Source: Nostoc sp. HK-01
GTDB taxonomy: Bacteria; Cyanobacteriota; Cyanobacteriia; Cyanobacteriales; Nostocaceae
Reading direction: 5' to 3'
NCBI GenBank assembly: GCA_003990705.1
Contig: AP018319.1
Coordinates: 124,001 to 188,000, forward strand
DNA length: 64,000 nucleotides
The position numbers were made by a program, and so were the translations under genes. Every line of letters begins with the position of its first letter. The first letter of the stretch is position 1. Under the pieces are notes generated by a model. It saw only the letters and a program-made list of their open reading frames with translations. It did not search any database and was not told the origin of the DNA. Of this stretch, positions 1 to 64,000 are shown piece after piece.

Positions 1-60
1 CAGGCTATTAAAGTTCTACGACGTGAGCAACAAAAAATGCTAGAGTATGTGGCCGGTTGA
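1..60 (+). CDS. 3' end of an unidentified gene entering the window
   Basis: The first 60 bases read as one open frame of 19 codons ending in TGA at 58-60. The peptide is charged and helical in character and ends in EYVAG. Nothing identifies its family. It could be the tail of a gene whose start lies before the window, on the same strand as parA. A chance open frame of this length is also possible. Confidence 0.35.
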   Translation, partial: QAIKVLRREQQKMLEYVAG

Positions 61-113
61 ATTTGTAGATGGTATCCAGTATTTAACACATTGAAGAATA
101 ATGCACTTAATAA

Positions 114-160
114 TGAAACTAACATTAGTTTCATCGTTTTTGAAACTAATGTTAGTTTCA
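114..160. repeat. Pair of 20-bp palindromes upstream of parA
   Basis: TGAAACTAACATTAGTTTCA at 114-133 and TGAAACTAATGTTAGTTTCA at 141-160. Each is a 9+9 bp dyad around a central dinucleotide (CA or TG), and the second copy is the exact reverse complement of the first. Their centres are 27 bp apart. They lie about 165 bp before the parA start with no gene between. Placement suggests a partition site or an autoregulatory operator; the sequence is not the chromosomal parS consensus. Confidence 0.7.
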
Positions 161-325
161 CATAGATAACCTGAATGGTTAATTTTTTTCTTTAGATTTC
201 TTAGACAGTTTGTACTCTCGCCTATAGGCAAGCTTTTATCAAAGTTACGACTAAAATCGTTTTGGTATATTTGTTGCTTTTAATCAATAAAGTTAAAAAT
301 TATATGGATATCAAAAAACTTTGCC

Positions 326-1186
326 ATGAAAAAGAAACCAGCTAAAAAGCAGATTCGGCTAACAATTGCTAGTAATGCAGGCGGATCGGGGAAAACCACT
401 GTCGCAACCCATTTGGCATATGCTGTTAGTGCCAAAGGTTACAAAGTTACTTTGATAGAGCTTGATCAAAACGGTTCACTGTGTATCTTTGCTAGGCTTG
501 CACCAGCATCGATGGAACAATCTCTAGCAATTGTATTGAAAAAAACATTCGCAGGTGACTACCCACTAATACCGCTTTGGGAAGAACATATTTCCACTGT
601 GACAGCTATTCAAGGCGGTAAATTCCTGGAAGAGAGTATTGCAGAAATATATAATTACAGTCGCCGTCACTATACGCTCAAAGATAGATTAGACGATTTT
701 CCTTTAAATAGCGACTTAATTATTTTTGATACACCTGCCTCTTTAGAGCCTATGGGATTAATAGCTCTAGCAGCTTGTACTCATGTACTTGTTCCCATTA
801 AGCCAGAGTATAAAGATACAGGAGCTTTCGCAGGTTTTTTAGATTGGTTCTATAGTAAAGTAGACGATTTAAGATTAAAACCACAACCTGAAATTTTAGG
901 GTTTGTACCTACGAGGGTAGATTTATACGATGTAGGAGCGCATAGGGATATTTTAGGGCTAGACAAAAAAGGCAAACCCAGAAGTGATATTGATCCTGAA
1001 AAAACTCTTCCTTACTTAATTGAACAAATGGGAATTCGCTGCTTTCCCTTCATTCGAGAGTCGAATTATTATCTCAAAGCTAGTGGTTCTGGGCTACCCT
1101 TGCATTTATATCGACCTGGCTATGATGCTAGTGAGGATTTCAAGCCAATTGTGAGTAGCTTAATTAAATTAATGACAGAGGATTGA
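326..1186 (+). CDS. parA: ParA-family partition ATPase
   Basis: A 286-aa ParA/MinD-type ATPase for segregating a replicon. The Walker A region at residues 17-25 reads NAGGSGKTT. The lysine that normally opens the deviant ParA Walker A (KGG) is alanine, while the second lysine (K23) is kept. A Walker A'-like segment VTLIELDQNG follows near residue 45, and the Walker B-like IIFDTPAS near residue 132. The gene runs directly into parB (2 bp gap), which fixes its role as partition rather than cell-division placement. Twin palindromes lie upstream. Identification as ParA family is firm; whether the cassette is functional is unknown. Confidence 0.85.
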   Translation: MKKKPAKKQIRLTIASNAGGSGKTTVATHLAYAVSAKGYKVTLIELDQNGSLCIFARLAPASMEQSLAIVLKKTFAGDYPLIPLWEEHISTVTAIQGGKFLEESIAEIYNYSRRHYTLKDRLDDFPLNSDLIIFDTPASLEPMGLIALAACTHVLVPIKPEYKDTGAFAGFLDWFYSKVDDLRLKPQPEILGFVPTRVDLYDVGAHRDILGLDKKGKPRSDIDPEKTLPYLIEQMGIRCFPFIRESNYYLKASGSGLPLHLYRPGYDASEDFKPIVSSLIKLMTED

Positions 1187-1188
1187 TA

Positions 1189-2352
1189 ATGCCAAGTAAA
1201 AAACCTGTGGAGATTAGTCAACTGTTTGGTCAAGCAGGACAGTCTCAGCAAATTCATCAACTTAAAAGTCAGATAGAGAAACTTGAGGCAGAAATTACTC
1301 AGTTACGGGCAAATGTATTCAGCCCAGAAGAAAAAGCTGTATTAGAACAGCAAATTGAGCAACTCACTAACCAGCTGGCTACTCAAGGTGGGGTACATGA
1401 AATTGCAATTAGTCTTATAGATCCCGACCCCACACAACCTAGACAAACGTTTCCTCAATTAATAATTCAGGAACGAGCTGAAAGCTTGCGTAGGCAAGGA
1501 CAGCAAAATCCAATAGTGCTTATTCCACAACTTGATGGGCGTTACAAATTATTTGATGGAGAACTCAGGTGGAGAGCAGCTCCATTAGCTGAAATGACAA
1601 AACTAAAAGCTGTCTTTCTACTCAAAGAAGAAATTCCAGATGAAGTATCAGTCTTTGAAGGGCAACTAGTAACTAGTATTCACTCGCAAAAGCTTCATGA
1701 TCTTGATTTAGCCACTGCCTTAATTAGATTAATTATATTTAAATATCCTAATTTCATCGGACAGGAAGATGACATCCCAAAATTCCTAAATGCTTTTATT
1801 AATCGCCTAGTTCGCAGTCAGAAGATACAAGATTTAGCATTGATCAAAGATGCTGATTTGATAACTCAGCAAGAGTGGCTAGAAACATCTGATTTTAAGG
1901 AACAGGAAGAATATGAAATAGTTTCGGTTTTACTAGGGCTACAACTTAATCCAGTATCTGTTAATAATAATATTTTTCCTTTACTCAAGGTAGCAGAAGA
2001 CCTCAAGGTTATCATTCGCTCTGAAGGATTAGAAAGTAGCAAAATAAGGGAACTTAACAAACTATCTGCTGAACAGCTAAAAATTGATGAATCTCAGGCT
2101 AGAGCCATTCGTACTCAAATTACTCAGCAAGTCGTTCAAGAAAAACTCTCATTGAGCCAAACTAAAATATTAGTTAAGCAAAAACTAGAGCAATATAATT
2201 CTTCTAATAATAAAGTCAAACATGAAAAACAGATAGATAAAACTATTAAAGATATACAATCAATAAACTTAAAATCATTAGAACCAACCAGACTTTCTAA
2301 ATTACATCAAGTTCTTAAACAGACATTACACGAGATTGAAACTCTTATGTAA
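1189..2352 (+). CDS. parB: ParB/RepB-like partition protein
   Basis: About 387 aa. Residues 20-65 are a predicted coiled coil rich in E, Q and L. A ParB N-terminal (ParB/Srx) domain follows: DPDPTQPRQTF near residue 80, then the GxxRWRAA-type stretch DGELRWRAAPLAEM near 125. The C-terminal half is helical and Lys-rich, with no family I recognise. I chose ATG 1189 because AGAGGA at 1177-1182 sits 6 nt before it. A TTG at 1183 that overlaps the parA stop would add two residues. The tight spacing shows a parAB operon. The N-terminal coiled coil before the ParB domain is atypical for chromosomal ParB and common in plasmid forms. Confidence 0.8.
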   Translation: MPSKKPVEISQLFGQAGQSQQIHQLKSQIEKLEAEITQLRANVFSPEEKAVLEQQIEQLTNQLATQGGVHEIAISLIDPDPTQPRQTFPQLIIQERAESLRRQGQQNPIVLIPQLDGRYKLFDGELRWRAAPLAEMTKLKAVFLLKEEIPDEVSVFEGQLVTSIHSQKLHDLDLATALIRLIIFKYPNFIGQEDDIPKFLNAFINRLVRSQKIQDLALIKDADLITQQEWLETSDFKEQEEYEIVSVLLGLQLNPVSVNNNIFPLLKVAEDLKVIIRSEGLESSKIRELNKLSAEQLKIDESQARAIRTQITQQVVQEKLSLSQTKILVKQKLEQYNSSNNKVKHEKQIDKTIKDIQSINLKSLEPTRLSKLHQVLKQTLHEIETLM

Positions 2353-2435
2353 TTTATGTCTAAAGAAGAGGAGTGGGACTTTAAGTATCAATGTATAACT
2401 CAAATTCTACATTTGAAGGGGAGTGGAGAAGTTCA

Positions 2436-3320
2436 TCAAGCCAAATACTCTCGCATTTGCGGCTGACTGCCATGCAACACTTTTATTGCTCGGTTTTGAA
2501 CTGTTTTTACTTTTGATTCTTTAATGTTAAGTCTCTGAGCAATTTGTTTCGTTGTCAGCTTGTCCACACTACCTAACCCAAAGCGGAACATCAGTACTTG
2601 CCTTTGCATTGGCTTAAGGGTTATCAGAGAATTCGCCAATTCTTGCCGCAGAAATCCTTCGTCTAGGTACTCATCTGGTGAAGCAATATCGGCAGGCAGA
2701 ATCTCTAAGAAATCAACTTCATCCTCCTGTCCCATTGGCCGATCTAAAGATAGCGGTTGACGAAACGCTATCAAACATTCTCTCACTTGGTCTGGACGAA
2801 GTTCAGCAAATGCTGCTATCTCTGCAATCGTAGAATATCGCCCCAATATTCTCGTCAGGTCTCGCTGTACTTTTTTGAGTTTAATCAAGCGATCTTTCAT
2901 GTGACTCGGCGTTCTTATGGTAGTGGACTTGTTAGCGATCGCCTTCATGATTTCCTGCCGAATCCACCAGTAAGCACAGGTCGAAAACCTATAGCCTCGA
3001 TTTGGGTCAAATTTCTCAACTGCTTTTTGTAAACCAATAGAACCTTCTTGTACTAAATCCAGAAATTCTAGATGACTCCACCGATGCTTTTTAGCGATCG
3101 CCACCACCAGCCGCAGATTGGCCGCAATCATTTTTTCTTTGGCTTTCTTTCCTAACCGCAGAATCTGAGATACTTCAGCTTCACTTTTTCCCATGTCAGC
3201 AGCCAGTTGCAGTAAAGTTAGCTTGCAATGTACTCGCTCTTCGAGAACTTGTTGATGCTGCTGAACTATTATCATCTGCTGTACCTGCCGTGCCAAAGTA
3301 ATCTCTTGCTCTGGTGTCAT
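2436..3320 (-). CDS. Sigma-70 family RNA polymerase sigma factor (group 2-like)
   Basis: About 294 aa with the full region 1.2-4.2 layout. Region 2 contains NLRLVVAIAKKH, DLVQEGSIGLQKAVEKFDP and RFSTCAYWWIRQEI, the core-binding and -10 recognition helices. Region 3 follows, and region 4 has the FRFGL turn and a C-terminal helix-turn-helix (TTKQIAQRLNIKESKVK). There is no long region 1.1, as expected for an alternative cyanobacterial sigma factor. I start at ATG 3318-3320: the 11 extra upstream codons are encoded by the intergenic GCAATTCGC repeat and are probably not translated. It converges on parB. A plasmid-borne sigma factor could redirect transcription to accessory genes; this is inference. 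Confidence 0.88.
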   Translation of the reverse strand: MTPEQEITLARQVQQMIIVQQHQQVLEERVHCKLTLLQLAADMGKSEAEVSQILRLGKKAKEKMIAANLRLVVAIAKKHRWSHLEFLDLVQEGSIGLQKAVEKFDPNRGYRFSTCAYWWIRQEIMKAIANKSTTIRTPSHMKDRLIKLKKVQRDLTRILGRYSTIAEIAAFAELRPDQVRECLIAFRQPLSLDRPMGQEDEVDFLEILPADIASPDEYLDEGFLRQELANSLITLKPMQRQVLMFRFGLGSVDKLTTKQIAQRLNIKESKVKTVQNRAIKVLHGSQPQMREYLA

Positions 3321-3326
3321 TCCAAT

Positions 3327-3502
3327 TCGCAATTCGCAAGTCGCAATTCGCAATTAATACCTCACTGATAAATCAGGTGGCTTGGACTACGCAGTGTTTA
3401 AATTTATATGCCATAAATAAATTTAGCGGCTTGTAACCTCAATTAATTAATTTTTTAATTATGTCCGCAATTGCGAATTGCGAACTGCGAATTGCGAATT
3501 GT
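3327..3502. repeat. GCAATTCGC-type short tandem repeats in inverted orientation
   Basis: Copies of GCAATTCGC run from 3327 to 3355, and the reverse-complement units GCGAATTGC run from 3466 to 3500, separated by about 110 bp. The two arms could pair as a long stem. Similar units recur at 53651-53713. This kind of short repetitive family is typical of heterocystous cyanobacteria. The remaining sequence up to 3682 shows no gene. Confidence 0.7.
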
Positions 3503-3682
3503 TCTGTCAGCATGGGATATTTAGCGATCTCTCGTAGGTAGATGCCTACGCTATCTGGCTGAAGGGACATTCTTTCTATTTCTCTAAAAGCCTGAAATCA
3601 CTTTATCGGTATCAAATCTCAAAATAAAATGCGCGTTACAATTTGCAAAAATTGGGTGTTTTAGGCCTATTTAATCTAATTT

Positions 3683-3865
3683 CTACAATAATACGACCTG
3701 CTTTTTGATTGATAACTGGTTCAACCAATCAGGTATAGACGGACTCTGTTTTATGTAGTACAATTGTACTGTCAACGGTTCAAATCGTCCTAAGCAAATT
3801 ACATTCAATGCTTCTGGTAAGTAATTAGCCAGAAGCATTTTGCTTATAGTCAGCGATCGCCTCAC
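3683..3865 (-). CDS. Small hypothetical protein coupled to the zinc-finger gene
   Basis: A 60-aa open frame with a GTG start at 3863-3865 that overlaps the TGA stop of the upstream zinc-finger gene (GTGA on the minus strand). That overlap is the main support, since it is the usual layout of translationally coupled genes. The peptide has no recognisable motif, signal or membrane segment. It may be spurious, because a GCGATCGC site lies across its start. Confidence 0.35.
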
Positions 3866-4122
3866 GATGACTTTTGAAAATCAACATCACTTCGATAAAT
3901 CTTAGCTCTGGGCTTACCTTTCTTAGCTGGTGCAGCTATAGAAGACTTCTTCGGCGGCCCTGGAGGACGACAGGTTTCGCAGTACAGGGGGCGTGGGCCA
4001 TACGTCTCACGAGAAGTTGATTGATCGCACTGCTTACAGACGAAGTTGAATACGCGCGTGTGGATCAATCGCTTGTGCGCTCTGACGGTGTACTCTTGGA
4101 CTTGAATTTCTTTGCTGGCCAT
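3862..4122 (-). CDS. Small basic CxxC...CxxC zinc-ribbon protein
   Basis: An 86-aa protein with CKQC near residue 29 and CETC near residue 48, a spacing that can bind one zinc ion. A Pro- and Lys-rich tail follows ([13 protein letters not shown]). The basic tail and zinc knuckle suggest nucleic-acid binding, but I do not recognise the family. It lies between the sigma factor and the methylase/helicase block, as small DNA-associated proteins on plasmids often do. Confidence 0.6.
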
Positions 4123-4419
4123 TGTTTAGCTTTCGGCGGTTTAAATGATTGAACGTAGTTAACCGCTTCCCTTGAATCTTAGCCTTTTCAAGCTGAATTC
4201 TCTGCCTGTTTGCCGTGTTTTCACTACAGATTTGTAGAGCAATTTCTCCCTTTCGCTACGCCAAGATTTCAGGAGGTATCAGGCAGGTGCAAATTCAGAT
4301 CTCTACACCTAGAATTTGTCCCTAAATCTTTTGCTACTGCCTAAATTTTCCATCCCCGTGCAGTTCAAACGCTCCGCGAGTGGTCAATGAAAACTCTCTC
4401 GTACTTAAGGAGAACAACA

Positions 4420-4848
4420 ATGGATATTCAATCTACTCTTTCATTACTTATTCAAGTTGTGGTTATGGGCTTCGTTAGCCTTGTACTATTTCAAGGCATC
4501 ACTGGCTTGTTTGTAGAATTTGGTAAAGCACAAGCCATTGCTACGTTTCACACCACCATCGCTACACCACCATTCCAACCAGCAATCAGCACAACACCAG
4601 ATGCCACAAACTTTGACCAACTACCTGACCCTTGGTTCACCACAGACATTCCACCAACCCCAATACAGCAAGAGCCTGTTGTACTTCAATTCCCCACGTT
4701 AAGACTGCTACCGCCAGCAGCCCAAGTGCAACCTACCACAACTAAGCCAAAGTCCAAAACCACTAAACCAAAATCTGCCAGTACCAGCAAATCCAGCAAG
4801 CGCAAAACTACCGTAACGTCTCGTAAGCCTCGCAAGAAGGCTGCCTAA
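4420..4848 (+). CDS. Single-pass membrane protein with Pro-rich linker and Lys-rich tail
   Basis: 142 aa from ATG 4420, supported by AAGGAG at 4407-4412 with 7 nt spacing. An upstream in-frame ATG at 4387 has no comparable site. Residues about 7-30 form one hydrophobic helix (LIQVVVMGFVSLVLFQGITG). A Pro/Thr-rich extended region follows, then a tail of repeated TKPKSK-like and SSKRK units. The architecture (helix, spacer, strongly basic end) would place a DNA- or polyanion-binding tail next to a membrane. No family recognised. Confidence 0.6.
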   Translation: MDIQSTLSLLIQVVVMGFVSLVLFQGITGLFVEFGKAQAIATFHTTIATPPFQPAISTTPDATNFDQLPDPWFTTDIPPTPIQQEPVVLQFPTLRLLPPAAQVQPTTTKPKSKTTKPKSASTSKSSKRKTTVTSRKPRKKAA

Positions 4849-4928
4849 TTCCACAACTTGGTTCCCAAACAGAGCGATCGCTTGTACTAACTGTGATCGC
4901 TCAAATTGTCGTTTCAAAAATTAGAATA

Positions 4929-5315
4929 ATGCAAGCAGCGCACTGTGCTTTAGTAGTAGCTCTCCAGTACGCTCCAGATGATCCAGAATTTGCAGTTGCT
5001 AGAGAGCATTTGAGAAGGGCGATCGCTCTGTCGGGAGAATATCATCAGCTTTTTTGGAGCATTTTTTGGAAAACTTCACCGGAAGGAGTTAAAAGACGAA
5101 TTCGCTCACAATGCAACCAACTAGCATTCGATACTTACTCGAACATGATTGAGTTAGCCCTGTTGGTAAACGAATATGCAGAAACACAAACATCTGCTGG
5201 TATCCCCGAACCGAAACAGTGGCGAGAATTCCTCAACAACCTCGAATGTGCTTTTGAGTGGATCGAACGTGAACATCCCACCCAAATCAATTCCAAACAA
5301 CTAACTCTACTTTAA
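4929..5315 (+). CDS. Hypothetical helical protein
   Basis: 128 aa from ATG 4929; a GTG at 4893 would add 12 residues. The protein is acidic to neutral and predicted helical, with no membrane segment, signal peptide or motif I can name. It lies 80 bp before the methylase/helicase gene on the same strand and may be transcribed with it. I see no feature that gives a function. Confidence 0.5.
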   Translation: MQAAHCALVVALQYAPDDPEFAVAREHLRRAIALSGEYHQLFWSIFWKTSPEGVKRRIRSQCNQLAFDTYSNMIELALLVNEYAETQTSAGIPEPKQWREFLNNLECAFEWIEREHPTQINSKQLTLL

Positions 5316-5395
5316 CTGTTGTAGCAAAGTCCGACTCTTCATGTACAGCATCGGCTACGCCAAATTTTTGTGAAATTTATATCTATATAATAGTC

Positions 5396-8300
5396 ATGGT
5401 CAGCGCAATCCAAGGCTCACTATTCGATCTACAAACAGTTTTGGACTACGGGCAGTCTATTGTCAGCGCGGGACAAGAACTAGCCAAACTATTAATTAAC
5501 AACCAACCCATAACAACCAGAGCAATTCAATCACAGATGAATCGTTACTTCAACGGCACTGCGGCTGAGGGCAAGTGGTTGTGGAAGGATGCTTACGAAG
5601 CAGTGGAAGTTGCACTAATTCTCTACCTGCGACAAAAGGGAATACCAAAAAATCCCTTAGAACAATTGCAGATGCTTCAATCCCTTTGCCCCACGCATTC
5701 CCGGCGAAGTGAGGAGCAGTTGCAACTCCAGCAATTCTCGACTCCGCTACCGTTGGCGTACTTGGTGGCATTAGCGGGGCAAGTGACTAACAACGATTTA
5801 GTGCTTGAGCCAAGTGCTGGGACTGGAATTCTGGTTCAGTTCGCTAAACTGTACGGAGCAAGTTTGATGCTGAATGAATTGGCTGACGACAGAACCAAAA
5901 TTCTGCGTCGGTTATTCCCTGGCACACCATTATTCTCCGTCAACGCGGAACAAATTAACGATTATTTAGCTGGTAAAACTCAGCCTTCAGTTGTGCTGAT
6001 GAATCCGCCATTTTCGTCCTCTCCCAAAATCAGCGATCGCTCACCCGACGCAACACCCCGGCATATCAACTCAGCACTACAAAAGCTGTGCGACGGTGGG
6101 CGGTTGGTGGCTATCACTGCCAATTGGTTCTCTCCTCATAATCCCACTTGGCGCGAAACTTTTGTTAAGTGGCAAGAAAAAGCACGAGTTTTAATGTCGG
6201 TTGGGGTCAACGGGAAAGCTTACACCAAACATGGGACAACAATCGAAACCCGAATCACCGTCATTGATAAAGTCCCGGCATCTAACCCCGGCGACATTCC
6301 TTGCATTCGAGAAACCTTGGACTTGCCCGAAATATTGGCACTGCTACAGCAATTGCCTGGGCGATCTTCATGGCAACCCGCCCCTGTCAAAGTTGCTGCT
6401 ACTGTGGCAAAGGTTGTTAAATTGCCCAAACGTAATACAGTTGCACAAACAGAACCCTCCGCAGAAATTCCCGATATAGTAGTTCTGGAATATGAGGTAG
6501 TGGAGTGGTCTGCCACCGATGGGTTGAAAGATACCCTCTATGAAACCTATCACCCACAACGAATCCGAATTAAGGATGCCCTACCCCATCCCTCATTGCT
6601 GTGTGAGAGCGCAGCACTGGCACTTGTCTCGCCCCCGGCTCCCACGTACAAACCACATCTGCCACAAAATATTGTCTCACAAGGCTTGTTATCAGAAGCA
6701 CAGCTTGAAAGCGTTATTTACGCAGGTCAAGCTCACTCAGAATTCTTATATGGGTCTTATATTGTCGATGATTCGTGGGATAATGTGACTGTAGCAGCAC
6801 AAAGCGAAGAAAATGCTGTTAAATTTCGTCGTGGCTGGTTCCTTGGTGATGGGACGGGTACGGGTAAGGGTAGACAGTGCGCTGGAATCATCCTCGACAA
6901 CTGGTGTCAAGGCAGATGTAAAGCAATCTGGGTATCAAAAAGTTCTGCATTAATCGAAGATGCCCGTAGAGACTGGTGTGCTTTAGGTGGTACTGACAAA
7001 GACATAATCGACCTCTCAAACATCAAGCTGGGTGAGCCAATCGGTTTCACTCAAGGGATTTTGTTCTGCACTTACTCAACTCTACGCTCACAAAAGAATG
7101 GCAAAAGCAGACTTAAGCAAATCGTTGAGTGGGCTGGTGCTGATTTTGAGGGGGTAATAGCCTTTGACGAGTGCCATTCAATGGGTAACGCGATGGCAGT
7201 TGAGGGTACACTTGGTATGGTCGCAGCTTCCCAGCAGGGCATTGTTGGGCTGAGACTGCAAAATGCACTTGCCTTGGCACGGGTTGTTTACGTGTCGGCA
7301 ACCGGAGCAACCAAAGTTTCAAACCTCTCTTATGCAAACCGTCTCGGACTCTGGCAGACTGGCGACTTCCCGTTTACCTCACGAGAGGATTTCGTAGAAT
7401 CCATTGAGGGTGCTGGCATTGCGGCGATGGAAGTAGTTGCCAGGGATTTGAAGGCACTCGGTTTGTATTTGGCACGAAGTCTTTCGTTCGACGGCGTTGA
7501 GTATCAGACTCTCGAAATTGAATTAACGCCAGTCCAGGAAAGGATTTACAATAAATATTCCGATGCTTTCCAAGTTATTCATAATAATCTCAATAAAGCA
7601 TTAGAGGCTTGTAACATCACTGGTGCTAAAACATATAATCGTGCTGCCAAAATGAGTGCGATGTCTCAGTTTGAGAGCCACAAACAACGGTTCTTTAACC
7701 ATTTGCTCACCGAGATTAAATGCCCTACCCTGATCAAAGCTATTGAGAATGATTTAGCTCAAGGTCTTGCTGTTGTCATTCAAATCGTGTCCACCAACGA
7801 AGAACTGCTTAAGCGGCGGCTTGATGAGGTTCCCGCAGAAGAATGGAAGGATCTCAACCTTGATTTAACACCCCGTGAGTATGTTCTTGACTATTTAGTT
7901 AGTGCCTTTCCGATTCATCTTCATGAGATCCATTCCAGTGAAGATGGAACGGATCGCTCCGAGCCACTGTTTGACGCGGACGGTTCTCCGGTTATATCAC
8001 AAGAAGCTGTAGGTTTACGTGATGCCCTGATCGATAGGTTAGCAAGCCTCGATCCAATTCCCGGAGCTTTAGAACAATTGTTGTGGCACTTCGGTCATAA
8101 ACAAGTTGCTGAAGTGACTGGTCGTAGCAAACGGGTGTTGAAGGATGAATCTGGTCGCTTGTTTGTTGATTCACGGGGCAGTGGTGCCAATATTGCTGAA
8201 ACTGCTGCATTTATGCAGGGGGATAAGCAAATCCTCATCTTTAGTGATGCTGGTGGTACTGGCAGAAGCTATCACGCCGATTTAAATGCTGTCAATCGTA

Positions 8301-8518
8301 GAAGGCGATCGCACTATCTGCTTGAAGCCGGTTGGAGAGCAGATAACGCAATTCAAGGGCTTGGGCGTTCTCATAGGACTAACCAAGCATCTGCACCAAT
8401 CTTTAAACCTGTCACCACCAATGTCAGGGGTGAACGCAGATTCATCTCGACTATTGCCCGGCGGCTGGACAGCTTGGGCGCACTCACCAGAGGACAAAGA
8501 CAAACTGGTGGTAACGGC
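5396..8518 (+). pseudogene. N-terminal part of a split DNA methylase / strawberry-notch-like helicase
   Basis: 1041 codons before an IS-supplied TAG. Residues about 136-143 (LEPSAGTG) are the SAM-binding motif I and N203-P-P-F206 is the amino-methyltransferase catalytic motif, so the N-terminal third is an N6-adenine or N4-cytosine DNA methylase. A superfamily-2 helicase follows: Walker A GDGTGTGKG with K491, and DECH at 591-594. The region near residue 960 (SDAGGTGRSYHAD, then GLGRSHRTNQ) matches the C-terminal helicase half of strawberry-notch-type proteins. The frame continues at 10171-11295, and the original protein would be about 1415 aa. Such methylase-helicase fusions occur on plasmids and phages. 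The fragment may still be translated, but it lacks the C-terminal 374 residues. Confidence 0.85.
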
Positions 8519-10161
8519 TAGGGTGTTGACTTTGAGAGCTTGATGATGGTAGCTTCTCATGCAAGAACTATGTAACGAACTCAAAGTCAATGCAAGAGTT
8601 TAAAAGCCCAAGTAGTCGGTTGGCAAGGCTATTTCACAAGGGTCGAGACAATTGGAAACAGAGAGCCTTGGAAAAGCAAAAAAAACTGAGAGCATTAGAA
8701 ATAAAAGTGAGAGATTTATCCGCATCAAGAGATTATTGGAAGAATCGAGCCAAAATTGCTGAAGAAAAACTACAAAAAGCAAACATAGAAACAGTCCAGG
8801 AAAAAAAAAGAGATTGACTCAAAAGAAGAATTAGTCGCCAAGGGGCATCATTATTCAGTCGAAACTATTCAGATTTCAGTGCAACAGGTTATAGAGTGTG
8901 GCAATAGTTATAGAGGAGTCGAGAAGACCTTTGATTTGTACAAAGAATTGTTTACACAGGAGACTCCCAGCTTTAGTAGTATTAGGAAATGGTTAGGGAG
9001 AATTGGTTTTTTTGAACTAACCAGAAAGAAAGAAATAAGAGATGACTGGATTTTTATTGTTGATTTAACTGTAGAATTAGGAACTGAAAAAGGACTGGTA
9101 ATTTTAGGAGTTTCACAACAAAAGCTAGAAGAAGAAATCTTGCCGCTAAGAAGAGGATTACAGCATCAGGATGTTCAAATTCTGGCATTAGAAATTATGC
9201 ATTCAACCAGAGGTGAACTCATCCAAGAGAAATTGACGGAAGTTAGCCTCAAATGTGGTTGTCCTCGACAAATAATTGCTGACCACGGAAGTGATATTCA
9301 AAAAGGAATTAAACTATATCAACAAAATCATCCTGATGTAATTTATACCTATGATGTAACTCATGCAATGGCTTTATTACTCAAGCATGAATTACATAGG
9401 TCGGATAAATACCAGTCTTTTATACAGCAATGTAGTCAATGTCGAAAACAACTGCAACAAACTGAACTATCTTTCTTATCTCCGCCCTCTCAACGCTCAC
9501 AATGCCGTTACTTTAACTTAGAAAAACTCGTAAATTGGGCTTTATATCTGCTAAATTCACCATTAGATATTTTAAGAGATTTAGTACCAAATACAGAACC
9601 AGATATTTTATATAGTAAATTGAAAGAGAAATTTACATGGTTGGCTGCTTACCAAGACTCACTAATAAATTGGAAGCAAATGGTTCAAATAACACGCTTT
9701 GTAGAAACTCAAATTAAATTGTGTGGGCTAAATCAAGAAACTTTCAGCATAATACAACAACACTTAACAACGCTTGTGAATTATTCAGAAGAGTTTGCAC
9801 AAAAAATTCTGAGCTATTTAACACAGGAACTTTCTTTTATTCAACCAGGACAAACATTATTAGCTACAACGGATGTCTTGGAATCGCTATTTGGAAAATA
9901 CAAGCAATTTTCTTCTCGTTCTCCTTTTAAACAAATAGGTCAAATGTTTTTGAGTATTTGTTTATCAACTATGAATTTAACAACTACTCTTGTGAAAGAA
10001 GCATTAGAAACAGTCCGTTTTTTAGATGTTGAAGACTGGGCGGCTCAAGTTTTTGGTCAATCCATGCTCTCGAAAAGAAGAATTTTGTTTTCTGTCTCAA
10101 CTGGCGACACAGAAATTGCATGATAAATTTTGAGGGTTTCTCCAACAAAATCAACACCCTA
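8519..10161 (+). mobile_element. 1643-bp insertion sequence, copy 1
   Basis: Ends are TAGGGTGTTGA at 8519-8529 and TCAACACCCTA at 10151-10161, an 11-bp perfect inverted repeat. The element is flanked by the 9-bp direct repeat GGTAACGGC at 8510-8518 and 10162-10170. It carries one transposase in two overlapping frames. A second copy is at 60131-62851. I could not assign the ISfinder family. Near-identity of the two copies points to recent movement. Confidence 0.92.
8590..10123 (+). CDS. Transposase of the 1643-bp IS, read through a +1 shift at A9
   Basis: Frame 1 (8590-8817, 75 aa) is a basic coiled-coil or DNA-binding segment ending at TGA. The downstream frame (GTG 8879 to 10123) stays open upstream to the run of nine A at 8801-8809. 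Joining the frames there gives QEKKKEIDSKEELVAKGHH and a continuous protein of about 510 aa. DDE candidates are D in IVDLT, D in IADHGSD and E in DVLESLFGKYK. Expression probably depends on slippage (ribosomal or transcriptional) at the A9 tract, as in several IS families. The second copy has the same A9 run, so this is not a random mutation. Confidence 0.75.
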
Positions 10162-10170
10162 GGTAACGGC

Positions 10171-11295
10171 ATCTTTGATACTAAGGATAACCTTGAATCT
10201 CAGTACGCCGAACATGCCCTGTATGGGTTGTTTAAGCAGATTTTCCAAGGTCGATTTTATGAAGTGCCTTTAGGAAAGTTCGAGCAGATGACAGGTTTAT
10301 CGCTGACTTCCCACGAAGGCGGCATGAAGATCGATCTTCCCCCGCTGCGACAATTCCTTAATCGGCTGCTGGCTTTGAGGATTGATATGCAGAATGTGAT
10401 TTTCGAGAGATTTGAGTTACTGCTGAGTCAACAGATTGAAGCAGCGATCGCGGCTGGTGTTTACGAGATGGGTGTGGAAACACTTCGAGCCGAGAAATTT
10501 ACCGTTGAAAGCAGTGAAACTGTATACACTCATCCTGCCACTAGTAGCGTAACAAACTATCTCAAGATAGAACGTACTCAGAAGAACAACATCAAAACTG
10601 CTGACGAGATGCTGGAGTTTGCTGCCAAGTACCAGGGGCAACTTATGGTCAATGAAAAGTCTGGTCATGCTGCTGTGTCAATTCCAACACACAGTATCTT
10701 CGACGGTGACGGTGGTGTTATTCCACGGGTTTTGTTGGTGCGATCGCAAAAAGAAACCCGCGTGACAGTCGAACAATTGAATTCGTCTGCGTGGCGGCAG
10801 GTTTCGGCTGATGCGTTCGTCGCGGCGTGGTCAAAAGAAGTTGACGCACTGCCCTCCTTCACCACCGATTACCTGCATTTGGTGACAGGCATTCTGTTAC
10901 CCATTTGGAAGATACTCCCACAATCCAGTAGTCGAGTATTTCGATTGCAAACCAGCGATGGCGCGAAAGTGCTTGGTCGGGTGGTATCGGCTCACGACAT
11001 TCAAACCGTGCGAGAGCAACTTGGATTGAAGAATCAAATGCTTTCTCCAGCAGAACTTGTGAAGCTAGTGTTGGACGAGAAGTATTCACAACAACTACCC
11101 GGAGGAATCACGCTGCGGCGGTCTTTCATTGCTGGCGAACCTCGGATTGAACTGGTTGATGCTTTATCTTTAGCCGATCAACTTGTGGCTGTGGGTTGTT
11201 TCACCGAAATTATAAATTGGCGTAAGCGGGTGTTTATTCCGACGAGCGATAAAGCTGCCTCAATTTTGGCGGCGGTAATTGGCATTCTGGGATAA
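10171..11295 (+). pseudogene. C-terminal part of the split methylase/helicase
   Basis: Reading from 10171, directly after the second target-site copy, the frame is exactly that of the 5396-8518 fragment: ...GNG then IFDTKD. It gives 374 residues of the strawberry-notch-type C-terminal domain (AEHALYGLFKQIFQGRF near the start). An in-frame ATG at 10120 lies inside the IS end, so a 391-aa product with an IS-encoded leader could be made. On its own this part has no ATPase or methylase motif. A strong terminator follows at 11310. Confidence 0.85.
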
Positions 11296-11309
11296 ACCAG
11301 AAATCTTTC

Positions 11310-11343
11310 AACCACTCTAATTAGTAGAGTGGTTATCTTTTTA
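11310..11343 (+). terminator. Rho-independent terminator after the methylase/helicase
   Basis: AACCACTCTA (from 11310) pairs with TAGAGTGGTT (to 11334) around a short ATTAG-type loop, followed by ATCTTTTTATTA. It sits 15 bp after the stop codon of the C-terminal fragment and closes the plasmid-type block. Confidence 0.8.
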
Positions 11344-12166
11344 TTAATTCTTCACATGACGATCAACGATGAGTGCTGCTGTCGTTGATATTGTGTTCTT
11401 CTTTAAATAATGAGCATCTAAATCATAGGGTGAACTAATTATTAATGTAGCTGCCAGTATTCCTTACTCTGTTCGCCAATGAATCTTGTTATGACATACA
11501 AAGTATTACTGTATCCATACTGTCCGTAGTGTTACGACTGCTGGAACTTGTCGTAAGCATTCTGGACTATGACCATAAAAGATTGCATCAAGCATCTGTT
11601 TTCCATCTTCGCTTTTTCATTGAATAGCGGATTCTTCATTTATTAAAAGATTAAATCAAAGTTTAACGAATTAATAATTATTTCTCTTTCCACCTCCAAT
11701 ACGGTTCGGTTAAAGGGGAAAGGCGAAGGGTGAAAGGGAAAGAAAAAACCTTTAACCCTTACCCTTTAACCTTTTCCCCAAATCTATTATTAGTTCAAAA
11801 TTCTTATCCGAACCGTATTGCTTCCACCTCTATGTATTTTTGTAGATGAACTTCTGTATCTTATGTAACCAAAAATTTTATATACTTTAGAATTTTATTA
11901 TAGATAATCTTTAAAGATAAAAATATAAAGCTTAAAAGAATTATTTTGTTAAATCTGGACAATAAAGTAGAAACAGGAGTTAATAAGTTATAGCTATTAC
12001 TTCTTAAGCTTTTATGCCTAAGATTATTTTTAAATAAATTAAATCTATTTAAGTAATAATTTTATATTGTCATAAATTAATTTAACTTTTAACAAAAGTA
12101 ATTTACATCTAAAAGATAGTTAAAAACTGTTTAATATTCAGCTTAACCTTATCTACAATATGCAAT
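11344..12166. other. Long AT-rich intergenic region
   Basis: About 820 bp without a credible gene. It contains the MITE-like hairpin at 11697-11821. The last 300 bp before the histidine kinase are over 75 percent A+T by eye and probably hold its promoter, but I cannot pick a confident -10/-35 pair. Confidence 0.6.
11697..11821. mobile_element. MITE-like hairpin element with 9-bp target duplication
   Basis: CAATACGGTTCGG at 11697-11709 is repeated inverted as CCGAACCGTATTG at 11808-11820. The direct repeat TTCCACCTC flanks the unit at 11688-11696 and 11822-11830. The interior also folds back: a G/A-rich strand (AAAGGGGAAAGGCGAAGGG) faces a C/T-rich strand (CCCTTTAACCTTTTCCCC). There is no coding capacity. 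These are the marks of a non-autonomous transposable unit of about 125 bp. The parent element is not in the window; the 1643-bp IS has different ends. Confidence 0.72.
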
Positions 12167-13783
12167 ATGATAAAGCATCTACTTAAAAAACTAAAGCTGG
12201 GAGCAGCCCAAGTAGTCGCTGTAACAGTGGCATTAACAATAGCGTTGTTTATTCCTCAAATCTGGCTAAACTGGCAAGCATACTGGAATTTTAGTAATAT
12301 TACTAAACATGAGTTTCAGTTACAGATATTAAGCGATAAAATTACTTATTTTGATGAAGTATTAACTATGTCTGCACGAATGAATGCTGCGACAGGAAAT
12401 CCTAATTGGGAGCAGCGCTATCGACAATTTGAACCTCAACTTGATGCAGTAATTAAGGAATCTATTAAATTGCTTCCTACAGTATATCAAAATAAAGATA
12501 CAGAAAAAATTGAGCAGGCTAATCAAAAGCTGGTTGCAATGGAGTATCAATCTTTTAATTTAGTTAAAAAAAATCAAAAAGAGGCAGCCCAAATTTTATT
12601 AGCAAGCCAAGAGTATCAAATTCAAAAGCATATTTATGCTAATGGTGTTGCCAAAAGAAATCTTAATATCACTTTAGCTTTACAGCAAAAAGTAAAAGAA
12701 TATAAAAAAGGAATTTTTTGGGCATTTTCTATATCTGTTATAAGTCTATGTATCCTAATTCCTGCCTGGTTTTTAGTATTAATTTTATTACAAAAATATT
12801 TAGAAGCTAAAAAAATATCTCAAGCTGCTTTAGAAGAAGCTAATTCTAATTTAGAAATCCAAGTTGCTGCAAGAACAGAAAGAATAAATCAAAAAAATAC
12901 TCAATTACAACAAACACTACAAGAGCTACAAAATGCTCAAATTCAACTTATTCAAAGTGAAAAGATGTCCTCTTTAGGGCAACTAGTTGCTGGTGTTGCT
13001 CATGAAATTAATAATCCAGTTAATTTTATTTATGGGAATTTAATGTATTGCAAAGAATATATTCAGCAATTAATAACTGTAATCAATTTATATCAACAAG
13101 AAGGTTTTTATCATCCAAAAATAGCTAAATTTATTAGTGAAATAGACCTAAGTTTTGTACTAGAGGATTTACCAAAACTTTTAGGCTCAATGGAAGTTGG
13201 TGCTGATCGTATTCGTGAGATTGTATTAACTTTACGCAACTTTTCACGTCTTGATGAGGCAGAAATGAAACCTGTTAACATCCATGAAGGAATTAATAGT
13301 ACATTATTAATTTTACAGCATAATCTTAAAGGAAAGAATGGACAGCAAGAAATTAAAATTTTCAAAGATTATGGACGTTTACCTTTAGTGGAATGTTACG
13401 CAGGTAAACTAAACCAAGTATTTATGAATATTTTTAGTAATGCTATTGATGCTTTACGACAGCGAGAGAGAGAATGTTTAACATCGCACAACTCTAACTA
13501 TACTAATTCTCTTAGTATTCGGACTGAAGTTCAAAATGAAACATATATAGTTATTAGTATTAAGGATAGTGGATTAGGAATACCAGAAGAAATAAAAGAT
13601 AAAATATTTGATCCTTTCTTTACCACTAAGCCAGTAGGCAAAGGTACTGGTTTAGGATTATCTATTAGTTACCAAATTATAGTAGACAACCATAAAGGCA
13701 AAATCGAATGTCTTTCTTCACCTGGTAAAGGTACAGAATTTTTGATTCAAATTCCTATCAAACATAAAAGTCATTTTGAGTAA
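12167..13783 (+). CDS. Membrane sensor histidine kinase
   Basis: 538 aa. A transmembrane helix lies at about residues 13-32 and a second at about 185-208, leaving a helical periplasmic sensor of about 150 residues with no named domain. A coiled coil (residues 215-265) leads to the dimerisation/phosphoacceptor helix with H279 in GVAHEINNP. The ATP-binding domain shows the N box ([10 protein letters not shown]), G1 (DSGLGIP), F box (FDPFFTTKP) and G2 (GKGTGLGLS). It should autophosphorylate H279 and pass phosphate to a response regulator, but none is encoded nearby. The Coq4-motif protein follows on the same strand after 103 bp. The start ATG lies in very AT-rich DNA. Confidence 0.88.
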
Positions 13784-13886
13784 AAAATTAGAAATTAATA
13801 TATTAATAAACAGCAATTAATAGATTATGCTTAATTTTAGCATATTCAAGTTTTCAGAATTTTAACATATATATAATAAATACAAC

Positions 13887-14420
13887 ATGACTTTTAATTT
13901 ATCTGATAGTTTTCATCCTTATGTGTCTCATTTTAAACTAAAAGATGTTTATTCAGCAGTATTCGGGACACAAAATACAAAAATACCTTTTTTAATTTGG
14001 TTATTAGAAAACCCGGAAAGTCCTTTATCCTTACCAGGCAATATTTGCCTGCGCTATCATGATTATCTTCATATACTGTTGGGTCGAAATCTTTCATTTC
14101 AAGATGAAGCTTTTGTAATTGGATTTACTATGGGTAATGATTTAAACATTAAAAAAATCCATTTACTAATTTATAAATTTTTTGCTAAATTTGTTTACCC
14201 TTATCCTTATAGATTTTCTGATTTAGACTTGCTATTTTTTGATTTAGGTTTTCACTATGGTAAAAAAGTTAAAGTTAAATATATTAATCAAATGAACTTT
14301 GAACTTTATGAAAATGAATCTATAGCTTATGTCAGAAATTTAATCGGAATTAATTTAGAAGAACTTAAGCTAATTCAAAAATTTGAATTATGCTTGCTAA
14401 CTGATTTTTCTATTAGTTAG
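13887..14420 (+). CDS. Small protein with a Coq4-type HDxxHx11E motif
   Basis: 177 aa, no signal peptide or clear membrane helix. Residues H58-D59-Y-L-H62 followed by exactly eleven residues and E74 reproduce the HDxxHx11E metal-binding signature of the Coq4 family, which acts in ubiquinone biosynthesis in eukaryotes and some bacteria. The following DEAFVIGFTMG is also typical of bacterial members. Cyanobacteria make plastoquinone rather than ubiquinone, so a role in quinone metabolism is only a guess. It sits between two histidine kinase genes, 6 bp from the end of the convergent one. The codon use is AT-rich like its neighbours. Confidence 0.55.
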   Translation: MTFNLSDSFHPYVSHFKLKDVYSAVFGTQNTKIPFLIWLLENPESPLSLPGNICLRYHDYLHILLGRNLSFQDEAFVIGFTMGNDLNIKKIHLLIYKFFAKFVYPYPYRFSDLDLLFFDLGFHYGKKVKVKYINQMNFELYENESIAYVRNLIGINLEELKLIQKFELCLLTDFSIS

Positions 14421-14426
14421 TAGATT

Positions 14427-16340
14427 CTAGCGTATAGGAATTTCAATCACAAATTTTGTTTTATTATCTAATGTTGGCTCATACCAAATATTGCCACCAT
14501 GTTTTTCAACAACTATTTGATAACTAACAAATAGCCCTAGTCCTGTACCTTTACCTACAGGCTTAGTAGTAAAAAATGGCTCAAACAACTTTGAGCGAAT
14601 TTCCTTGGGTATTCCTATCCCATTATCAGTTATTGAAATAGATATTCGATTGTTTGATGTTAGCTGAGTTTGAATCCAAATACTAGGTGTTTTGTATTGT
14701 TGCTTATTTATCCTAACTGACTCTGATAAAACCTCAATTGCATTCAAAAAAATTTGCAGAAATACCTGATTTAGTTGCCCAGGATAACAATATAATAAAG
14801 GCAAATCGCCATACTCTTTAATAATTTGAATTTGAGTTCCTTCAGGATAGATTTGAAGGCGGTAAGCTAAAATCATTAAAGTATTGTCTATTCCCGCATG
14901 AATGTCAGCTTCTTTAAAAGCAGATTCATCCAAACGCGAGAAATTTCTTAATGATACAATCATGTCCCGGATACGATTTGCCCCACTTTGCATTGATTGC
15001 ATAATGCTGTTAATATCTTCGGCAAGAAAATCGAGGTCTATAGAGTTAATTAAGTCTTGAATTGATGCTGGCGGATGAGGGTAATGCTGCTGATACATGA
15101 TCACTAATTGCAGTAAGCCCTGAATATATTCATCTAGATGTTTAATATTTCCATGTATGAAGTTAATCGGATTATTTATCTCATGTGCAACTCCTGCCAC
15201 TAATTGACTCAAAGAAGACATTTTTTCTGTTTGAATAAGTTGTGCTTGCCTATTTTGTAGTTGTGAAAGTGCTTGTTGAGCAAGTTGAGCATTATTACAA
15301 GCTTCAGTGTAAAGCTGTGCTTGTTTCAGAGATACTACAAGTTGATGATGAGCCTGAATGTAGTCCAGAATTAGCCCAGTCAGAGGTACTAAGTAAGCAA
15401 TAATTTTTAAAAAGTGAGCAATATTAAAGTCATTGTCGAATAGCATTTTTGAGCCAAAAGCCATGTGCAATTGGGTAGCAGCATTGGGAATCGTACTAAT
15501 CATTAAAGCATGAGTGAATAGACTCTTATGTTTACCCCAAAAACGTGGATAAATTAGAATGCCAGCTCCCAAAAATAGAATTAGGGGTATGACATCCCAA
15601 GGCCGAGTGACCAGTGAATTGGGAAATATGGTTTGTGGTAGGATATGCATATTTGCACAAACAGTAATTATGCTATAGCCAACTAATCCAAAGCCTAGAG
15701 TTATTCCAACTACAAAATTGAGGCTACCTTGTAGCTTTCTCGGTTTAATTATCAAAAAAATAATCATCCCACTTATTGTTACTAAGGCATTAGCAATACG
15801 ACATAATGCCCATGTAAAAGGTATCAGGTTACTGTTATCAGCTACAGATGTAATTAGTCTATCCGCAGCTAGAGTATGAAATGCATCCATTAGCCCAGCA
15901 CATAGCAGAGTTACTCCAATTATTGGTGTGACAACATCTCCTTTGATGCAGAAGTGAGCAAAAGCCAGAATAGCAATGAAAATGGCAGTACATACAGCAC
16001 TCCATTCTAAAATTGTATGAACAAAACTTCCTTCTAAGCTTTGGTAGATAGCTTCTTGGCAAGAGTTAATAAATTTAGGATTTCCACAAAAACTTTCTAG
16101 ATTGGGGGATTTAACACCTGAAGTAAAACTGAATCCTAACAGGTTTAATCCCACTGGTAACAAGCAAATTAGACATATTGCCAGGATTAACTGGATAGGC
16201 AGTTTCGATTTTTGCTCTGTTGATGTCGCTACCACAAGTACCTCTAAAGTAGAGATTAATGCATAGGGAAAGTAGAACAAAGTACTTGAAATATATTTAG
16301 AAATCAGACTTGTCTTTTTCCTTATGTTTATATTTCCCAA
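14427..16340 (-). CDS. Histidine kinase with multi-pass MASE3-like membrane sensor
   Basis: 637 aa. The N-terminal half has several hydrophobic helices (roughly residues 48-70, 110-130, 140-160, 185-205, 215-235, 245-265 and 320-335). The stretch [12 protein letters not shown] resembles the conserved DxxHT motif of MASE3-type membrane sensor domains. A coiled coil leads to the phosphoacceptor H386 in GVAHEINNP. The ATPase domain follows with [24 protein letters not shown] and GKGTGLGL. There is no receiver domain. Its kinase half is close in sequence to that of the kinase at 12167, suggesting an old duplication. The start is uncertain; several alternative starts lie within the first 45 codons. 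Confidence 0.85.
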
Positions 16341-16852
16341 AAATCAGTAAACTTTAAATGATAAGCTTCCTTTTAGAACGTTATAAAGAAATACATTTTT
16401 TCGCCTATTTGCTTGAGAAAGCAGGAACCCCAGTCTCACAGCACTTAACAAGCAGCGATTGATAACGGGTGAAAAGGTGGATTTAATGAAACCACTTCTT
16501 TACCCAAGAGATAAGAGATGCTTGTAAAAAATCCGGTGGTTTTTTTGTAGAAGCGAGAGCGTTATATCTTGCCGGTTATTCTTATACTGTCAGGACTGTA
16601 GAATTTCGCGCTTATCTGGGCTTGAATTCATCTTGAGCCGAAGCTTTTCACCACCTCAACAGTTGAGGATTTGGAGCGAACAGAGGCAAGTGCTTGCCTG
16701 TCCAGCTTTTGAGGGGATAAGGTGAAATCGAAACGCCCTTGATTTCACCAGCGTAAGATGAGTTTTAAGTTTCAAAATTTTTTTCTGTTGTAGGAATAAA
16801 AATTGATATATCTGGGAATACTAAATTCACTGAAATGTAAGGATTTAGCTGT
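16341..16852. other. Intergenic region with a possible gene relic
   Basis: About 510 bp between the two large kinase genes. A frame open from 16490 to the TGA at 16634-16636 encodes peptides such as IRDACKKSGGFFVEARALY, with amino-acid composition like a real protein, but it has no start codon. It may be the remnant of a longer gene. The 3' part (16637-16852) probably carries the promoter of the 1801-aa kinase; no motif stands out. Confidence 0.4.
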
Positions 16853-19800
16853 ATGGCCAGTGCTGTTGTCAGTATTCCTGGATATCACATAATTGAAGAA
16901 GTTTACAATGGTTCTAGAACACAGGTTTATCGAGCAGTGCGAGAAACTGACTCATTAGCAGTAGCAATTAAACTGCTAAAAAATCCTTATCCCAGCTTTC
17001 ATGAACTTTTGTCGTTTCGTCACCAATACACCATTGCCAAAAATCTTAATGATCCAGGAATAATTCAAGCTTACAGCCTTGAACTGTTCCAAAATGCCTG
17101 TATGTTAGTAATGGAAGACTTTGGAGGAATTTCTCTACAGGATTATTTCGCAAACAATGGTCGTGAAGTATCTCTACAAGAATTTTTACAAATTGCGCTT
17201 GCTTTATGCAAGACCTTAGAGACACTGTACCTTAATTGCATCATTCATAAAGATATTAAACCTAGCAACATTTTAATTAATCCCAAAACAAAACAAATTA
17301 AATTAATTGATTTTAGTATTGCGTCCTTACTACCAAGAGAAACACAATTTTTCAAAAACCCTCAAGTTTTAGAAGGAACATTAGCCTATATATCACCTGA
17401 ACAGACAGGTAGGATGAATAGAACAATTGACTACCGTACAGATTTTTATTCTCTAGGTGTAACTTTTTATGAATTGTTGACAGGAGAATTACCATTTAAA
17501 TCAACAGATCTGATGGAGTTGGTACATTGTCACATTGCAAAAATGCCTACAACGTTAAGGAATACAAAAGAAATTCCCCAAGTCATTTCAGATATTGTAA
17601 TGAAATTGATGGCAAAAAATGCCGAAGATAGATATCAAAGTATTTTAGGATTAAAGTCCGATGTAGAAAAATGTTTAGAGCAACTAGAAGAAACTGGGAA
17701 AATTGGATATTTTCAAATCGCTCAGAGAGATATTTGCGACAGATTTATTATTTCTAATAAATTATATGGGCGCGAACAAGAAGTCGAAGCAATACTAAAA
17801 GCGTTTGAGAGAATATCTACTGGTAAAAGCGAACTAATGTTAGTTGCGGGTATTTCTGGAATTGGGAAAACAGCGGTTATTAATGAAGTACATAAACCGA
17901 TTGTTAAACAAAGAGGATATTTTATTAAAGGCAAATTTGATCAATTTAATCGCAATATTCCTTTTGCAGCATTTGTGCAATCTTTTCAAGATTTGATAAG
18001 TCAATTACTTGCCGAAAATGACACTCAACTAAAACAATGGAAAACTAAAATACTTCAGGCAGTAGGTGAAGATGGACAGGTCATTATTGAAGTTATTCCT
18101 GAATTAGCTAAAATTATTGGGAATCAACCGCCAGTAGCAGAATTATCAGGAACATCAGCACAAAATCGATTTAATTTATTATTTCAAAAATTTCTCCGTG
18201 TGTTTAGCTCTCTAGAGCATCCTTTAGTGATATTTTTAGATGACTTGCAATGGGCTGATTTAGCATCATTACAACTCCTAGAATTATTGATGTGCGCTCC
18301 TGATTTAGAATATTTTTTATTAATTGGTGCTTATCGAGACAATGAAATATCCATTACTCATCCTTTAAAGTTGACAGCAAACGCAATTATTAAGTCAGGT
18401 GCAACTATTAATAATATTACCTTGCAATCTCTTAGTGAAATCACATGGAACCAACTTGTAGCTGATACCTTAAAATCTGAAGAGAGTGTCTCATTATCTC
18501 TTTCACAATTAATTTATCGCAAAACTCAAGGTAATCCTTTTTTTGCTACGCAGCTTCTTAAGTCATTACATCAAGATGGACTGATTGAATTCAACTGGGA
18601 ACAGAGATGTTGGCAATGTGATATTTCCCAAATCAATCAGCAAACACTTATTTCTGATGTTGTAGAATTTATGGTATTTCAACTACATAGATTACCAGAA
18701 TCTACTCAACAGGTATTGAAGCTTGCTGCTTGTATTGGTAATCAGTTTGATTTACAAACATTAGCGATTATTTCTGAACAATCAGAGGTAGCGGTAGCTG
18801 CTAGTTTATGGAAAGCTTTACAATCAGATTTGATTTTACCTCAAAGTCAGATTTATAAGTTCTATCAAACTAGCCCTGATGAAACGAGTCTCACTTTTAG
18901 AGATCACCCCATAGCTAACTATAAATTTTTACATGATCGCATACAACAAGCAGCCTATTCTCTAATTCCAGAAGCTGAAAAACAACAGACACATTTTCGG
19001 ATTGGTCAATTATTATGGCAAGGGTTATCTCAGCAGGAACAACAAGAACGAATTTTTGACATAGTAAACCAACTGAATTTGGGACAAACAGCCATCTCTA
19101 ACCATGAGCAAAAAATAAAATTAGCTGGCTTAAACTTGGAGGCAGGAAAAAAAGCAAAATTATCAGCCGCTTATCAAGCATCTCAGAGCTATTTTACTAA
19201 TGGGATTGATTTATTGCCTATAACCGCTTGGGAAAGTGACTATGAATTAATGTACAGCTTGCACCGTAATGGTTCAGAAGCAGCTTATCTATGCGGTAAT
19301 TTTGACCAAGCCGAATTGCTTTATGAGCAAGCCCTAAGTTACGCTCAAACACCTTTGGATAAAGCTGTAATTTATCGTGTACAAATGACTCAATATCAGC
19401 TTCAGGGACGTAATGCGGAAGCGATATCTATGCAAGGTGTGAGTTTACAACTACTGAATTGGGAACTACCAAACAAACAAGAACTTATTCAAAAGAGTCT
19501 GGACGAAGAAATTGTCATAGTTAACAAATTTTTAGAGCAGCAGAGCATTGAATCCATTCTCAATCTTCCCAAAATGTCAGATGCCTGTATTGCAGAAATG
19601 TTGCGAATTTTACAGATTCTCTTTTATGCTGCATGGCTTGATGGCCAACCTACGTTAGGGCTGCTGGTACTTGCTAAGATGACCACTTTATCTTTGCAGT
19701 ACGGTAACAGCGATATGTCTCCCTTTAGCTATGCCGGATATGCCCTGATTGCTAATGCGATCCTCAAAGATTTAGAAATAGCTTATCGATTTGGCGAAAT

Positions 19801-22258
19801 GGCGGTGCAACTTTGCGAACAGTTCGATAATGCAGATGTCCGTGGGATGACTAATTTTATCTTTGCTGCTGATGTGCATAGTTGGAGTCGCCCCATTAGA
19901 GAAGCAGATACATACTACGATAACGCCTACAAGTACGGCATGGAAGCAGGAAACTGGCTGACTGTTGGCTTTATGATGATGCAAAGTGGTTCAGATCGCC
20001 TCACATATAGTAAAAATCTCAATGAACTATATGCAATCGCCCAAGCCCATGCAGATTTTCTGCGTCAAATCAAAAGTTTAGAAAACCTTGATGCTTTAAT
20101 AGTCGGAGTTATTCAACCAATTCGCCAACTTCTTGGTTTAACAAAAACCCCATTCAGCTTTGATGACGAAAGTTTCCGTGAAGCTGAATATTTACAAAAA
20201 TATCGCCATACCGCTTATCATTTGGCTTGGTTATATTCTGTCAAAATTCGTCATGCCTATTTATTTGACCAGAAAGCTGCATATCCAGATTTAATTCCCC
20301 AATTGAGCATCATTGAAAACACCATTTCCAGCCATGCCAAAGTGCCTTCCAGCGTTTTTTACGTAGCATTAATGCATCTGTCACTAGCTGAAATGAAGAG
20401 CGAAGAACAAGAGCGTCAAATCCATTGGCAAGCGATTCTTATTTTAGAAGAAAGGTTAAAGATTTGGTCAAAAGCCTGTCCAGAAAATATTCTCCACAAG
20501 TGTCTACTCATACAAGCCGAAAAAGCAAGGCTAAAAGGACAAAAAGCAGCGGCGATTGATTTTTACGAACAAGCTATTACTCAAGCACAAGCTCAAGATT
20601 ATGATTATGAAGAAGCTCTCGCCAACGAACTTGCTGCTAAATTTTATCTAGATTGGGGCAAACAGAAGGTAGCCGCAGGCTATATGCAAGAAGCATACTA
20701 TTGCTATGCCAAATGGGGTGCAAAAGCCAAAATTGATGACTTAGAAAAACGTTATCCTCAACTCCTACAACCAATCTTACAAAAGCAACAAATTATTCTC
20801 AAACCTTCAGAAACCCTAGCTTTTCATACAACTTCTTCATTCACTTATCTTTCGACTACAGGTAGTACGAGTATCTCTCAAGTTTTAGATTTTACTTCCA
20901 TCCTTCAAGCTGCTCAAACTATTTATAGCAGTATTGAGATAGATGAACTTCTCACTTGCCTTACCCAAATTATCTTAAAAAACTCTGGTGCGAAAAAATC
21001 AGCATTAATACTTCCCCAGTCAGATACTTGGCAAGTCAGAGCAATTACCTCAATTGATTATCAAGGTCAAATACAAACTATTCTCAACCCACAACCACTA
21101 GATTTTTGTCAAGCTCTCCCTAGAAAAATTATTAATTATGTCAAGAATAACCAAGAAACTATTGTTATAGATAATTGCCAAACAGATATTCCTGGGGTAA
21201 TTGGGCAGTATATGCTCCAGCATCAGCCAAAAAGTGTATTATGCACACCAATTATTAATCAAGGGTCTTTAATTGGGATTCTCTATTTAGAAAATGAACT
21301 TGCAAGTGAGGTATTTACTAATGAACGTCTGCAAGTGATTAATTTACTGTCTTCCCAAGCAGCAATAGCACTAGAAAATGCTGTACTTTATCAAAAAGCT
21401 CAACAAGCATTGCAAGATTTACAACAGGCACAATTACAAATTGTCCAAAGTGAGAAAATGTCGGCTTTAGGAAGCTTAGTTGCTGGTGTAGCCCATGAAA
21501 TAAATAATCCTTTAGGCTTTATTTTTGCTACCCTCCAAGAAACTAAACAAAATTTTGCTGACCTAACTGAACACTTAAAATTCTATCAAGAAGCAACAGA
21601 AAATTTAGATGACACAATTCAAGATCATGCTGAAGAAATCGACTTAGATTATCTTTTAGAAGACTTACCTAAAATGATAGACTCAATGATAATCGCTTGT
21701 GATAGGTTGAAAAATATTAGTACCAGTTTCCGCACTTTCTCGCGTGCTGACAAAGATTATAAAGTGCCATTTAATCTTCATGAAGGTATTGATAGTACGA
21801 TTTTAATTCTCAAACATCGCCTGAAAGCTAACGAACAGCGTCCGGCAATAGAAGTTATGACAGAGTATGGAGACTTACCTCAAATAGAATGCTTCCCTGG
21901 ACAATTAAATCAGGTATTTATGAATATTCTTGCTAATGCTATTGATGCTTTAGAAGAATCAAATATAGGTAAGTGCTTTGCAGAGATTCAAGCTCATCCT
22001 TATCGTATAAAAATTATCACATCTATTGTAGATAAATACGTAAAAATTTCAATTACTGATAACGGTAAGGGGATACATGAATCAGTACAACAAAAGATTT
22101 TTGACCATTTATTTACTACTAAAGCTGTAGGAAAAGGCACAGGATTGGGATTGGCGATTGCAAAGTCTATTGTCGAAGAAACTCATGGAGGGAAACTAAG
22201 TTGCAAATCTTTTCTGGGTGAAGGTACAGAGTTTCTAATTGAAATACCAATTGTCTAA
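16853..22258 (+). CDS. Hybrid Ser/Thr protein kinase - ATPase - GAF - histidine kinase
   Basis: 1801 aa, the typical length of this cyanobacterial signalling family. Residues 1-270 are an Hanks-type kinase: catalytic HKDIKPSN with D134, the metal-binding motif reading DFS instead of DFG, and a SPEQTGR activation-segment end. An AAA/STAND-like ATPase follows (YGREQEVEAIL, Walker A GISGIGKT with K339, Walker B FLDDLQWAD). Residues about 700-1320 are TPR-like helical repeats. A GAF domain spans about 1365-1510. The histidine kinase has H1548 in GVAHEINNP, and NILANAIDAL, DNGKGI and GKGTGLGLA in the ATPase. No membrane segment, so it is cytoplasmic. The ligand is unknown. Related proteins occur in many copies in Nostoc-type genomes. 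Confidence 0.92.
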   Translation: MASAVVSIPGYHIIEEVYNGSRTQVYRAVRETDSLAVAIKLLKNPYPSFHELLSFRHQYTIAKNLNDPGIIQAYSLELFQNACMLVMEDFGGISLQDYFANNGREVSLQEFLQIALALCKTLETLYLNCIIHKDIKPSNILINPKTKQIKLIDFSIASLLPRETQFFKNPQVLEGTLAYISPEQTGRMNRTIDYRTDFYSLGVTFYELLTGELPFKSTDLMELVHCHIAKMPTTLRNTKEIPQVISDIVMKLMAKNAEDRYQSILGLKSDVEKCLEQLEETGKIGYFQIAQRDICDRFIISNKLYGREQEVEAILKAFERISTGKSELMLVAGISGIGKTAVINEVHKPIVKQRGYFIKGKFDQFNRNIPFAAFVQSFQDLISQLLAENDTQLKQWKTKILQAVGEDGQVIIEVIPELAKIIGNQPPVAELSGTSAQNRFNLLFQKFLRVFSSLEHPLVIFLDDLQWADLASLQLLELLMCAPDLEYFLLIGAYRDNEISITHPLKLTANAIIKSGATINNITLQSLSEITWNQLVADTLKSEESVSLSLSQLIYRKTQGNPFFATQLLKSLHQDGLIEFNWEQRCWQCDISQINQQTLISDVVEFMVFQLHRLPESTQQVLKLAACIGNQFDLQTLAIISEQSEVAVAASLWKALQSDLILPQSQIYKFYQTSPDETSLTFRDHPIANYKFLHDRIQQAAYSLIPEAEKQQTHFRIGQLLWQGLSQQEQQERIFDIVNQLNLGQTAISNHEQKIKLAGLNLEAGKKAKLSAAYQASQSYFTNGIDLLPITAWESDYELMYSLHRNGSEAAYLCGNFDQAELLYEQALSYAQTPLDKAVIYRVQMTQYQLQGRNAEAISMQGVSLQLLNWELPNKQELIQKSLDEEIVIVNKFLEQQSIESILNLPKMSDACIAEMLRILQILFYAAWLDGQPTLGLLVLAKMTTLSLQYGNSDMSPFSYAGYALIANAILKDLEIAYRFGEMAVQLCEQFDNADVRGMTNFIFAADVHSWSRPIREADTYYDNAYKYGMEAGNWLTVGFMMMQSGSDRLTYSKNLNELYAIAQAHADFLRQIKSLENLDALIVGVIQPIRQLLGLTKTPFSFDDESFREAEYLQKYRHTAYHLAWLYSVKIRHAYLFDQKAAYPDLIPQLSIIENTISSHAKVPSSVFYVALMHLSLAEMKSEEQERQIHWQAILILEERLKIWSKACPENILHKCLLIQAEKARLKGQKAAAIDFYEQAITQAQAQDYDYEEALANELAAKFYLDWGKQKVAAGYMQEAYYCYAKWGAKAKIDDLEKRYPQLLQPILQKQQIILKPSETLAFHTTSSFTYLSTTGSTSISQVLDFTSILQAAQTIYSSIEIDELLTCLTQIILKNSGAKKSALILPQSDTWQVRAITSIDYQGQIQTILNPQPLDFCQALPRKIINYVKNNQETIVIDNCQTDIPGVIGQYMLQHQPKSVLCTPIINQGSLIGILYLENELASEVFTNERLQVINLLSSQAAIALENAVLYQKAQQALQDLQQAQLQIVQSEKMSALGSLVAGVAHEINNPLGFIFATLQETKQNFADLTEHLKFYQEATENLDDTIQDHAEEIDLDYLLEDLPKMIDSMIIACDRLKNISTSFRTFSRADKDYKVPFNLHEGIDSTILILKHRLKANEQRPAIEVMTEYGDLPQIECFPGQLNQVFMNILANAIDALEESNIGKCFAEIQAHPYRIKIITSIVDKYVKISITDNGKGIHESVQQKIFDHLFTTKAVGKGTGLGLAIAKSIVEETHGGKLSCKSFLGEGTEFLIEIPIV

Positions 22259-22354
22259 TTCTTTAAAGCTTTAAGTTTTACAAGGTGCGATCAATTCGGT
22301 TTAGAATTCTGTACTCTGGATCAATATGCACTGCACTCCTGGGCTTTGAAGACT

Positions 22355-23557
22355 ATGCCAAAAAATTGGGCGTTGAAAGTAGACCAGTTTTTCAATGCAA
22401 ACCCCCACTGCATTATCGCTACCGTTCACGTAGATTCGTTTCCTGCCGACCTCCCGTTAGAGCCAAATATCAGGGAACCCAATCGCAAAAGCTCAACCTA
22501 CAAGCAAATCTACGACTCGTTGACAAACGAACCCGAAAAGTTCTTCGAGCGGCATAGCGGCATCGTACTGTGCGTCAACAAGGTCAAGCCCAACAGTAAA
22601 AAGACACAGCTAGAACTAGAAATTCTTGAGGCCAGTGAGGGCGGTAGCGATGGCATCATTAATGGGGGGCATACAGTTTTAGCTTTTCAGCAAGCCAGAG
22701 AAAATAAGTCCGATCTTTCCAAAGCCAGAGTCAAAGTCACAATACATATTGGGTTAAGCGAAGACGAAGCCAAAGACATCGCCCTGGCTTCTAATACTTC
22801 TGCCCCAGTGGATGCGCGTTCTAAAGTTAACGCTAGGGGTGATTATAAATTTTTGAAACAGTTTTTAACTCAACTGGAGCGAGAGGAAAAAACCAAATTC
22901 CGCATTGCTTACTACCAAAACCAAAGCGGTGCGCCCAAAAGTCCGCAGTGTAATGTCAACCATCTCATTAAGTTGATGAACTGCTTGGACAGAAACAAAT
23001 ACAACCCAGACTCTAAAAACAGAACCAAACACCCGCCTGTTAGCAATACACCGAGCTTGAGTGAAGCTGAAAGACAAAGACTGTCGAAACTGTTGCCACT
23101 ACTGCCCAAGGGTTTATGGATTGAGCAACGACTGTTTCAGATTATCGAAGAACATATCACCAAACCCAGACGAAAGGGAGTAGTTGACCTCGCCTCCATC
23201 GACCCACGCAAAAATACGCTGCTGCCCGACAGCCGATATTCGTTTGGGTTTGCTGCACCTGCTGATATTGCCATGCCGATTGTCGCTGCCTATCGGGTGT
23301 TTTTGGATGAGCAGTACAACTGGATCATTCCTTTTGATGAGTTCGCGGAAGATTTTCTACAACATCTGTGGAATAACTATTACAAAAAATACTTGGTGTC
23401 AGAGAAACTGGCTGGTAATACAGTAGGGAGTAAAATTTGCCGTAATCCTGTGATTTGGGATAACCTGTACCTTTCAGCCCAGAGTTACCTGAATCAGCAG
23501 TTGATTAGGATGGTGGGGTCGAACAGCAAGCGCGAAGAGTTGAAGCTGGTGAATTGA
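22355..23557 (+). CDS. AIPR-like protein (abortive-infection-associated family)
   Basis: 400 aa from ATG 22355; a TTG at 22346 is an alternative start. The motif DGIINGGHTVLAFQQA near residue 105 resembles the (D/V)NG-(Q/H)T core of AIPR and DGQHR-type proteins, followed by IHIGLSEDEAKDIALASN as in that superfamily. Members are found beside restriction and phage-defence genes; their biochemistry is poorly defined. It stands alone on the + strand, 96 bp after the giant kinase, and converges on the NADP-reductase gene. Alternative: another ParB/Srx-fold protein. The coding region is more GC-rich than the kinase before it, which hints at separate acquisition. Confidence 0.55.
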   Translation: MPKNWALKVDQFFNANPHCIIATVHVDSFPADLPLEPNIREPNRKSSTYKQIYDSLTNEPEKFFERHSGIVLCVNKVKPNSKKTQLELEILEASEGGSDGIINGGHTVLAFQQARENKSDLSKARVKVTIHIGLSEDEAKDIALASNTSAPVDARSKVNARGDYKFLKQFLTQLEREEKTKFRIAYYQNQSGAPKSPQCNVNHLIKLMNCLDRNKYNPDSKNRTKHPPVSNTPSLSEAERQRLSKLLPLLPKGLWIEQRLFQIIEEHITKPRRKGVVDLASIDPRKNTLLPDSRYSFGFAAPADIAMPIVAAYRVFLDEQYNWIIPFDEFAEDFLQHLWNNYYKKYLVSEKLAGNTVGSKICRNPVIWDNLYLSAQSYLNQQLIRMVGSNSKREELKLVN

Positions 23558-23576
23558 TTAGTTTTGAGCAATACAA

Positions 23577-24218
23577 TTATCTCTTGAGCATTGCCCAGAC
23601 AAAATCAGCACCTCGACCTTGAACTCTAGCCATCTTAATCCACAGAAGAGTTAAATGTTCTAGATGCAAACTCATAGCTAAATTACCCACGTCAACCGCT
23701 TCCCAACCCAATTGTTGACAAAGCGTAGAAACAACTTGCTTGGCAGTTGTGTCATCTCCAGCAATTAACATAGCGGGTTTGAGGTCGCCATAACTAGGAT
23801 AGGTATTATTCTCAAAGTTTTCAAACCCATAAATTGTAAATGCCTTTACTACCTTAGCTTTGGGGGCAAAACTCTCAACAAGTTCACTCCCCGATTTTTC
23901 ACTTTTGAGTGCGTGAGTCAAATTTGGGCCTACTGGATTTGTACAATCAACCAAAATTTTTCCAGCTAAATCACCAACGTCGGCTAAAGCCGCTTGGTTA
24001 GCATTAAATGGCGTAGCTAAAAAAACTATCTCTGCCTGGGCAACCGCTTCTATTGGAGATGCAATTTGTAGTTGAGGATATTTGGCTAAAGCCGTTTTGA
24101 CACTATCTGAATCGGGGTTACGTGCGGCAATAGTTACAGCATTGTCTAAAGCTACCAATTGTCCAGCTAATGCACAACCCACTTGTCCAATGCCGATAAA
24201 TGCAATCTTCATCATCAC
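23577..24218 (-). CDS. NADPH-dependent F420 reductase-like oxidoreductase
   Basis: 213 aa. The N-terminal Rossmann motif is GIGQVGCALAG at residues 8-18, with AARNPDS at the end of beta-2 suiting NADP binding. PFNANQAALADV and DCTNPVGPN are characteristic of the F420-dependent NADP reductase / NADPH-binding YrxB-like family. In organisms without F420 these act on other acceptors; the substrate is unknown. Its start overlaps the stop of the DJ-1 gene by 4 bp, so the two are coupled. Divergently placed LysR is the probable regulator. Confidence 0.8.
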   Translation of the reverse strand: MMMKIAFIGIGQVGCALAGQLVALDNAVTIAARNPDSDSVKTALAKYPQLQIASPIEAVAQAEIVFLATPFNANQAALADVGDLAGKILVDCTNPVGPNLTHALKSEKSGSELVESFAPKAKVVKAFTIYGFENFENNTYPSYGDLKPAMLIAGDDTTAKQVVSTLCQQLGWEAVDVGNLAMSLHLEHLTLLWIKMARVQGRGADFVWAMLKR

Positions 24219-24934
24219 ACCCCTGTAATCCCTAATGCGTCTAATACAAGTTTGGCGGTTTCTGTACCAGAGTTTTGTTGTTGTCCAGTGATCAGATTTC
24301 CATCTTTGATTGCATGAGGTGTGAAAGCTTCCTTAGTGACAAAGTTAGCGCCTAATTGTTTGGCTTCGTCTTCAATGCGGAATGGCATAACTTGTTGACC
24401 GACGATATGATCTGCGTAATCCTCTTCGCTATTCGCAAACCCTGTAATTGTTTTTCCCTCAATTAGAATAGAGCCATCTGCCAAGGTAGTATCCAGCAGT
24501 AAACAAGTGCCGTGGCATAAAGCCGCACTGGGTTTATCAGCTGCGTAAAACTTCATAAACAGATCCGCCACCGCGGTATTGTGCCGAAAAGTAAACATGG
24601 GCGATTGCCCTCCACAAACTAAAATCGCATCGAAATCATCAGGATTAATATCGGAGATCGCAGGTGTATTTTCTAGCAATTTCATAAACTCTGGCTCGTG
24701 AATATACTCCAGCGAAAGTGTGTCATCTTGGGAGTAACCAGAAGCATCGCGGGGATCGCTGAAGTTATCAAATTCCACTTTGCCCCCTTGAGGACTAGCA
24801 ATTACTACTTCTAAGCCAGCTTTTGTAAATACATCATAAGGATGTATCAGTTCTGATGCCCAAAAGCCCACAGGTACGCCCAAAGTAGTTGATATAGCAG
24901 GATTGCCCACAATCATTAAAATTCGCTTACTCAT
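24215..24934 (-). CDS. DJ-1/PfpI family protein (class I glutamine amidotransferase-like)
   Basis: 239 aa. The nucleophile elbow is ALCHGTC near residue 140, and ILMIVGNP near the start is the first strand of the flavodoxin-like fold. The length and the AVCxG-type elbow fit the Hsp31/YhbO-like or isonitrile hydratase-like branches that act as glyoxalases or chaperones. First gene of a two-gene operon with the NADP-reductase (4-bp overlap). A stress or electrophile detoxification role is plausible but not proven by the sequence. Confidence 0.82.
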   Translation of the reverse strand: MSKRILMIVGNPAISTTLGVPVGFWASELIHPYDVFTKAGLEVVIASPQGGKVEFDNFSDPRDASGYSQDDTLSLEYIHEPEFMKLLENTPAISDINPDDFDAILVCGGQSPMFTFRHNTAVADLFMKFYAADKPSAALCHGTCLLLDTTLADGSILIEGKTITGFANSEEDYADHIVGQQVMPFRIEDEAKQLGANFVTKEAFTPHAIKDGNLITGQQQNSGTETAKLVLDALGITGV

Positions 24935-24961
24935 TTAATTCGTCGTCATGATTAGCACATT

Positions 24962-25939
24962 GTGATAATTTCATCCTGGATCGGTCATGATATATTTGTC
25001 CAATGGATAATTTATATAAGCGATATTCATCACATCAATCTTGCTGGTTTAGATTTAAATTTATTAGTAGTCTTTGATGCTTTAATGACTGAGCAAAACG
25101 TTACTCGTGCGGCAGGAAGATTAGGTTTAAGCCAACCAGCCACAAGTAATGCTCTAGCTCGGTTACGGAATTTAATGGAGGATGAATTATTTATCCGAAC
25201 AGCAACAGGATTACGCCCCACCCCCAAAGCAAATGCTTTGGCTACTCAGTTGCGTCCAGCCCTACAACAAATTCAATCAGCTTTATTAGATGAACCAAAC
25301 TTTGAGCCAGCAACCAGTGATCGCGTATTTGCGATTGGAATGTCAGACTATGTAGAATTTATCTTGTTGCCAAAATTAATCCAAACTTTACAAAGTACTG
25401 CACCTAAAATTAGCATTCAGATCCGAACAGGTGAGCGTCAAAAATTGCTTTCCTTACTAGATAAGGGTGAAATTGACCTAGCTTGTGGGCTTTTTCAAGA
25501 GAAAAGCCAATGGCATCCACAACAGTTTTTGTTTCATGAGATTTATAGTTGTGTTTGCCGTAGCAATCATCCTGACATCGGCAATGATTTGTCATTGGAA
25601 GACTATTTGCAGCAGTCTCATTTGCTTGTTTCTATTCAAGAAGATCGAATTGGACGTGTCGATACATTGTTGGCACAAAAAAATCTTCAACGACACGTTG
25701 CTCTTTCTATCCCGCATTTTCTTTCAGCACCATTTATTCTGGCTCAAAGTAACTTAATCGCTACTCTACCTCAACGAGTTGCCAAAACATTCTCCCACAG
25801 TCAATCATTGAAGCTTTTGCCAGTTCCAGTATTGCTCAAAGGGTTTTCAGTGTTTATGCGTTGGCATCAAAGTACAGAGAATTTGCCTGCTTGTCAGTGG
25901 CTAAGAACATTAGTTAGCGAAGTTAGTACTACAGTTTAG
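24962..25939 (+). CDS. LysR-type transcriptional regulator
   Basis: Up to 325 aa. The winged helix-turn-helix is clear: DLNLLVVFDALMTEQNVTRA, then RLGLSQPATSNALARLR and DELFIRTATGLRPTPKA. The substrate-binding domain follows to the end, of the type seen in NodD/YbeF-like regulators. The only canonical in-frame start upstream of the HTH is GTG 24962, which adds about 29 atypical residues, so the true start may be a rarer codon nearer 25030. It is divergent from the DJ-1/NADP-reductase pair with only 27 bp between annotated starts, the classic arrangement for LysR control of the neighbour. Confidence 0.88.
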   Translation: MIISSWIGHDIFVQWIIYISDIHHINLAGLDLNLLVVFDALMTEQNVTRAAGRLGLSQPATSNALARLRNLMEDELFIRTATGLRPTPKANALATQLRPALQQIQSALLDEPNFEPATSDRVFAIGMSDYVEFILLPKLIQTLQSTAPKISIQIRTGERQKLLSLLDKGEIDLACGLFQEKSQWHPQQFLFHEIYSCVCRSNHPDIGNDLSLEDYLQQSHLLVSIQEDRIGRVDTLLAQKNLQRHVALSIPHFLSAPFILAQSNLIATLPQRVAKTFSHSQSLKLLPVPVLLKGFSVFMRWHQSTENLPACQWLRTLVSEVSTTV

Positions 25940-26031
25940 AAACTGCTTTGAAATTTGTACATTAGAAATCAAGAAAAGCCGTCCTAAAAACAGGGTTTAT
26001 CAGTTTTGTGTTTTATTAGTGAATCGGTATT

Positions 26032-27960
26032 CTAAGGTTCGCCAATTAATGTAAATGCTGCCCAATTTAAAGGAAGATAACGTTGTTTAATTAAAACTAA
26101 CATTGCTTGACGTAGAGCTTGTGCTTTATCAGGAGCTTGCTGAAAATGTTGATAAAATTCGGTCATAATTAACTCAGTTGATTCATCGGGAATATTCCAT
26201 AATGAAACGATCACGCTAGGCGTTCCCGCAGCAATCAAAGAACGCGATAATCCAACTACACCATCTCCTGTAAGAGAACCTCTTGCTGTTTCACAAGCAC
26301 TTAAAACTACTAACTTGGCTTTCAACTTTAAAGAGAGGATTTCCTCGGCTGTGAGTAAACCATTATCTCCAGCAGAGGGAGCTAAAGCAATCCAACTTCC
26401 TAATCCTCCTTGATCTTCAGCCCATCCATGAGTTGCTAAATGAATAATTTGTGCTGTTTTCATCCGCTGTAAAACATTGATTTTAGTAGCATCTTTCCCC
26501 AGAATTGCTTTAGTATTAAATAGTCTAGCAATGTTATTGGCTTCTGCCTCAGCAAATGGCAAAGGCTCTAACTGACGAGGGATTTCATCAGGATTAATGG
26601 CTACTTTTGGCATTCGAGGATTGCCGACTACTAATACATCTTTCAGAACAGTTTGTTTAAGTTTTTCATTTTGTTGATGGGTCAGTGATAAAACTTGAAT
26701 AGAAGGAGAAGTTAGAATAGTATGTTGTTCAATTAAATATTTGCCATTTTCGTCTTGTAATGCAGCAAAGGGAACAAAAAACAAAGTGTCATCAGGAATA
26801 AAAACTATATGTTCATTGGGGTTTTTCGGTAATTCGGTAGCAATTGGCTGAATCAAAACTTTATGTAATTGCTTTAAATATTTACTCCATTCATGAGTGC
26901 TAGAAACAGGTATTTTATTGACTAGTTGGTCTAAAATTAGATGATTTTCATTTTGACTTTTTGTTAAGTCAACAGAGTGAAAAGTAACTTTGCCTGTGGG
27001 TTTAACCACCCAAATATATAATTCTGATTCCTGCCATTCCCTTTTTCCGGGAATTTTCACCATTAAGGGATGATGAATAATTGAATATTCCACTAGTGTG
27101 GCATTCTGCTGTTTGGCTATTTGTTGGATTTGCTTAATTTTAGGCGGTTGTGGCGGCTCGAATTGATGATTCGTTTGGAACAGACGAGATGCTACTAATT
27201 CTACTAATACTCTGGCTTTTGACCATTCCGCAGTTTCTAAAGCAGCCTCTGGCTTTTTCTGAGCAATGAATACGCGCTGTAAAGTGATAAATGGTGCTTC
27301 ATACCTGTCACGCACAAAAACTTTTGATATATCTGATAACTCTGAATTAGCAAAAATGTTTTTTAGCCCATCTTCAATTACCTTAATACCTTTTAAGAGT
27401 TTGGTTTGAGATTCTTGTAATTTGCCAGTATTGAGAAGTAAATTCCCTAACCGTCCTAATGTTCCACCATAGTAACGAGCAGAGTTCTCTGCTAAAAACG
27501 GTAAAAGTTTCTCATAAGCCTTCACAGCTTGATCTGTATTTCCTATGAGTTCATAAGATTCAGCTAATCGAAATAGGGCTTCTCTTTCTAACGAAATGTT
27601 TTCAACTTTTTTCGCTAAATCTAAACTTTGTTCATAATAGTCAATAGCTATTAAATTTTTCCCTGAAATAGAGTAAGCATCTGCTAGATTTTGTAAGGTT
27701 ATCGCCTCATAACTTTGGTCTTTAATTTCTCGATAGATATTGAGAGCCTCTTGAAAAGAATGAATTGCTTCCTCAAATTTACCTTGTTCTAGTTGCTGAT
27801 TACCTTCTTCTATTAAGTGTGATGCTTTTACTTGTGGATCATTTGGTATTTGTGCTAATGTTTGAGTGCTAGGAAGTACTGTTTCAATATCAATTAAATA
27901 TATTGAAACAGTAGACATAACAATAATTATGGTCATTAAAATAAATTTGTATAAGTACAT
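26032..27960 (-). CDS. CHAT-domain protease with TPR repeats
   Basis: 642 aa. A hydrophobic segment at residues 4-25 is a signal peptide or membrane anchor. TPR repeats span about 45-230 (EEGNQQLEQGKFEEAIHSFQ, YEQSLDLAKK). The C-terminal CHAT domain (about 340-642) has the His in IIHLATHGWAED and the Cys in VVLSACETARG, the catalytic dyad of this caspase-like clan. The export signal suggests action in the periplasm or on the membrane. CHAT-TPR proteins are abundant in cyanobacteria; some bacterial CHAT proteases execute regulated cell death or toxin activation. It is monocistronic here and not obviously tied to the island at 40-57 kb. Confidence 0.85.
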   Translation of the reverse strand: MYLYKFILMTIIIVMSTVSIYLIDIETVLPSTQTLAQIPNDPQVKASHLIEEGNQQLEQGKFEEAIHSFQEALNIYREIKDQSYEAITLQNLADAYSISGKNLIAIDYYEQSLDLAKKVENISLEREALFRLAESYELIGNTDQAVKAYEKLLPFLAENSARYYGGTLGRLGNLLLNTGKLQESQTKLLKGIKVIEDGLKNIFANSELSDISKVFVRDRYEAPFITLQRVFIAQKKPEAALETAEWSKARVLVELVASRLFQTNHQFEPPQPPKIKQIQQIAKQQNATLVEYSIIHHPLMVKIPGKREWQESELYIWVVKPTGKVTFHSVDLTKSQNENHLILDQLVNKIPVSSTHEWSKYLKQLHKVLIQPIATELPKNPNEHIVFIPDDTLFFVPFAALQDENGKYLIEQHTILTSPSIQVLSLTHQQNEKLKQTVLKDVLVVGNPRMPKVAINPDEIPRQLEPLPFAEAEANNIARLFNTKAILGKDATKINVLQRMKTAQIIHLATHGWAEDQGGLGSWIALAPSAGDNGLLTAEEILSLKLKAKLVVLSACETARGSLTGDGVVGLSRSLIAAGTPSVIVSLWNIPDESTELIMTEFYQHFQQAPDKAQALRQAMLVLIKQRYLPLNWAAFTLIGEP

Positions 27961-28149
27961 TTATATAAGTAAAATCTAGATTTACAAAACTCAATATTTG
28001 GCTGAGAAATCTTATAGTCAGCAGACAAATTGCTGGCATCTCAGCATCTATTATGAAGTACTTGCAACACTCTTATAAGTTTAATAAATAAAAATTTAAC
28101 GTCAGTTCGGTTTAATTCTCTGATATTTTCGTTTCTATTCATATACTAA

Positions 28150-28464
28150 AGTGCGGCACAACTTACACTTAATCCTTTTGGCCAACAAACTGTTGCTATG
28201 ATTGTCAGCACTGCTTTAACTAATCCTCAGTTTGCTCAAATGTATTGGACTAAGTACTTGCAACCACGACGACAGGCTTTTTCTGTTGTCCTTGAACGTG
28301 CCAAATTGCGAGGTGAGCTTTTGATAAATGCTGATTCTGATTTATTTTTTGACACAATTAGTAGTCTCATGCTTTATGCTTCGGTTTTTCCACCCACTAC
28401 TGAATCATGGTCAGCTTACGTTCGGCGGATGTTGAATTTTCTGTTCCAGGATAAGATTGCTTAA
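28150..28464 (+). pseudogene. C-terminal remnant of a TetR/AcrR-type regulator
   Basis: The frame opens after a stop at 28147 and reads through 28198 to 28464 (about 104 codons). The helical sequence (QPRRQAFSVVLERAKLRGEL, then DTISSLMLYASVFPP) matches the ligand-binding end of TetR-family proteins. The DNA-binding helix-turn-helix that should precede it is absent. An ATG at 28198 could start an 88-aa peptide without DNA binding. Best read as a 5'-truncated gene. Confidence 0.65.
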
Positions 28465-28492
28465 AAAGCTACTGTAGGCCGCAGCCCATCAA

Positions 28493-29068
28493 GTGAATCC
28501 AAGCATAGAGCCTGTAATCACAAAACAATTGATTATACGCCGGATGGCACAGACAGATTTGCTTGATTTTTTAGCATATCAAACTCACCCGGAAGTTCTG
28601 CGCTATATGCCTGTAGAACCACTGACTCAGGAAAGAGCCATCGACTTTCTTGCCCGACAAGCAGTAGTGGAGATTGGCGATGAAGGTGGTTATATCGTGT
28701 TTGCCGTTCACCATATAGTTGATGCCAAAATCATTGGTGAGATTGGCATTAATCTCTTGCCGAAAGCACAAAGTCAAGGTGAGATAGGATGGTCACTTCA
28801 CCCGAATTATCAAAGGCGCGGTTATGCAACACAAGCGGCACAAGTATTACTTAATTATGGTTTTACACAGCGCAACCTACACCGAATCACCTCCATTTGC
28901 GATACACGTAATACAGCATCATATATGCTGATGGAACGTCTCGGTATGCGGCGTGAAGGACATCTCAAACAAAGCCAGTTGATCAAAGGCGTGTGGCAGG
29001 ACGAGTATATTTATGCCTTGCTACGTAAGGAATGGCTTTTTCAACAGGACATTACCACAAGCAGATAG
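28493..29068 (+). CDS. GNAT N-acetyltransferase, RimJ/RimL type
   Basis: 191 aa with a GTG start at 28493. LIIRRMAQTDLLDFLAYQ is the usual N-terminal strand-helix, GEIGWSLHPNYQRRGYATQA carries the acetyl-CoA pyrophosphate-binding QRRGYA motif, and NTASYMLMERLGMRREGHL is the C-terminal signature of RimJ/RimL-like enzymes. It would acetylate a protein N-terminus or a small amine or antibiotic; the substrate cannot be read from sequence. It begins 28 bp after the TetR remnant, which may once have regulated it. Confidence 0.87.
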   Translation: MNPSIEPVITKQLIIRRMAQTDLLDFLAYQTHPEVLRYMPVEPLTQERAIDFLARQAVVEIGDEGGYIVFAVHHIVDAKIIGEIGINLLPKAQSQGEIGWSLHPNYQRRGYATQAAQVLLNYGFTQRNLHRITSICDTRNTASYMLMERLGMRREGHLKQSQLIKGVWQDEYIYALLRKEWLFQQDITTSR

Positions 29069-29217
29069 AATCTGCGGTAAATACTACGTGGCGTTGGGCG
29101 TGGGAACAATTGCTGAAATATACGACTAATTGAAGTGCGTGGATGAGATCGCGCTACTTGCCCTTGATCGTCGCCTAGAATAACTGTATTAAGTCATCGA
29201 TAACAATTGCGCTCGCT

Positions 29218-29805
29218 ATGACTGCAACCACCAAAAAACTGACTTTTGCAGAGTATCTGAAATATAACGATAGCACAGATACCCAATACGAATTGGTAGA
29301 TGGAGAATTAATTCCCATGAGTCTTGGCACTGGCAGACACGGTGGCATCTCTAAGTTCCTCGAACGAAACTTTGATGACGAAAGTGCCAAACAAGGCTTC
29401 AACTGGACAGCACAAAAGTTTTCTGTGGGAGTACGCTCGCCGCGCTCTGGACGCTGGGATACCTCACGAGTGCCAGACGTAGTTGTCTTGCCAACAGAGC
29501 AATGGGAAGCCCTTTCTTATCGAGAAGCAGTGATCGAACTCAATGAAACTCCCCCTCTACTTGTAGTGGAAGTTGTTAGTGATTCTACTCAAACTACTGA
29601 TTATCGCAGCAAACGTTCTGAGTATGCTGTTCTTGGGATTCCTGAATACTGGATTGTTGACCCGATTCAAGAGGTAGTAACGATATGTACCTTGGTAGAA
29701 GGATTCTATGATGCTGTTGCGTTCCGTAGACAAGAACGCCTCATATCTTCCACTTTCCCACAGTTGAATTTGACTGCTGAACAAGTCTTGGCAGGACGGA
29801 AGTGA
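29218..29805 (+). CDS. Uma2-family (DUF820) putative endonuclease
   Basis: 195 aa. Typical features: TFAEYLKYNDSTDTQYELVDGEL at the start, VPDVVVL near residue 88, then PLLVVEVVSDST and YRSKRSEYAVLGIPEYWIVDP. The D...E-x-V and K residues fit the PD-(D/E)xK restriction-endonuclease fold. The family is enormously expanded in filamentous cyanobacteria, and its biological role is unproven. Usually a single-gene unit, as here. Confidence 0.9.
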   Translation: MTATTKKLTFAEYLKYNDSTDTQYELVDGELIPMSLGTGRHGGISKFLERNFDDESAKQGFNWTAQKFSVGVRSPRSGRWDTSRVPDVVVLPTEQWEALSYREAVIELNETPPLLVVEVVSDSTQTTDYRSKRSEYAVLGIPEYWIVDPIQEVVTICTLVEGFYDAVAFRRQERLISSTFPQLNLTAEQVLAGRK

Positions 29806-30414
29806 ATGCAGAAGTTGAGTGCAGCCAATTATGCTTTGAATCATAATTTGGGAAAAATTTTGAACCATAAACCGAGAAAGAGTTAACGCAATTTTGGGCT
29901 TTCTAACCAATCAAAACATCAAACTTTGCATTCATACATGAGATAGAGTTGAAATTCTGAAGCATAATTCAAGAATGAGTTTAAAAAACACAATTGGATA
30001 AAACTTGCACAAAAAATCTCTCTTAAAATTGCTCTAACTTAAACTTTCAATTCAAAATATGGTTCAAATGCCCATGTTATGGTTCAAAAATTTTGTTTTA
30101 GTAGATATCTGAGTAAAAATCCAATATTTCATTGTCCAAGCGATCGCTCTGTTGTTAGGCGATCGCTAAACTCAAATTGTAGCTGAATAATAATGATAAT
30201 CAAGCCGAAAGATTGATACAAAAGTCGCCCGTATCAGTCTTTTTATCCCCTGCACGATAATCATTATTACTAAAAAAACTCGAATACTAAAAGTGAACTA
30301 TAAACTGGATACTCATTTTTGAAGCATATTGTGAGTTAAAAGTTCATTTTATGATTCAAATCACACCAATATTCAGCACTAGCTCATAATTTTTGTGCAA
30401 AAGCTGGTCAAAGG
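29806..30414. other. 608-bp intergenic region with hairpins
   Basis: No credible gene. It contains two GCGATCGC octamers in inverted context at 30140-30147 and 30159-30166 that could form a small hairpin, and the nested inverted repeats at 30188-30269. Between 29930 and 30110 it is AT-rich and featureless. Confidence 0.6.
30188..30269. repeat. Nested inverted repeats (possible structured RNA or terminator)
   Basis: Outer arms TAATAATGAT (30188-30197) and ATCATTATTA (30260-30269) pair perfectly. Inner arms AAAGATTGATAC (30208-30219) and GTATCAGTCTTT (30231-30242) pair with one G-T-type mismatch around an 11-nt loop. The two stems are concentric. The inner right arm is followed by TTTT, so it could act as a terminator for + strand transcripts; no expressed gene lies close upstream. 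Confidence 0.5.
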
Positions 30415-30987
30415 CTATCTCAAAGCCTTTTCAATCCGGCGGTCAGGGATAAGCCACATAATTGCAACCAGAACATACAATGTACAGCCAAACCATGCTT
30501 TTACGAATGCTAATGGAATTGCAGCAGCATAAATCAATACAGATATTTTGCCCTTAAAGTCTCGACCAACAGCCAGAGCCAGCATTGAGTCTCGACCGTG
30601 ATGAGAAATTAAGGTACGACTCAGAATAAAATAAGCGATCGCCGCCATCAACAGAACCACACCATAAAAGGCAACTGGCAAAGCACTAAAGTGGTTTTCT
30701 CCCATCCAGGCAGTAGCAAAGGGAAATAGGGACAGCCAGAACAATAAATGCAGATTTGCCCAGAGAGTTCGACCATTAACTTGCTTGACCACCTGTAGCA
30801 GGTGATGGTGGTTGTTCCAGTAAATCCCAACGTTGACGAAACTTAGTACATAGCTCAAGAATATTGGCAACAATGGGTGGAGTGCAGTTATATCGCCCCC
30901 ATGAGGCACTTTCAATTCCAGCACCATGATGGTGATGATGATGGCGATTACACCATCGCTGAATGCTTCTAATCTTCCTTTCCCCAT
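30415..30987 (-). CDS. TMEM175-family (DUF1211) potassium channel-like protein
   Basis: 190 aa with six hydrophobic helices. The first helix begins RLEAFSDGVIAIIITIMVLE, the RxxxFSDG signature of TMEM175-type channels. The second key stretch is FLSYVLSFVNVGIYWNNHHH. Bacterial members form tetrameric potassium-selective channels in the plasma membrane. There is no partner gene. Length is normal for a bacterial single-repeat subunit. Confidence 0.88.
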   Translation of the reverse strand: MGKGRLEAFSDGVIAIIITIMVLELKVPHGGDITALHPLLPIFLSYVLSFVNVGIYWNNHHHLLQVVKQVNGRTLWANLHLLFWLSLFPFATAWMGENHFSALPVAFYGVVLLMAAIAYFILSRTLISHHGRDSMLALAVGRDFKGKISVLIYAAAIPLAFVKAWFGCTLYVLVAIMWLIPDRRIEKALR

Positions 30988-31069
30988 TGTTTTCCAAGGT
31001 CTTGTTTTGCTTTGTAAATTATCTTGCTGGTAAGCTCACAGCGTCTAATATCCTTAATTTTTTTGCCCC

Positions 31070-32752
<1,683 letters not shown>

Positions 32753-32796
32753 TCAAATATTTAATATAAGGAATTGCGATCTGCGCCCAAATTCCT

Positions 32797-33546
32797 TTAG
32801 TTCGGTGCCACTCTCAGATAAAACTGTGTAGCGACAAACTGAGTATCTCTCTTGGTTGGATCTACGTTTTCAACTACCTTTGTTGTACCTACAGCAATCA
32901 AACCTTGACCAAAAATTTCACTTGCTGCTGCGTCAAGTTGTTTTTGTGTTGCACCCGTTTGACTCAAATCAATTGATGAAACTTGAGAAATATAAGGCTT
33001 GTTTATAACCAGCTGATCTGTAGAAAAGCAAGGAGTTGTGATACAGCGAATACCATTGTCTTTTAGTGCCACAAAAGTACCCTTCGCCGGATTATTTGTA
33101 GCGGCTATGAATGCTTCTTTTACTCGCAAATTCCCAAACTCACCTAATCCAGGAAATGTCACTGGAACAATGTTACCTCTGAGGAGCAAACGACTACCAT
33201 CATCATTTTGAATTTTTGCCAATTGGGAAGGTGATACTTTCAAAGAATTCCAATCAATTGCCGATACATAGCATTCGGAGCGAAAAACACCATCGACGCA
33301 AGGAGTAGCCTTTAAATTGACTTGTTTGATGAAATATCCACCGCAGATTGGAGAAGCACATCTGCGAAAATCTCTCCGTATGGTGTAATATCCCCACTGG
33401 GGAAACTCTTGGTTTGTGACAGTGACCGCAACAGAATCCGTAGTCTCTGTAGCAGAAATATCTTGAGCAGATACTTTGGCGAAAAATCCGTTGGTGACTA
33501 TCATTGCACTTAATAGAGGAATGATTGCGTATTTATGGTTAAACAT
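32797..33546 (-). CDS. Secreted DUF6748-like protein
   Basis: About 249 aa from ATG 33546. Residues 1-28 form a signal peptide (basic start, hydrophobic core AIIPLLSAMIV, cleavage near KVSAQ). The mature part opens with WGYYTIRRDFRRCASPICGG and has further Cys residues (ATPCVDG, SECYVSAID, CITTPCFS). This looks like the DUF6748 family of exported cysteine-containing proteins, recalled from memory. Function unknown. The 22 codons upstream of my start have no signal-peptide character. Confidence 0.65.
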   Translation of the reverse strand: MFNHKYAIIPLLSAMIVTNGFFAKVSAQDISATETTDSVAVTVTNQEFPQWGYYTIRRDFRRCASPICGGYFIKQVNLKATPCVDGVFRSECYVSAIDWNSLKVSPSQLAKIQNDDGSRLLLRGNIVPVTFPGLGEFGNLRVKEAFIAATNNPAKGTFVALKDNGIRCITTPCFSTDQLVINKPYISQVSSIDLSQTGATQKQLDAAASEIFGQGLIAVGTTKVVENVDPTKRDTQFVATQFYLRVAPN

Positions 33547-33721
33547 ATTGAGTTCAGATTTTATTTGAGCTTTCAGAGGTTTCAATACCTTTGTTAAAAG
33601 TAGAATTAACAAGGTAGTTTGGAATACTAGAACTTTTATACTATTGACTATAGGTTAAAAAACTATACTGTAAATCTTAAAGGAGTTTTAAGAACTCATT
33701 ATGTTTGCCAATGAGATTTGA

Positions 33722-34054
33722 ATGACAACTATGAGTAACTCTCTTTCCCATCCCGAAGATCCAGACTTCCATTCATCTATTCAAGAAAACCTAAAACAGC
33801 TTTCTGCTCAGTTAGGATCTCCTTTGGACGAATTATCAGTCATAGAAATCTACCAGAATGCGTGCGATTTACTGAGCCACGTTTCTCCATCACCTCTTAC
33901 TCTTGCCCGCGTTGCCGGAACATTATTGGTCTACCGAGTCCAGGAAACAGAACTCGAAGAATCCCAGTGGTTCAGCAACCAAGTTAAACAATGTTTGGAC
34001 GAAGAAGAAGTTGAGGAGTTGATTGAATCCATACATCGCACAGATGCTTTGTAA
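33722..34054 (+). CDS. Conserved-looking small acidic protein
   Basis: 110 aa, acidic and predicted helical, ending CLDEEEVEELIESIHRTDAL. No membrane segment or known motif. It is divergent from the secreted DUF6748-like gene across 175 bp. The smooth codon usage and clear start (ATGACAACT) support a real gene. I do not recognise the family. Confidence 0.55.
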   Translation: MTTMSNSLSHPEDPDFHSSIQENLKQLSAQLGSPLDELSVIEIYQNACDLLSHVSPSPLTLARVAGTLLVYRVQETELEESQWFSNQVKQCLDEEEVEELIESIHRTDAL

Positions 34055-34167
34055 TCCTTGAAAAAGCTTAAGATTACATTTATATTACATTTTCTCAAAA
34101 ATTGCATAATTCCTTTTTTATATTTAGACAATGCTAAGTAACACTAAAATCAAGCCAGAACTAGCTC

Positions 34168-34410
34168 ATGTCAGTACTTGCACCTATCCTGGAACAAACT
34201 GTAGGAAAGATTCGCTTTTGTGTTGATGATGTAAAAAAAGCTCAGGAAGGATTACCGACTGAAAATGCCAAATTTCAGTTACAAAAGCATTTAGGAGAAC
34301 AAGTGCTGGCTTTCAGCCATAATGATACGTTTGAAGTAATTCAAGATAAAAGTACTCATTCTTTGGCGTTTGCTGTTCATGCAGCTTTTAGCGAACAATG
34401 TAATATTTAG
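34168..34410 (+). CDS. Small hypothetical protein
   Basis: 80 aa, soluble, with an alternating strand/helix character (IRFCVDDVKKAQEGL, then FEVIQDKSTHSLAFAVHAA). No motif known to me. It lies 113 bp after the previous small gene on the same strand and could be co-transcribed. A spurious call cannot be excluded. Confidence 0.45.
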   Translation: MSVLAPILEQTVGKIRFCVDDVKKAQEGLPTENAKFQLQKHLGEQVLAFSHNDTFEVIQDKSTHSLAFAVHAAFSEQCNI

Positions 34411-34491
34411 AACTTTTGCTAGTTTGTTCTTACCAAGAATTTTCTACCAAGAACCGCGTCAATAACGTTGAGTGTCAGTAATAATCTGGGT

Positions 34492-34881
34492 TCAAGCGAG
34501 AGTTTGTGAACAGCAAGCTAATCCCTTAATGAACTGTTGCCTCCATGCTTCTATCTCCTCTATTTTTGGCTGACCATGAGAAACTACAGCAACCTGATAG
34601 CGACCCATGACTTCCACAGGTGACTTTCCGCCAGCCAAACTCCAAAGTGCCAATTGTATTTGCTTTGGTGGTGAGTACAAAATTCCTAATTCACTTAACA
34701 TTGACCTGAAGTTACTATCTTCTTGCGGTGAGGATTGATGCCTTAGCCTGACTCTAATTACCCAGCCTTCAATAGTATTAATCACCGTAACGTAACTAAC
34801 TTTAAGTTGAGGTCTACCATGTAGGTATTCCATCAACTGTAGTATCAGGCTGACATTCTCCAGATAGTAAAGATATTCCAT
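34492..34881 (-). CDS. Hypothetical protein
   Basis: 129 aa, soluble. The start MEYLYYLENVSLILQLMEYL suggests an amphipathic helix; a central beta segment (VIRVRLRHQ) follows. No known domain. It stands alone between two spacers. Start ATG 34879-34881 has only a weak upstream GAGAAAATGG context. Confidence 0.45.
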   Translation of the reverse strand: MEYLYYLENVSLILQLMEYLHGRPQLKVSYVTVINTIEGWVIRVRLRHQSSPQEDSNFRSMLSELGILYSPPKQIQLALWSLAGGKSPVEVMGRYQVAVVSHGQPKIEEIEAWRQQFIKGLACCSQTLA

Positions 34882-35277
34882 TTTCTCAGAGTGAATGGGG
34901 CTGAGTCTAGTTTAAAAATAGAGGAATAATGTGAGGAACTTGTGAGCAACACAAAGATTAGTTTTTTGGCACAAGTATAAGCGCGTTGATTCGCACGGGT
35001 CGTCATTCTAACAGTGAATAAAGTTTAAAATGGTAGCATCTTAATGTTGCGTTTCTGCATCCGCTAAGGTTGCACCTTTAACCGTGCAGCGATCGCGCCT
35101 TACTTGCGGTGTCACTCCCCCACCAGAACCCACCACATCATCTGGGCAACTGCCCCCGACTCCCCCAAAGCGCGTATACACAACCTCACCCGACATCACC
35201 ATCACAAACTTCTGCCACCTCGCCCACTCAAACCATCGGTTTTACTATTGATCATCAAGAAAATGTTGAGGTCGTTT
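34882..35277. other. Intergenic region with a decayed gene copy
   Basis: About 400 bp. From 35109 to about 35230 the sequence is a degenerate second copy of 36053-36175; both read CGTATACACAACCTCACC in the same orientation. On the minus strand both encode SGEVVYT. In this copy the frame drifts into low-complexity glycine, so it is a relic. No other gene is visible. Confidence 0.5.
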
Positions 35278-35529
35278 TTACCAATGCTGGATTCGAGTTC
35301 GTTGATTGTGAGCAATTAAACGAGTCGGTTGCATTTGCTTATCGTTTGATGTAATAGCTTTATCGGCTTTTAAGAAACTTGGTTTATCAACTAACCTACA
35401 GAACAACTCTGGATGATATGTCTGTTGTAAAACTGGCATTTCTTGCCAACATTTGCGACAAAAAAAGTAGACCTCACGACTGCGAATTTGGCGTAACAGC
35501 CGAGAAGAGCAGCAAGGACAATTATTCAT
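35278..35529 (-). CDS. Small zinc-ribbon protein
   Basis: 83 aa starting MNNCPCCSSRLLRQIR, with CPCC and CRKC (in VYFFCRKCWQEMP) giving a four-cysteine zinc ribbon in the first 30 residues. The rest is basic and unstructured. Proteins with this N-terminus are, from memory, common in filamentous cyanobacteria; function unknown. The last third overlaps the decayed repeat region, so the C-terminus may be altered. Confidence 0.55.
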   Translation of the reverse strand: MNNCPCCSSRLLRQIRSREVYFFCRKCWQEMPVLQQTYHPELFCRLVDKPSFLKADKAITSNDKQMQPTRLIAHNQRTRIQHW

Positions 35530-36049
35530 GATGTTAAAAATTTATAAAAAGTTATTTCAAAAAAAGTTAAGATAAGTGAATAAATTATTATTTACTTATC
35601 TATTTAGATCATTATGTTTTTACTCGATAATATCTTCAGTAAGAATACGCAAAAAAGTATAAAGATTATTAAAGATGTATATTTATTAAGTACACTTGCT
35701 TATATCAATTAATTAAAAACTCAAATTATTAGTACGGTTGTGAGAAAAACCCCAGGCAATTAATTAAAGTAATTATGAAAAAAAATTTATAAGTTAGGTA
35801 TAATTGCTGGGTTTGTCACACACTACTGACAAGAATGTAATATGCTTGCTTGTGTTTCTACGATGAGAAAATAAGTTACAGTACGTTATCTATTGGTTAT
35901 TTAGGAGTGCAAATTTTTGGCAGAAATACGATGTACTGGCTGGGTGGCTCAATTTTTGCAGTGGGTGCTGGAGCAGGTTTGACACAAGTTGTCAACACCA
36001 ACAAGCACGGAACTATAACCTTGCAGAAATCGCCAGTTTCTTTGCGATA
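35530..36049. other. AT-rich intergenic region
   Basis: About 520 bp, highly A+T-rich up to 35850, with no credible coding signal. A + strand frame starting at 35850 is antisense to the gene remnant at 36050-36303 in its second half and was not accepted. Confidence 0.5.
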
Positions 36050-36303
36050 TCAACCCCCCACCGGATACCGCCCCATCATCTCGGCTAACGCCACCACCAC
36101 CCCATCCGGCGTATACACAACCTCACCTGACATCGCAATCACAATCCTTTGCCGCCTTGCCCACTCGAACCAAGCAACCACACCAGACTTGGCCTGTTGT
36201 GCTTCCGGCTTCCTACCTTCCTTGCAAGCAGCGACAAACACGGCTTCCGGTGACTTGATACCTTTCCATGTTCGTATCGCCTCCTTTAAATATGCGATCG
36301 CCT
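36050..36303 (-). pseudogene. 5'-truncated small gene (SPEAVFVAAC... family)
   Basis: An open frame of about 84 codons after a stop at 36303-36305, with no ATG; the first usable start is GTG 36241. The reading (AYLKEAIRTWKGIKSPEAVF, later WFEWARRQRIVIAMSGEVVY and PDGVVVALAEMMGRYPV) is clearly protein-like. It looks like the end of a conserved cyanobacterial small protein whose start is lost. A more decayed copy lies at 35109-35230. Confidence 0.5.
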
Positions 36304-36413
36304 AACTGTACGCCCAATCTCTGCTGTTAACTAAAACAGCGATCACTTCATACTGGCAAAAGCGGACTCTAGCATCTCGCACAGTGGCAAGCTCAGATTT
36401 TGAGGGAGCGAAC

Positions 36414-37904
36414 TCAAAATAATTCAAAATATTCTCTTTGCTCCCAGCTAGTCACCTGCTTTAAATAGACTTCTGGCGGCTGATCGCCAACGGACTCTAA
36501 AAAGCGATTAATTTCATTTTGTTTCATCTTAATGATGAAGTTGATGAATTGCTGCCCCATCTTTTGAGAAAAAAGTTCGCTTTGGCTCAAATCTGAAATC
36601 GCCTCTGGCAAACTTTTGGGTAACACCGGACTTTTTGTAGTATAAGGTTCTTCTGTTGGGGAGCCAGGATCTATTTGACGATCTACCCCATCTAACCCAG
36701 AAATCAATTGTGATGCGATATAGAGATAGGGATTGGCTGCTGGTTCTCCAACTCGGTTTTCAATGTGGGTAGTGGGGTCATCAAAACCGCCTTGTAATCT
36801 AATCATTGCTCCTCGATTTTCCCATCCCCATCCTGCACGGTCAGGGGCTAGAGAATTCGGTTTAAATCTTTTGTAGCCGTTAATTGTCGGATTTGTAAAT
36901 ACACAAGCAGCATTGGCGTGTTTCAGAAGACCGCCAATGAAATGGTTACATAAATCTGAGATGAAAGTTTGAGAGTTTACAGATATAAAAGCATTCTCAC
37001 CCGTAGTTAAATCTACAAGGGATTGGTGCAAATGCCAGCCATTGGAAGAACCACCTTGCAGTCCTGGACGACACATAAATGATGCTATGTAACCTTGTTG
37101 ACGGCAGATTTGCTTGGTTGCCATTCTGAATATCATCATTGTATCCGCAGCTTCCAAAGCATCAATCGGGTCAAAAGTAAATTCAAATTGGCCGACACCC
37201 CCTTCGTTTTCTACACTCCTTAAAGGCAATTCCATTTCCACAAAGTTTTCTGCCAAAAGGCGCAGCAAATCATGAATTTCTGGATTGTGGGATTCTAAAA
37301 GGTACTGAAAGCTATGTTCTACAGCACTAACTTTTGCCGGCTCACCAGGTTTTCCAGAACTACCAACATTAGCCAACGCTAACATTGGATCTTCCAGCTT
37401 TGCCAGATACCACTCAACTTCTAAGCCGACGATATGTTTCAACCCTCTTTGACTTAACTCTACTAATGATTGGCGCAAAATACCGCGACTGGACAAGGGC
37501 ATTGGCTGACCATTTTGAAAGTACTCATCACATAGAATAAAGCCAGTACGTTTTGCCCAAGGTAAAATTTTGAAGGTATGAGGGTCAGGAACTGCCACAA
37601 GATTTGGTGCGCCTGTCATCAGAGGCATATCTAAGCTCCCGCCCTTCACAAAAGGGTTAAATACTATTGCACCACCAGTATCAAACAGGAATGTACCTGT
37701 ACTGATAGGCATACCGTTTTCCAGGGCGTTTAAAAACGCTTGGGCTAAGAGGGATTTACTGCGAACAATCCCATGCTGGTCAGACCAAGCCGTACGAATC
37801 AACAATAGATTCTGTTGTTTTACCACAGCCTTAATCTTTTCGGATGCTTCTTTTTGGCTTTCTGTCCATAAGTGATGACGCTCAATAAATCCAGGTCTTT
37901 TCAT
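36414..37904 (-). CDS. Glutamine synthetase-family ligase
   Basis: 496 aa. The catalytic core is recognisable: VGLEVEWYL (glutamate/metal site), ENEGGVGQFEFTF, NGWHLHQSL (ATP/glutamate site), NPTINGYKRFKP, and ENRGAMIRL and HIENRVGEPAANPYL near the C-terminus. It diverges from bacterial GlnA types and lacks the adenylylation-site context, so it is probably a gamma-glutamyl-amine or polyamine ligase of the GS superfamily rather than the main glutamine synthetase. The start is only 16 bp from the end of a transposable element, so its promoter may have been altered by that insertion. Confidence 0.82.
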   Translation of the reverse strand: MKRPGFIERHHLWTESQKEASEKIKAVVKQQNLLLIRTAWSDQHGIVRSKSLLAQAFLNALENGMPISTGTFLFDTGGAIVFNPFVKGGSLDMPLMTGAPNLVAVPDPHTFKILPWAKRTGFILCDEYFQNGQPMPLSSRGILRQSLVELSQRGLKHIVGLEVEWYLAKLEDPMLALANVGSSGKPGEPAKVSAVEHSFQYLLESHNPEIHDLLRLLAENFVEMELPLRSVENEGGVGQFEFTFDPIDALEAADTMMIFRMATKQICRQQGYIASFMCRPGLQGGSSNGWHLHQSLVDLTTGENAFISVNSQTFISDLCNHFIGGLLKHANAACVFTNPTINGYKRFKPNSLAPDRAGWGWENRGAMIRLQGGFDDPTTHIENRVGEPAANPYLYIASQLISGLDGVDRQIDPGSPTEEPYTTKSPVLPKSLPEAISDLSQSELFSQKMGQQFINFIIKMKQNEINRFLESVGDQPPEVYLKQVTSWEQREYFELF

Positions 37905-37984
37905 TGGGGTTGCCTGAAACCCTGACTTTTCACGGGATGTGGAAAAGGAGAAGTGGTTCGCGGAGAATTTACGCGAACTAACTT

Positions 37985-38395
37985 TTATGGTTGGCGATAT
38001 TTAGAAGTTTCTTCGATTAAATCTTTCAGCCCAAGGTTGAGGGACTCAATTGATCGATCTAAAGCTTGAATTTTGGCACGGCGGGTAATTTGTTCAAGAG
38101 CATCTATGTAAGCTTGACTACCAGATTTACCTAAATGCTGATATCGAGACAATTTACCATCAGTCTTTGTAGGAAAAATTGGTGAAGATGCCTGTAGTTT
38201 GTAATACCAATAATTATCAGTCCGCCCCTTAGCTTGGTAACGAACAATCCAACAGGAAGCGGGAGCGACCTTACCCGAAGCGAGTATTGAATGAATTTCT
38301 TGCTCAAGACGTTGTTTGGTTTTGGCTACTGCGTCTATACGTTTGGCTAAATCATCTTGAATTGAAGATTTTGGCGACAGGGGCATATAACACAC
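37985..38395 (-). CDS. Passenger protein of the 2094-bp element
   Basis: 136 aa. A helical N-terminus (QDDLAKRIDAVAKTKQRLEQ), a central motif CWIVRYQAKGRTDNYWYYKL, then GKLSRYQHLGKSGSQAY and a C-terminal coiled coil. The YWYYKLQA...HLGK pattern is one I associate with small cyanobacterial proteins of unknown function. It lies inside the element, downstream of the transposase on the same strand and flanked by the GGTTCGCG hairpins. It may be an accessory DNA-binding protein or a captured gene. Confidence 0.55.
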   Translation of the reverse strand: MCYMPLSPKSSIQDDLAKRIDAVAKTKQRLEQEIHSILASGKVAPASCWIVRYQAKGRTDNYWYYKLQASSPIFPTKTDGKLSRYQHLGKSGSQAYIDALEQITRRAKIQALDRSIESLNLGLKDLIEETSKYRQP

Positions 38396-38471
38396 TCCGA
38401 TTTGGTTCGCGTATAATATCCGCGAATTATTTTCTGATGGAATCAGGCAGGTGTTTAGCTTTTGGAACGCA

Positions 38472-39893
38472 TTATTTAAGATTTTGGTGTAGTAGCCAAC
38501 CTTGGCACAAGGTTTCTAACTCTAACCAACCTCTCCATAAAACTTGTATACCGATGGCACTGTTTTTCCGATGTTCTAGGTATCCTCCCAGGCGGGCGAT
38601 AGCGCGGATTGCCCAGTCAACAGTAAATTCGATATCTTTTTTCAGTTTAGGTGGGCTACTAGCTATCAATACATCCATTTGTTCTTTTGTTAACACCACA
38701 CTAGCGTCAAGATGCGGACAGTTACGGTACAAATATGTCATTCGTAATAACTGCGCGGCAATCACAGTTAAAAATCCCAACATTGTTGACATACTTTCAC
38801 CAGCTAATCGATAGCTTTCAGCTTGGCAACCAGATTTTAGAATCTTATGATACTCTTCAACCCGCCAACGGTACGTATACCAACGGAGAATTTGAGTTGC
38901 TGATTGCTCCGAATCAACTAGCTCAGTAGTTAGTAGCATCCACTCTACTGGTTCACCATTTTCTGGACAATTAATTTCTCTGGCATAGACTGCATAAACA
39001 TGAAAACTGCCTTGATTTTTTAGCCGTGCGGGAGGACTAATTGATACTGGACAATATCTAACTTCTAAGGTGGCAGTTCTGGCATGACGTTTTTTGGTTT
39101 CGACTAGTTCAACGTCTTTAACAAACTGGACGGGAGTGGAATTTACGTATGACCATAGATGACCATTTTCGCCTTCTAAACAACGGTTGTGTGCCGCCCT
39201 GACTACTACACCTGCATTTTTAGTTTGACTGATTTGAGCGAATACTTCTGCAATATCGCCTTCTCTATCAAAAACATGAATTATCTTCGATGATAATCCC
39301 CCTACTGGAATTTCTAACTCAGAAAATTGTTTTTCTATCTTTGAGAAAGCTTCAACCCATCGATAAGATTCTTTTTCTTTAAATTCTTTATTTCTCTTAG
39401 CTTTTCGCTCTTTTTTTAGACGATCTTCTTTAAGTTCTTGAGTTTCATTACTCGGTTGTGGTGCTTTATGCTCTCTATGCCACAGCTTCTCCCACAATAG
39501 CCCTAAAGGTTGTCCAAAATCAGGCTCTAAAGCTAAACAACTGTGTAGAATTAATCCATTTCCGCCATTACCTATTGGGCCGTATTCTTCTCTTTTATCT
39601 AATATTTTTTTGTAATCTAAAAAAGTTGTATCTCCTACAGCTAACACTACAGGAGTGCCGTTTATTTCTTGGGCTGTTTGTTTAAAATAAGGTTGAGTCA
39701 ACTTTTCAAAACTGGTTTTTGGATTCGAGAAAAATTCGTAACCACGCTTGAGGTCACTGGCAGTTTTAAATATTTTTGATAAAGGCTGACCATATTTTAC
39801 CGATAAAAGTTCACCTATTGATGCTGCTCGTTGAGTTAAACGTTTGTCTCCAAAGTTACACTCCCCATACAGGTTCTTTTCTAATATTTTCAT
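38472..39893 (-). CDS. IS4-family DDE transposase
   Basis: 473 aa. It opens with a Tnp-DNA-binding segment (LYGECNFGDKRLTQRAASIG) typical of Tn5/IS4-like transposases. Catalytic candidates: D in VLAVGDTTFLDY, D in IIHVFDREGDIAEV, and E in the C1/YREK-type signature WYTYRWRVEEYHKILKSG. The length is full and there is no frameshift, so it may be active. ATG 39891-39893. Confidence 0.88.
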   Translation of the reverse strand: MKILEKNLYGECNFGDKRLTQRAASIGELLSVKYGQPLSKIFKTASDLKRGYEFFSNPKTSFEKLTQPYFKQTAQEINGTPVVLAVGDTTFLDYKKILDKREEYGPIGNGGNGLILHSCLALEPDFGQPLGLLWEKLWHREHKAPQPSNETQELKEDRLKKERKAKRNKEFKEKESYRWVEAFSKIEKQFSELEIPVGGLSSKIIHVFDREGDIAEVFAQISQTKNAGVVVRAAHNRCLEGENGHLWSYVNSTPVQFVKDVELVETKKRHARTATLEVRYCPVSISPPARLKNQGSFHVYAVYAREINCPENGEPVEWMLLTTELVDSEQSATQILRWYTYRWRVEEYHKILKSGCQAESYRLAGESMSTMLGFLTVIAAQLLRMTYLYRNCPHLDASVVLTKEQMDVLIASSPPKLKKDIEFTVDWAIRAIARLGGYLEHRKNSAIGIQVLWRGWLELETLCQGWLLHQNLK

Positions 39894-40103
39894 TTGCGCT
39901 CATTTACACACCTACCACGACAATATCTAAAATCACAAGTTAATTCTCTAGCATTGGTTCGCGTAAGTCTTACGCGAACCACCTTCCCTTTTCCACATCC
40001 CGTGAAAAGTCAGGCCTGAAACCATGCTGTAGGCTTATCGCACTAATAATATACCTCTAATCAACAACGACTCTTAGCAATTGAAAAATCTTGTGCAAAA
40101 GTC

Positions 40104-40139
40104 CGTAAAAGCGCATACTCAAGGTGTATCTAGCCCAAA
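40104..40139 (+). promoter_or_regulatory. Leader motif shared with the CHAT-TIR gene
   Basis: CGTAAAAGCGCATACTCAAG at 40104-40123 followed by GTGTATCTAGCCCAAA closely matches CGTAAAACCACATACTCAAG at 51389-51408 plus ATGTA and, 30 bp later, TCTAGCCCAAA. Both lie just before the first gene of a block. In the second case the motif is clearly untranslated leader, so here too I reject GTG 40124 as a start and use ATG 40163. Confidence 0.5.
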
Positions 40140-40162
40140 CCCCTATTTTGACTAGCCCCGCC

Positions 40163-40774
40163 ATGCTCCAAGACTTCTCGCATCAGAATCTCAGAGGTTT
40201 TTCTTTCAAGGGACAAAACCTTGAGAGGTCAAATTTTAGCGGGGCTGATATTCGGAGTGCAGATTTTAGTGGAGCTAATTTGAAAGGGGCGAATTTTACA
40301 GGGGCAAAAGCCGGACTGAAAAGCTACGGAATATTTGTTGTCTCATTATTATTGCTGTTTGTAGCAGGACTATCAGGATTCACAGCAGGTATTGCTATTA
40401 CTTTTGCCACATATTTTTTCTTCTCTTTAAAACCACGCATATTGACTGTTTTTGTAACTTCATTCTTGTTTATTTGCTTTGTGCGTACAGTTCTAAATGT
40501 TACTTATGGGCCGATAGCTGTAAACACACAATTGGTAGCAGCCGTCGCTATTGTTTTAGCTGTGGTAGCTGTAGGCGCACCCGCAGCAGCAGTAGATGAA
40601 CCGGAAGCTAAGATTGGGGCGATAGTTGTATCTGGGGTGATGTCGATGCTTTTTGTTTTGGCAGTCGCTCTGAATTCATCTGTAACTGGTAACGAAGCAT
40701 TCTCGACAACACTAATTGGAGATGGACTACTCAGAAAATTAATTCAAGGTGGAGCATGGTTTGGAGCGTCCTAG
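40163..40774 (+). CDS. Pentapeptide-repeat membrane protein
   Basis: About 203 aa from ATG 40163. Residues about 8-48 are pentapeptide repeats of the A(D/N)LXX type (FSHQNLRGFSFKGQNLERSN, then FSGADIRSADFSGANLKGAN). Five or so hydrophobic helices follow, from about residue 55 to 185. Short pentapeptide beta-helices joined to membrane domains recur beside STAND/AAA signalling genes in cyanobacteria. It is the first gene of the island, 37 bp before the Q/N-rich gene, so probably an operon. It could be a membrane effector or anchor; this is inference. Confidence 0.75.
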   Translation: MLQDFSHQNLRGFSFKGQNLERSNFSGADIRSADFSGANLKGANFTGAKAGLKSYGIFVVSLLLLFVAGLSGFTAGIAITFATYFFFSLKPRILTVFVTSFLFICFVRTVLNVTYGPIAVNTQLVAAVAIVLAVVAVGAPAAAVDEPEAKIGAIVVSGVMSMLFVLAVALNSSVTGNEAFSTTLIGDGLLRKLIQGGAWFGAS

Positions 40775-40811
40775 TTTTTATTCCAGTACACAAATACAAG
40801 AGGTAGGTACA

Positions 40812-41297
40812 ATGAATCCAAATCAAGGGGGAATTAATCAAAGTGCAAATAACAGCCAATTTGGTCAAGGACAACAAGCTGCACTAGGAAGTGACCATCA
40901 GATGTCGATGAATAATAATGAAAATTATAAATCTAAATATGAGTTCACTAATGCTGATGTAGGTAACGTTGTTGATACGGCTCAATCTGGTAGCCAACAG
41001 ATAGGTAAGCAATATAATTATGCACCAGAACAAAAACAGAACCTTGCAGAAGCCGCATCTGAAATTCAGCAATTACTAGAGCAATTGAGCCAGTCTTATC
41101 CTACTAACACAATGGCAGGGAAAATGGCACTGGCAGCAGAAGCCACGCAACGCATTGAAAATAACTCAACCTTAATGCACAAAACAATCAGCGCGTTGAG
41201 GGCTGGTGGTACGGCGGCACTAGAACAAGTCCTGAGTCATCCCGCAGCCAGTTTTGTCATTGCTGCTTTAGATGATTGGAGCAAAAACAATCCATAA
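40812..41297 (+). CDS. Q/N-rich protein with a helical adaptor-type C-terminus
   Basis: 161 aa from ATG 40812, with AGAGGTAGG just upstream. Residues 8-26 (INQSANNSQFGQGQQAALG with one residue tolerance) form a Q/N/G-rich motif repeated in the next gene's residues 19-37, 12 of 19 positions identical. Residues 75-161 are helical (AEAASEIQQLLEQLSQSYP, then AALEQVLSHPAASFVIAAL), a domain I have seen beside pentapeptide and NACHT/AAA conflict proteins in cyanobacteria. The shared short motif plus a helical partner domain is the layout of adaptor-effector pairs that join by prion-like or RHIM-like motifs. That reading is inference. Confidence 0.6.
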   Translation: MNPNQGGINQSANNSQFGQGQQAALGSDHQMSMNNNENYKSKYEFTNADVGNVVDTAQSGSQQIGKQYNYAPEQKQNLAEAASEIQQLLEQLSQSYPTNTMAGKMALAAEATQRIENNSTLMHKTISALRAGGTAALEQVLSHPAASFVIAALDDWSKNNP

Positions 41298-41385
41298 ATT
41301 ATTAATTAGGCAGCACTAGACCAATTTCAAATAACCGTAGTTTGGGTTGGTATGAAAAATATTTTATTACTATCAAATATTTACT

Positions 41386-41758
41386 ATGAATCAGCCAAAG
41401 TCCCCTGACGATAACCCAGCATCTTCACTTGACTCAGAGATAACACAGCAGGCTAATAATTCAACATTCGGTGGTGGACAGCAGGGGACTATAGGTGAAA
41501 GTAATATCCAAAATCAGGGCAATAATAACTTGCTAGGTAATACCTGGAATATTTTCTTGGGTCAGCAAACAACCCCAGTAGGCAACCCTGCTAGACCAAA
41601 GAACGAAAATTACAATATTGGTGTTGGGCAGCAGACGGTAGCATCAGTTAATCAGAATACCCCGCAGCAAAAAATCCTGATTTTAGCAGCAATCCCTCAT
41701 GGTTTGCGTTTGGATCGAGAAATCAGGGAAATTGAAGAAGCCATACGACGAGCCATAA
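41386..41758 (+). pseudogene. 5' fragment of a CHAT-AAA protein interrupted by an IS
   Basis: The start ATG 41386 begins a Q/N/G-rich N-terminus of about 90 residues (QQANNSTFGGGQQGTIG, later NYNIGVGQQTVAS). The first strand and helix of a CHAT-type domain follow (KILILAAIPHGLRLDREIRE, then IEEAIRRAI), matching the start of the gene at 51459. At 41759 the ISAzo13-like element begins. The frame resumes at 43085. A 125-aa product ending at 41763 could be made, consisting mainly of the sticky N-terminus. Confidence 0.8.
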
Positions 41759-43081
41759 GGTGATTTTTGAAAAAGAAAATACCAGTTAAAGTGGTTGAAT
41801 CAAGATATCCCATTTGGGCAGAAGTGGATTTCTCTGTAATCTAGACTCGACTTGCTTCATGTCTTCCTTAGTTAGGGAAATCCCTTTTTGGTAAACAATG
41901 TTGCTTAAAGTCAAAATTGGATGTAATCCTTTCCAAGTCATGCTAGAAGCCCATGAAAGCATAACTTCAACATCAACAAGTTTGGTTCCATTCCAATGCT
42001 GTTCAAGAATGCCCCAACAGCGCTCTATGGGATTATATTTACTATGGTAGGGAGGATAGTAAAGTAATTGAATCGGTCTGTGGATGTGATCGACAAATTC
42101 AACCATCCTTTTCAAGAATTGAGTTCGTATTCCGCTACTTTCAGAACCGTTATCAATTTTAATTTGTATTAGTTCGGTATCTTGTCTTTCTTCTGGCGTA
42201 ATTGTTTTCCACCAATGAATCAGGTTATCAACAATGAAATCGCTAGTTTTATAGGAACTACCAAAGATAATATGTAATTGCCCATTGTCTTCGTCTACAA
42301 TCCCACAGGGAATGTATTTTTCCTTGCATCCCATATCGTGGTCACTAGCTTTATTATCTCCTCTGGTTTTTCCTCCACGTGAATAATCGCCAATATTTAC
42401 GGTGGCTTTACAGTCCATGCTTAGTCGCTTAACTGATTCGCTTGTTGCAAGATATGAGAAGTCTTTGATGTTGTTAAAGATGTCATCTGTTTGTGGGATT
42501 TTTTTTGAGGCTTGGCTTTTACAACTAGACGAAGACGATAGCCCATTCGGTTCAATACTTGTGCCATTGTACTAGCTCCTGGCAATTGCTCTGGGCTAAA
42601 TCCAAGCTCTTTTAGTTCTTTCAACGCCGACGCTGCTGTTAGTCTGGTATAGGCTAATGACGTTTTAAATGTTGGGTCTTGTTGAGCATGAGATTCTGCA
42701 AGCCGTTGCAGTGACAATGCCGCTTCCGGTTGTTTCTCCTCCCAAAGCTTTGCTCCGCTAAAGGTTGACTGTAATCCTACACAGGTTATTCCTGTTCGTT
42801 TTTCTGCCAATCCTACCTCTATATTGTTTCTACCCCAACCAAATACCGTTTCTGCCAGCCTTGCGCTTCCCTGGCAATACTTCAATGCCATCTGTGCCTG
42901 AAAACTCCGACGTTCCACTCCATTCATTTTCGATGCTGCCAACCGCAAGTCTTCTATTTGCGATGCTGTTAATGATTTGGCTGCGCTTGCTGTGGCTAAC
43001 CTATCCAAATGCTTGCTCCTGTTTGTTTTGCATCAAGGCTACATTCTACCTCTATTGGTAAATTCTTTCCTAGAAATCACC
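41759..43081 (-). mobile_element. ISAzo13-like insertion sequence, 1323 bp
   Basis: Ends are GGTGATTT (41759-41766) and AAATCACC (43074-43081), with TAA duplicated at 41756-41758 and 43082-43084. Removing the element plus one TAA joins ...RRAI and RRDLFEIR in one frame, which fixes the boundaries. It carries one frameshifted transposase on the minus strand. The 3-bp duplication fits my recollection of the ISAzo13 family. Confidence 0.85.
41786..43008 (-). CDS. ISAzo13-family transposase, joined by a -1 frameshift at A8
   Basis: The upstream frame (43008-42421) is a helix-turn-helix-rich N-terminus (DRLATASAAKSLTASQIEDL, then GASTMAQVLNRMGYRLR). The downstream frame (42418-41786) holds the DDE domain: D in NIGDYSRGGKTR, D in IQIKIDNGSESSG, and YYPPYHSKYNPIERCWGILE with the final E. 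On the minus strand the run of eight A at about 42507-42500 followed by TCC allows a -1 shift (A-AAA-AAA), giving KPQKKIPQTDDIFNNIKDFS and a continuous protein of about 408 residues. Programmed slippage is likely; a simple inactivating deletion is the alternative. Confidence 0.8.
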
Positions 43082-43084
43082 TAA

Positions 43085-44658
43085 GACGGGATTTGTTTGA
43101 GATTCGGATTAGAACTGCGGTACGTCCTCAAGATATTCGCAGAGCGATCGCAGAAGAACGCCCTTGTATTGTTCATTTCTGCGGACATGGCTTAGAAGAT
43201 GGCAGTTTGTTGCTAGAAGATGATGGCGGGAACAACAAACCTGTTTCGGCAGAAGGGTTGGCATCGCTGTTTAAGCTACACGCCGATTATGTTAACTGTG
43301 TCTTACTCAATGCCTGCTACTCAGCTAAACCCGCTCATGCAATTAACCAACATATTAATTATGCAATCGGCATGAACCAGCCCATTGGTGACAAAGCCGC
43401 AATTGCGTTTACTCAAGGATTTTATGATGGTTTGGGTTACGAAAATTCCGAAACTCAAGATGTATTCCAAAGAGCTTTTGACGAAGCTTTAGTTGCCATT
43501 CAAATGGAAGACGCTTCCCAGGAACAAATACCAGTTTTAAAAGACAAACTTTCTTATACTGAGAATTTCATACTGGAAACAAACACAAATATATATATTG
43601 AGCAAGAGACTAGCGAAAATATCCGATTTACCACTAATTCAGTTATACAATTAGAGTTCCCTAATGGCTCTGTGCCACTAAACTCACCTTTTTATATAGA
43701 ACCAGATGACATTAAATCTATTTATGAAACATTGCTGACTCCTGGTTCCTTAATTCGGATTAAAGCACCTAAATTTATGGGGAAAACCTCTTTAATAATT
43801 AGACTATTAGCTCATGCAGAAAAACAGCAAATTCAGTCAGTTTATTTAGATTTAGGTGGTATAGATAAAGCAATTATAACAAATCTTGATAAGTTATTAC
43901 GTTGGTTATGTGGAAGAATTAGTGATGAACTAGAAGTTGAAAATAAAGTATCATCAGCATGGAATACGGATATTTTAGGTAGTAATGATAATTGTACAGA
44001 TTATTTTAGAAAGTATATTTTAGTTAAAATTAATTCTCCTTTAGTTTTATGTTTAGATGAGGTAGATCGATTATTTCCTCATAGTGAAGTGGCAGAGGAT
44101 TTTTTTGGAATGCTGCGTTCTTGGCATGAGAAAGGAAGAATTTCTGATGTTTGGAAACAACTGCATTTAGTACTAGCGCATTCCACAGAGCCTTACATCC
44201 GTTTGGATATTCATCAATCCCCCTTTAATGCAGGAAGACCTGTAGAATTGGAAGAATTTAATCAACTGAAAAGCCAAGAATTAGTCACAAAACATGGAAT
44301 ACAAGATGGAGATGCTGTTTTAGAACAATTAAGGAGAATGGTGGGAGGACACCCCTACCTATTACGCTTGGCGTTGTACGAGATTGCAAGAGGAAAAGTT
44401 TCTCTGAAGAATTTATTACAATCGGCAACAACAGAAGCAGGGATTTATAGTCATCACTTACGTTCTTTATTAGGAGTTTTGCAAAAAGCACCAGAATTAC
44501 AAACGTGTTTCGACCGAGTAGTTAACTCAAATATAGGAGTAGAATTAGATTCAATCCAAATTTATAAATTGCATAGTTTGGGGCTAGTGCAAAAACAGGA
44601 TAATCATGTTATACCCCGTTGCCAACTTTACCGTGAGTATTTCCGCCGCGTCCTATAA
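43085..44658 (+). pseudogene. 3' fragment of the CHAT-AAA protein
   Basis: 523 codons in frame with 41386-41758; the intact protein would be 648 aa. The CHAT-type catalytic pair is visible: His in CIVHFCGHGLEDG and Cys in CVLLNACYSAK. After a linker, an AAA-like ATPase begins at NSPFYIEPDDIKS, with Walker A APKFMGKTSLI, Walker B VLCLDEVDRLF, and the sensor/winged-helix end MVGGHPYLLRLALYEI. It is homologous to 51459-53639 but has no TIR domain. A frame with an IS-encoded leader (from 43009) could still give a protein containing the CHAT and ATPase parts. The next gene starts 13 bp later with its Shine-Dalgarno overlapping this stop. Confidence 0.82.
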
Positions 44659-44671
44659 GGAGTTTTGAAAA

Positions 44672-47605
44672 TTGCTGGCCAGTAGTTCTAACTTCTATCA
44701 AGTTGGTGCAAGTCTCCCAATTGATGCTCCTAGTTATGTACAACGACAAGCAGACGAGGAGTTTTATCAGAAACTAAGGTCAGGAAAATTTTGCTATGTA
44801 CTGAACTCTCGGCAGATGGGCAAGTCCAGCTTGCGAGTACAAACTATGCAAAGGTTACAAAATGAAGGGACAGTCTGTGCGGCGATTGACTTGACAGGAA
44901 TTGGTAAACATAAGATAACACAATCACAGTGGTATGGGGGAATTGTTTACGCTTTAGTAGAAAGCTGCCAACTAGAAGATAGATTTGATTTTGATTGGCG
45001 AACATGGTGGCAGAAAAATCAAGTAATCCTAGATCCAGTTACGTGTTTGAGATTGTTTATAGAACACGTATTACTGGAAAAAATTCAGCAACCAATAGTC
45101 ATTTTTGTAGATGAAATTGATAGAGTACTGAGCCAGGATTTCTCTTTAGATGATTTTTTTGCTCTGATTCGTTTTTTTCAAAATCAACGAGTTGATGATC
45201 CTAAATTTGAGAGGCTGACATTTGCATTATTAGGTGTAGCAACTCCTAGTGATTTGATTACTGATAAAACCCAAACCCCTTTTAATATTGGCGAAGGAAT
45301 TGAACTGCATGGATTTCAGATTTCGGAAGTCCAACCGCTAATTAACGGATTGCAGGGCAAAGTATCAAATCCTCAAGAACTGATGGAGTCGATATTATAT
45401 TGGACAAGCGGACAACCGTTTCTTACTCAAAAGTTGTGTAAGTTTATGGTAGAGGAGTCAGAAAAAGATAAACCTCGTTCAGTCGCGGAAGTAGTAAGGG
45501 CAAGAATTATTGAAAACTGGGAATCTCAAGACGATCCAGAGCATTTAAGAACAATACGAGATCGCATACTTTTAAATGAAGAGAGAGCTAGTTATTTATT
45601 AGAACTCTATCAACAAATTCGACAGTTAGGAGAAATAGATAGTAACAATAGTTTAGAAGTCAGTCAATTACAATTATCGGGGTTAATTGTTAAAAGACAA
45701 AGAAAATTAAAAATTTATAATCCTATTTATCAAGAAGTTTTTGATTATAAGTGGATTAAAAGCCAATTAAAAAATCTGCGACCCTATTCAGAAAATTTTC
45801 GTTTCTGGGTCGCTTCTAGAGGAACTGATGAATCACGGTTGCTGACAGGCAATGCGTTACGAGAAGCAGAAGAATGGGCAAGAAATAAGAATTTAAGTTA
45901 TCAAGATAAACAGTTTTTAGCCGCTAGTAAAGAAAAGGAAATTCAAGAAGAGATTGCTGCCAAGCAACAAGAAGCAGCTTTAGAAAGAGAGAGGAAAGAT
46001 AGGGAAGCAGCAGAGAAGAGGAGTTTGGTACTAGGTGAAGCAAATTTAGTATTGATTGAAGCAAATCGGAAATCTCGGCAGCGAATTAGTATAGGAATTG
46101 TTATTTTGGTTGTTACAGTTCTGGCAGCAGCAACTGTAGGTGGAATAGCGAAAAAACAGGTTGATGAAGCTAATAAACAAGTTGAAACTGCTGATGCTCA
46201 GGTTAATGCAGCTAATAAACGAGTTGAAACTGCTAACTCTCAAGTTGCTAAGGCTAATAAACGAGTTGAAACTGCTAATTCTCAGGTTGATAATGCGAAT
46301 AAAAGTTTAAAACAAGCCCAGATAAAAATTAGAGAAGCACGAACAAAAGAACAAGAAGCAAATAATAATGCTGCACAAGCAATAAAGCAAGAACAACAAG
46401 CAAGACAAGAAGTAGAAGACGCTAAGAAAAATGTTAAAGAGGCTGAGAGTAGAGAAAAAGAAATTTTAGCAAAACTTACAGATAAAGAAAACGAACTTAA
46501 ACATACAGAAAACGAACTTCAACAAACAAGAGCCAAAAATGAAGATACTAAAGCAGAAATTAAAAACGTTCGCCAACTAGTAGCCTTAGCTGGACAATTG
46601 CGAAACCAAAGTTCATCAGATTCAGATGAAGCTTTAAGATTAGCAGCATTATCATTTAATATTGATAACCACGAACTCAAGCAATCACTATTACTTGCTG
46701 CTCAATCACAAGTCCATCAACAATTAAAAGAATGGAAGAAGGCAGAAACAAAAATAAAAGAAAGCAATCAATATATATCTAAAGCAAATAATAGTGAATT
46801 AACCTCTAAAAAAGGTTTACAAGTTCAAGTTTTATTCTACAAAACTCAAGGTGATTTACTAGCCCAGAATGAAAAAACTCAGGAAGCTATAGAATCTTAC
46901 AGCAAAGCATTTAATATCTTAAAAAATCATCCCAATGACACTGATTTTAACCAAGACAATCAGTTACTCACAGGAGAGAATGTTGAATCAGTTTACCAGA
47001 GTTTAAGGGAGCTAGACCCTCAAGATAAAAAATTCGAGTTAGCAATAACAAAACGTTTATATACTCAACTCGATTACTTTCTAAAGGCTCAAAACTGGGA
47101 AGCTGCTGATAAAAAGACATACAAACTCATGCTCAACATTGCGAAAATAGAAGCACAAGGATATTTAGATTACCAAGACATCAATAGTTTCTCATGCCTA
47201 GACCTACAAAGAATAGACCAGCTTTGGGTTAGCAATTCAAACACGCTTTTTGGCTTTAATGTGCAGAAACAGATATGGATTAACACGGGGAATAAGCTGG
47301 GGATCAAACCGGAAGACTTGGCTAACAAGAACTTTGAAAATTATTTACGGTTTTCCAAGGCAGTAAGATGGTATAACGACCGAGGGCAAGAAGGAAACTC
47401 AATAGGTCGTTTTGTGAGTTATGGTAGCTTAATAAAGCGTATAAAAAATAACCCAACTTACAGGGGAAGTCTACCCAGGTACTTTATATTTAATGTAACG
47501 AACACGGGGTCGAACACGGATAACACGGATGAGATACGTTGGGCAGGCAATCGTGATGAAGCTTATCAGGTCTTCTTCTCTCGCGTTGCGACTTGTAAAC
47601 TTTAA
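44672..47605 (+). CDS. AAA-like ATPase - TM - coiled coil - GUN4 protein
   Basis: 977 aa with a TTG start, supported by AAGGAG at 44657-44662 that overlaps the stop of the CHAT-AAA gene. Residues 15-370 are an AAA-like domain of the AAA_35 type: Walker A LNSRQMGKSSL with K51, Walker B VIFVDEIDRVL, and TSGQPFLTQKLC. One transmembrane helix lies at about 473-493. Repeated KRVETANSQV-type heptads then make a long coiled coil to about 625. Helical TPR-like repeats follow, and a GUN4 domain sits at about 793-935 (FLKAQNWEAADKKTYKLML, LQRIDQLWV, FGFNVQKQIW). GUN4 binds tetrapyrroles in chlorophyll synthesis; here it may sense such ligands. The partner CHAT gene is translationally coupled. Confidence 0.85.
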   Translation: MLASSSNFYQVGASLPIDAPSYVQRQADEEFYQKLRSGKFCYVLNSRQMGKSSLRVQTMQRLQNEGTVCAAIDLTGIGKHKITQSQWYGGIVYALVESCQLEDRFDFDWRTWWQKNQVILDPVTCLRLFIEHVLLEKIQQPIVIFVDEIDRVLSQDFSLDDFFALIRFFQNQRVDDPKFERLTFALLGVATPSDLITDKTQTPFNIGEGIELHGFQISEVQPLINGLQGKVSNPQELMESILYWTSGQPFLTQKLCKFMVEESEKDKPRSVAEVVRARIIENWESQDDPEHLRTIRDRILLNEERASYLLELYQQIRQLGEIDSNNSLEVSQLQLSGLIVKRQRKLKIYNPIYQEVFDYKWIKSQLKNLRPYSENFRFWVASRGTDESRLLTGNALREAEEWARNKNLSYQDKQFLAASKEKEIQEEIAAKQQEAALERERKDREAAEKRSLVLGEANLVLIEANRKSRQRISIGIVILVVTVLAAATVGGIAKKQVDEANKQVETADAQVNAANKRVETANSQVAKANKRVETANSQVDNANKSLKQAQIKIREARTKEQEANNNAAQAIKQEQQARQEVEDAKKNVKEAESREKEILAKLTDKENELKHTENELQQTRAKNEDTKAEIKNVRQLVALAGQLRNQSSSDSDEALRLAALSFNIDNHELKQSLLLAAQSQVHQQLKEWKKAETKIKESNQYISKANNSELTSKKGLQVQVLFYKTQGDLLAQNEKTQEAIESYSKAFNILKNHPNDTDFNQDNQLLTGENVESVYQSLRELDPQDKKFELAITKRLYTQLDYFLKAQNWEAADKKTYKLMLNIAKIEAQGYLDYQDINSFSCLDLQRIDQLWVSNSNTLFGFNVQKQIWINTGNKLGIKPEDLANKNFENYLRFSKAVRWYNDRGQEGNSIGRFVSYGSLIKRIKNNPTYRGSLPRYFIFNVTNTGSNTDNTDEIRWAGNRDEAYQVFFSRVATCKL

Positions 47606-47859
47606 CATCTAAGGCTTTCAGAAGTTTGTAAACATTTATTTATGCCTCATTTCCCACGCAATAATCAACATTTCAGGAATCCGATACCTGGCACTGGGGC
47701 TTGATAACAATTCGCCTGAATAAATTTTGTTACTACCTCATGCACATCTGTAGATTCCGTCACCCTTTGCTTGTTTCAAGGAAGGCTCATTTGCCCTGGT
47801 GATAACTTTTTCGCCTTCGCACCCTTCATTGGCAGTACAAAGTCAGCCTTGCCCATTGC

Positions 47860-48075
47860 TCACACCTGCCCTTCCCACGATTCCAGTTGAGCCTTCCGCG
47901 TCCTCCAATCCGGTATGATACATGAAAGGGTTTCCCAAAAATGATCACCATGATTGCGGTGCAGCAAGTGGGCAAGCTCATGAGCTAACACATATTCTAG
48001 GGCTGACAATGGCGCATCAGCTAACTGCCAATTAATGCAAACTACTTCATCTTTAGTGCAAGTTTTCCAATTCAC
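47860..48075 (-). pseudogene. C-terminal fragment of an M48/YgjP-like metallopeptidase
   Basis: About 71 codons from GTG 48075. The zinc motif is intact: ALEYVLAHELAHLLHRNHGD with HELAH, and the downstream H in GDHFW. The family is normally about 230 aa, so roughly two thirds at the N-terminus are missing. These YgjP-like peptidases often accompany type I restriction genes, and a broken methylase and a broken restriction subunit lie nearby. The 250 bp downstream (47606-47859) hold no recognisable gene. Confidence 0.7.
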
Positions 48076-48112
48076 TCTTCTTGAGATAGTATGGCTAGTG
48101 GTATTTGAACTC

Positions 48113-49198
48113 CTAGCTTACAGGCGTATAATTTAGTGTAGTAATCGTATGAGTGTTCAATTTTCGCGCTAGAGCAGATAGATTTAATTTATTCAAAATA
48201 CTAGATTTAATTGGGCGTTTCTCATCCCAAAAAATCAGTGAATGGTAGAAGTCAGAAGCTAAGGTAGAAGTTAAAAGAATCAAAACTTGGTAAGCTAATT
48301 GCTCATTTTCAAAAGCAAGAAAATAAACAGTATCATCAAAAACAGTAGGTCTACCATCAATCATTCCAATGAGTTGGAAATTAAGTTTTTTATATAATCC
48401 ACAAATCGCTATTTTCCAAGGTGAAAAGGTATAGTTTCCTACACCAAATATAGAAAAACGGGGGCTATTATTATATATTTTACTTTTTCTATAATCTAAG
48501 TGATTGGAATGAGACTCTAAATACTTCCAGGTTTTAGGCGCTACATTTTTAATGGATTCAGTTGACTCACCTATAAAGCGTTGAGTAACTAAAACATATC
48601 TGTTAGTAGCTTGTGTTCGACCTTGAGCCACATCAGACCCTTTGAGTAAAGGGAAAATAAATGTTTCTTCAATATCAACAATTTCTCCTAATCCATTTAT
48701 ATAATTATCATTAATTTTATATAATTCCATTATATCTGAGCAATCATGCTTAATACCAGACCGCCATTTTTCTTCTGATTTTGTAGCGTATAAGTATTTT
48801 AGTTTATCAAAAATAAACACGTCTTTAACTAAAATTTTATCTTTATAGCCTATGCGATAGCAACTTTTATCTTCTAAGTTATTAAAAACATCACAGAAAT
48901 AATTATGTGAAATAGAATCAAATTTACATAGCAACAAACAAGCATCAACGTTTGCTCCAAAATACTTTTTTGCATCTATTTTATATGTAGCGAAGTATTT
49001 TAGAGATATTTTCTGAGAATGGATATAGTTTAATAATTTTCTTGACACAGATGTTTTGCACAACATAGCAAGATAGGCATGACGCTTTTGTAGGTATTGA
49101 ACTATACGGATCAACATCCACTCAGAAATATCAAAATTGCTCTTGCCAGTAATTGCATCTAATCCATTAAATTTTTGGAAATTACTTTTCAACGGTAA
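48113..49198 (-). pseudogene. C-terminal fragment of an N6-adenine DNA methylase
   Basis: Homology begins near NFQKFNGLDAITGKSNFDIS, a conserved post-catalytic segment of Eco57I-like or type I methylases. It continues with EWMLIRIVQYLQKRHAYLAM and LCKTSVSRKLL, and ends with a target-recognition-like region (FSPWKIAICGLYKKLNF, GMIDGRPTVFDDTVYFLAFE). The SAM-binding and NPPY parts are absent. The frame stays open on the minus strand to 49381, but the upstream part (49199-49381) is antisense to the caspase gene start and its neighbour and is probably not homologous. The break at about 49200 is a recombination junction. Confidence 0.65.
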
Positions 49199-49199
49199 A

Positions 49200-49355
49200 T
49201 TATTACCATTGATCGATCCTTGCTGTGAGTTAGTTATAGATGAAATTGAACTGTCAGTAGAAATCAACGGTGAAGGACAGATCAGTTTGTTTGGAATTGG
49301 CGGGGGCAAAGCTGGTGGCAAAGGTGCAATGACCTTCAAGTTCAAACGGAAGTAA
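49200..49355 (+). pseudogene. C-terminal remnant of a small caspase-partner gene
   Basis: In frame before the caspase gene: CCELVIDEIELSVEINGEG, then ISLFGIGGGKAGGKGA and the end MTFKFKRK, stop 7 bp before the caspase ATG. The alternating beta pattern ending in a basic tail resembles the small co-occurring proteins encoded ahead of caspase- or trypsin-like peptidases in bacterial conflict systems. The 5' part is gone, replaced by the methylase fragment on the opposite strand. The identification is from memory and weak. Confidence 0.4.
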
Positions 49356-49362
49356 TACAGAG

Positions 49363-51237
49363 ATGGGTAAGAATTGGGCAATAGTAGTTGGAATCAACAA
49401 TTACGATAACCTCCAGCCACTCAAGTATGCCAAACGAGACGCAGAGGTGATGAAGGCTTGGTTCAAAGAAGAAGCGAGCTTTGACCAAGTTTTTCTATTT
49501 ACTGAAGATTCCCCACCAATCCCAACAAATCCGCCAATTGCAACGCAACCAACTCAAGGGCGTTTTAAGCGATTTTTAAATGCACAGTTTGAAGAACCGT
49601 TATTGAAACCAGAAGATAATTTATGGTTCTTTTTTGCAGGACATGGGAAGCGTTTTGTAGATCAAGACTATCTCATGTTTTTGGATAGCGACCCAACGGA
49701 TCACACAACAGCAATATCTGTTGATTATGTAACGCAAAGGCTACGCAGATGTGGGGCAGACAACGTAGTTTTGTTAATTGATGCGTGTCGAGATGAAGGC
49801 GATCGTTCTGGCTTAGGTGTGGGGATACAGGAACATAAAGGCGTGATTACCTTTTACTCTTGCACTGCCAGCCAAAAATCTTGGGAAATTGATGAATTAC
49901 AACATGGGTCATTTACATACAGCTTGCTAGAAGGATTGCGATTACAGGGGGAGGCTAATTGTGCGACAGTGGAACGTTTAGAACAGCATCTGCGTTACCG
50001 AGTACCGCAACTGAATGTTCTTTACAAAAAACCTGAACAAAATCCGTCATTGAATGCAGAGCCGCCCTACAAGATGTATTACATCTTATTAGAGCAAGCA
50101 GCCAGAGTAAGAGATATAGAGCCGTTAAAGTACCAGGCATCTTTGGCTGAAAATGAAGGAGACTTATTACTAGCAGAACAACTATGGATCAGAGTCTTGG
50201 CAGTGTCTCGTGCTGATAGAGATGCAATTAGAGCAATAAAAAGAATAGCTCAACGGCAAGTACAACCCTTACAGCCTATTTCTGAGACTTTATCAATTAC
50301 TCAACCTGTTGCTTCGTTATCAGGAGACAGAGCCGGAGTTTCTGAGCATACCGTTATTCATCAAAGTAACCGATCAGTTTTTAAATTTGATGTAGTAACG
50401 GTAAATGCTAAAGGAGAAGAAATCAAACGTGAACACAGACAAGCAGAGTACTTTATCGAACATCTTCCAGATAACATTGCCCTAGAACTGGTTGCTATTC
50501 CTGGTGGCAATTTCATCATGGGTTCCCCGCTAGATGAAGCCACACGTTACAGCGATGAAAGCCCTCAGCATGAAGTTAGAGTTTCCTCTTTCTTTATGGG
50601 TAAGTATCCCATCACTCAAGCACAATGGAGGGCTGTGGCAGCTTTGAAACCTGTAAATCGAGATTTAAACCCTAATCCATCTCACTTTCAAGGTGATGAT
50701 TTACCAGTAGAGCAAATTTCTTGGTATGAAGCGGTAGAGTTTTGCGCTCGACTATCACAATACACTAATAGACATTACCGATTACCCACTGAAGCTGAAT
50801 GGGAGTATGCTTGTAGAGCAGGTACGACTAGTACATTTCACTTTGGCGAAACCATCACTTCGGATTTAGCAAACTACGATGGTGAACACACTTATGGACA
50901 AGAACCCCAAGGAAAATTTAGAAAGCAAACAACACCAGTAGGCAGTTTTGAAGTAGCAAATGCCTTTGGTCTGTATGATATGCACGGTAATGTCTGGGAA
51001 TGGTGCTATGACAACTGGCATGATAACTACGAGGGTGCGCCAGTCGATGGTAGTTCTTGGGTAGATGACACTAACCACGAGCTTGCAAATGACAACAGTC
51101 CTAGGGTGCTGCGCGGTGGTTCCTGGGATTGCAATCCCAGGTGTTGCCGTTGTGCATCTCGTGACAACTCCGACGAGCCAGACAAAAGTTACAACTACGA
51201 CGGTTTTCGGATTGTCGTTTCCGCTACGAGGACTTAA
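49363..51237 (+). CDS. Caspase-like protease fused to an FGE/C-type-lectin-fold domain
   Basis: 624 aa. Residues 1-245 are a peptidase C14 (metacaspase-like) domain: WAIVVGINNYDNLQPLKYAK at the start, catalytic H94 in FFAGHGKR and C142 in LLIDACRDEG. A helical linker spans 245-320. Residues about 370-624 are a formylglycine-generating-enzyme-like domain (VAIPGGNFIMGSPLDEA, HEVRVSSFFMGKYPITQAQW, YRLPTEAEWEYACRAG, YDMHGNVWEWCYD). The last 40 residues have the composition of a retroelement-diversified region. Cytoplasmic: no signal or membrane helix. It probably recognises a target through the FGE fold and cleaves proteins when engaged. It sits between the two CHAT/AAA modules. Confidence 0.88.
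   Translation: MGKNWAIVVGINNYDNLQPLKYAKRDAEVMKAWFKEEASFDQVFLFTEDSPPIPTNPPIATQPTQGRFKRFLNAQFEEPLLKPEDNLWFFFAGHGKRFVDQDYLMFLDSDPTDHTTAISVDYVTQRLRRCGADNVVLLIDACRDEGDRSGLGVGIQEHKGVITFYSCTASQKSWEIDELQHGSFTYSLLEGLRLQGEANCATVERLEQHLRYRVPQLNVLYKKPEQNPSLNAEPPYKMYYILLEQAARVRDIEPLKYQASLAENEGDLLLAEQLWIRVLAVSRADRDAIRAIKRIAQRQVQPLQPISETLSITQPVASLSGDRAGVSEHTVIHQSNRSVFKFDVVTVNAKGEEIKREHRQAEYFIEHLPDNIALELVAIPGGNFIMGSPLDEATRYSDESPQHEVRVSSFFMGKYPITQAQWRAVAALKPVNRDLNPNPSHFQGDDLPVEQISWYEAVEFCARLSQYTNRHYRLPTEAEWEYACRAGTTSTFHFGETITSDLANYDGEHTYGQEPQGKFRKQTTPVGSFEVANAFGLYDMHGNVWEWCYDNWHDNYEGAPVDGSSWVDDTNHELANDNSPRVLRGGSWDCNPRCCRCASRDNSDEPDKSYNYDGFRIVVSATRT
51118..51207 (+). other. Putative DGR variable region
   Basis: Codons 586-615 of the caspase gene encode GGSWDCNPRCCRCASR and then DNSDEPDKSYNYDGFR. 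The residues D, C, N, S, Y at changing positions almost all come from codons of the form NNC or NNT (GAT TGC AAT, TGT TGC, GAC AAC TCC GAC, TAC AAC TAC GAC). That is what adenine-directed mutagenesis of AAC/AAT codons gives. RGGSW and GFR are the usual conserved borders. No reverse transcriptase or template repeat is in the window. Confidence 0.65.
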
Positions 51238-51388
51238 TTTTATTTACTTTTTATTCTCTACACCTTTGTTAAGCCAACTGATCTTATTTCATTACAAACC
51301 AAGAGCGATCGCCCAAGCGCAGAAATTCACCTGAGCCGCAATATTGCTGATTGTTTACCTCTTGTAAGAGAAATATTGCGCTCTTTTG

Positions 51389-51445
51389 CGTAAAACCACA
51401 TACTCAAGATGTAAGCTCTATAGAAAACAGTGCTTTTGCAAAACT
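51389..51445 (+). promoter_or_regulatory. Leader motif shared with the pentapeptide-repeat gene
   Basis: CGTAAAACCACATACTCAAG at 51389-51408, then ATGTA, and TCTAGCCCAAA ending 7-8 bp before the ATG at 51459. It matches the leader at 40104-40139. A common control signal for the two halves of the island is possible, as is a dispersed repeat. Confidence 0.5.
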
Positions 51446-51458
51446 CTAGCCCAAATTC

Positions 51459-53639
51459 ATGAATAATGATTCTATTCAGAAAATTCTACTGTTAGCTGCC
51501 AATCCCATCGGCAGTAGATATCTGCGTTTGGGTGAAGAGATGCGGGAGATTGAAGAGGGGCTAAAAAGGTCAAAGAATCGAGAACGGTATTCTCTAGCCA
51601 CAGCCCAAGCAGTACGATACCGAGATATCCGCAGAGCGATATTAGAACACGAACCGCAGATTATTCATTTTTCAGGACATGGGGCAGGAGAAGAAGGTTT
51701 AGTTTTTGAAGATGAAACGGGAGCAGCAAAGCTAGTTGATGCAGAAGCATTAGCTGGACTGTTTCAACTATTTTCAGGGCAATTGGAATGTGTTGTGCTT
51801 AATGCGTGTTACTCACAGGTACAAGCAGAAGCGATCGCGCAACACATTCCTTGCGTCATTGGGATGAAGAAAGCGATTGGAGATCGAGCGGCGATTGAGT
51901 TTGCCGTCGGGTTTTATGATGCGTTGGGGGCGAAAAAATCCTATGAATTTGCCTACAAGCTTGGCTGTAATGCAATTAGAATGGCAGGAATACCAGAACA
52001 GGATATTCCCACTCTCTTGACAACTGCTGAGATTGAGTCAATGTCTGCGAAGACTCAACCCCCTCAACTTGCGTCATCCACTGTCTCGACAAAGCCAACG
52101 ACTAGCCAGCGAGTTTTCATCAGTTATCGCTCTCAAGAGCCTGATGCGGGACTAGCACAAGAATTTTACGACCAACTGGTAGCTGCCGGACACGAAGCGT
52201 TTATGGCTGGGGCAAGCATTAGCTGGGGACAAAATTGGGTAGAACGAATTGACGAAGAATTGAAACGCTGTGATTATTTCCTGTTGCTGCTGTCGGAACA
52301 ATCAGCAAGCAGTGATATGGTGGCAGGAGAAGTCAGGACTGCGAGGGAGTTGCAGGCTAAACTGGGCAAGCCCGTCATTTTGCCAGTAAGGATCAATTTA
52401 CCTTTTGATGACCCGCTCAATTACGAACTGCGAAGTTTCTTGCAAACCATTCAGCAACGGCAATGGAAATCCCAGGCAGACACTCCAGTTATCTTATCGG
52501 AAATCCTCTCACTCTTATCAACAGGATCAGCACCTAAACCTGTTGCCGAAGAAATTACTCCTACGCCAATTGTAGTCAAGCACGATCATCGGCCGTTGCC
52601 CGTAGCAGAACTAGAACTCCCAGGCGGGACGATACAACTAGCTTCTCGGTTTTACGTCCAGCGAGAGCCTTGGGAATCACGTTGCTATGAGCAGATGGAA
52701 AAAAACGCCGGACTTATCCGCATCAAGGCTCCGCGACAGATGGGAAAAACTTCCCTTTTAGCCCGGATTTGCCACCGCGCAAAAGAGCAAGGCTATCGCA
52801 CGGCTACCTTAGACTTCTTAGAAACTGATGAGACAATTTTTGAAGATTTAACGGTATTCTTGAAACGGTTTTGTGCGTTAATCAGTCGCAAGCTGGGAAT
52901 ATCGCCCCGAAAAGTCTCCGAATTTTGGGATGAAGAGTTATTCGGCCCCAAGGAAAACTGCAATGATTATTTTGAGCAGTGCATATTGGCAGATGTGACG
53001 GTTCCCTTATTTTTGGGATTGGACGAACTAGATCGGCTGTTTCCTTACAATGCAGTTGCCAAAGAATTTTTAGCTCTGTTGCGTTCCTGGAATGAAAAGG
53101 CGAAAGTAAATGAAACTTGGGCTAAATTACGGATGGCGATCGCACATTCCACAGAATCCTATGTGGTGATGGACACCAATTCATCTCCCTTTAATGTAGG
53201 GCTGGCAGTAGAGTTGCCAGAGTTTAACCAAGAGCAAGTTTTAGATTTAGTAGCACGGCACGGATTGAGTTGGGGGAGTGAAGAAACCAGACAACTGATG
53301 GAGATGGTGGGAGGACACCCTTACTTGGTGCGCCTTGCCCTTTATCACATTGCTCAAGGGGATTTGACGTTAACCCAACTTCTAGCCACAGCCTCGACTG
53401 ATGCAGGTATTTATGGTGAACACCTGCGGCGGCATTTGTGGAATTTACAGCAAAACCCAGAGTTAGCCGCAGCATTCCAGAAAGTGGTGGCAACAGATAA
53501 ACCCGTGTGTTTGCCCACAATGTCAGCTTTTAAATTAAATGGGATGGGTTTAGTTAGCTTGCAGGGAAATGAAGTGATTGTTCGCCATGAGTGTCTGTAC
53601 CGTCCTTATTTCCAGTCACGATTGAGGATACGGGAATGA
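51459..53639 (+). CDS. CHAT-TIR-AAA fusion protein
   Basis: 726 aa in three parts. Residues 1-195 are a CHAT-type protease: H74 in IIHFSGHGAGEEG and C117 in CVVLNACYSQ. Residues about 217-345 are a TIR domain: RVFISYRSQEPDAGLAQEF, FMAGASISWGQNW, CDYFLLLLSEQSASS, with E291 (VAGEVRTAREL) at the position of the NAD-cleaving glutamate. Residues about 390-726 are an AAA-like ATPase: Walker A APRQMGKTSLL with K430, Walker B LFLGLDELDRLF, and MVGGHPYLVRLALYHI. Homologous to the interrupted 41386-44658 gene except for the TIR insertion and the missing Q/N-rich N-terminus. Two effector domains (protease, possible NADase) on one ATPase suggest an abortive-infection-type output. Followed by its AAA-GUN4 partner. 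Confidence 0.87.
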   Translation: MNNDSIQKILLLAANPIGSRYLRLGEEMREIEEGLKRSKNRERYSLATAQAVRYRDIRRAILEHEPQIIHFSGHGAGEEGLVFEDETGAAKLVDAEALAGLFQLFSGQLECVVLNACYSQVQAEAIAQHIPCVIGMKKAIGDRAAIEFAVGFYDALGAKKSYEFAYKLGCNAIRMAGIPEQDIPTLLTTAEIESMSAKTQPPQLASSTVSTKPTTSQRVFISYRSQEPDAGLAQEFYDQLVAAGHEAFMAGASISWGQNWVERIDEELKRCDYFLLLLSEQSASSDMVAGEVRTARELQAKLGKPVILPVRINLPFDDPLNYELRSFLQTIQQRQWKSQADTPVILSEILSLLSTGSAPKPVAEEITPTPIVVKHDHRPLPVAELELPGGTIQLASRFYVQREPWESRCYEQMEKNAGLIRIKAPRQMGKTSLLARICHRAKEQGYRTATLDFLETDETIFEDLTVFLKRFCALISRKLGISPRKVSEFWDEELFGPKENCNDYFEQCILADVTVPLFLGLDELDRLFPYNAVAKEFLALLRSWNEKAKVNETWAKLRMAIAHSTESYVVMDTNSSPFNVGLAVELPEFNQEQVLDLVARHGLSWGSEETRQLMEMVGGHPYLVRLALYHIAQGDLTLTQLLATASTDAGIYGEHLRRHLWNLQQNPELAAAFQKVVATDKPVCLPTMSAFKLNGMGLVSLQGNEVIVRHECLYRPYFQSRLRIRE

Positions 53640-53650
53640 AGGACTCATAC

Positions 53651-53713
53651 CAATTCGCAATTCGCAATGACGCTCGAAGACTCGCTACCGCTTCGCTAAC
53701 GCAATTCGCAATT
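53651..53713. repeat. GCAATTCGC repeats between the second module's genes
   Basis: Two clusters of AATTCGCAATTCGCAAT-like units flank a CGCTACCGCTTCGCTAACG segment. The family is the same as at 3327-3502. It lengthens the gap between the CHAT-TIR-AAA and AAA-GUN4 genes to 133 bp, compared with 13 bp in the first module. Confidence 0.65.
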
Positions 53714-53772
53714 AAAAAAATCAGGTGCAGCAAAGCTTTTAGAGTTTACATTTGTATCAAATTGTTCGTGAA

Positions 53773-56700
53773 ATGGTATCAGTCAACAACGGCAGCTATC
53801 GCTATCAAGTGGGGGGAGCCTTGGGTCAAGATGTTCCCTCTTATGTCGCACGGGCAGCAGATGAGCAGTTCTATGAAGCTCTGCAAGCGCAAGAATTCTG
53901 CTATGTTCTCAACTCCCGCCAGATGGGAAAGTCTAGCTTGATGGTGCGGACTCTGGCTCGGTTAAAGTCAGAAGGCTGGGCGGGAATCGTCTTGGATTTT
54001 TCTGCGAAAGACAGTCAAATTGAGCAAGCAGAACGCTGGTACAACGGCATCATCAACCAACTCAATCGTCATTTTGGCTTACTTGATAATGCCCGTACTT
54101 GGCTCAAGGAAAGGGATTTTCTCTCGCCAGTAGAACGCCTAGAAGAGTTTATTGAAACGGTGCTGCTGCCGGGAATGAATCAGCGTATCGTTATTTTCAT
54201 CGACGAAATCGACAGCACCCTCAATCTGCCCTTTACCGATGACTTTTTTGCCCTGATTCGCGCCTGTTACAACAAACGAGCTGAAAATGCAGACTACAAG
54301 CGGCTGACCTTTGCCTTGTTGGGCGTGGCGGCTCCTGCCGAGTTGATTAGCGACAAAAAACGAACACCTTTTAATATTGGTCAGGCGATCGATCTTAAGG
54401 GCTTTGGGTTTGAGGAAGCGCAACCTTTGGTGAAGGGGCTGGAAACAAAAGCCCACAATCCCCAGGCAGTCTTAGCAGAAATCCTCAAGTGGACGGGAGG
54501 ACAGCCTTTTTTAACCCAGAGGTTATGTCAGTTGGTTGTAGATAACACAGAGTTTATCTCGGCAGGAAAGGAAGCTGAGTTTATTGAGAAGTTGGCGCAC
54601 AATCGCTTGATTGATAACTGGGAATCTCAGGACGAACAGGAGCATTTGAAAACCATTAGAAATCGCCTGTTGAGTAATGAACAAAAGGCTGCATACTTGC
54701 TGGAGTTGTATCGGCAAATTCGCCAAGCTGGAAAGCTCAAGTTCCAGAATACTGCCGAAGAAAGGGACTTGCAATTATCTGGGTTAGTGGTTAAACGACA
54801 CGACAACTTAATCGTTTACAATCCCATCTATGAACAAGTGTTTAACGAGCAGTGGATTAATACTGAGTTAGGTAAATTACGCCCTTATGCTGAAAACTTT
54901 CGGGCTTGGGTTGCTTCTGGAGGCAAGGATGAATCACGGCTATTGCGGGGTCAAGCTTTACAGGATGCAAAACAATGGAGTTTAAATCAGAATTTGACCT
55001 ATCAAGATCAGCAGTTTTTAGCTGCCAGTGAAGGGAAAGAAATTCAAGAAAAAAATGCAGTAGCAGACAAAGAAGCACAGCTACAAAGAGAAATAAAAGA
55101 TAGGGAGGCAGCCGAAGCCAGAAATCAATTGCTCAGTGATGCCAATAAGAAAGCTCAACGGCGAATTAGTGTTGGAGTTTTTGTTTTGGTTGTTGCAGTT
55201 TTGGGAGGTGCAACTGTAGGTGGATTAGCTAATAAAAAAGTTGAAAGTGCTAACTTTCAGGTTAGTGAGGCTAATAAGAATTTAGCACAAGCCCAGATAA
55301 AGGTTACACAAGCACAAAAAAATGAACAGAAAGCTAAAGATAGTGCTACACAAGCACTCAAGCAGGAACAGCAGGTAAGAAAAGAAGCAGAAAATGCTAA
55401 TAAAACTGTTAAAGAAGCTAGGCGTAGAGAAATAGAAATTTTAACAAGACTTGCAGCTAAAGAAAGTGAACTTAAACAAACAAGCTCACAAAATGAAAAT
55501 ACTAGAGCAGAAATTGTGAACGTTCGCCAACTTGTAGCTTTAGCTGGAAAATTACGCGATCAAAATTCATCGGATTCAGATGAAGCTTTAAGATTAGCAG
55601 CGTTATCATTTAATGTTGATAACCATCAACTTAAGCAAGCACTATTACTTTCTGCTAAATCACAAGCATACCTGCAATTGAAAGATTGGAGTAATGCCAA
55701 AAATGAAATTCGAGAAAGTCTATCAAATTTGTACAAAATTAATGATAAAATTTTAAATTCAGTTCAAGGCTTGCAAGCTCAAGTATTAATTAAAAAAAGT
55801 CTGGGCGATTTTCTAGCTCAGAATAAACAAATTTCAAAAGCCATACAATCTTATACAGAAGCATTCAAAATTTTAAAAAATTATCCAAATGAAACTGATT
55901 TTACTAAAAATAATCAATTACTTACAGGCGAAAATATTGAATCAGTTTACCGGAACCTAATTGAGATAAACCCTCTATACAAAGAAGTTGAGAAATCACT
56001 TACACAACACTTATATGCCCAACTTAAATATTTTTTAAAGGCTAAAAATTGGAGTGATGCTGATGAAAAAACAATCTCCCTTATGTTCAATATTGCCAAA
56101 AAGGAAAAAACAAGAGATATAAATGATGAAGATATTAATAATTCTTATTGCTTAGATATTAAAAGAATAGACAATCTTTGGGTCAATGCAGACAAACGTT
56201 TTGGGTTTAGTGTACAAAAGCAGATATGGATTAGTACGGGGAATAGATTAGGTTCTAAGCCAGGGGACTGGACTGATAAAGATTCTGAAAATTTTGATCG
56301 GTTTTTCAAGTCCGTAGGATGGGATGGCGTAATACGGGGAGGGGAGTATGATGTTACACTCGGCTACAACGAGCTATTAAAGCGTATAAATGATGACCCT
56401 TTGTATGGAAAGGGAGGGCTACCCTACTTACCTTGGGACTTGAATTCCAACATCGGAACAAAAACTTTAATTTCTATCTTAACGCATTGCGATTTACTAG
56501 TATACAAAGGATTTATGACCCAATCTCCCCCGCGCAGCAATCTTCCATACCTTATGAAAGGTGATGAAGGAGAGGCAGTGAGGATTCTGCAAGAACGCTT
56601 ACGGATAGCAGGTTATTATTATGGCAATTTCACAGGTGTCTTTGGCCCTATTACTGAAGAATCTGTCAAACGCTTTCAAGAAGCTAATAAACTTGAACCT

Positions 56701-57165
56701 AATGGAATTGCTGGCCCCGATACTCTCACTAAACTGCCAGCAACGGAAGAAAGTTCTCGTGAAACTTCTGCACCAATACAAGCATTCAGTAAAGATAGTA
56801 TTCGTATGGGTGATCGCGGTGAAGCTGTTAGAGTTTTACAGGAGCAATTAACTAAAGCAGGATACTTACAAGGAGAGCCAAAGGGATATTTTGATTCTCG
56901 TACTTCAAATGCAATACGTCGGTTTCAAGTAGATAATTACTTAGTAGTTAGTGGCATTGCAGATTCTAATACTAGAGCTAAATTATATAGTTTAGTTAAT
57001 AATCCTAAGAGTGATATTACTGTTATTGAATTGCAAAGATCGTTACGAGACAGAGGTTTTTATAAGGGAGCCTTGAACGGTATAATGACGGATGATACTC
57101 GGCAAGCTATTCAAAAAGCCCAAGAATTTTATGGTATCAGTGTAAATGATCTTAAACATGAATAA
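53773..57165 (+). CDS. AAA-like ATPase - TM - coiled coil - GUN4 - peptidoglycan-binding protein
   Basis: 1130 aa from ATG 53773, the position that aligns with the start of its paralogue at 44672. The AAA domain has Walker A LNSRQMGKSSLM and Walker B VIFIDEIDSTL. One transmembrane helix lies at about 462-484, preceded by KKAQRR. The coiled coil and helical repeats run to about 740, and GUN4 spans about 746-890 (FLKAKNWSDADEKTISLMF, IKRIDNLWV, FGFSVQKQIW). Three peptidoglycan-binding (PGB_1) repeats follow at about 925-985, 1015-1080 and 1088-1127 (GDEGEAVRILQERLRIAGYY; GDRGEAVRVLQEQLTKAGYL). With the N-terminus inside, GUN4 and the wall-binding repeats would be periplasmic. It pairs with the CHAT-TIR-AAA gene. 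Confidence 0.86.
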   Translation: MVSVNNGSYRYQVGGALGQDVPSYVARAADEQFYEALQAQEFCYVLNSRQMGKSSLMVRTLARLKSEGWAGIVLDFSAKDSQIEQAERWYNGIINQLNRHFGLLDNARTWLKERDFLSPVERLEEFIETVLLPGMNQRIVIFIDEIDSTLNLPFTDDFFALIRACYNKRAENADYKRLTFALLGVAAPAELISDKKRTPFNIGQAIDLKGFGFEEAQPLVKGLETKAHNPQAVLAEILKWTGGQPFLTQRLCQLVVDNTEFISAGKEAEFIEKLAHNRLIDNWESQDEQEHLKTIRNRLLSNEQKAAYLLELYRQIRQAGKLKFQNTAEERDLQLSGLVVKRHDNLIVYNPIYEQVFNEQWINTELGKLRPYAENFRAWVASGGKDESRLLRGQALQDAKQWSLNQNLTYQDQQFLAASEGKEIQEKNAVADKEAQLQREIKDREAAEARNQLLSDANKKAQRRISVGVFVLVVAVLGGATVGGLANKKVESANFQVSEANKNLAQAQIKVTQAQKNEQKAKDSATQALKQEQQVRKEAENANKTVKEARRREIEILTRLAAKESELKQTSSQNENTRAEIVNVRQLVALAGKLRDQNSSDSDEALRLAALSFNVDNHQLKQALLLSAKSQAYLQLKDWSNAKNEIRESLSNLYKINDKILNSVQGLQAQVLIKKSLGDFLAQNKQISKAIQSYTEAFKILKNYPNETDFTKNNQLLTGENIESVYRNLIEINPLYKEVEKSLTQHLYAQLKYFLKAKNWSDADEKTISLMFNIAKKEKTRDINDEDINNSYCLDIKRIDNLWVNADKRFGFSVQKQIWISTGNRLGSKPGDWTDKDSENFDRFFKSVGWDGVIRGGEYDVTLGYNELLKRINDDPLYGKGGLPYLPWDLNSNIGTKTLISILTHCDLLVYKGFMTQSPPRSNLPYLMKGDEGEAVRILQERLRIAGYYYGNFTGVFGPITEESVKRFQEANKLEPNGIAGPDTLTKLPATEESSRETSAPIQAFSKDSIRMGDRGEAVRVLQEQLTKAGYLQGEPKGYFDSRTSNAIRRFQVDNYLVVSGIADSNTRAKLYSLVNNPKSDITVIELQRSLRDRGFYKGALNGIMTDDTRQAIQKAQEFYGISVNDLKHE

Positions 57166-57409
57166 CCTTCATACGGTTTTCTCCTATCCTTACAAGCCGT
57201 AACGAATACAGCTTGCGATGACTTGATTCCAGCCCTCGTCTTGCCTCCTTGAGATACAAGATCACACTGTTATAGTTCTTTTGCAGGACAGTTTTAATAG
57301 TAAAAAGACAAGTGAATACATCTCTTGTATATTGCGTATTAATCTGTTAAAAAGATACTAAGCTAGTAGCAATCTACACCCCTAAGCTCTCAGGAGAAAG
57401 ACTGATACA

Positions 57410-60130
57410 ATGTTAGTATCACCAAACTTTGGGTTTTTAGCAGTCCATGACCCTCAACTAGTGCGCCTGGGAGCTTTGGCAGAAAGATATTTTACTGATG
57501 ACCCCAACACTTGCCTAATAAAACTGCGTCAGTTTGGCGAACTTCTAGCACAACTAATTGCTGCTCAAGTAGGAATGTACGAGCGTGACGAGCGACAAAT
57601 TGATTTGATGCGTCGGCTGCGGGATAGAGGTATCGTCAAAGGCAAAGTATATGACTTGTTTGACGAATTACGTTTAGCTGGTAATGATGCCACACACGCT
57701 TTTGCATCTGACAAAAGAACTGCCCTTAGTAACCTGAAATATGCGCGTCAGCTAGGAATCTGGTTTCATCGCATTAATACAAAAAATCCCGATTTCCACC
57801 CTGGGCCGTTTGTCCCGCCTCCAGATGAGGCAGTTGAAAACTTAGCACTTAAACAAGAATTGTCACAGTTGCGCTCGGAATTACAAGCCAGCCGCACCGC
57901 AGCCGAATTAGCACAAATAACTGCCCAGCAAGAAGAACAGCGTCGCATATCCGCCCAAGAATTAGCCAAGGAAGCCGAAGCACAAAAACAAGTAGCCTTA
58001 AATCACCTTGCAAATCTTCAAGCCACAGCACAAACTCAACCAATACAAGCAATTCAAGAAACCATTCAGCGATCGCAACAAGCAGGGAATAACATTGACT
58101 TAGATGAACGCGAAACCCGCCGCCTCATTGATGCTCAACTGCGGTCAGCAGGTTGGGAAGTGGACTCAGAACAGCTAACGTACAGTACAGGCATTCGTCC
58201 GCAAAAAGGAAAAAACAAGGCGATCGCAGAATGGCCAACAGAACAAGGACGCGCTGACTATGTTCTGTTTGTGGGACTTCAGGCAATGGCAGTTGTTGAA
58301 GCCAAACGCCAAAGCACGGATGTTTATGCTGCCATCGACCAAGCCAAGCGTTACAGTCGCGGTTACAAAATTAAGGATAACGAAACCTTCCCCGGTGGCA
58401 CCTGGGGAGAATATAAAGTACCTTTCGTCTTTGCTACAAACGGGCGAGAATTTTTGAGACAGTTGCAAACCAAAAGCGGTATATGGTTTTGTGATGTCCG
58501 CCGCCCTGAAAATATCCGCCGTCCTCTGACGACTTGGTACAAACCAGAAGCTTTCGTTGATGCCCTCAATCAAGATGTAGACCTTGCACACGAACGACTT
58601 GCCGAAGAAGGTTTTAACTATAATCTGCAACTGCGTGATTACCAAATCAAAGCCATTCAAGCCGTTGAAACCAGATTAGCCCAAGGCTTTAGGGAATTAT
58701 TACTGGCAATGGCCACCGGGACAGGTAAAACTAAAACCTGCCTTATTTTGGTTTATCGCCTCCTCAAAACCAGACGTTTTCGCCGCGTTCTTTTTTTGGT
58801 AGACCGCAGAGCATTAGGAGAACAAACAGGCAATGTCTTTAAAGAAACGCGAGTCGAAAATCTACAAACCTTCGCTGATATTTTTGGGATTAAAGAACTG
58901 GGGGAAGCTGCACCAGATAGCGATACCAAAGTCCACATTGCCACCGTGCAAGCGTTTGTTAAACGTATTCTCTACCCAGGCGAGAACGCAACCGTTCCTA
59001 CAGCCGACCAGTATGATTGCATTGTTGTGGATGAATGCCATAGAGGGTATTTGCTAGATCGGGAATTAAGCGATTCTGAAATTACTTTCCGCGACTATGA
59101 CGATTACATTTCCAAGTATCGCCGCGTCCTCGACCACTTTGATGCAGTAAAAATTGGACTGACTGCCACCCCAGCACTGCATACCACCCAGATATTTGGT
59201 CAACCTGTTTACCAATATTCTTACAAAGAAGCGGTGATTGATGGCCACCTCATCGACTGTGAGCCTCCCATCCGCATAGTTACAGCCTTAAGTGAAGAGG
59301 GTATAGTGTGGCAACCAGGGGCAGAAATGGAATATTTTGACCCCATTACAGGCAGGATCGATCTAGTTAATGCCCCTGATGAAGTCAGAATTGAGGTAGA
59401 GCAATTTAACCGCCAAGTTGTCACTGAAGAATTTAACCGAGTCATCTGTAAATATTTAGCTCAAAATATTGACCCTTCACTACCAGGAAAAACATTAATA
59501 TATTGCGTGAAAGACGATCATGCTGATATTGTTGTTAACTTATTGAAACAAGCTTTGATTAAGCAATACGGTAGTGTTGAAGATGATGCAGTCCTGAAAA
59601 TCACTGGTAAGGCAGACCAACCATCACAATTAATTCGCCGCTTTAAAAACGAAGCTAATCCTAAAATTGCCGTGACAGTTGACTTGCTAACCACTGGCAT
59701 TGATGTACCCGAAATCTGCAATTTAGTTTTTATTCGGCGGGTGAACTCGCGCATCCTTTACGAACAAATGCTAGGACGGGCAACGCGTCGCTGTGATGAC
59801 ATCAAAAAAGAAGTCTTCTACATTTACGATGCAGTAAATCTATATTCAGCCCTGTCGCCTTTGTCCACAATGAAACCAGTGGCCGTTAACCCCAAGATTT
59901 CGTTTAGCCAACTGGTAGAAGAATTGCAGACAGTCAACGACACTACCGCTACGGCTACCATTGTTGAACAACTCTTAGCCAAACTACAACGCCAGCAGAG
60001 GAGATGGGGCGATCGCAACCGGGAGAATATCGAATCTGCTGCCGGGATGCCCTTACCTGAGATGATCGATCACCTGCGCCAATCTGATCCCCAGCAAATC
60101 AAGGAATGGTTTAGACAAAGAGCAGCGATC
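57410..60130 (+). pseudogene. 3'-truncated type I restriction HsdR-like subunit
   Basis: 907 codons, ended by the TAG of an inserted IS. The N-terminal ~130 residues are a DUF4145-like helical domain, followed by a coiled coil. The nuclease motif is visible around ADYVLFVG and AVVEAKRQ (PD-(D/E)xK type). The helicase has Walker A MATGTGKTKT, DECH in VVDECHRG, GLTATPA, and motif VI MLGRATRR. SD-like AGGAGA precedes the ATG. Homologues are about 1100-1200 aa, so the C-terminal HsdM-binding part is lost. No HsdM or HsdS is in the window, apart from the methylase fragment at 48113. The nuclease/helicase core could still be made, but it would lack its complex. Confidence 0.85.
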
Positions 60131-60526
60131 TAGGGTGTTGACTTTGAGAGCTTGATGATGGTAGCTTCTCATGCAAGAACTATGTAACGAACTCAAAGTC
60201 AATGCAAGAGTTTAAAAGCCCAAGTAGTCGGTTGGCAAGGCTATTTCACAAGGGTCGAGACAATTGGAAACAGAGAGCCTTGGAAAAGCAAAAAAAACTG
60301 AGAGCATTAGAAATAAAAGTGAGAGATTTATCCGCATCAAGAGATTATTGGAAGAATCGAGCCAAAATTGCTGAAGAAAAACTACAAAAAGCAAACATAG
60401 AAACAGTCCAGGAAAAAAAAAGAGATTGACTCAAAAGAAGAATTAGTCGCCAAGGGGCATCATTATTCAGTCGAAACTATTCAGATTTCAGTGCAACAGG
60501 TTATAGAGTGTGGCAATAGTTATAGA

Positions 60527-61596
60527 GGCTTTGTTGCATGAAAGAAAAAAAAGACACACCAATCTGGTACTAGAACAGAAGTTAGTTGTCTACTTTGTAA
60601 CTGTCTGGCTTGCCCAACTGGATCATGCGGTTAAGGGCGGCACACTGTAGAAATAGCTCGACAGCTTGATTGTTAAAAAAGCGTCGTCGTAACTTACCAC
60701 CAAAAATGGTTTTGAGTCGAAATATAGCTGTCTCGGATAATGAACGGCGATGATATCCACTCTCTTGTTTCCATTGCTTGCGCCCAACTTGATTCACTCG
60801 TCGCAGATTTTCATCTCTGGGATGGAAGTGTGTTTCATTGTTGGTGTGTTGTTGGATTTTGGCGTTGCTACGCGGTGGAATTATGGCTTTGGCCCCGTGT
60901 TGTGAAATGGTGTCGTAACAACCTTTTGTATCATAGCCACCATCACCAGATACTTGTTCTATCGGTTGCTCAATCTGCTCCAATATGTCAGGCAGTACCT
61001 CGCAATCAGCCATATCATTAGTAGTCACCACCGCACCCAGAATTTCGCCGCTTTCACAGTCAACGCCTAGATGCAACTTCCGCCACGTCCGTCGTTTTCC
61101 TACTCCATGTGTGCGGACTTTCCACTCACCTTCACCATAGACTTTTACACCAGTTGAATCCACTACCACATGAACAGCTTTGTCTTTTGGGATAACTGGT
61201 AGTTCCACAGACAACTTGCTCAAACGACGAGACAGCGTGGAATGGTCTGGTACTTCTAGCTCAATTCCCATGAGCGTGAACAGCGATTCTAAAAACCCCT
61301 CTGCTTGTCGCCCTGGTAAATGAAACACCGATTGGATTGTTCCCATAGTGGCGATTGCCACATCACTGTAATGATTCGATGCCCCCTTTTTCCCGGTTTT
61401 TTGCTGATTGCGCCACTGCTCGATGATTTCTTCGTTCACCCAAAAAGTTATACTGCCTCGTTGCTTGAGGGCAGCATCATAAGCGTTCCAATTCTTAACT
61501 TTGTACTGGGCTTTCGTCTTCATATGCAGGGTTAGGCGGCTCGAAAACATCGGCTATAAGTAAATTTACCATTTTGCCTATTCACGCAACAACGCC
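60527..61596 (-). mobile_element. IS5-family (IS903-like) element, 1070 bp
   Basis: Ends GGCTTTGTTGCATGAA (60527) and, reading inward from 61596, GGCGTTGTTGCGTGAA. GTTATAGA is duplicated at 60519-60526 and 61597-61604 (a 9-bp reading is possible if the element starts one base later). The GGCTTTGTTG end is that of the IS903 subgroup. Confidence 0.9.
60582..61550 (-). CDS. IS5-family transposase
   Basis: 322 aa, complete. It starts with an IS5-type N-terminus (RGSITFWVNEEIIEQW). The DDE residues fall in HVVVDSTGVKVYGEGEW, EQVSGDGGYDTKG, and RSLSETAIFRLKTIFGGKL (the Y/R-E-x6-K/R signature). No frameshift. It may be active and could be the most recent arrival in the region, since it lies inside another IS. 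Confidence 0.93.
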   Translation of the reverse strand: MFSSRLTLHMKTKAQYKVKNWNAYDAALKQRGSITFWVNEEIIEQWRNQQKTGKKGASNHYSDVAIATMGTIQSVFHLPGRQAEGFLESLFTLMGIELEVPDHSTLSRRLSKLSVELPVIPKDKAVHVVVDSTGVKVYGEGEWKVRTHGVGKRRTWRKLHLGVDCESGEILGAVVTTNDMADCEVLPDILEQIEQPIEQVSGDGGYDTKGCYDTISQHGAKAIIPPRSNAKIQQHTNNETHFHPRDENLRRVNQVGRKQWKQESGYHRRSLSETAIFRLKTIFGGKLRRRFFNNQAVELFLQCAALNRMIQLGKPDSYKVDN

Positions 61597-62853
61597 GTTA
61601 TAGAGGAGTCGAGAAGACCTTTGATTTGTACAAAGAATTGTTTACACAGGAGACTCCCAGCTTTAGTAGTATTAGGAAATGGTTAGGGAGAATTGGTTTT
61701 TTTGAACTAACCAGAAAGAAAGAAATAAGAGATGACTGGATTTTTATTGTTGATTTAACTGTAGAATTAGGAACTGAAAAAGGACTGGTAATTTTAGGAG
61801 TTTCACAACAAAAGCTAGAAGAAAAAATCTTGCCGCTAAGAAGAGGATTACAGCATCAGGATGTTCAAATTCTGGCATTAGAAATTATGCATTCAACCAG
61901 AGGTGAACTCATCCAAGAGAAATTGACGGAAGTTAGCCTCAAATGTGGTTGTCCTCGACAAATAATTGCTGACCACGGAAGTGATATTCAAAAAGGAATT
62001 AAACTATATCAACAAAATCATCCTGATGTAATTTATACCTATGATGTAACTCATGCAATGGCTTTATTACTCAAGCATGAATTACATAGGTCGGATAAAT
62101 ACCAGTCTTTTATACAGCAATGTAGTCAATGTCGAAAACAACTGCAACAAACTGAACTATCTTTCTTATCTCCGCCCTCTCAACGCTCACAATGCCGTTA
62201 CTTTAACTTAGAAAAACTCGTAAATTGGGCTTTATATCTGCTAAATTCACCATTAGATATTTTAAGAGATTTAGTACCAAATACAGAACCAGATATTTTA
62301 TATAGTAAATTGAAAGAGAAATTTACATGGTTGGCTGCTTACCAAGACTCACTAATAAATTGGAAGCAAATGGTTCAAATAACACGCTTTGTAGAAACTC
62401 AAATTAAATTGTGTGGGCTAAATCAAGAAACTTTCAGCATAATACAACAACACTTAACAACGCTTGTGAATTATTCAGAAGAGTTTGCACAAAAAATTCT
62501 GAGCTATTTAACACAGGAACTTTCTTTTATTCAACCAGGACAAACATTATTAGCTACAACGGATGTCTTGGAATCGCTATTTGGAAAATACAAGCAATTT
62601 TCTTCTCGTTCTCCTTTTAAACAAATAGGTCAAATGTTTTTGAGTATTTGTTTATCAACTATGAATTTAACAACTACTCTTGTGAAAGAAGCATTAGAAA
62701 CAGTCCGTTTTTTAGATGTTGAAGACTGGGCGGCTCAAGTTTTTGGTCAATCCATGCTCTCGAAAAGAAGAATTTTGTTTTCTGTCTCAACTGGCGACAC
62801 AGAAATTGCATGATAAATTTTGAGGGTTTCTCCAACAAAATCAACACCCTAGT

Positions 62854-63024
62854 TGTGGTCATGTTCTAAAAGAGTTGGATTTATCTATGAGACAATGGCG
62901 TTGCCCATCTTGCAAACAAATAAATGGAAGAGATGAAAACGCCAGTCGTAATATTTGTGCAGTCGGGGCATCGACTGTTGGGTTAGGTGATGTCAGTCGG
63001 GTGATACCTGCTATCGCTGTTTGA
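62854..63024 (+). pseudogene. 3' remnant of a tnpB (IS605/IS200 type) gene
   Basis: 57 codons in frame: CGHVLKELDLSMRQWRC, then PSCKQINGRDENASRNI. This is the zinc-ribbon end of TnpB (CxxC...CxxC, NRDxNAsxNI). The first CxxC pair is cut at the IS boundary. Everything upstream of the zinc ribbon, including the RuvC-like nuclease, is missing, replaced by IS copy 2. Confidence 0.8.
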
Positions 63025-63035
63025 GCCTAGAATCT

Positions 63036-63057
63036 CCTCCCTTCAAGGGTGGGGAGG
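63036..63057. other. IS200/IS605-type right-end hairpin
   Basis: CCTCCC...GGGTGGGGAGG forms a stem with a TTCAA-type loop 12 bp after the tnpB stop. Such subterminal hairpins mark the right end of IS200/IS605 elements, which would end close to 63060. Confidence 0.65.
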
Positions 63058-63061
63058 ATGT

Positions 63062-63382
63062 CAACTGAGTGTGATTACAATTGGTGAAATCGCTAAAGGC
63101 ATTAGCAAGCTTCCCGCATCAAAGCGCAAAGAATCTCTCGTCATTTGGCTAAATGAAACTTTACCTAATCGCTTTGAACACAGAATTTTAAGTATAGATG
63201 TCTCAACAATGATGTTATGGGGTAACTTAGTCGGACAACTAGAACTTTCGGGGCGACCTCTACCCGTTATGGATTCTTTAATTGCTGCCATAGCCTTGCA
63301 ACATTCTCTAACATTACTCACTCGTAACGAAAATGATTTTGCCGGAACAGGGGTTGTCATCTTTAATCCTTGGTCTGTCTGA
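63062..63382 (+). pseudogene. 5'-truncated VapC-like PIN-domain toxin
   Basis: About 106 codons. ITIGEIAKGISKLP is the mid-domain Glu-containing motif of VapC ribonucleases, MDSLIAAIAL holds the third acidic residue, and LTLLTRNENDFAGTGV the fourth. The N-terminal strand with the first catalytic Asp (as in LDTNVIS) is missing, because the tnpB element's right end abuts codon ~30. No VapB antitoxin gene is present upstream. A GTG at 63071 could start a 103-aa product lacking one catalytic Asp. Confidence 0.75.
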
Positions 63383-63653
63383 CCCAGATTTCTCATAAGT
63401 TATCAAGCATAATTCTTAGTTTTGCTACAGCAGAAAGTAGTTTCCCTAATCAATCTAGCTTTTTGACCAAATTTTAGATTTTGAATCTTCAATTCCATTA
63501 TCCAAAATTTAAACCGTACTATTGCTTGTTGGTATCTGTGGCGAAGTTTAGAAATAAAAGATAACTAAGCTCAACAATAATCTAGCATTTCAAAGATTTA
63601 CTCGCTCAACATTTCTGCTCAATCTAAAATTAAATTTTAGAGGTTAAAGAATT
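63383..63653. other. Spacer before the methyltransferase
   Basis: About 270 bp, AT-rich, no gene seen. It probably contains the promoter of the methyltransferase gene. Confidence 0.5.
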
Positions 63654-64000
63654 ATGAGGTTTTATTCGCAAGTTATTTTCCCGCGTCTTCTCGACTGGAG
63701 TTTGTCAGATCCAGTCTTAGCTAAATATCGTCAAGAATTACTAGCTAATGTAACAGGAGAAGTTCTAGAAATTGGGTTTGGGACTGGGTTAAATTTGCTT
63801 TATTATCCTTCTGGAATTCGCAAAATCACTACAGTTGATGTGAATCCTGGAATGAATGCTTTAGCAAACAAGCGGATCAGTAACTCTGACATCACAGTTG
63901 AGCAACTCCTGCTATAAAGTGAAAATTTACCGATGGCAGATAATACATTTGATAGCGTGGTCAGCACTTGGACTTTATGCAGTATTGCAAATGTGCAACA
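63654..64000 (+). pseudogene. Class I SAM-dependent methyltransferase with an in-frame stop
   Basis: The reading starts MRFYSQVIFPRLLDWSLSDP and has the SAM motif VLEIGFGTGLNLLYYP near residue 37 and the acidic VDVNPGMNALA at beta-2. A TAA stands at 63915-63917 (codon 88). The same frame then continues SENLPMADNTFDSVVSTWTL, the expected motif II-III region, to the window end. So this is a nonsense mutation, not a frameshift. The family resembles UbiE/COQ5-like methyltransferases of about 200-210 aa; substrate unknown. The gene runs past the window. Confidence 0.8.

Follow-up and report, generated by a model that had tools for sequence, protein, structure and literature searches.

The window analysed here is a stretch of 64,000 nucleotides from Nostoc sp. 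HK-01, contig AP018319.1, positions 124,001-188,000 (C2:124001-188000 of the assembly). The assembly comprises 7.52 Mb in 8 contigs and has a completeness of 99.98%. A gene for a caspase-FGE protein lies among the following features; coordinates are those of the window.

48113..49381, minus strand: type II DNA methyltransferase gene, 5'-truncated (PADLOC MTase_II, 4.6e-172, profile positions 119-473 of 475).
49237..49355, plus strand: what is left of the 3' end of an upstream Pepco adaptor gene, broken off near 49240 (an intact 129-aa Pepco occupies the same position in G010; PF24393, 2.7e-32).
49363..51237, plus strand: caspase-FGE protein of 624 aa (open frame; Pfam Peptidase_C14 and FGE-sulfatase; PADLOC caspase).
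49372..50061, plus strand: caspase domain, aa 4-233, N-terminal (Pfam Peptidase_C14, 2.3e-22; motif positions).
50485..51216, plus strand: FGE / C-type-lectin-fold domain, aa 375-618 (Pfam FGE-sulfatase PF03781, 4.4e-61; PDB matches).
51105..51126, plus strand: 5' stretch GTGCTGCGCGGTGGTTCCTGG, common to the variable regions (VRs) and template repeats (TRs) of relatives (alignment).
51127..51201, plus strand: variable core of 25 codons, aligning codon for codon with the 25-codon TR of G014:C1 (NNNPRNCRSAYRNNNDNPDNRNNNN).
51202..51245, plus strand: 3' flank similar in alignment to the initiation-of-homing (IMH) end of active targets; a putative IMH.
51304..57165, plus strand: CHAT-TIR-AAA_35 and AAA_35-GUN4 genes (Pfam), beginning 67 bp past the caspase-FGE stop codon.

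The caspase domain has both motifs of the His/Cys dyad intact (FFFAGHG and LIDACRD, by motif scan of ORF 49363-51237). The caspase half has no match among PDB sequences at E 0.01. The PDB matches of the FGE domain are PvdO, TvpA, the variable protein of a diversity-generating retroelement (DGR), and FGE enzymes. The variable region sits at the 3' end of this FGE/C-type-lectin fold, the position asked of a DGR target. The domains and the His-Cys dyad suggest that the ORF encodes a caspase-type conflict effector, whose protease activity would be triggered by a ligand bound to the lectin domain.

The VR at 51118-51210 consists of GSW, 25 codons, and GFR, and forms the C-terminal end of the FGE-sulfatase domain. 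The codons are GAT TGC AAT CCC AGG TGT TGC CGT TGT GCA TCT CGT GAC AAC TCC GAC GAG CCA GAC AAA AGT TAC AAC TAC GAC. Twenty of the 25 end in C or T, and 17/25 encode D, C, N, S or Y, so that the arrangement first reported for this site, RGGSW followed by C/T-ending codons and then GFR, is confirmed. Upstream of the 5' stretch (51105..51126) the VR and TR sequences of the alignment with relatives diverge; at the other end the 3' flank of the window, GTTTCCGCTACGAGGACTTAATT, can be compared with that of the G031 VR, GTTTCCGCCGCGAGGACTTAGTT. RGGSW...GFR is the usual ending of FGE domains and is also found in non-DGR paralogs, and an FGE paralog of the same genome that bears no sign of a DGR has C/T-ending codons at 16/24 positions. 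The sequence observation alone could therefore not decide whether the region is of DGR type.

Two further features of the VR were recorded. A perfect 20-bp palindrome, CCTGGGATTGCAATCCCAGG, lies at 51122-51141; it is the longest in the 64 kb, and palindromes of that length occurred in 0 of 20 shuffles of the window. It depends on a non-adenine change, AAC to GAT, in the first variable codon, and quasi-palindrome correction might be the source of that change. The VR also has Cys residues at +2 and +7 after GGSW (51130-51150), the same spacing as the Cys pair of the aligned FGE enzymes (GGSFLCHESYC), which we take to be the catalytic pair. This spacing is probably the coincidence of a variable codon.

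The genome holds no recognizable DGR cassette. The VR as a DNA query, a pattern allowing each VR base or A (90 bp, ≤3 mismatches), and BLAST with a reconstructed template each found only the VR itself in the genome, and a generic FGE-template pattern found no TR there. As controls, the generic pattern finds templates in 55/218 family members, and the reconstructed template matches in 49/391 genomes of the order, a count that includes the window's own VR. The A-permissive pattern was uninformative over a broad contig collection since it also matches poly-A runs; those of its cyanobacterial matches that were examined were poly-A tracts. RVT_1 gives 8 matches in the genome at 7 loci; judged by eye from their motifs, three have QGG...SP and are of group II intron type, three have PQG.P.SP and resemble retrons, and one is different; the DGR RT motif (I/L)GNLTSQ was seen in none of the 7. 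The only sequences that the DGR RT of G014 retrieved from the genome were group II relatives, 23-28% identical; at 1e-20 it retrieved nothing. An Avd query had its best match in the genome at E=0.57, broken by stops. In many relatives these same queries do recover cassettes. No cassette lies just outside the window (C2:110-124.5 kb and C2:187.5-200 kb).

The original prediction had placed the retroelement outside the window and had named the lack of a near-identical template in the complete genome as a refutation. The whole genome has neither a template nor a DGR RT or Avd. The accompanying view of a rapidly adapting effector is thus unsupported for the genome as assembled, where the evidence instead favours an inherited or imported variant that is presently frozen. 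Since avd, RT and TR are absent from the genome, the gene would be an orphan, frozen DGR target.

Relatives of the gene do lie in cassettes. Active loci have the order target-avd-RT-TR, in which the Pfam families bAvd and RVT_1 bear out the Avd and RT assignments. Three targets of relatives differ from their adjacent TRs at adenines only: 15/32 adenines and 0/60 other bases for the G014:C1 target, whose VR also has 25 codons; 16/29 and 0/60 for the G031 target; and 16/32 and 0/57 for the G223 target. The same holds for two caspase-FGE proteins that are homologous to the window protein over their full length, one in G014:C3 (60% identical; 20/32 adenines, 0/57 other bases) and one in G002:C147, of the same genus (52% identical; 11/27 adenines, 0/62 other bases). 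By these comparisons caspase-lectin DGR targets are demonstrated in close relatives. The G002:C147 gene (L094 1048-3150) has a perfect TR adjoining it and no DGR RT was found in its draft genome, an instance of a TR outliving its RT.

The relatives form a graded series, from full cassettes in G014, G004 and G010, through a TR without a detectable RT in G002 (draft) and G019 and a fragmentary RT in G016, to neither here; the intermediate states are signs of decay. In a tree of FGE domains calculated without the VR, the window falls in a 7-row clade (support 95/95) that includes 4 TR-linked targets, and its nearest neighbour is the G014:C1 target (72% identity). The proposal of a DGR variable region in a caspase effector stands in part: the VR is of the type that DGRs rewrite in Nostocaceae relatives, and close relatives show adenine-only differences between VR and TR, but active diversification is not supported for this genome as assembled. 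We consider it likely that the caspase-FGE gene is a cassette-less, presently frozen DGR target, left by cassette loss or by gene import.

Within that reading, recombination with a DGR-bearing strain may have brought in the 3' half, in which case no cassette was ever lost here. The protein is, as judged from its relatives, a modular chimaera: aa 1-333 share 86% identity with a same-genus protein (G010) whose C-terminus is instead GUN4-TIR-EAD1; for the FGE half, the closest sequence is a DGR target from another genus. The homology of 3 relatives begins at 49237, and that of the methyltransferase stops near 49243, right against what remains of Pepco, which gives a clean rearrangement junction near 49240. 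Downstream, the CHAT-TIR-AAA_35 / AAA_35-GUN4 module occupies the position that avd-RT-TR has in relatives. For most of its length it duplicates, at 90-92% identity, the module that follows a second FGE locus on the same replicon (C2:455-464 kb; L113 12665-17900). A third, more distant copy lies at 43009-47605 (CHAT-AAA_35, AAA_35-GUN4).

The chimaeric protein speaks for import, against which stand the cassettes carried by same-genus genomes (G004 and G010). Import does not conflict with the orphan-target reading, and the rearrangement signs and the chimaeric protein fit cassette loss and cassette-less import alike; the two are not separable here. Import alone is a realistic possibility, though not the one we would expect to prevail.

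The window VR was compared with 57 FGE-type TRs from relatives and 0 from its own genome; none of the genomes searched yielded a cognate TR, and all comparisons rest on the templates of other genomes, so that the evidence for adenine-specific mutation of this VR is indirect. The best of the 57 disagrees with it at 12/28 template adenines and at 8/61 other bases (p=0.003), a ratio on which non-DGR controls reach p=0.0006-0.03. Because template adenines sit at unconstrained residues, such counts with non-cognate TRs do not on their own split DGR targets from ordinary FGE tails, and DGR origin was therefore judged by the non-adenine rate and by a codon-position test. The non-adenine differences amount to 13% in the window VR versus 15-20 of 55-62 (24-36%) in 4 paralogs of the same genome that fall outside the TR-linked clades. 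Live targets usually have 1-4 other-base differences from the TRs of other loci, and 11 in the worst case. A G004 target adjoining an intact cassette differs at 6/65 other bases, so that the window value of 8/61 is not out of range. An unusual CRCAS stretch of the window VR recurs in the template of G178 (NNNPENCRCASRNNN), and part of the non-adenine differences is evidently template polymorphism.

In ordinary gene evolution most changes fall at third codon positions. Between the window VR and G014:C1 the share of mismatches at codon positions 1+2 is 0.73, versus 0.47 upstream in the same gene (p=0.006), and with G014:C3 the shift is stronger (p=0.0003). With other relatives it is marginal (p=0.027, 0.068 and 0.079). 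Live target pairs give p=0.0007 and 0.017, and 5 non-DGR control pairs give p=0.055-0.94, one of them marginal at 0.055. A simple count of codon positions in AAY codons, for the window alone, is 7/3/2 (p=0.12, not significant).

An ordinary FGE C-terminus without any history of DGR rewriting, resembling a VR through its conserved RGGSW...GFR motif and codon preference, would account for the occurrence of that motif and of C/T-ending codons in non-DGR paralogs, for a genome without a template, and for the 8 non-adenine mismatches with the best TR. It fits poorly with the placement of the FGE domain among TR-linked targets, with the codon-position shift, with a length and flank that align with the G014:C1 and G031 cassettes, and with the higher non-adenine rate of the genome's own non-DGR paralogs. 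We regard it as unlikely, while the marginal shifts against other relatives lead us to keep a small share of the probability for ordinary evolution. Descent of 51118-51210 from a DGR target is well supported by alignment and phylogeny, namely by the clade shared with TR-linked targets, the matching 3' flank, and the shift at codon positions 1+2.

The second FGE locus, at C2:452-458 kb (L113 = G000:C2:446000-465500, 6267-11742), comprises a MoxR-like AAA gene, a gene for an FGE protein of 952 aa, and another gene that encodes FGE alone. Relative to a foreign TR, the first VR of this locus is changed at 15/31 adenines and at 3/61 other bases, and reads clearly as a DGR product. The second VR is weaker (13/28 adenines, 10/55 other bases; codon-position p=0.14). 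In the tree, both FGE domains are placed within TR-linked clades, and no TR or RT was found at this locus. FGE paralogs elsewhere in the genome, on C1 and C7, are outside these clades. The replicon of the caspase-FGE gene thus holds at least one further DGR-type VR, also without a cassette.

That a DGR on an unassembled replicon, or one in other cells of the population, still diversifies the gene in trans is very improbable: trans-acting or remote targets are known in other bacteria (PMC10907252, PMC7517822) and cyanobacterial DGRs are found on plasmids, but the genome is 99.98% complete in 8 contigs, none of its at least two VR-like loci has any cassette part, and the VR differs at non-adenines from all known templates, differences that recent retrohoming from one of these would erase. 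An active cassette in trans was itself rejected for want of a TR, RT or Avd in the genome.

The preferred reading remains that of an orphan, frozen target. The domain make-up of the caspase-FGE gene, its relationship to template-linked targets, its VR-type sequence and an assembly devoid of cassette parts are shown; this lack would reflect loss, or import of the target without its cassette. The lectin-fold (FGE) C-terminal domain would be the recognition part of a caspase-like protease. In an ancestor or donor, a DGR RT would have copied the adenines of a template as random bases, and the resulting cDNA would have replaced the 3' end of the gene, shaping the last 25 variable codons. By analogy with described systems (PMC7517822, PMC10907252, PMC7159879), the tip may bind a ligand, perhaps from an invader, to which the caspase domain would respond. 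Here the tip would pass on unchanged, without continual rewriting; presumably it still binds something, and binding would trigger the protease. Several DGR-derived tips on one 485-kb replicon, with the cassette dispensed with, could point to a strategy of 'diversify, then lock', in which a binder is fixed by loss of the mutator or passed horizontally as a finished receptor, but this is speculative and we hold it as rather doubtful.

DGR variable proteins with orthocaspase N-termini and a C-terminal CLec domain have been described in cyanobacteria (Vallota-Eastman et al. 2020, PMC7517822), and the window protein shares their domain order, fold, and variable-region position. The same study reported the all3226 paralog of Nostoc PCC 7120, which retains a remnant of TR-VR homology without an RT nearby, and suggested removal of the diversification parts. 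PCC 7120 keeps two DGRs elsewhere, whereas the HK-01 genome as a whole lacks them. Putative antigen sensors of conflict systems that are diversified by DGRs include FGE/CLec sensors with peptidase effectors and MoxR/VMAP (Dore et al. 2024, PMC10907252; Kaur et al. 2020, PMC7159879). The tie between FGE/CLec and a peptidase effector is the same here, and the second VR-like locus of HK-01 follows a MoxR-like AAA gene; those sensors, however, are in genomes with active cassettes, and their diversification was seen in populations. Also close are the full-length caspase-FGE homologs of G014:C3 and G002:C147 with their adjacent TRs and adenine-only differences; G014 has target-avd-RT-TR, G002 a TR and no DGR RT that could be found, and the window neither. 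Cyanobacterial orthocaspase-CLec targets, remote targets, and an RT-less paralog with a remnant TR are thus already published, and the only novelty is that such targets occur in a genome entirely lacking a cassette. This corrects the inference that a DGR-like variable region means a retroelement somewhere in the genome. To the known systems it adds a genome that has orphan targets and no DGR, together with a graded cassette series in its relatives, a series that makes it testable whether bacteria fix successful DGR receptors through mutator loss.
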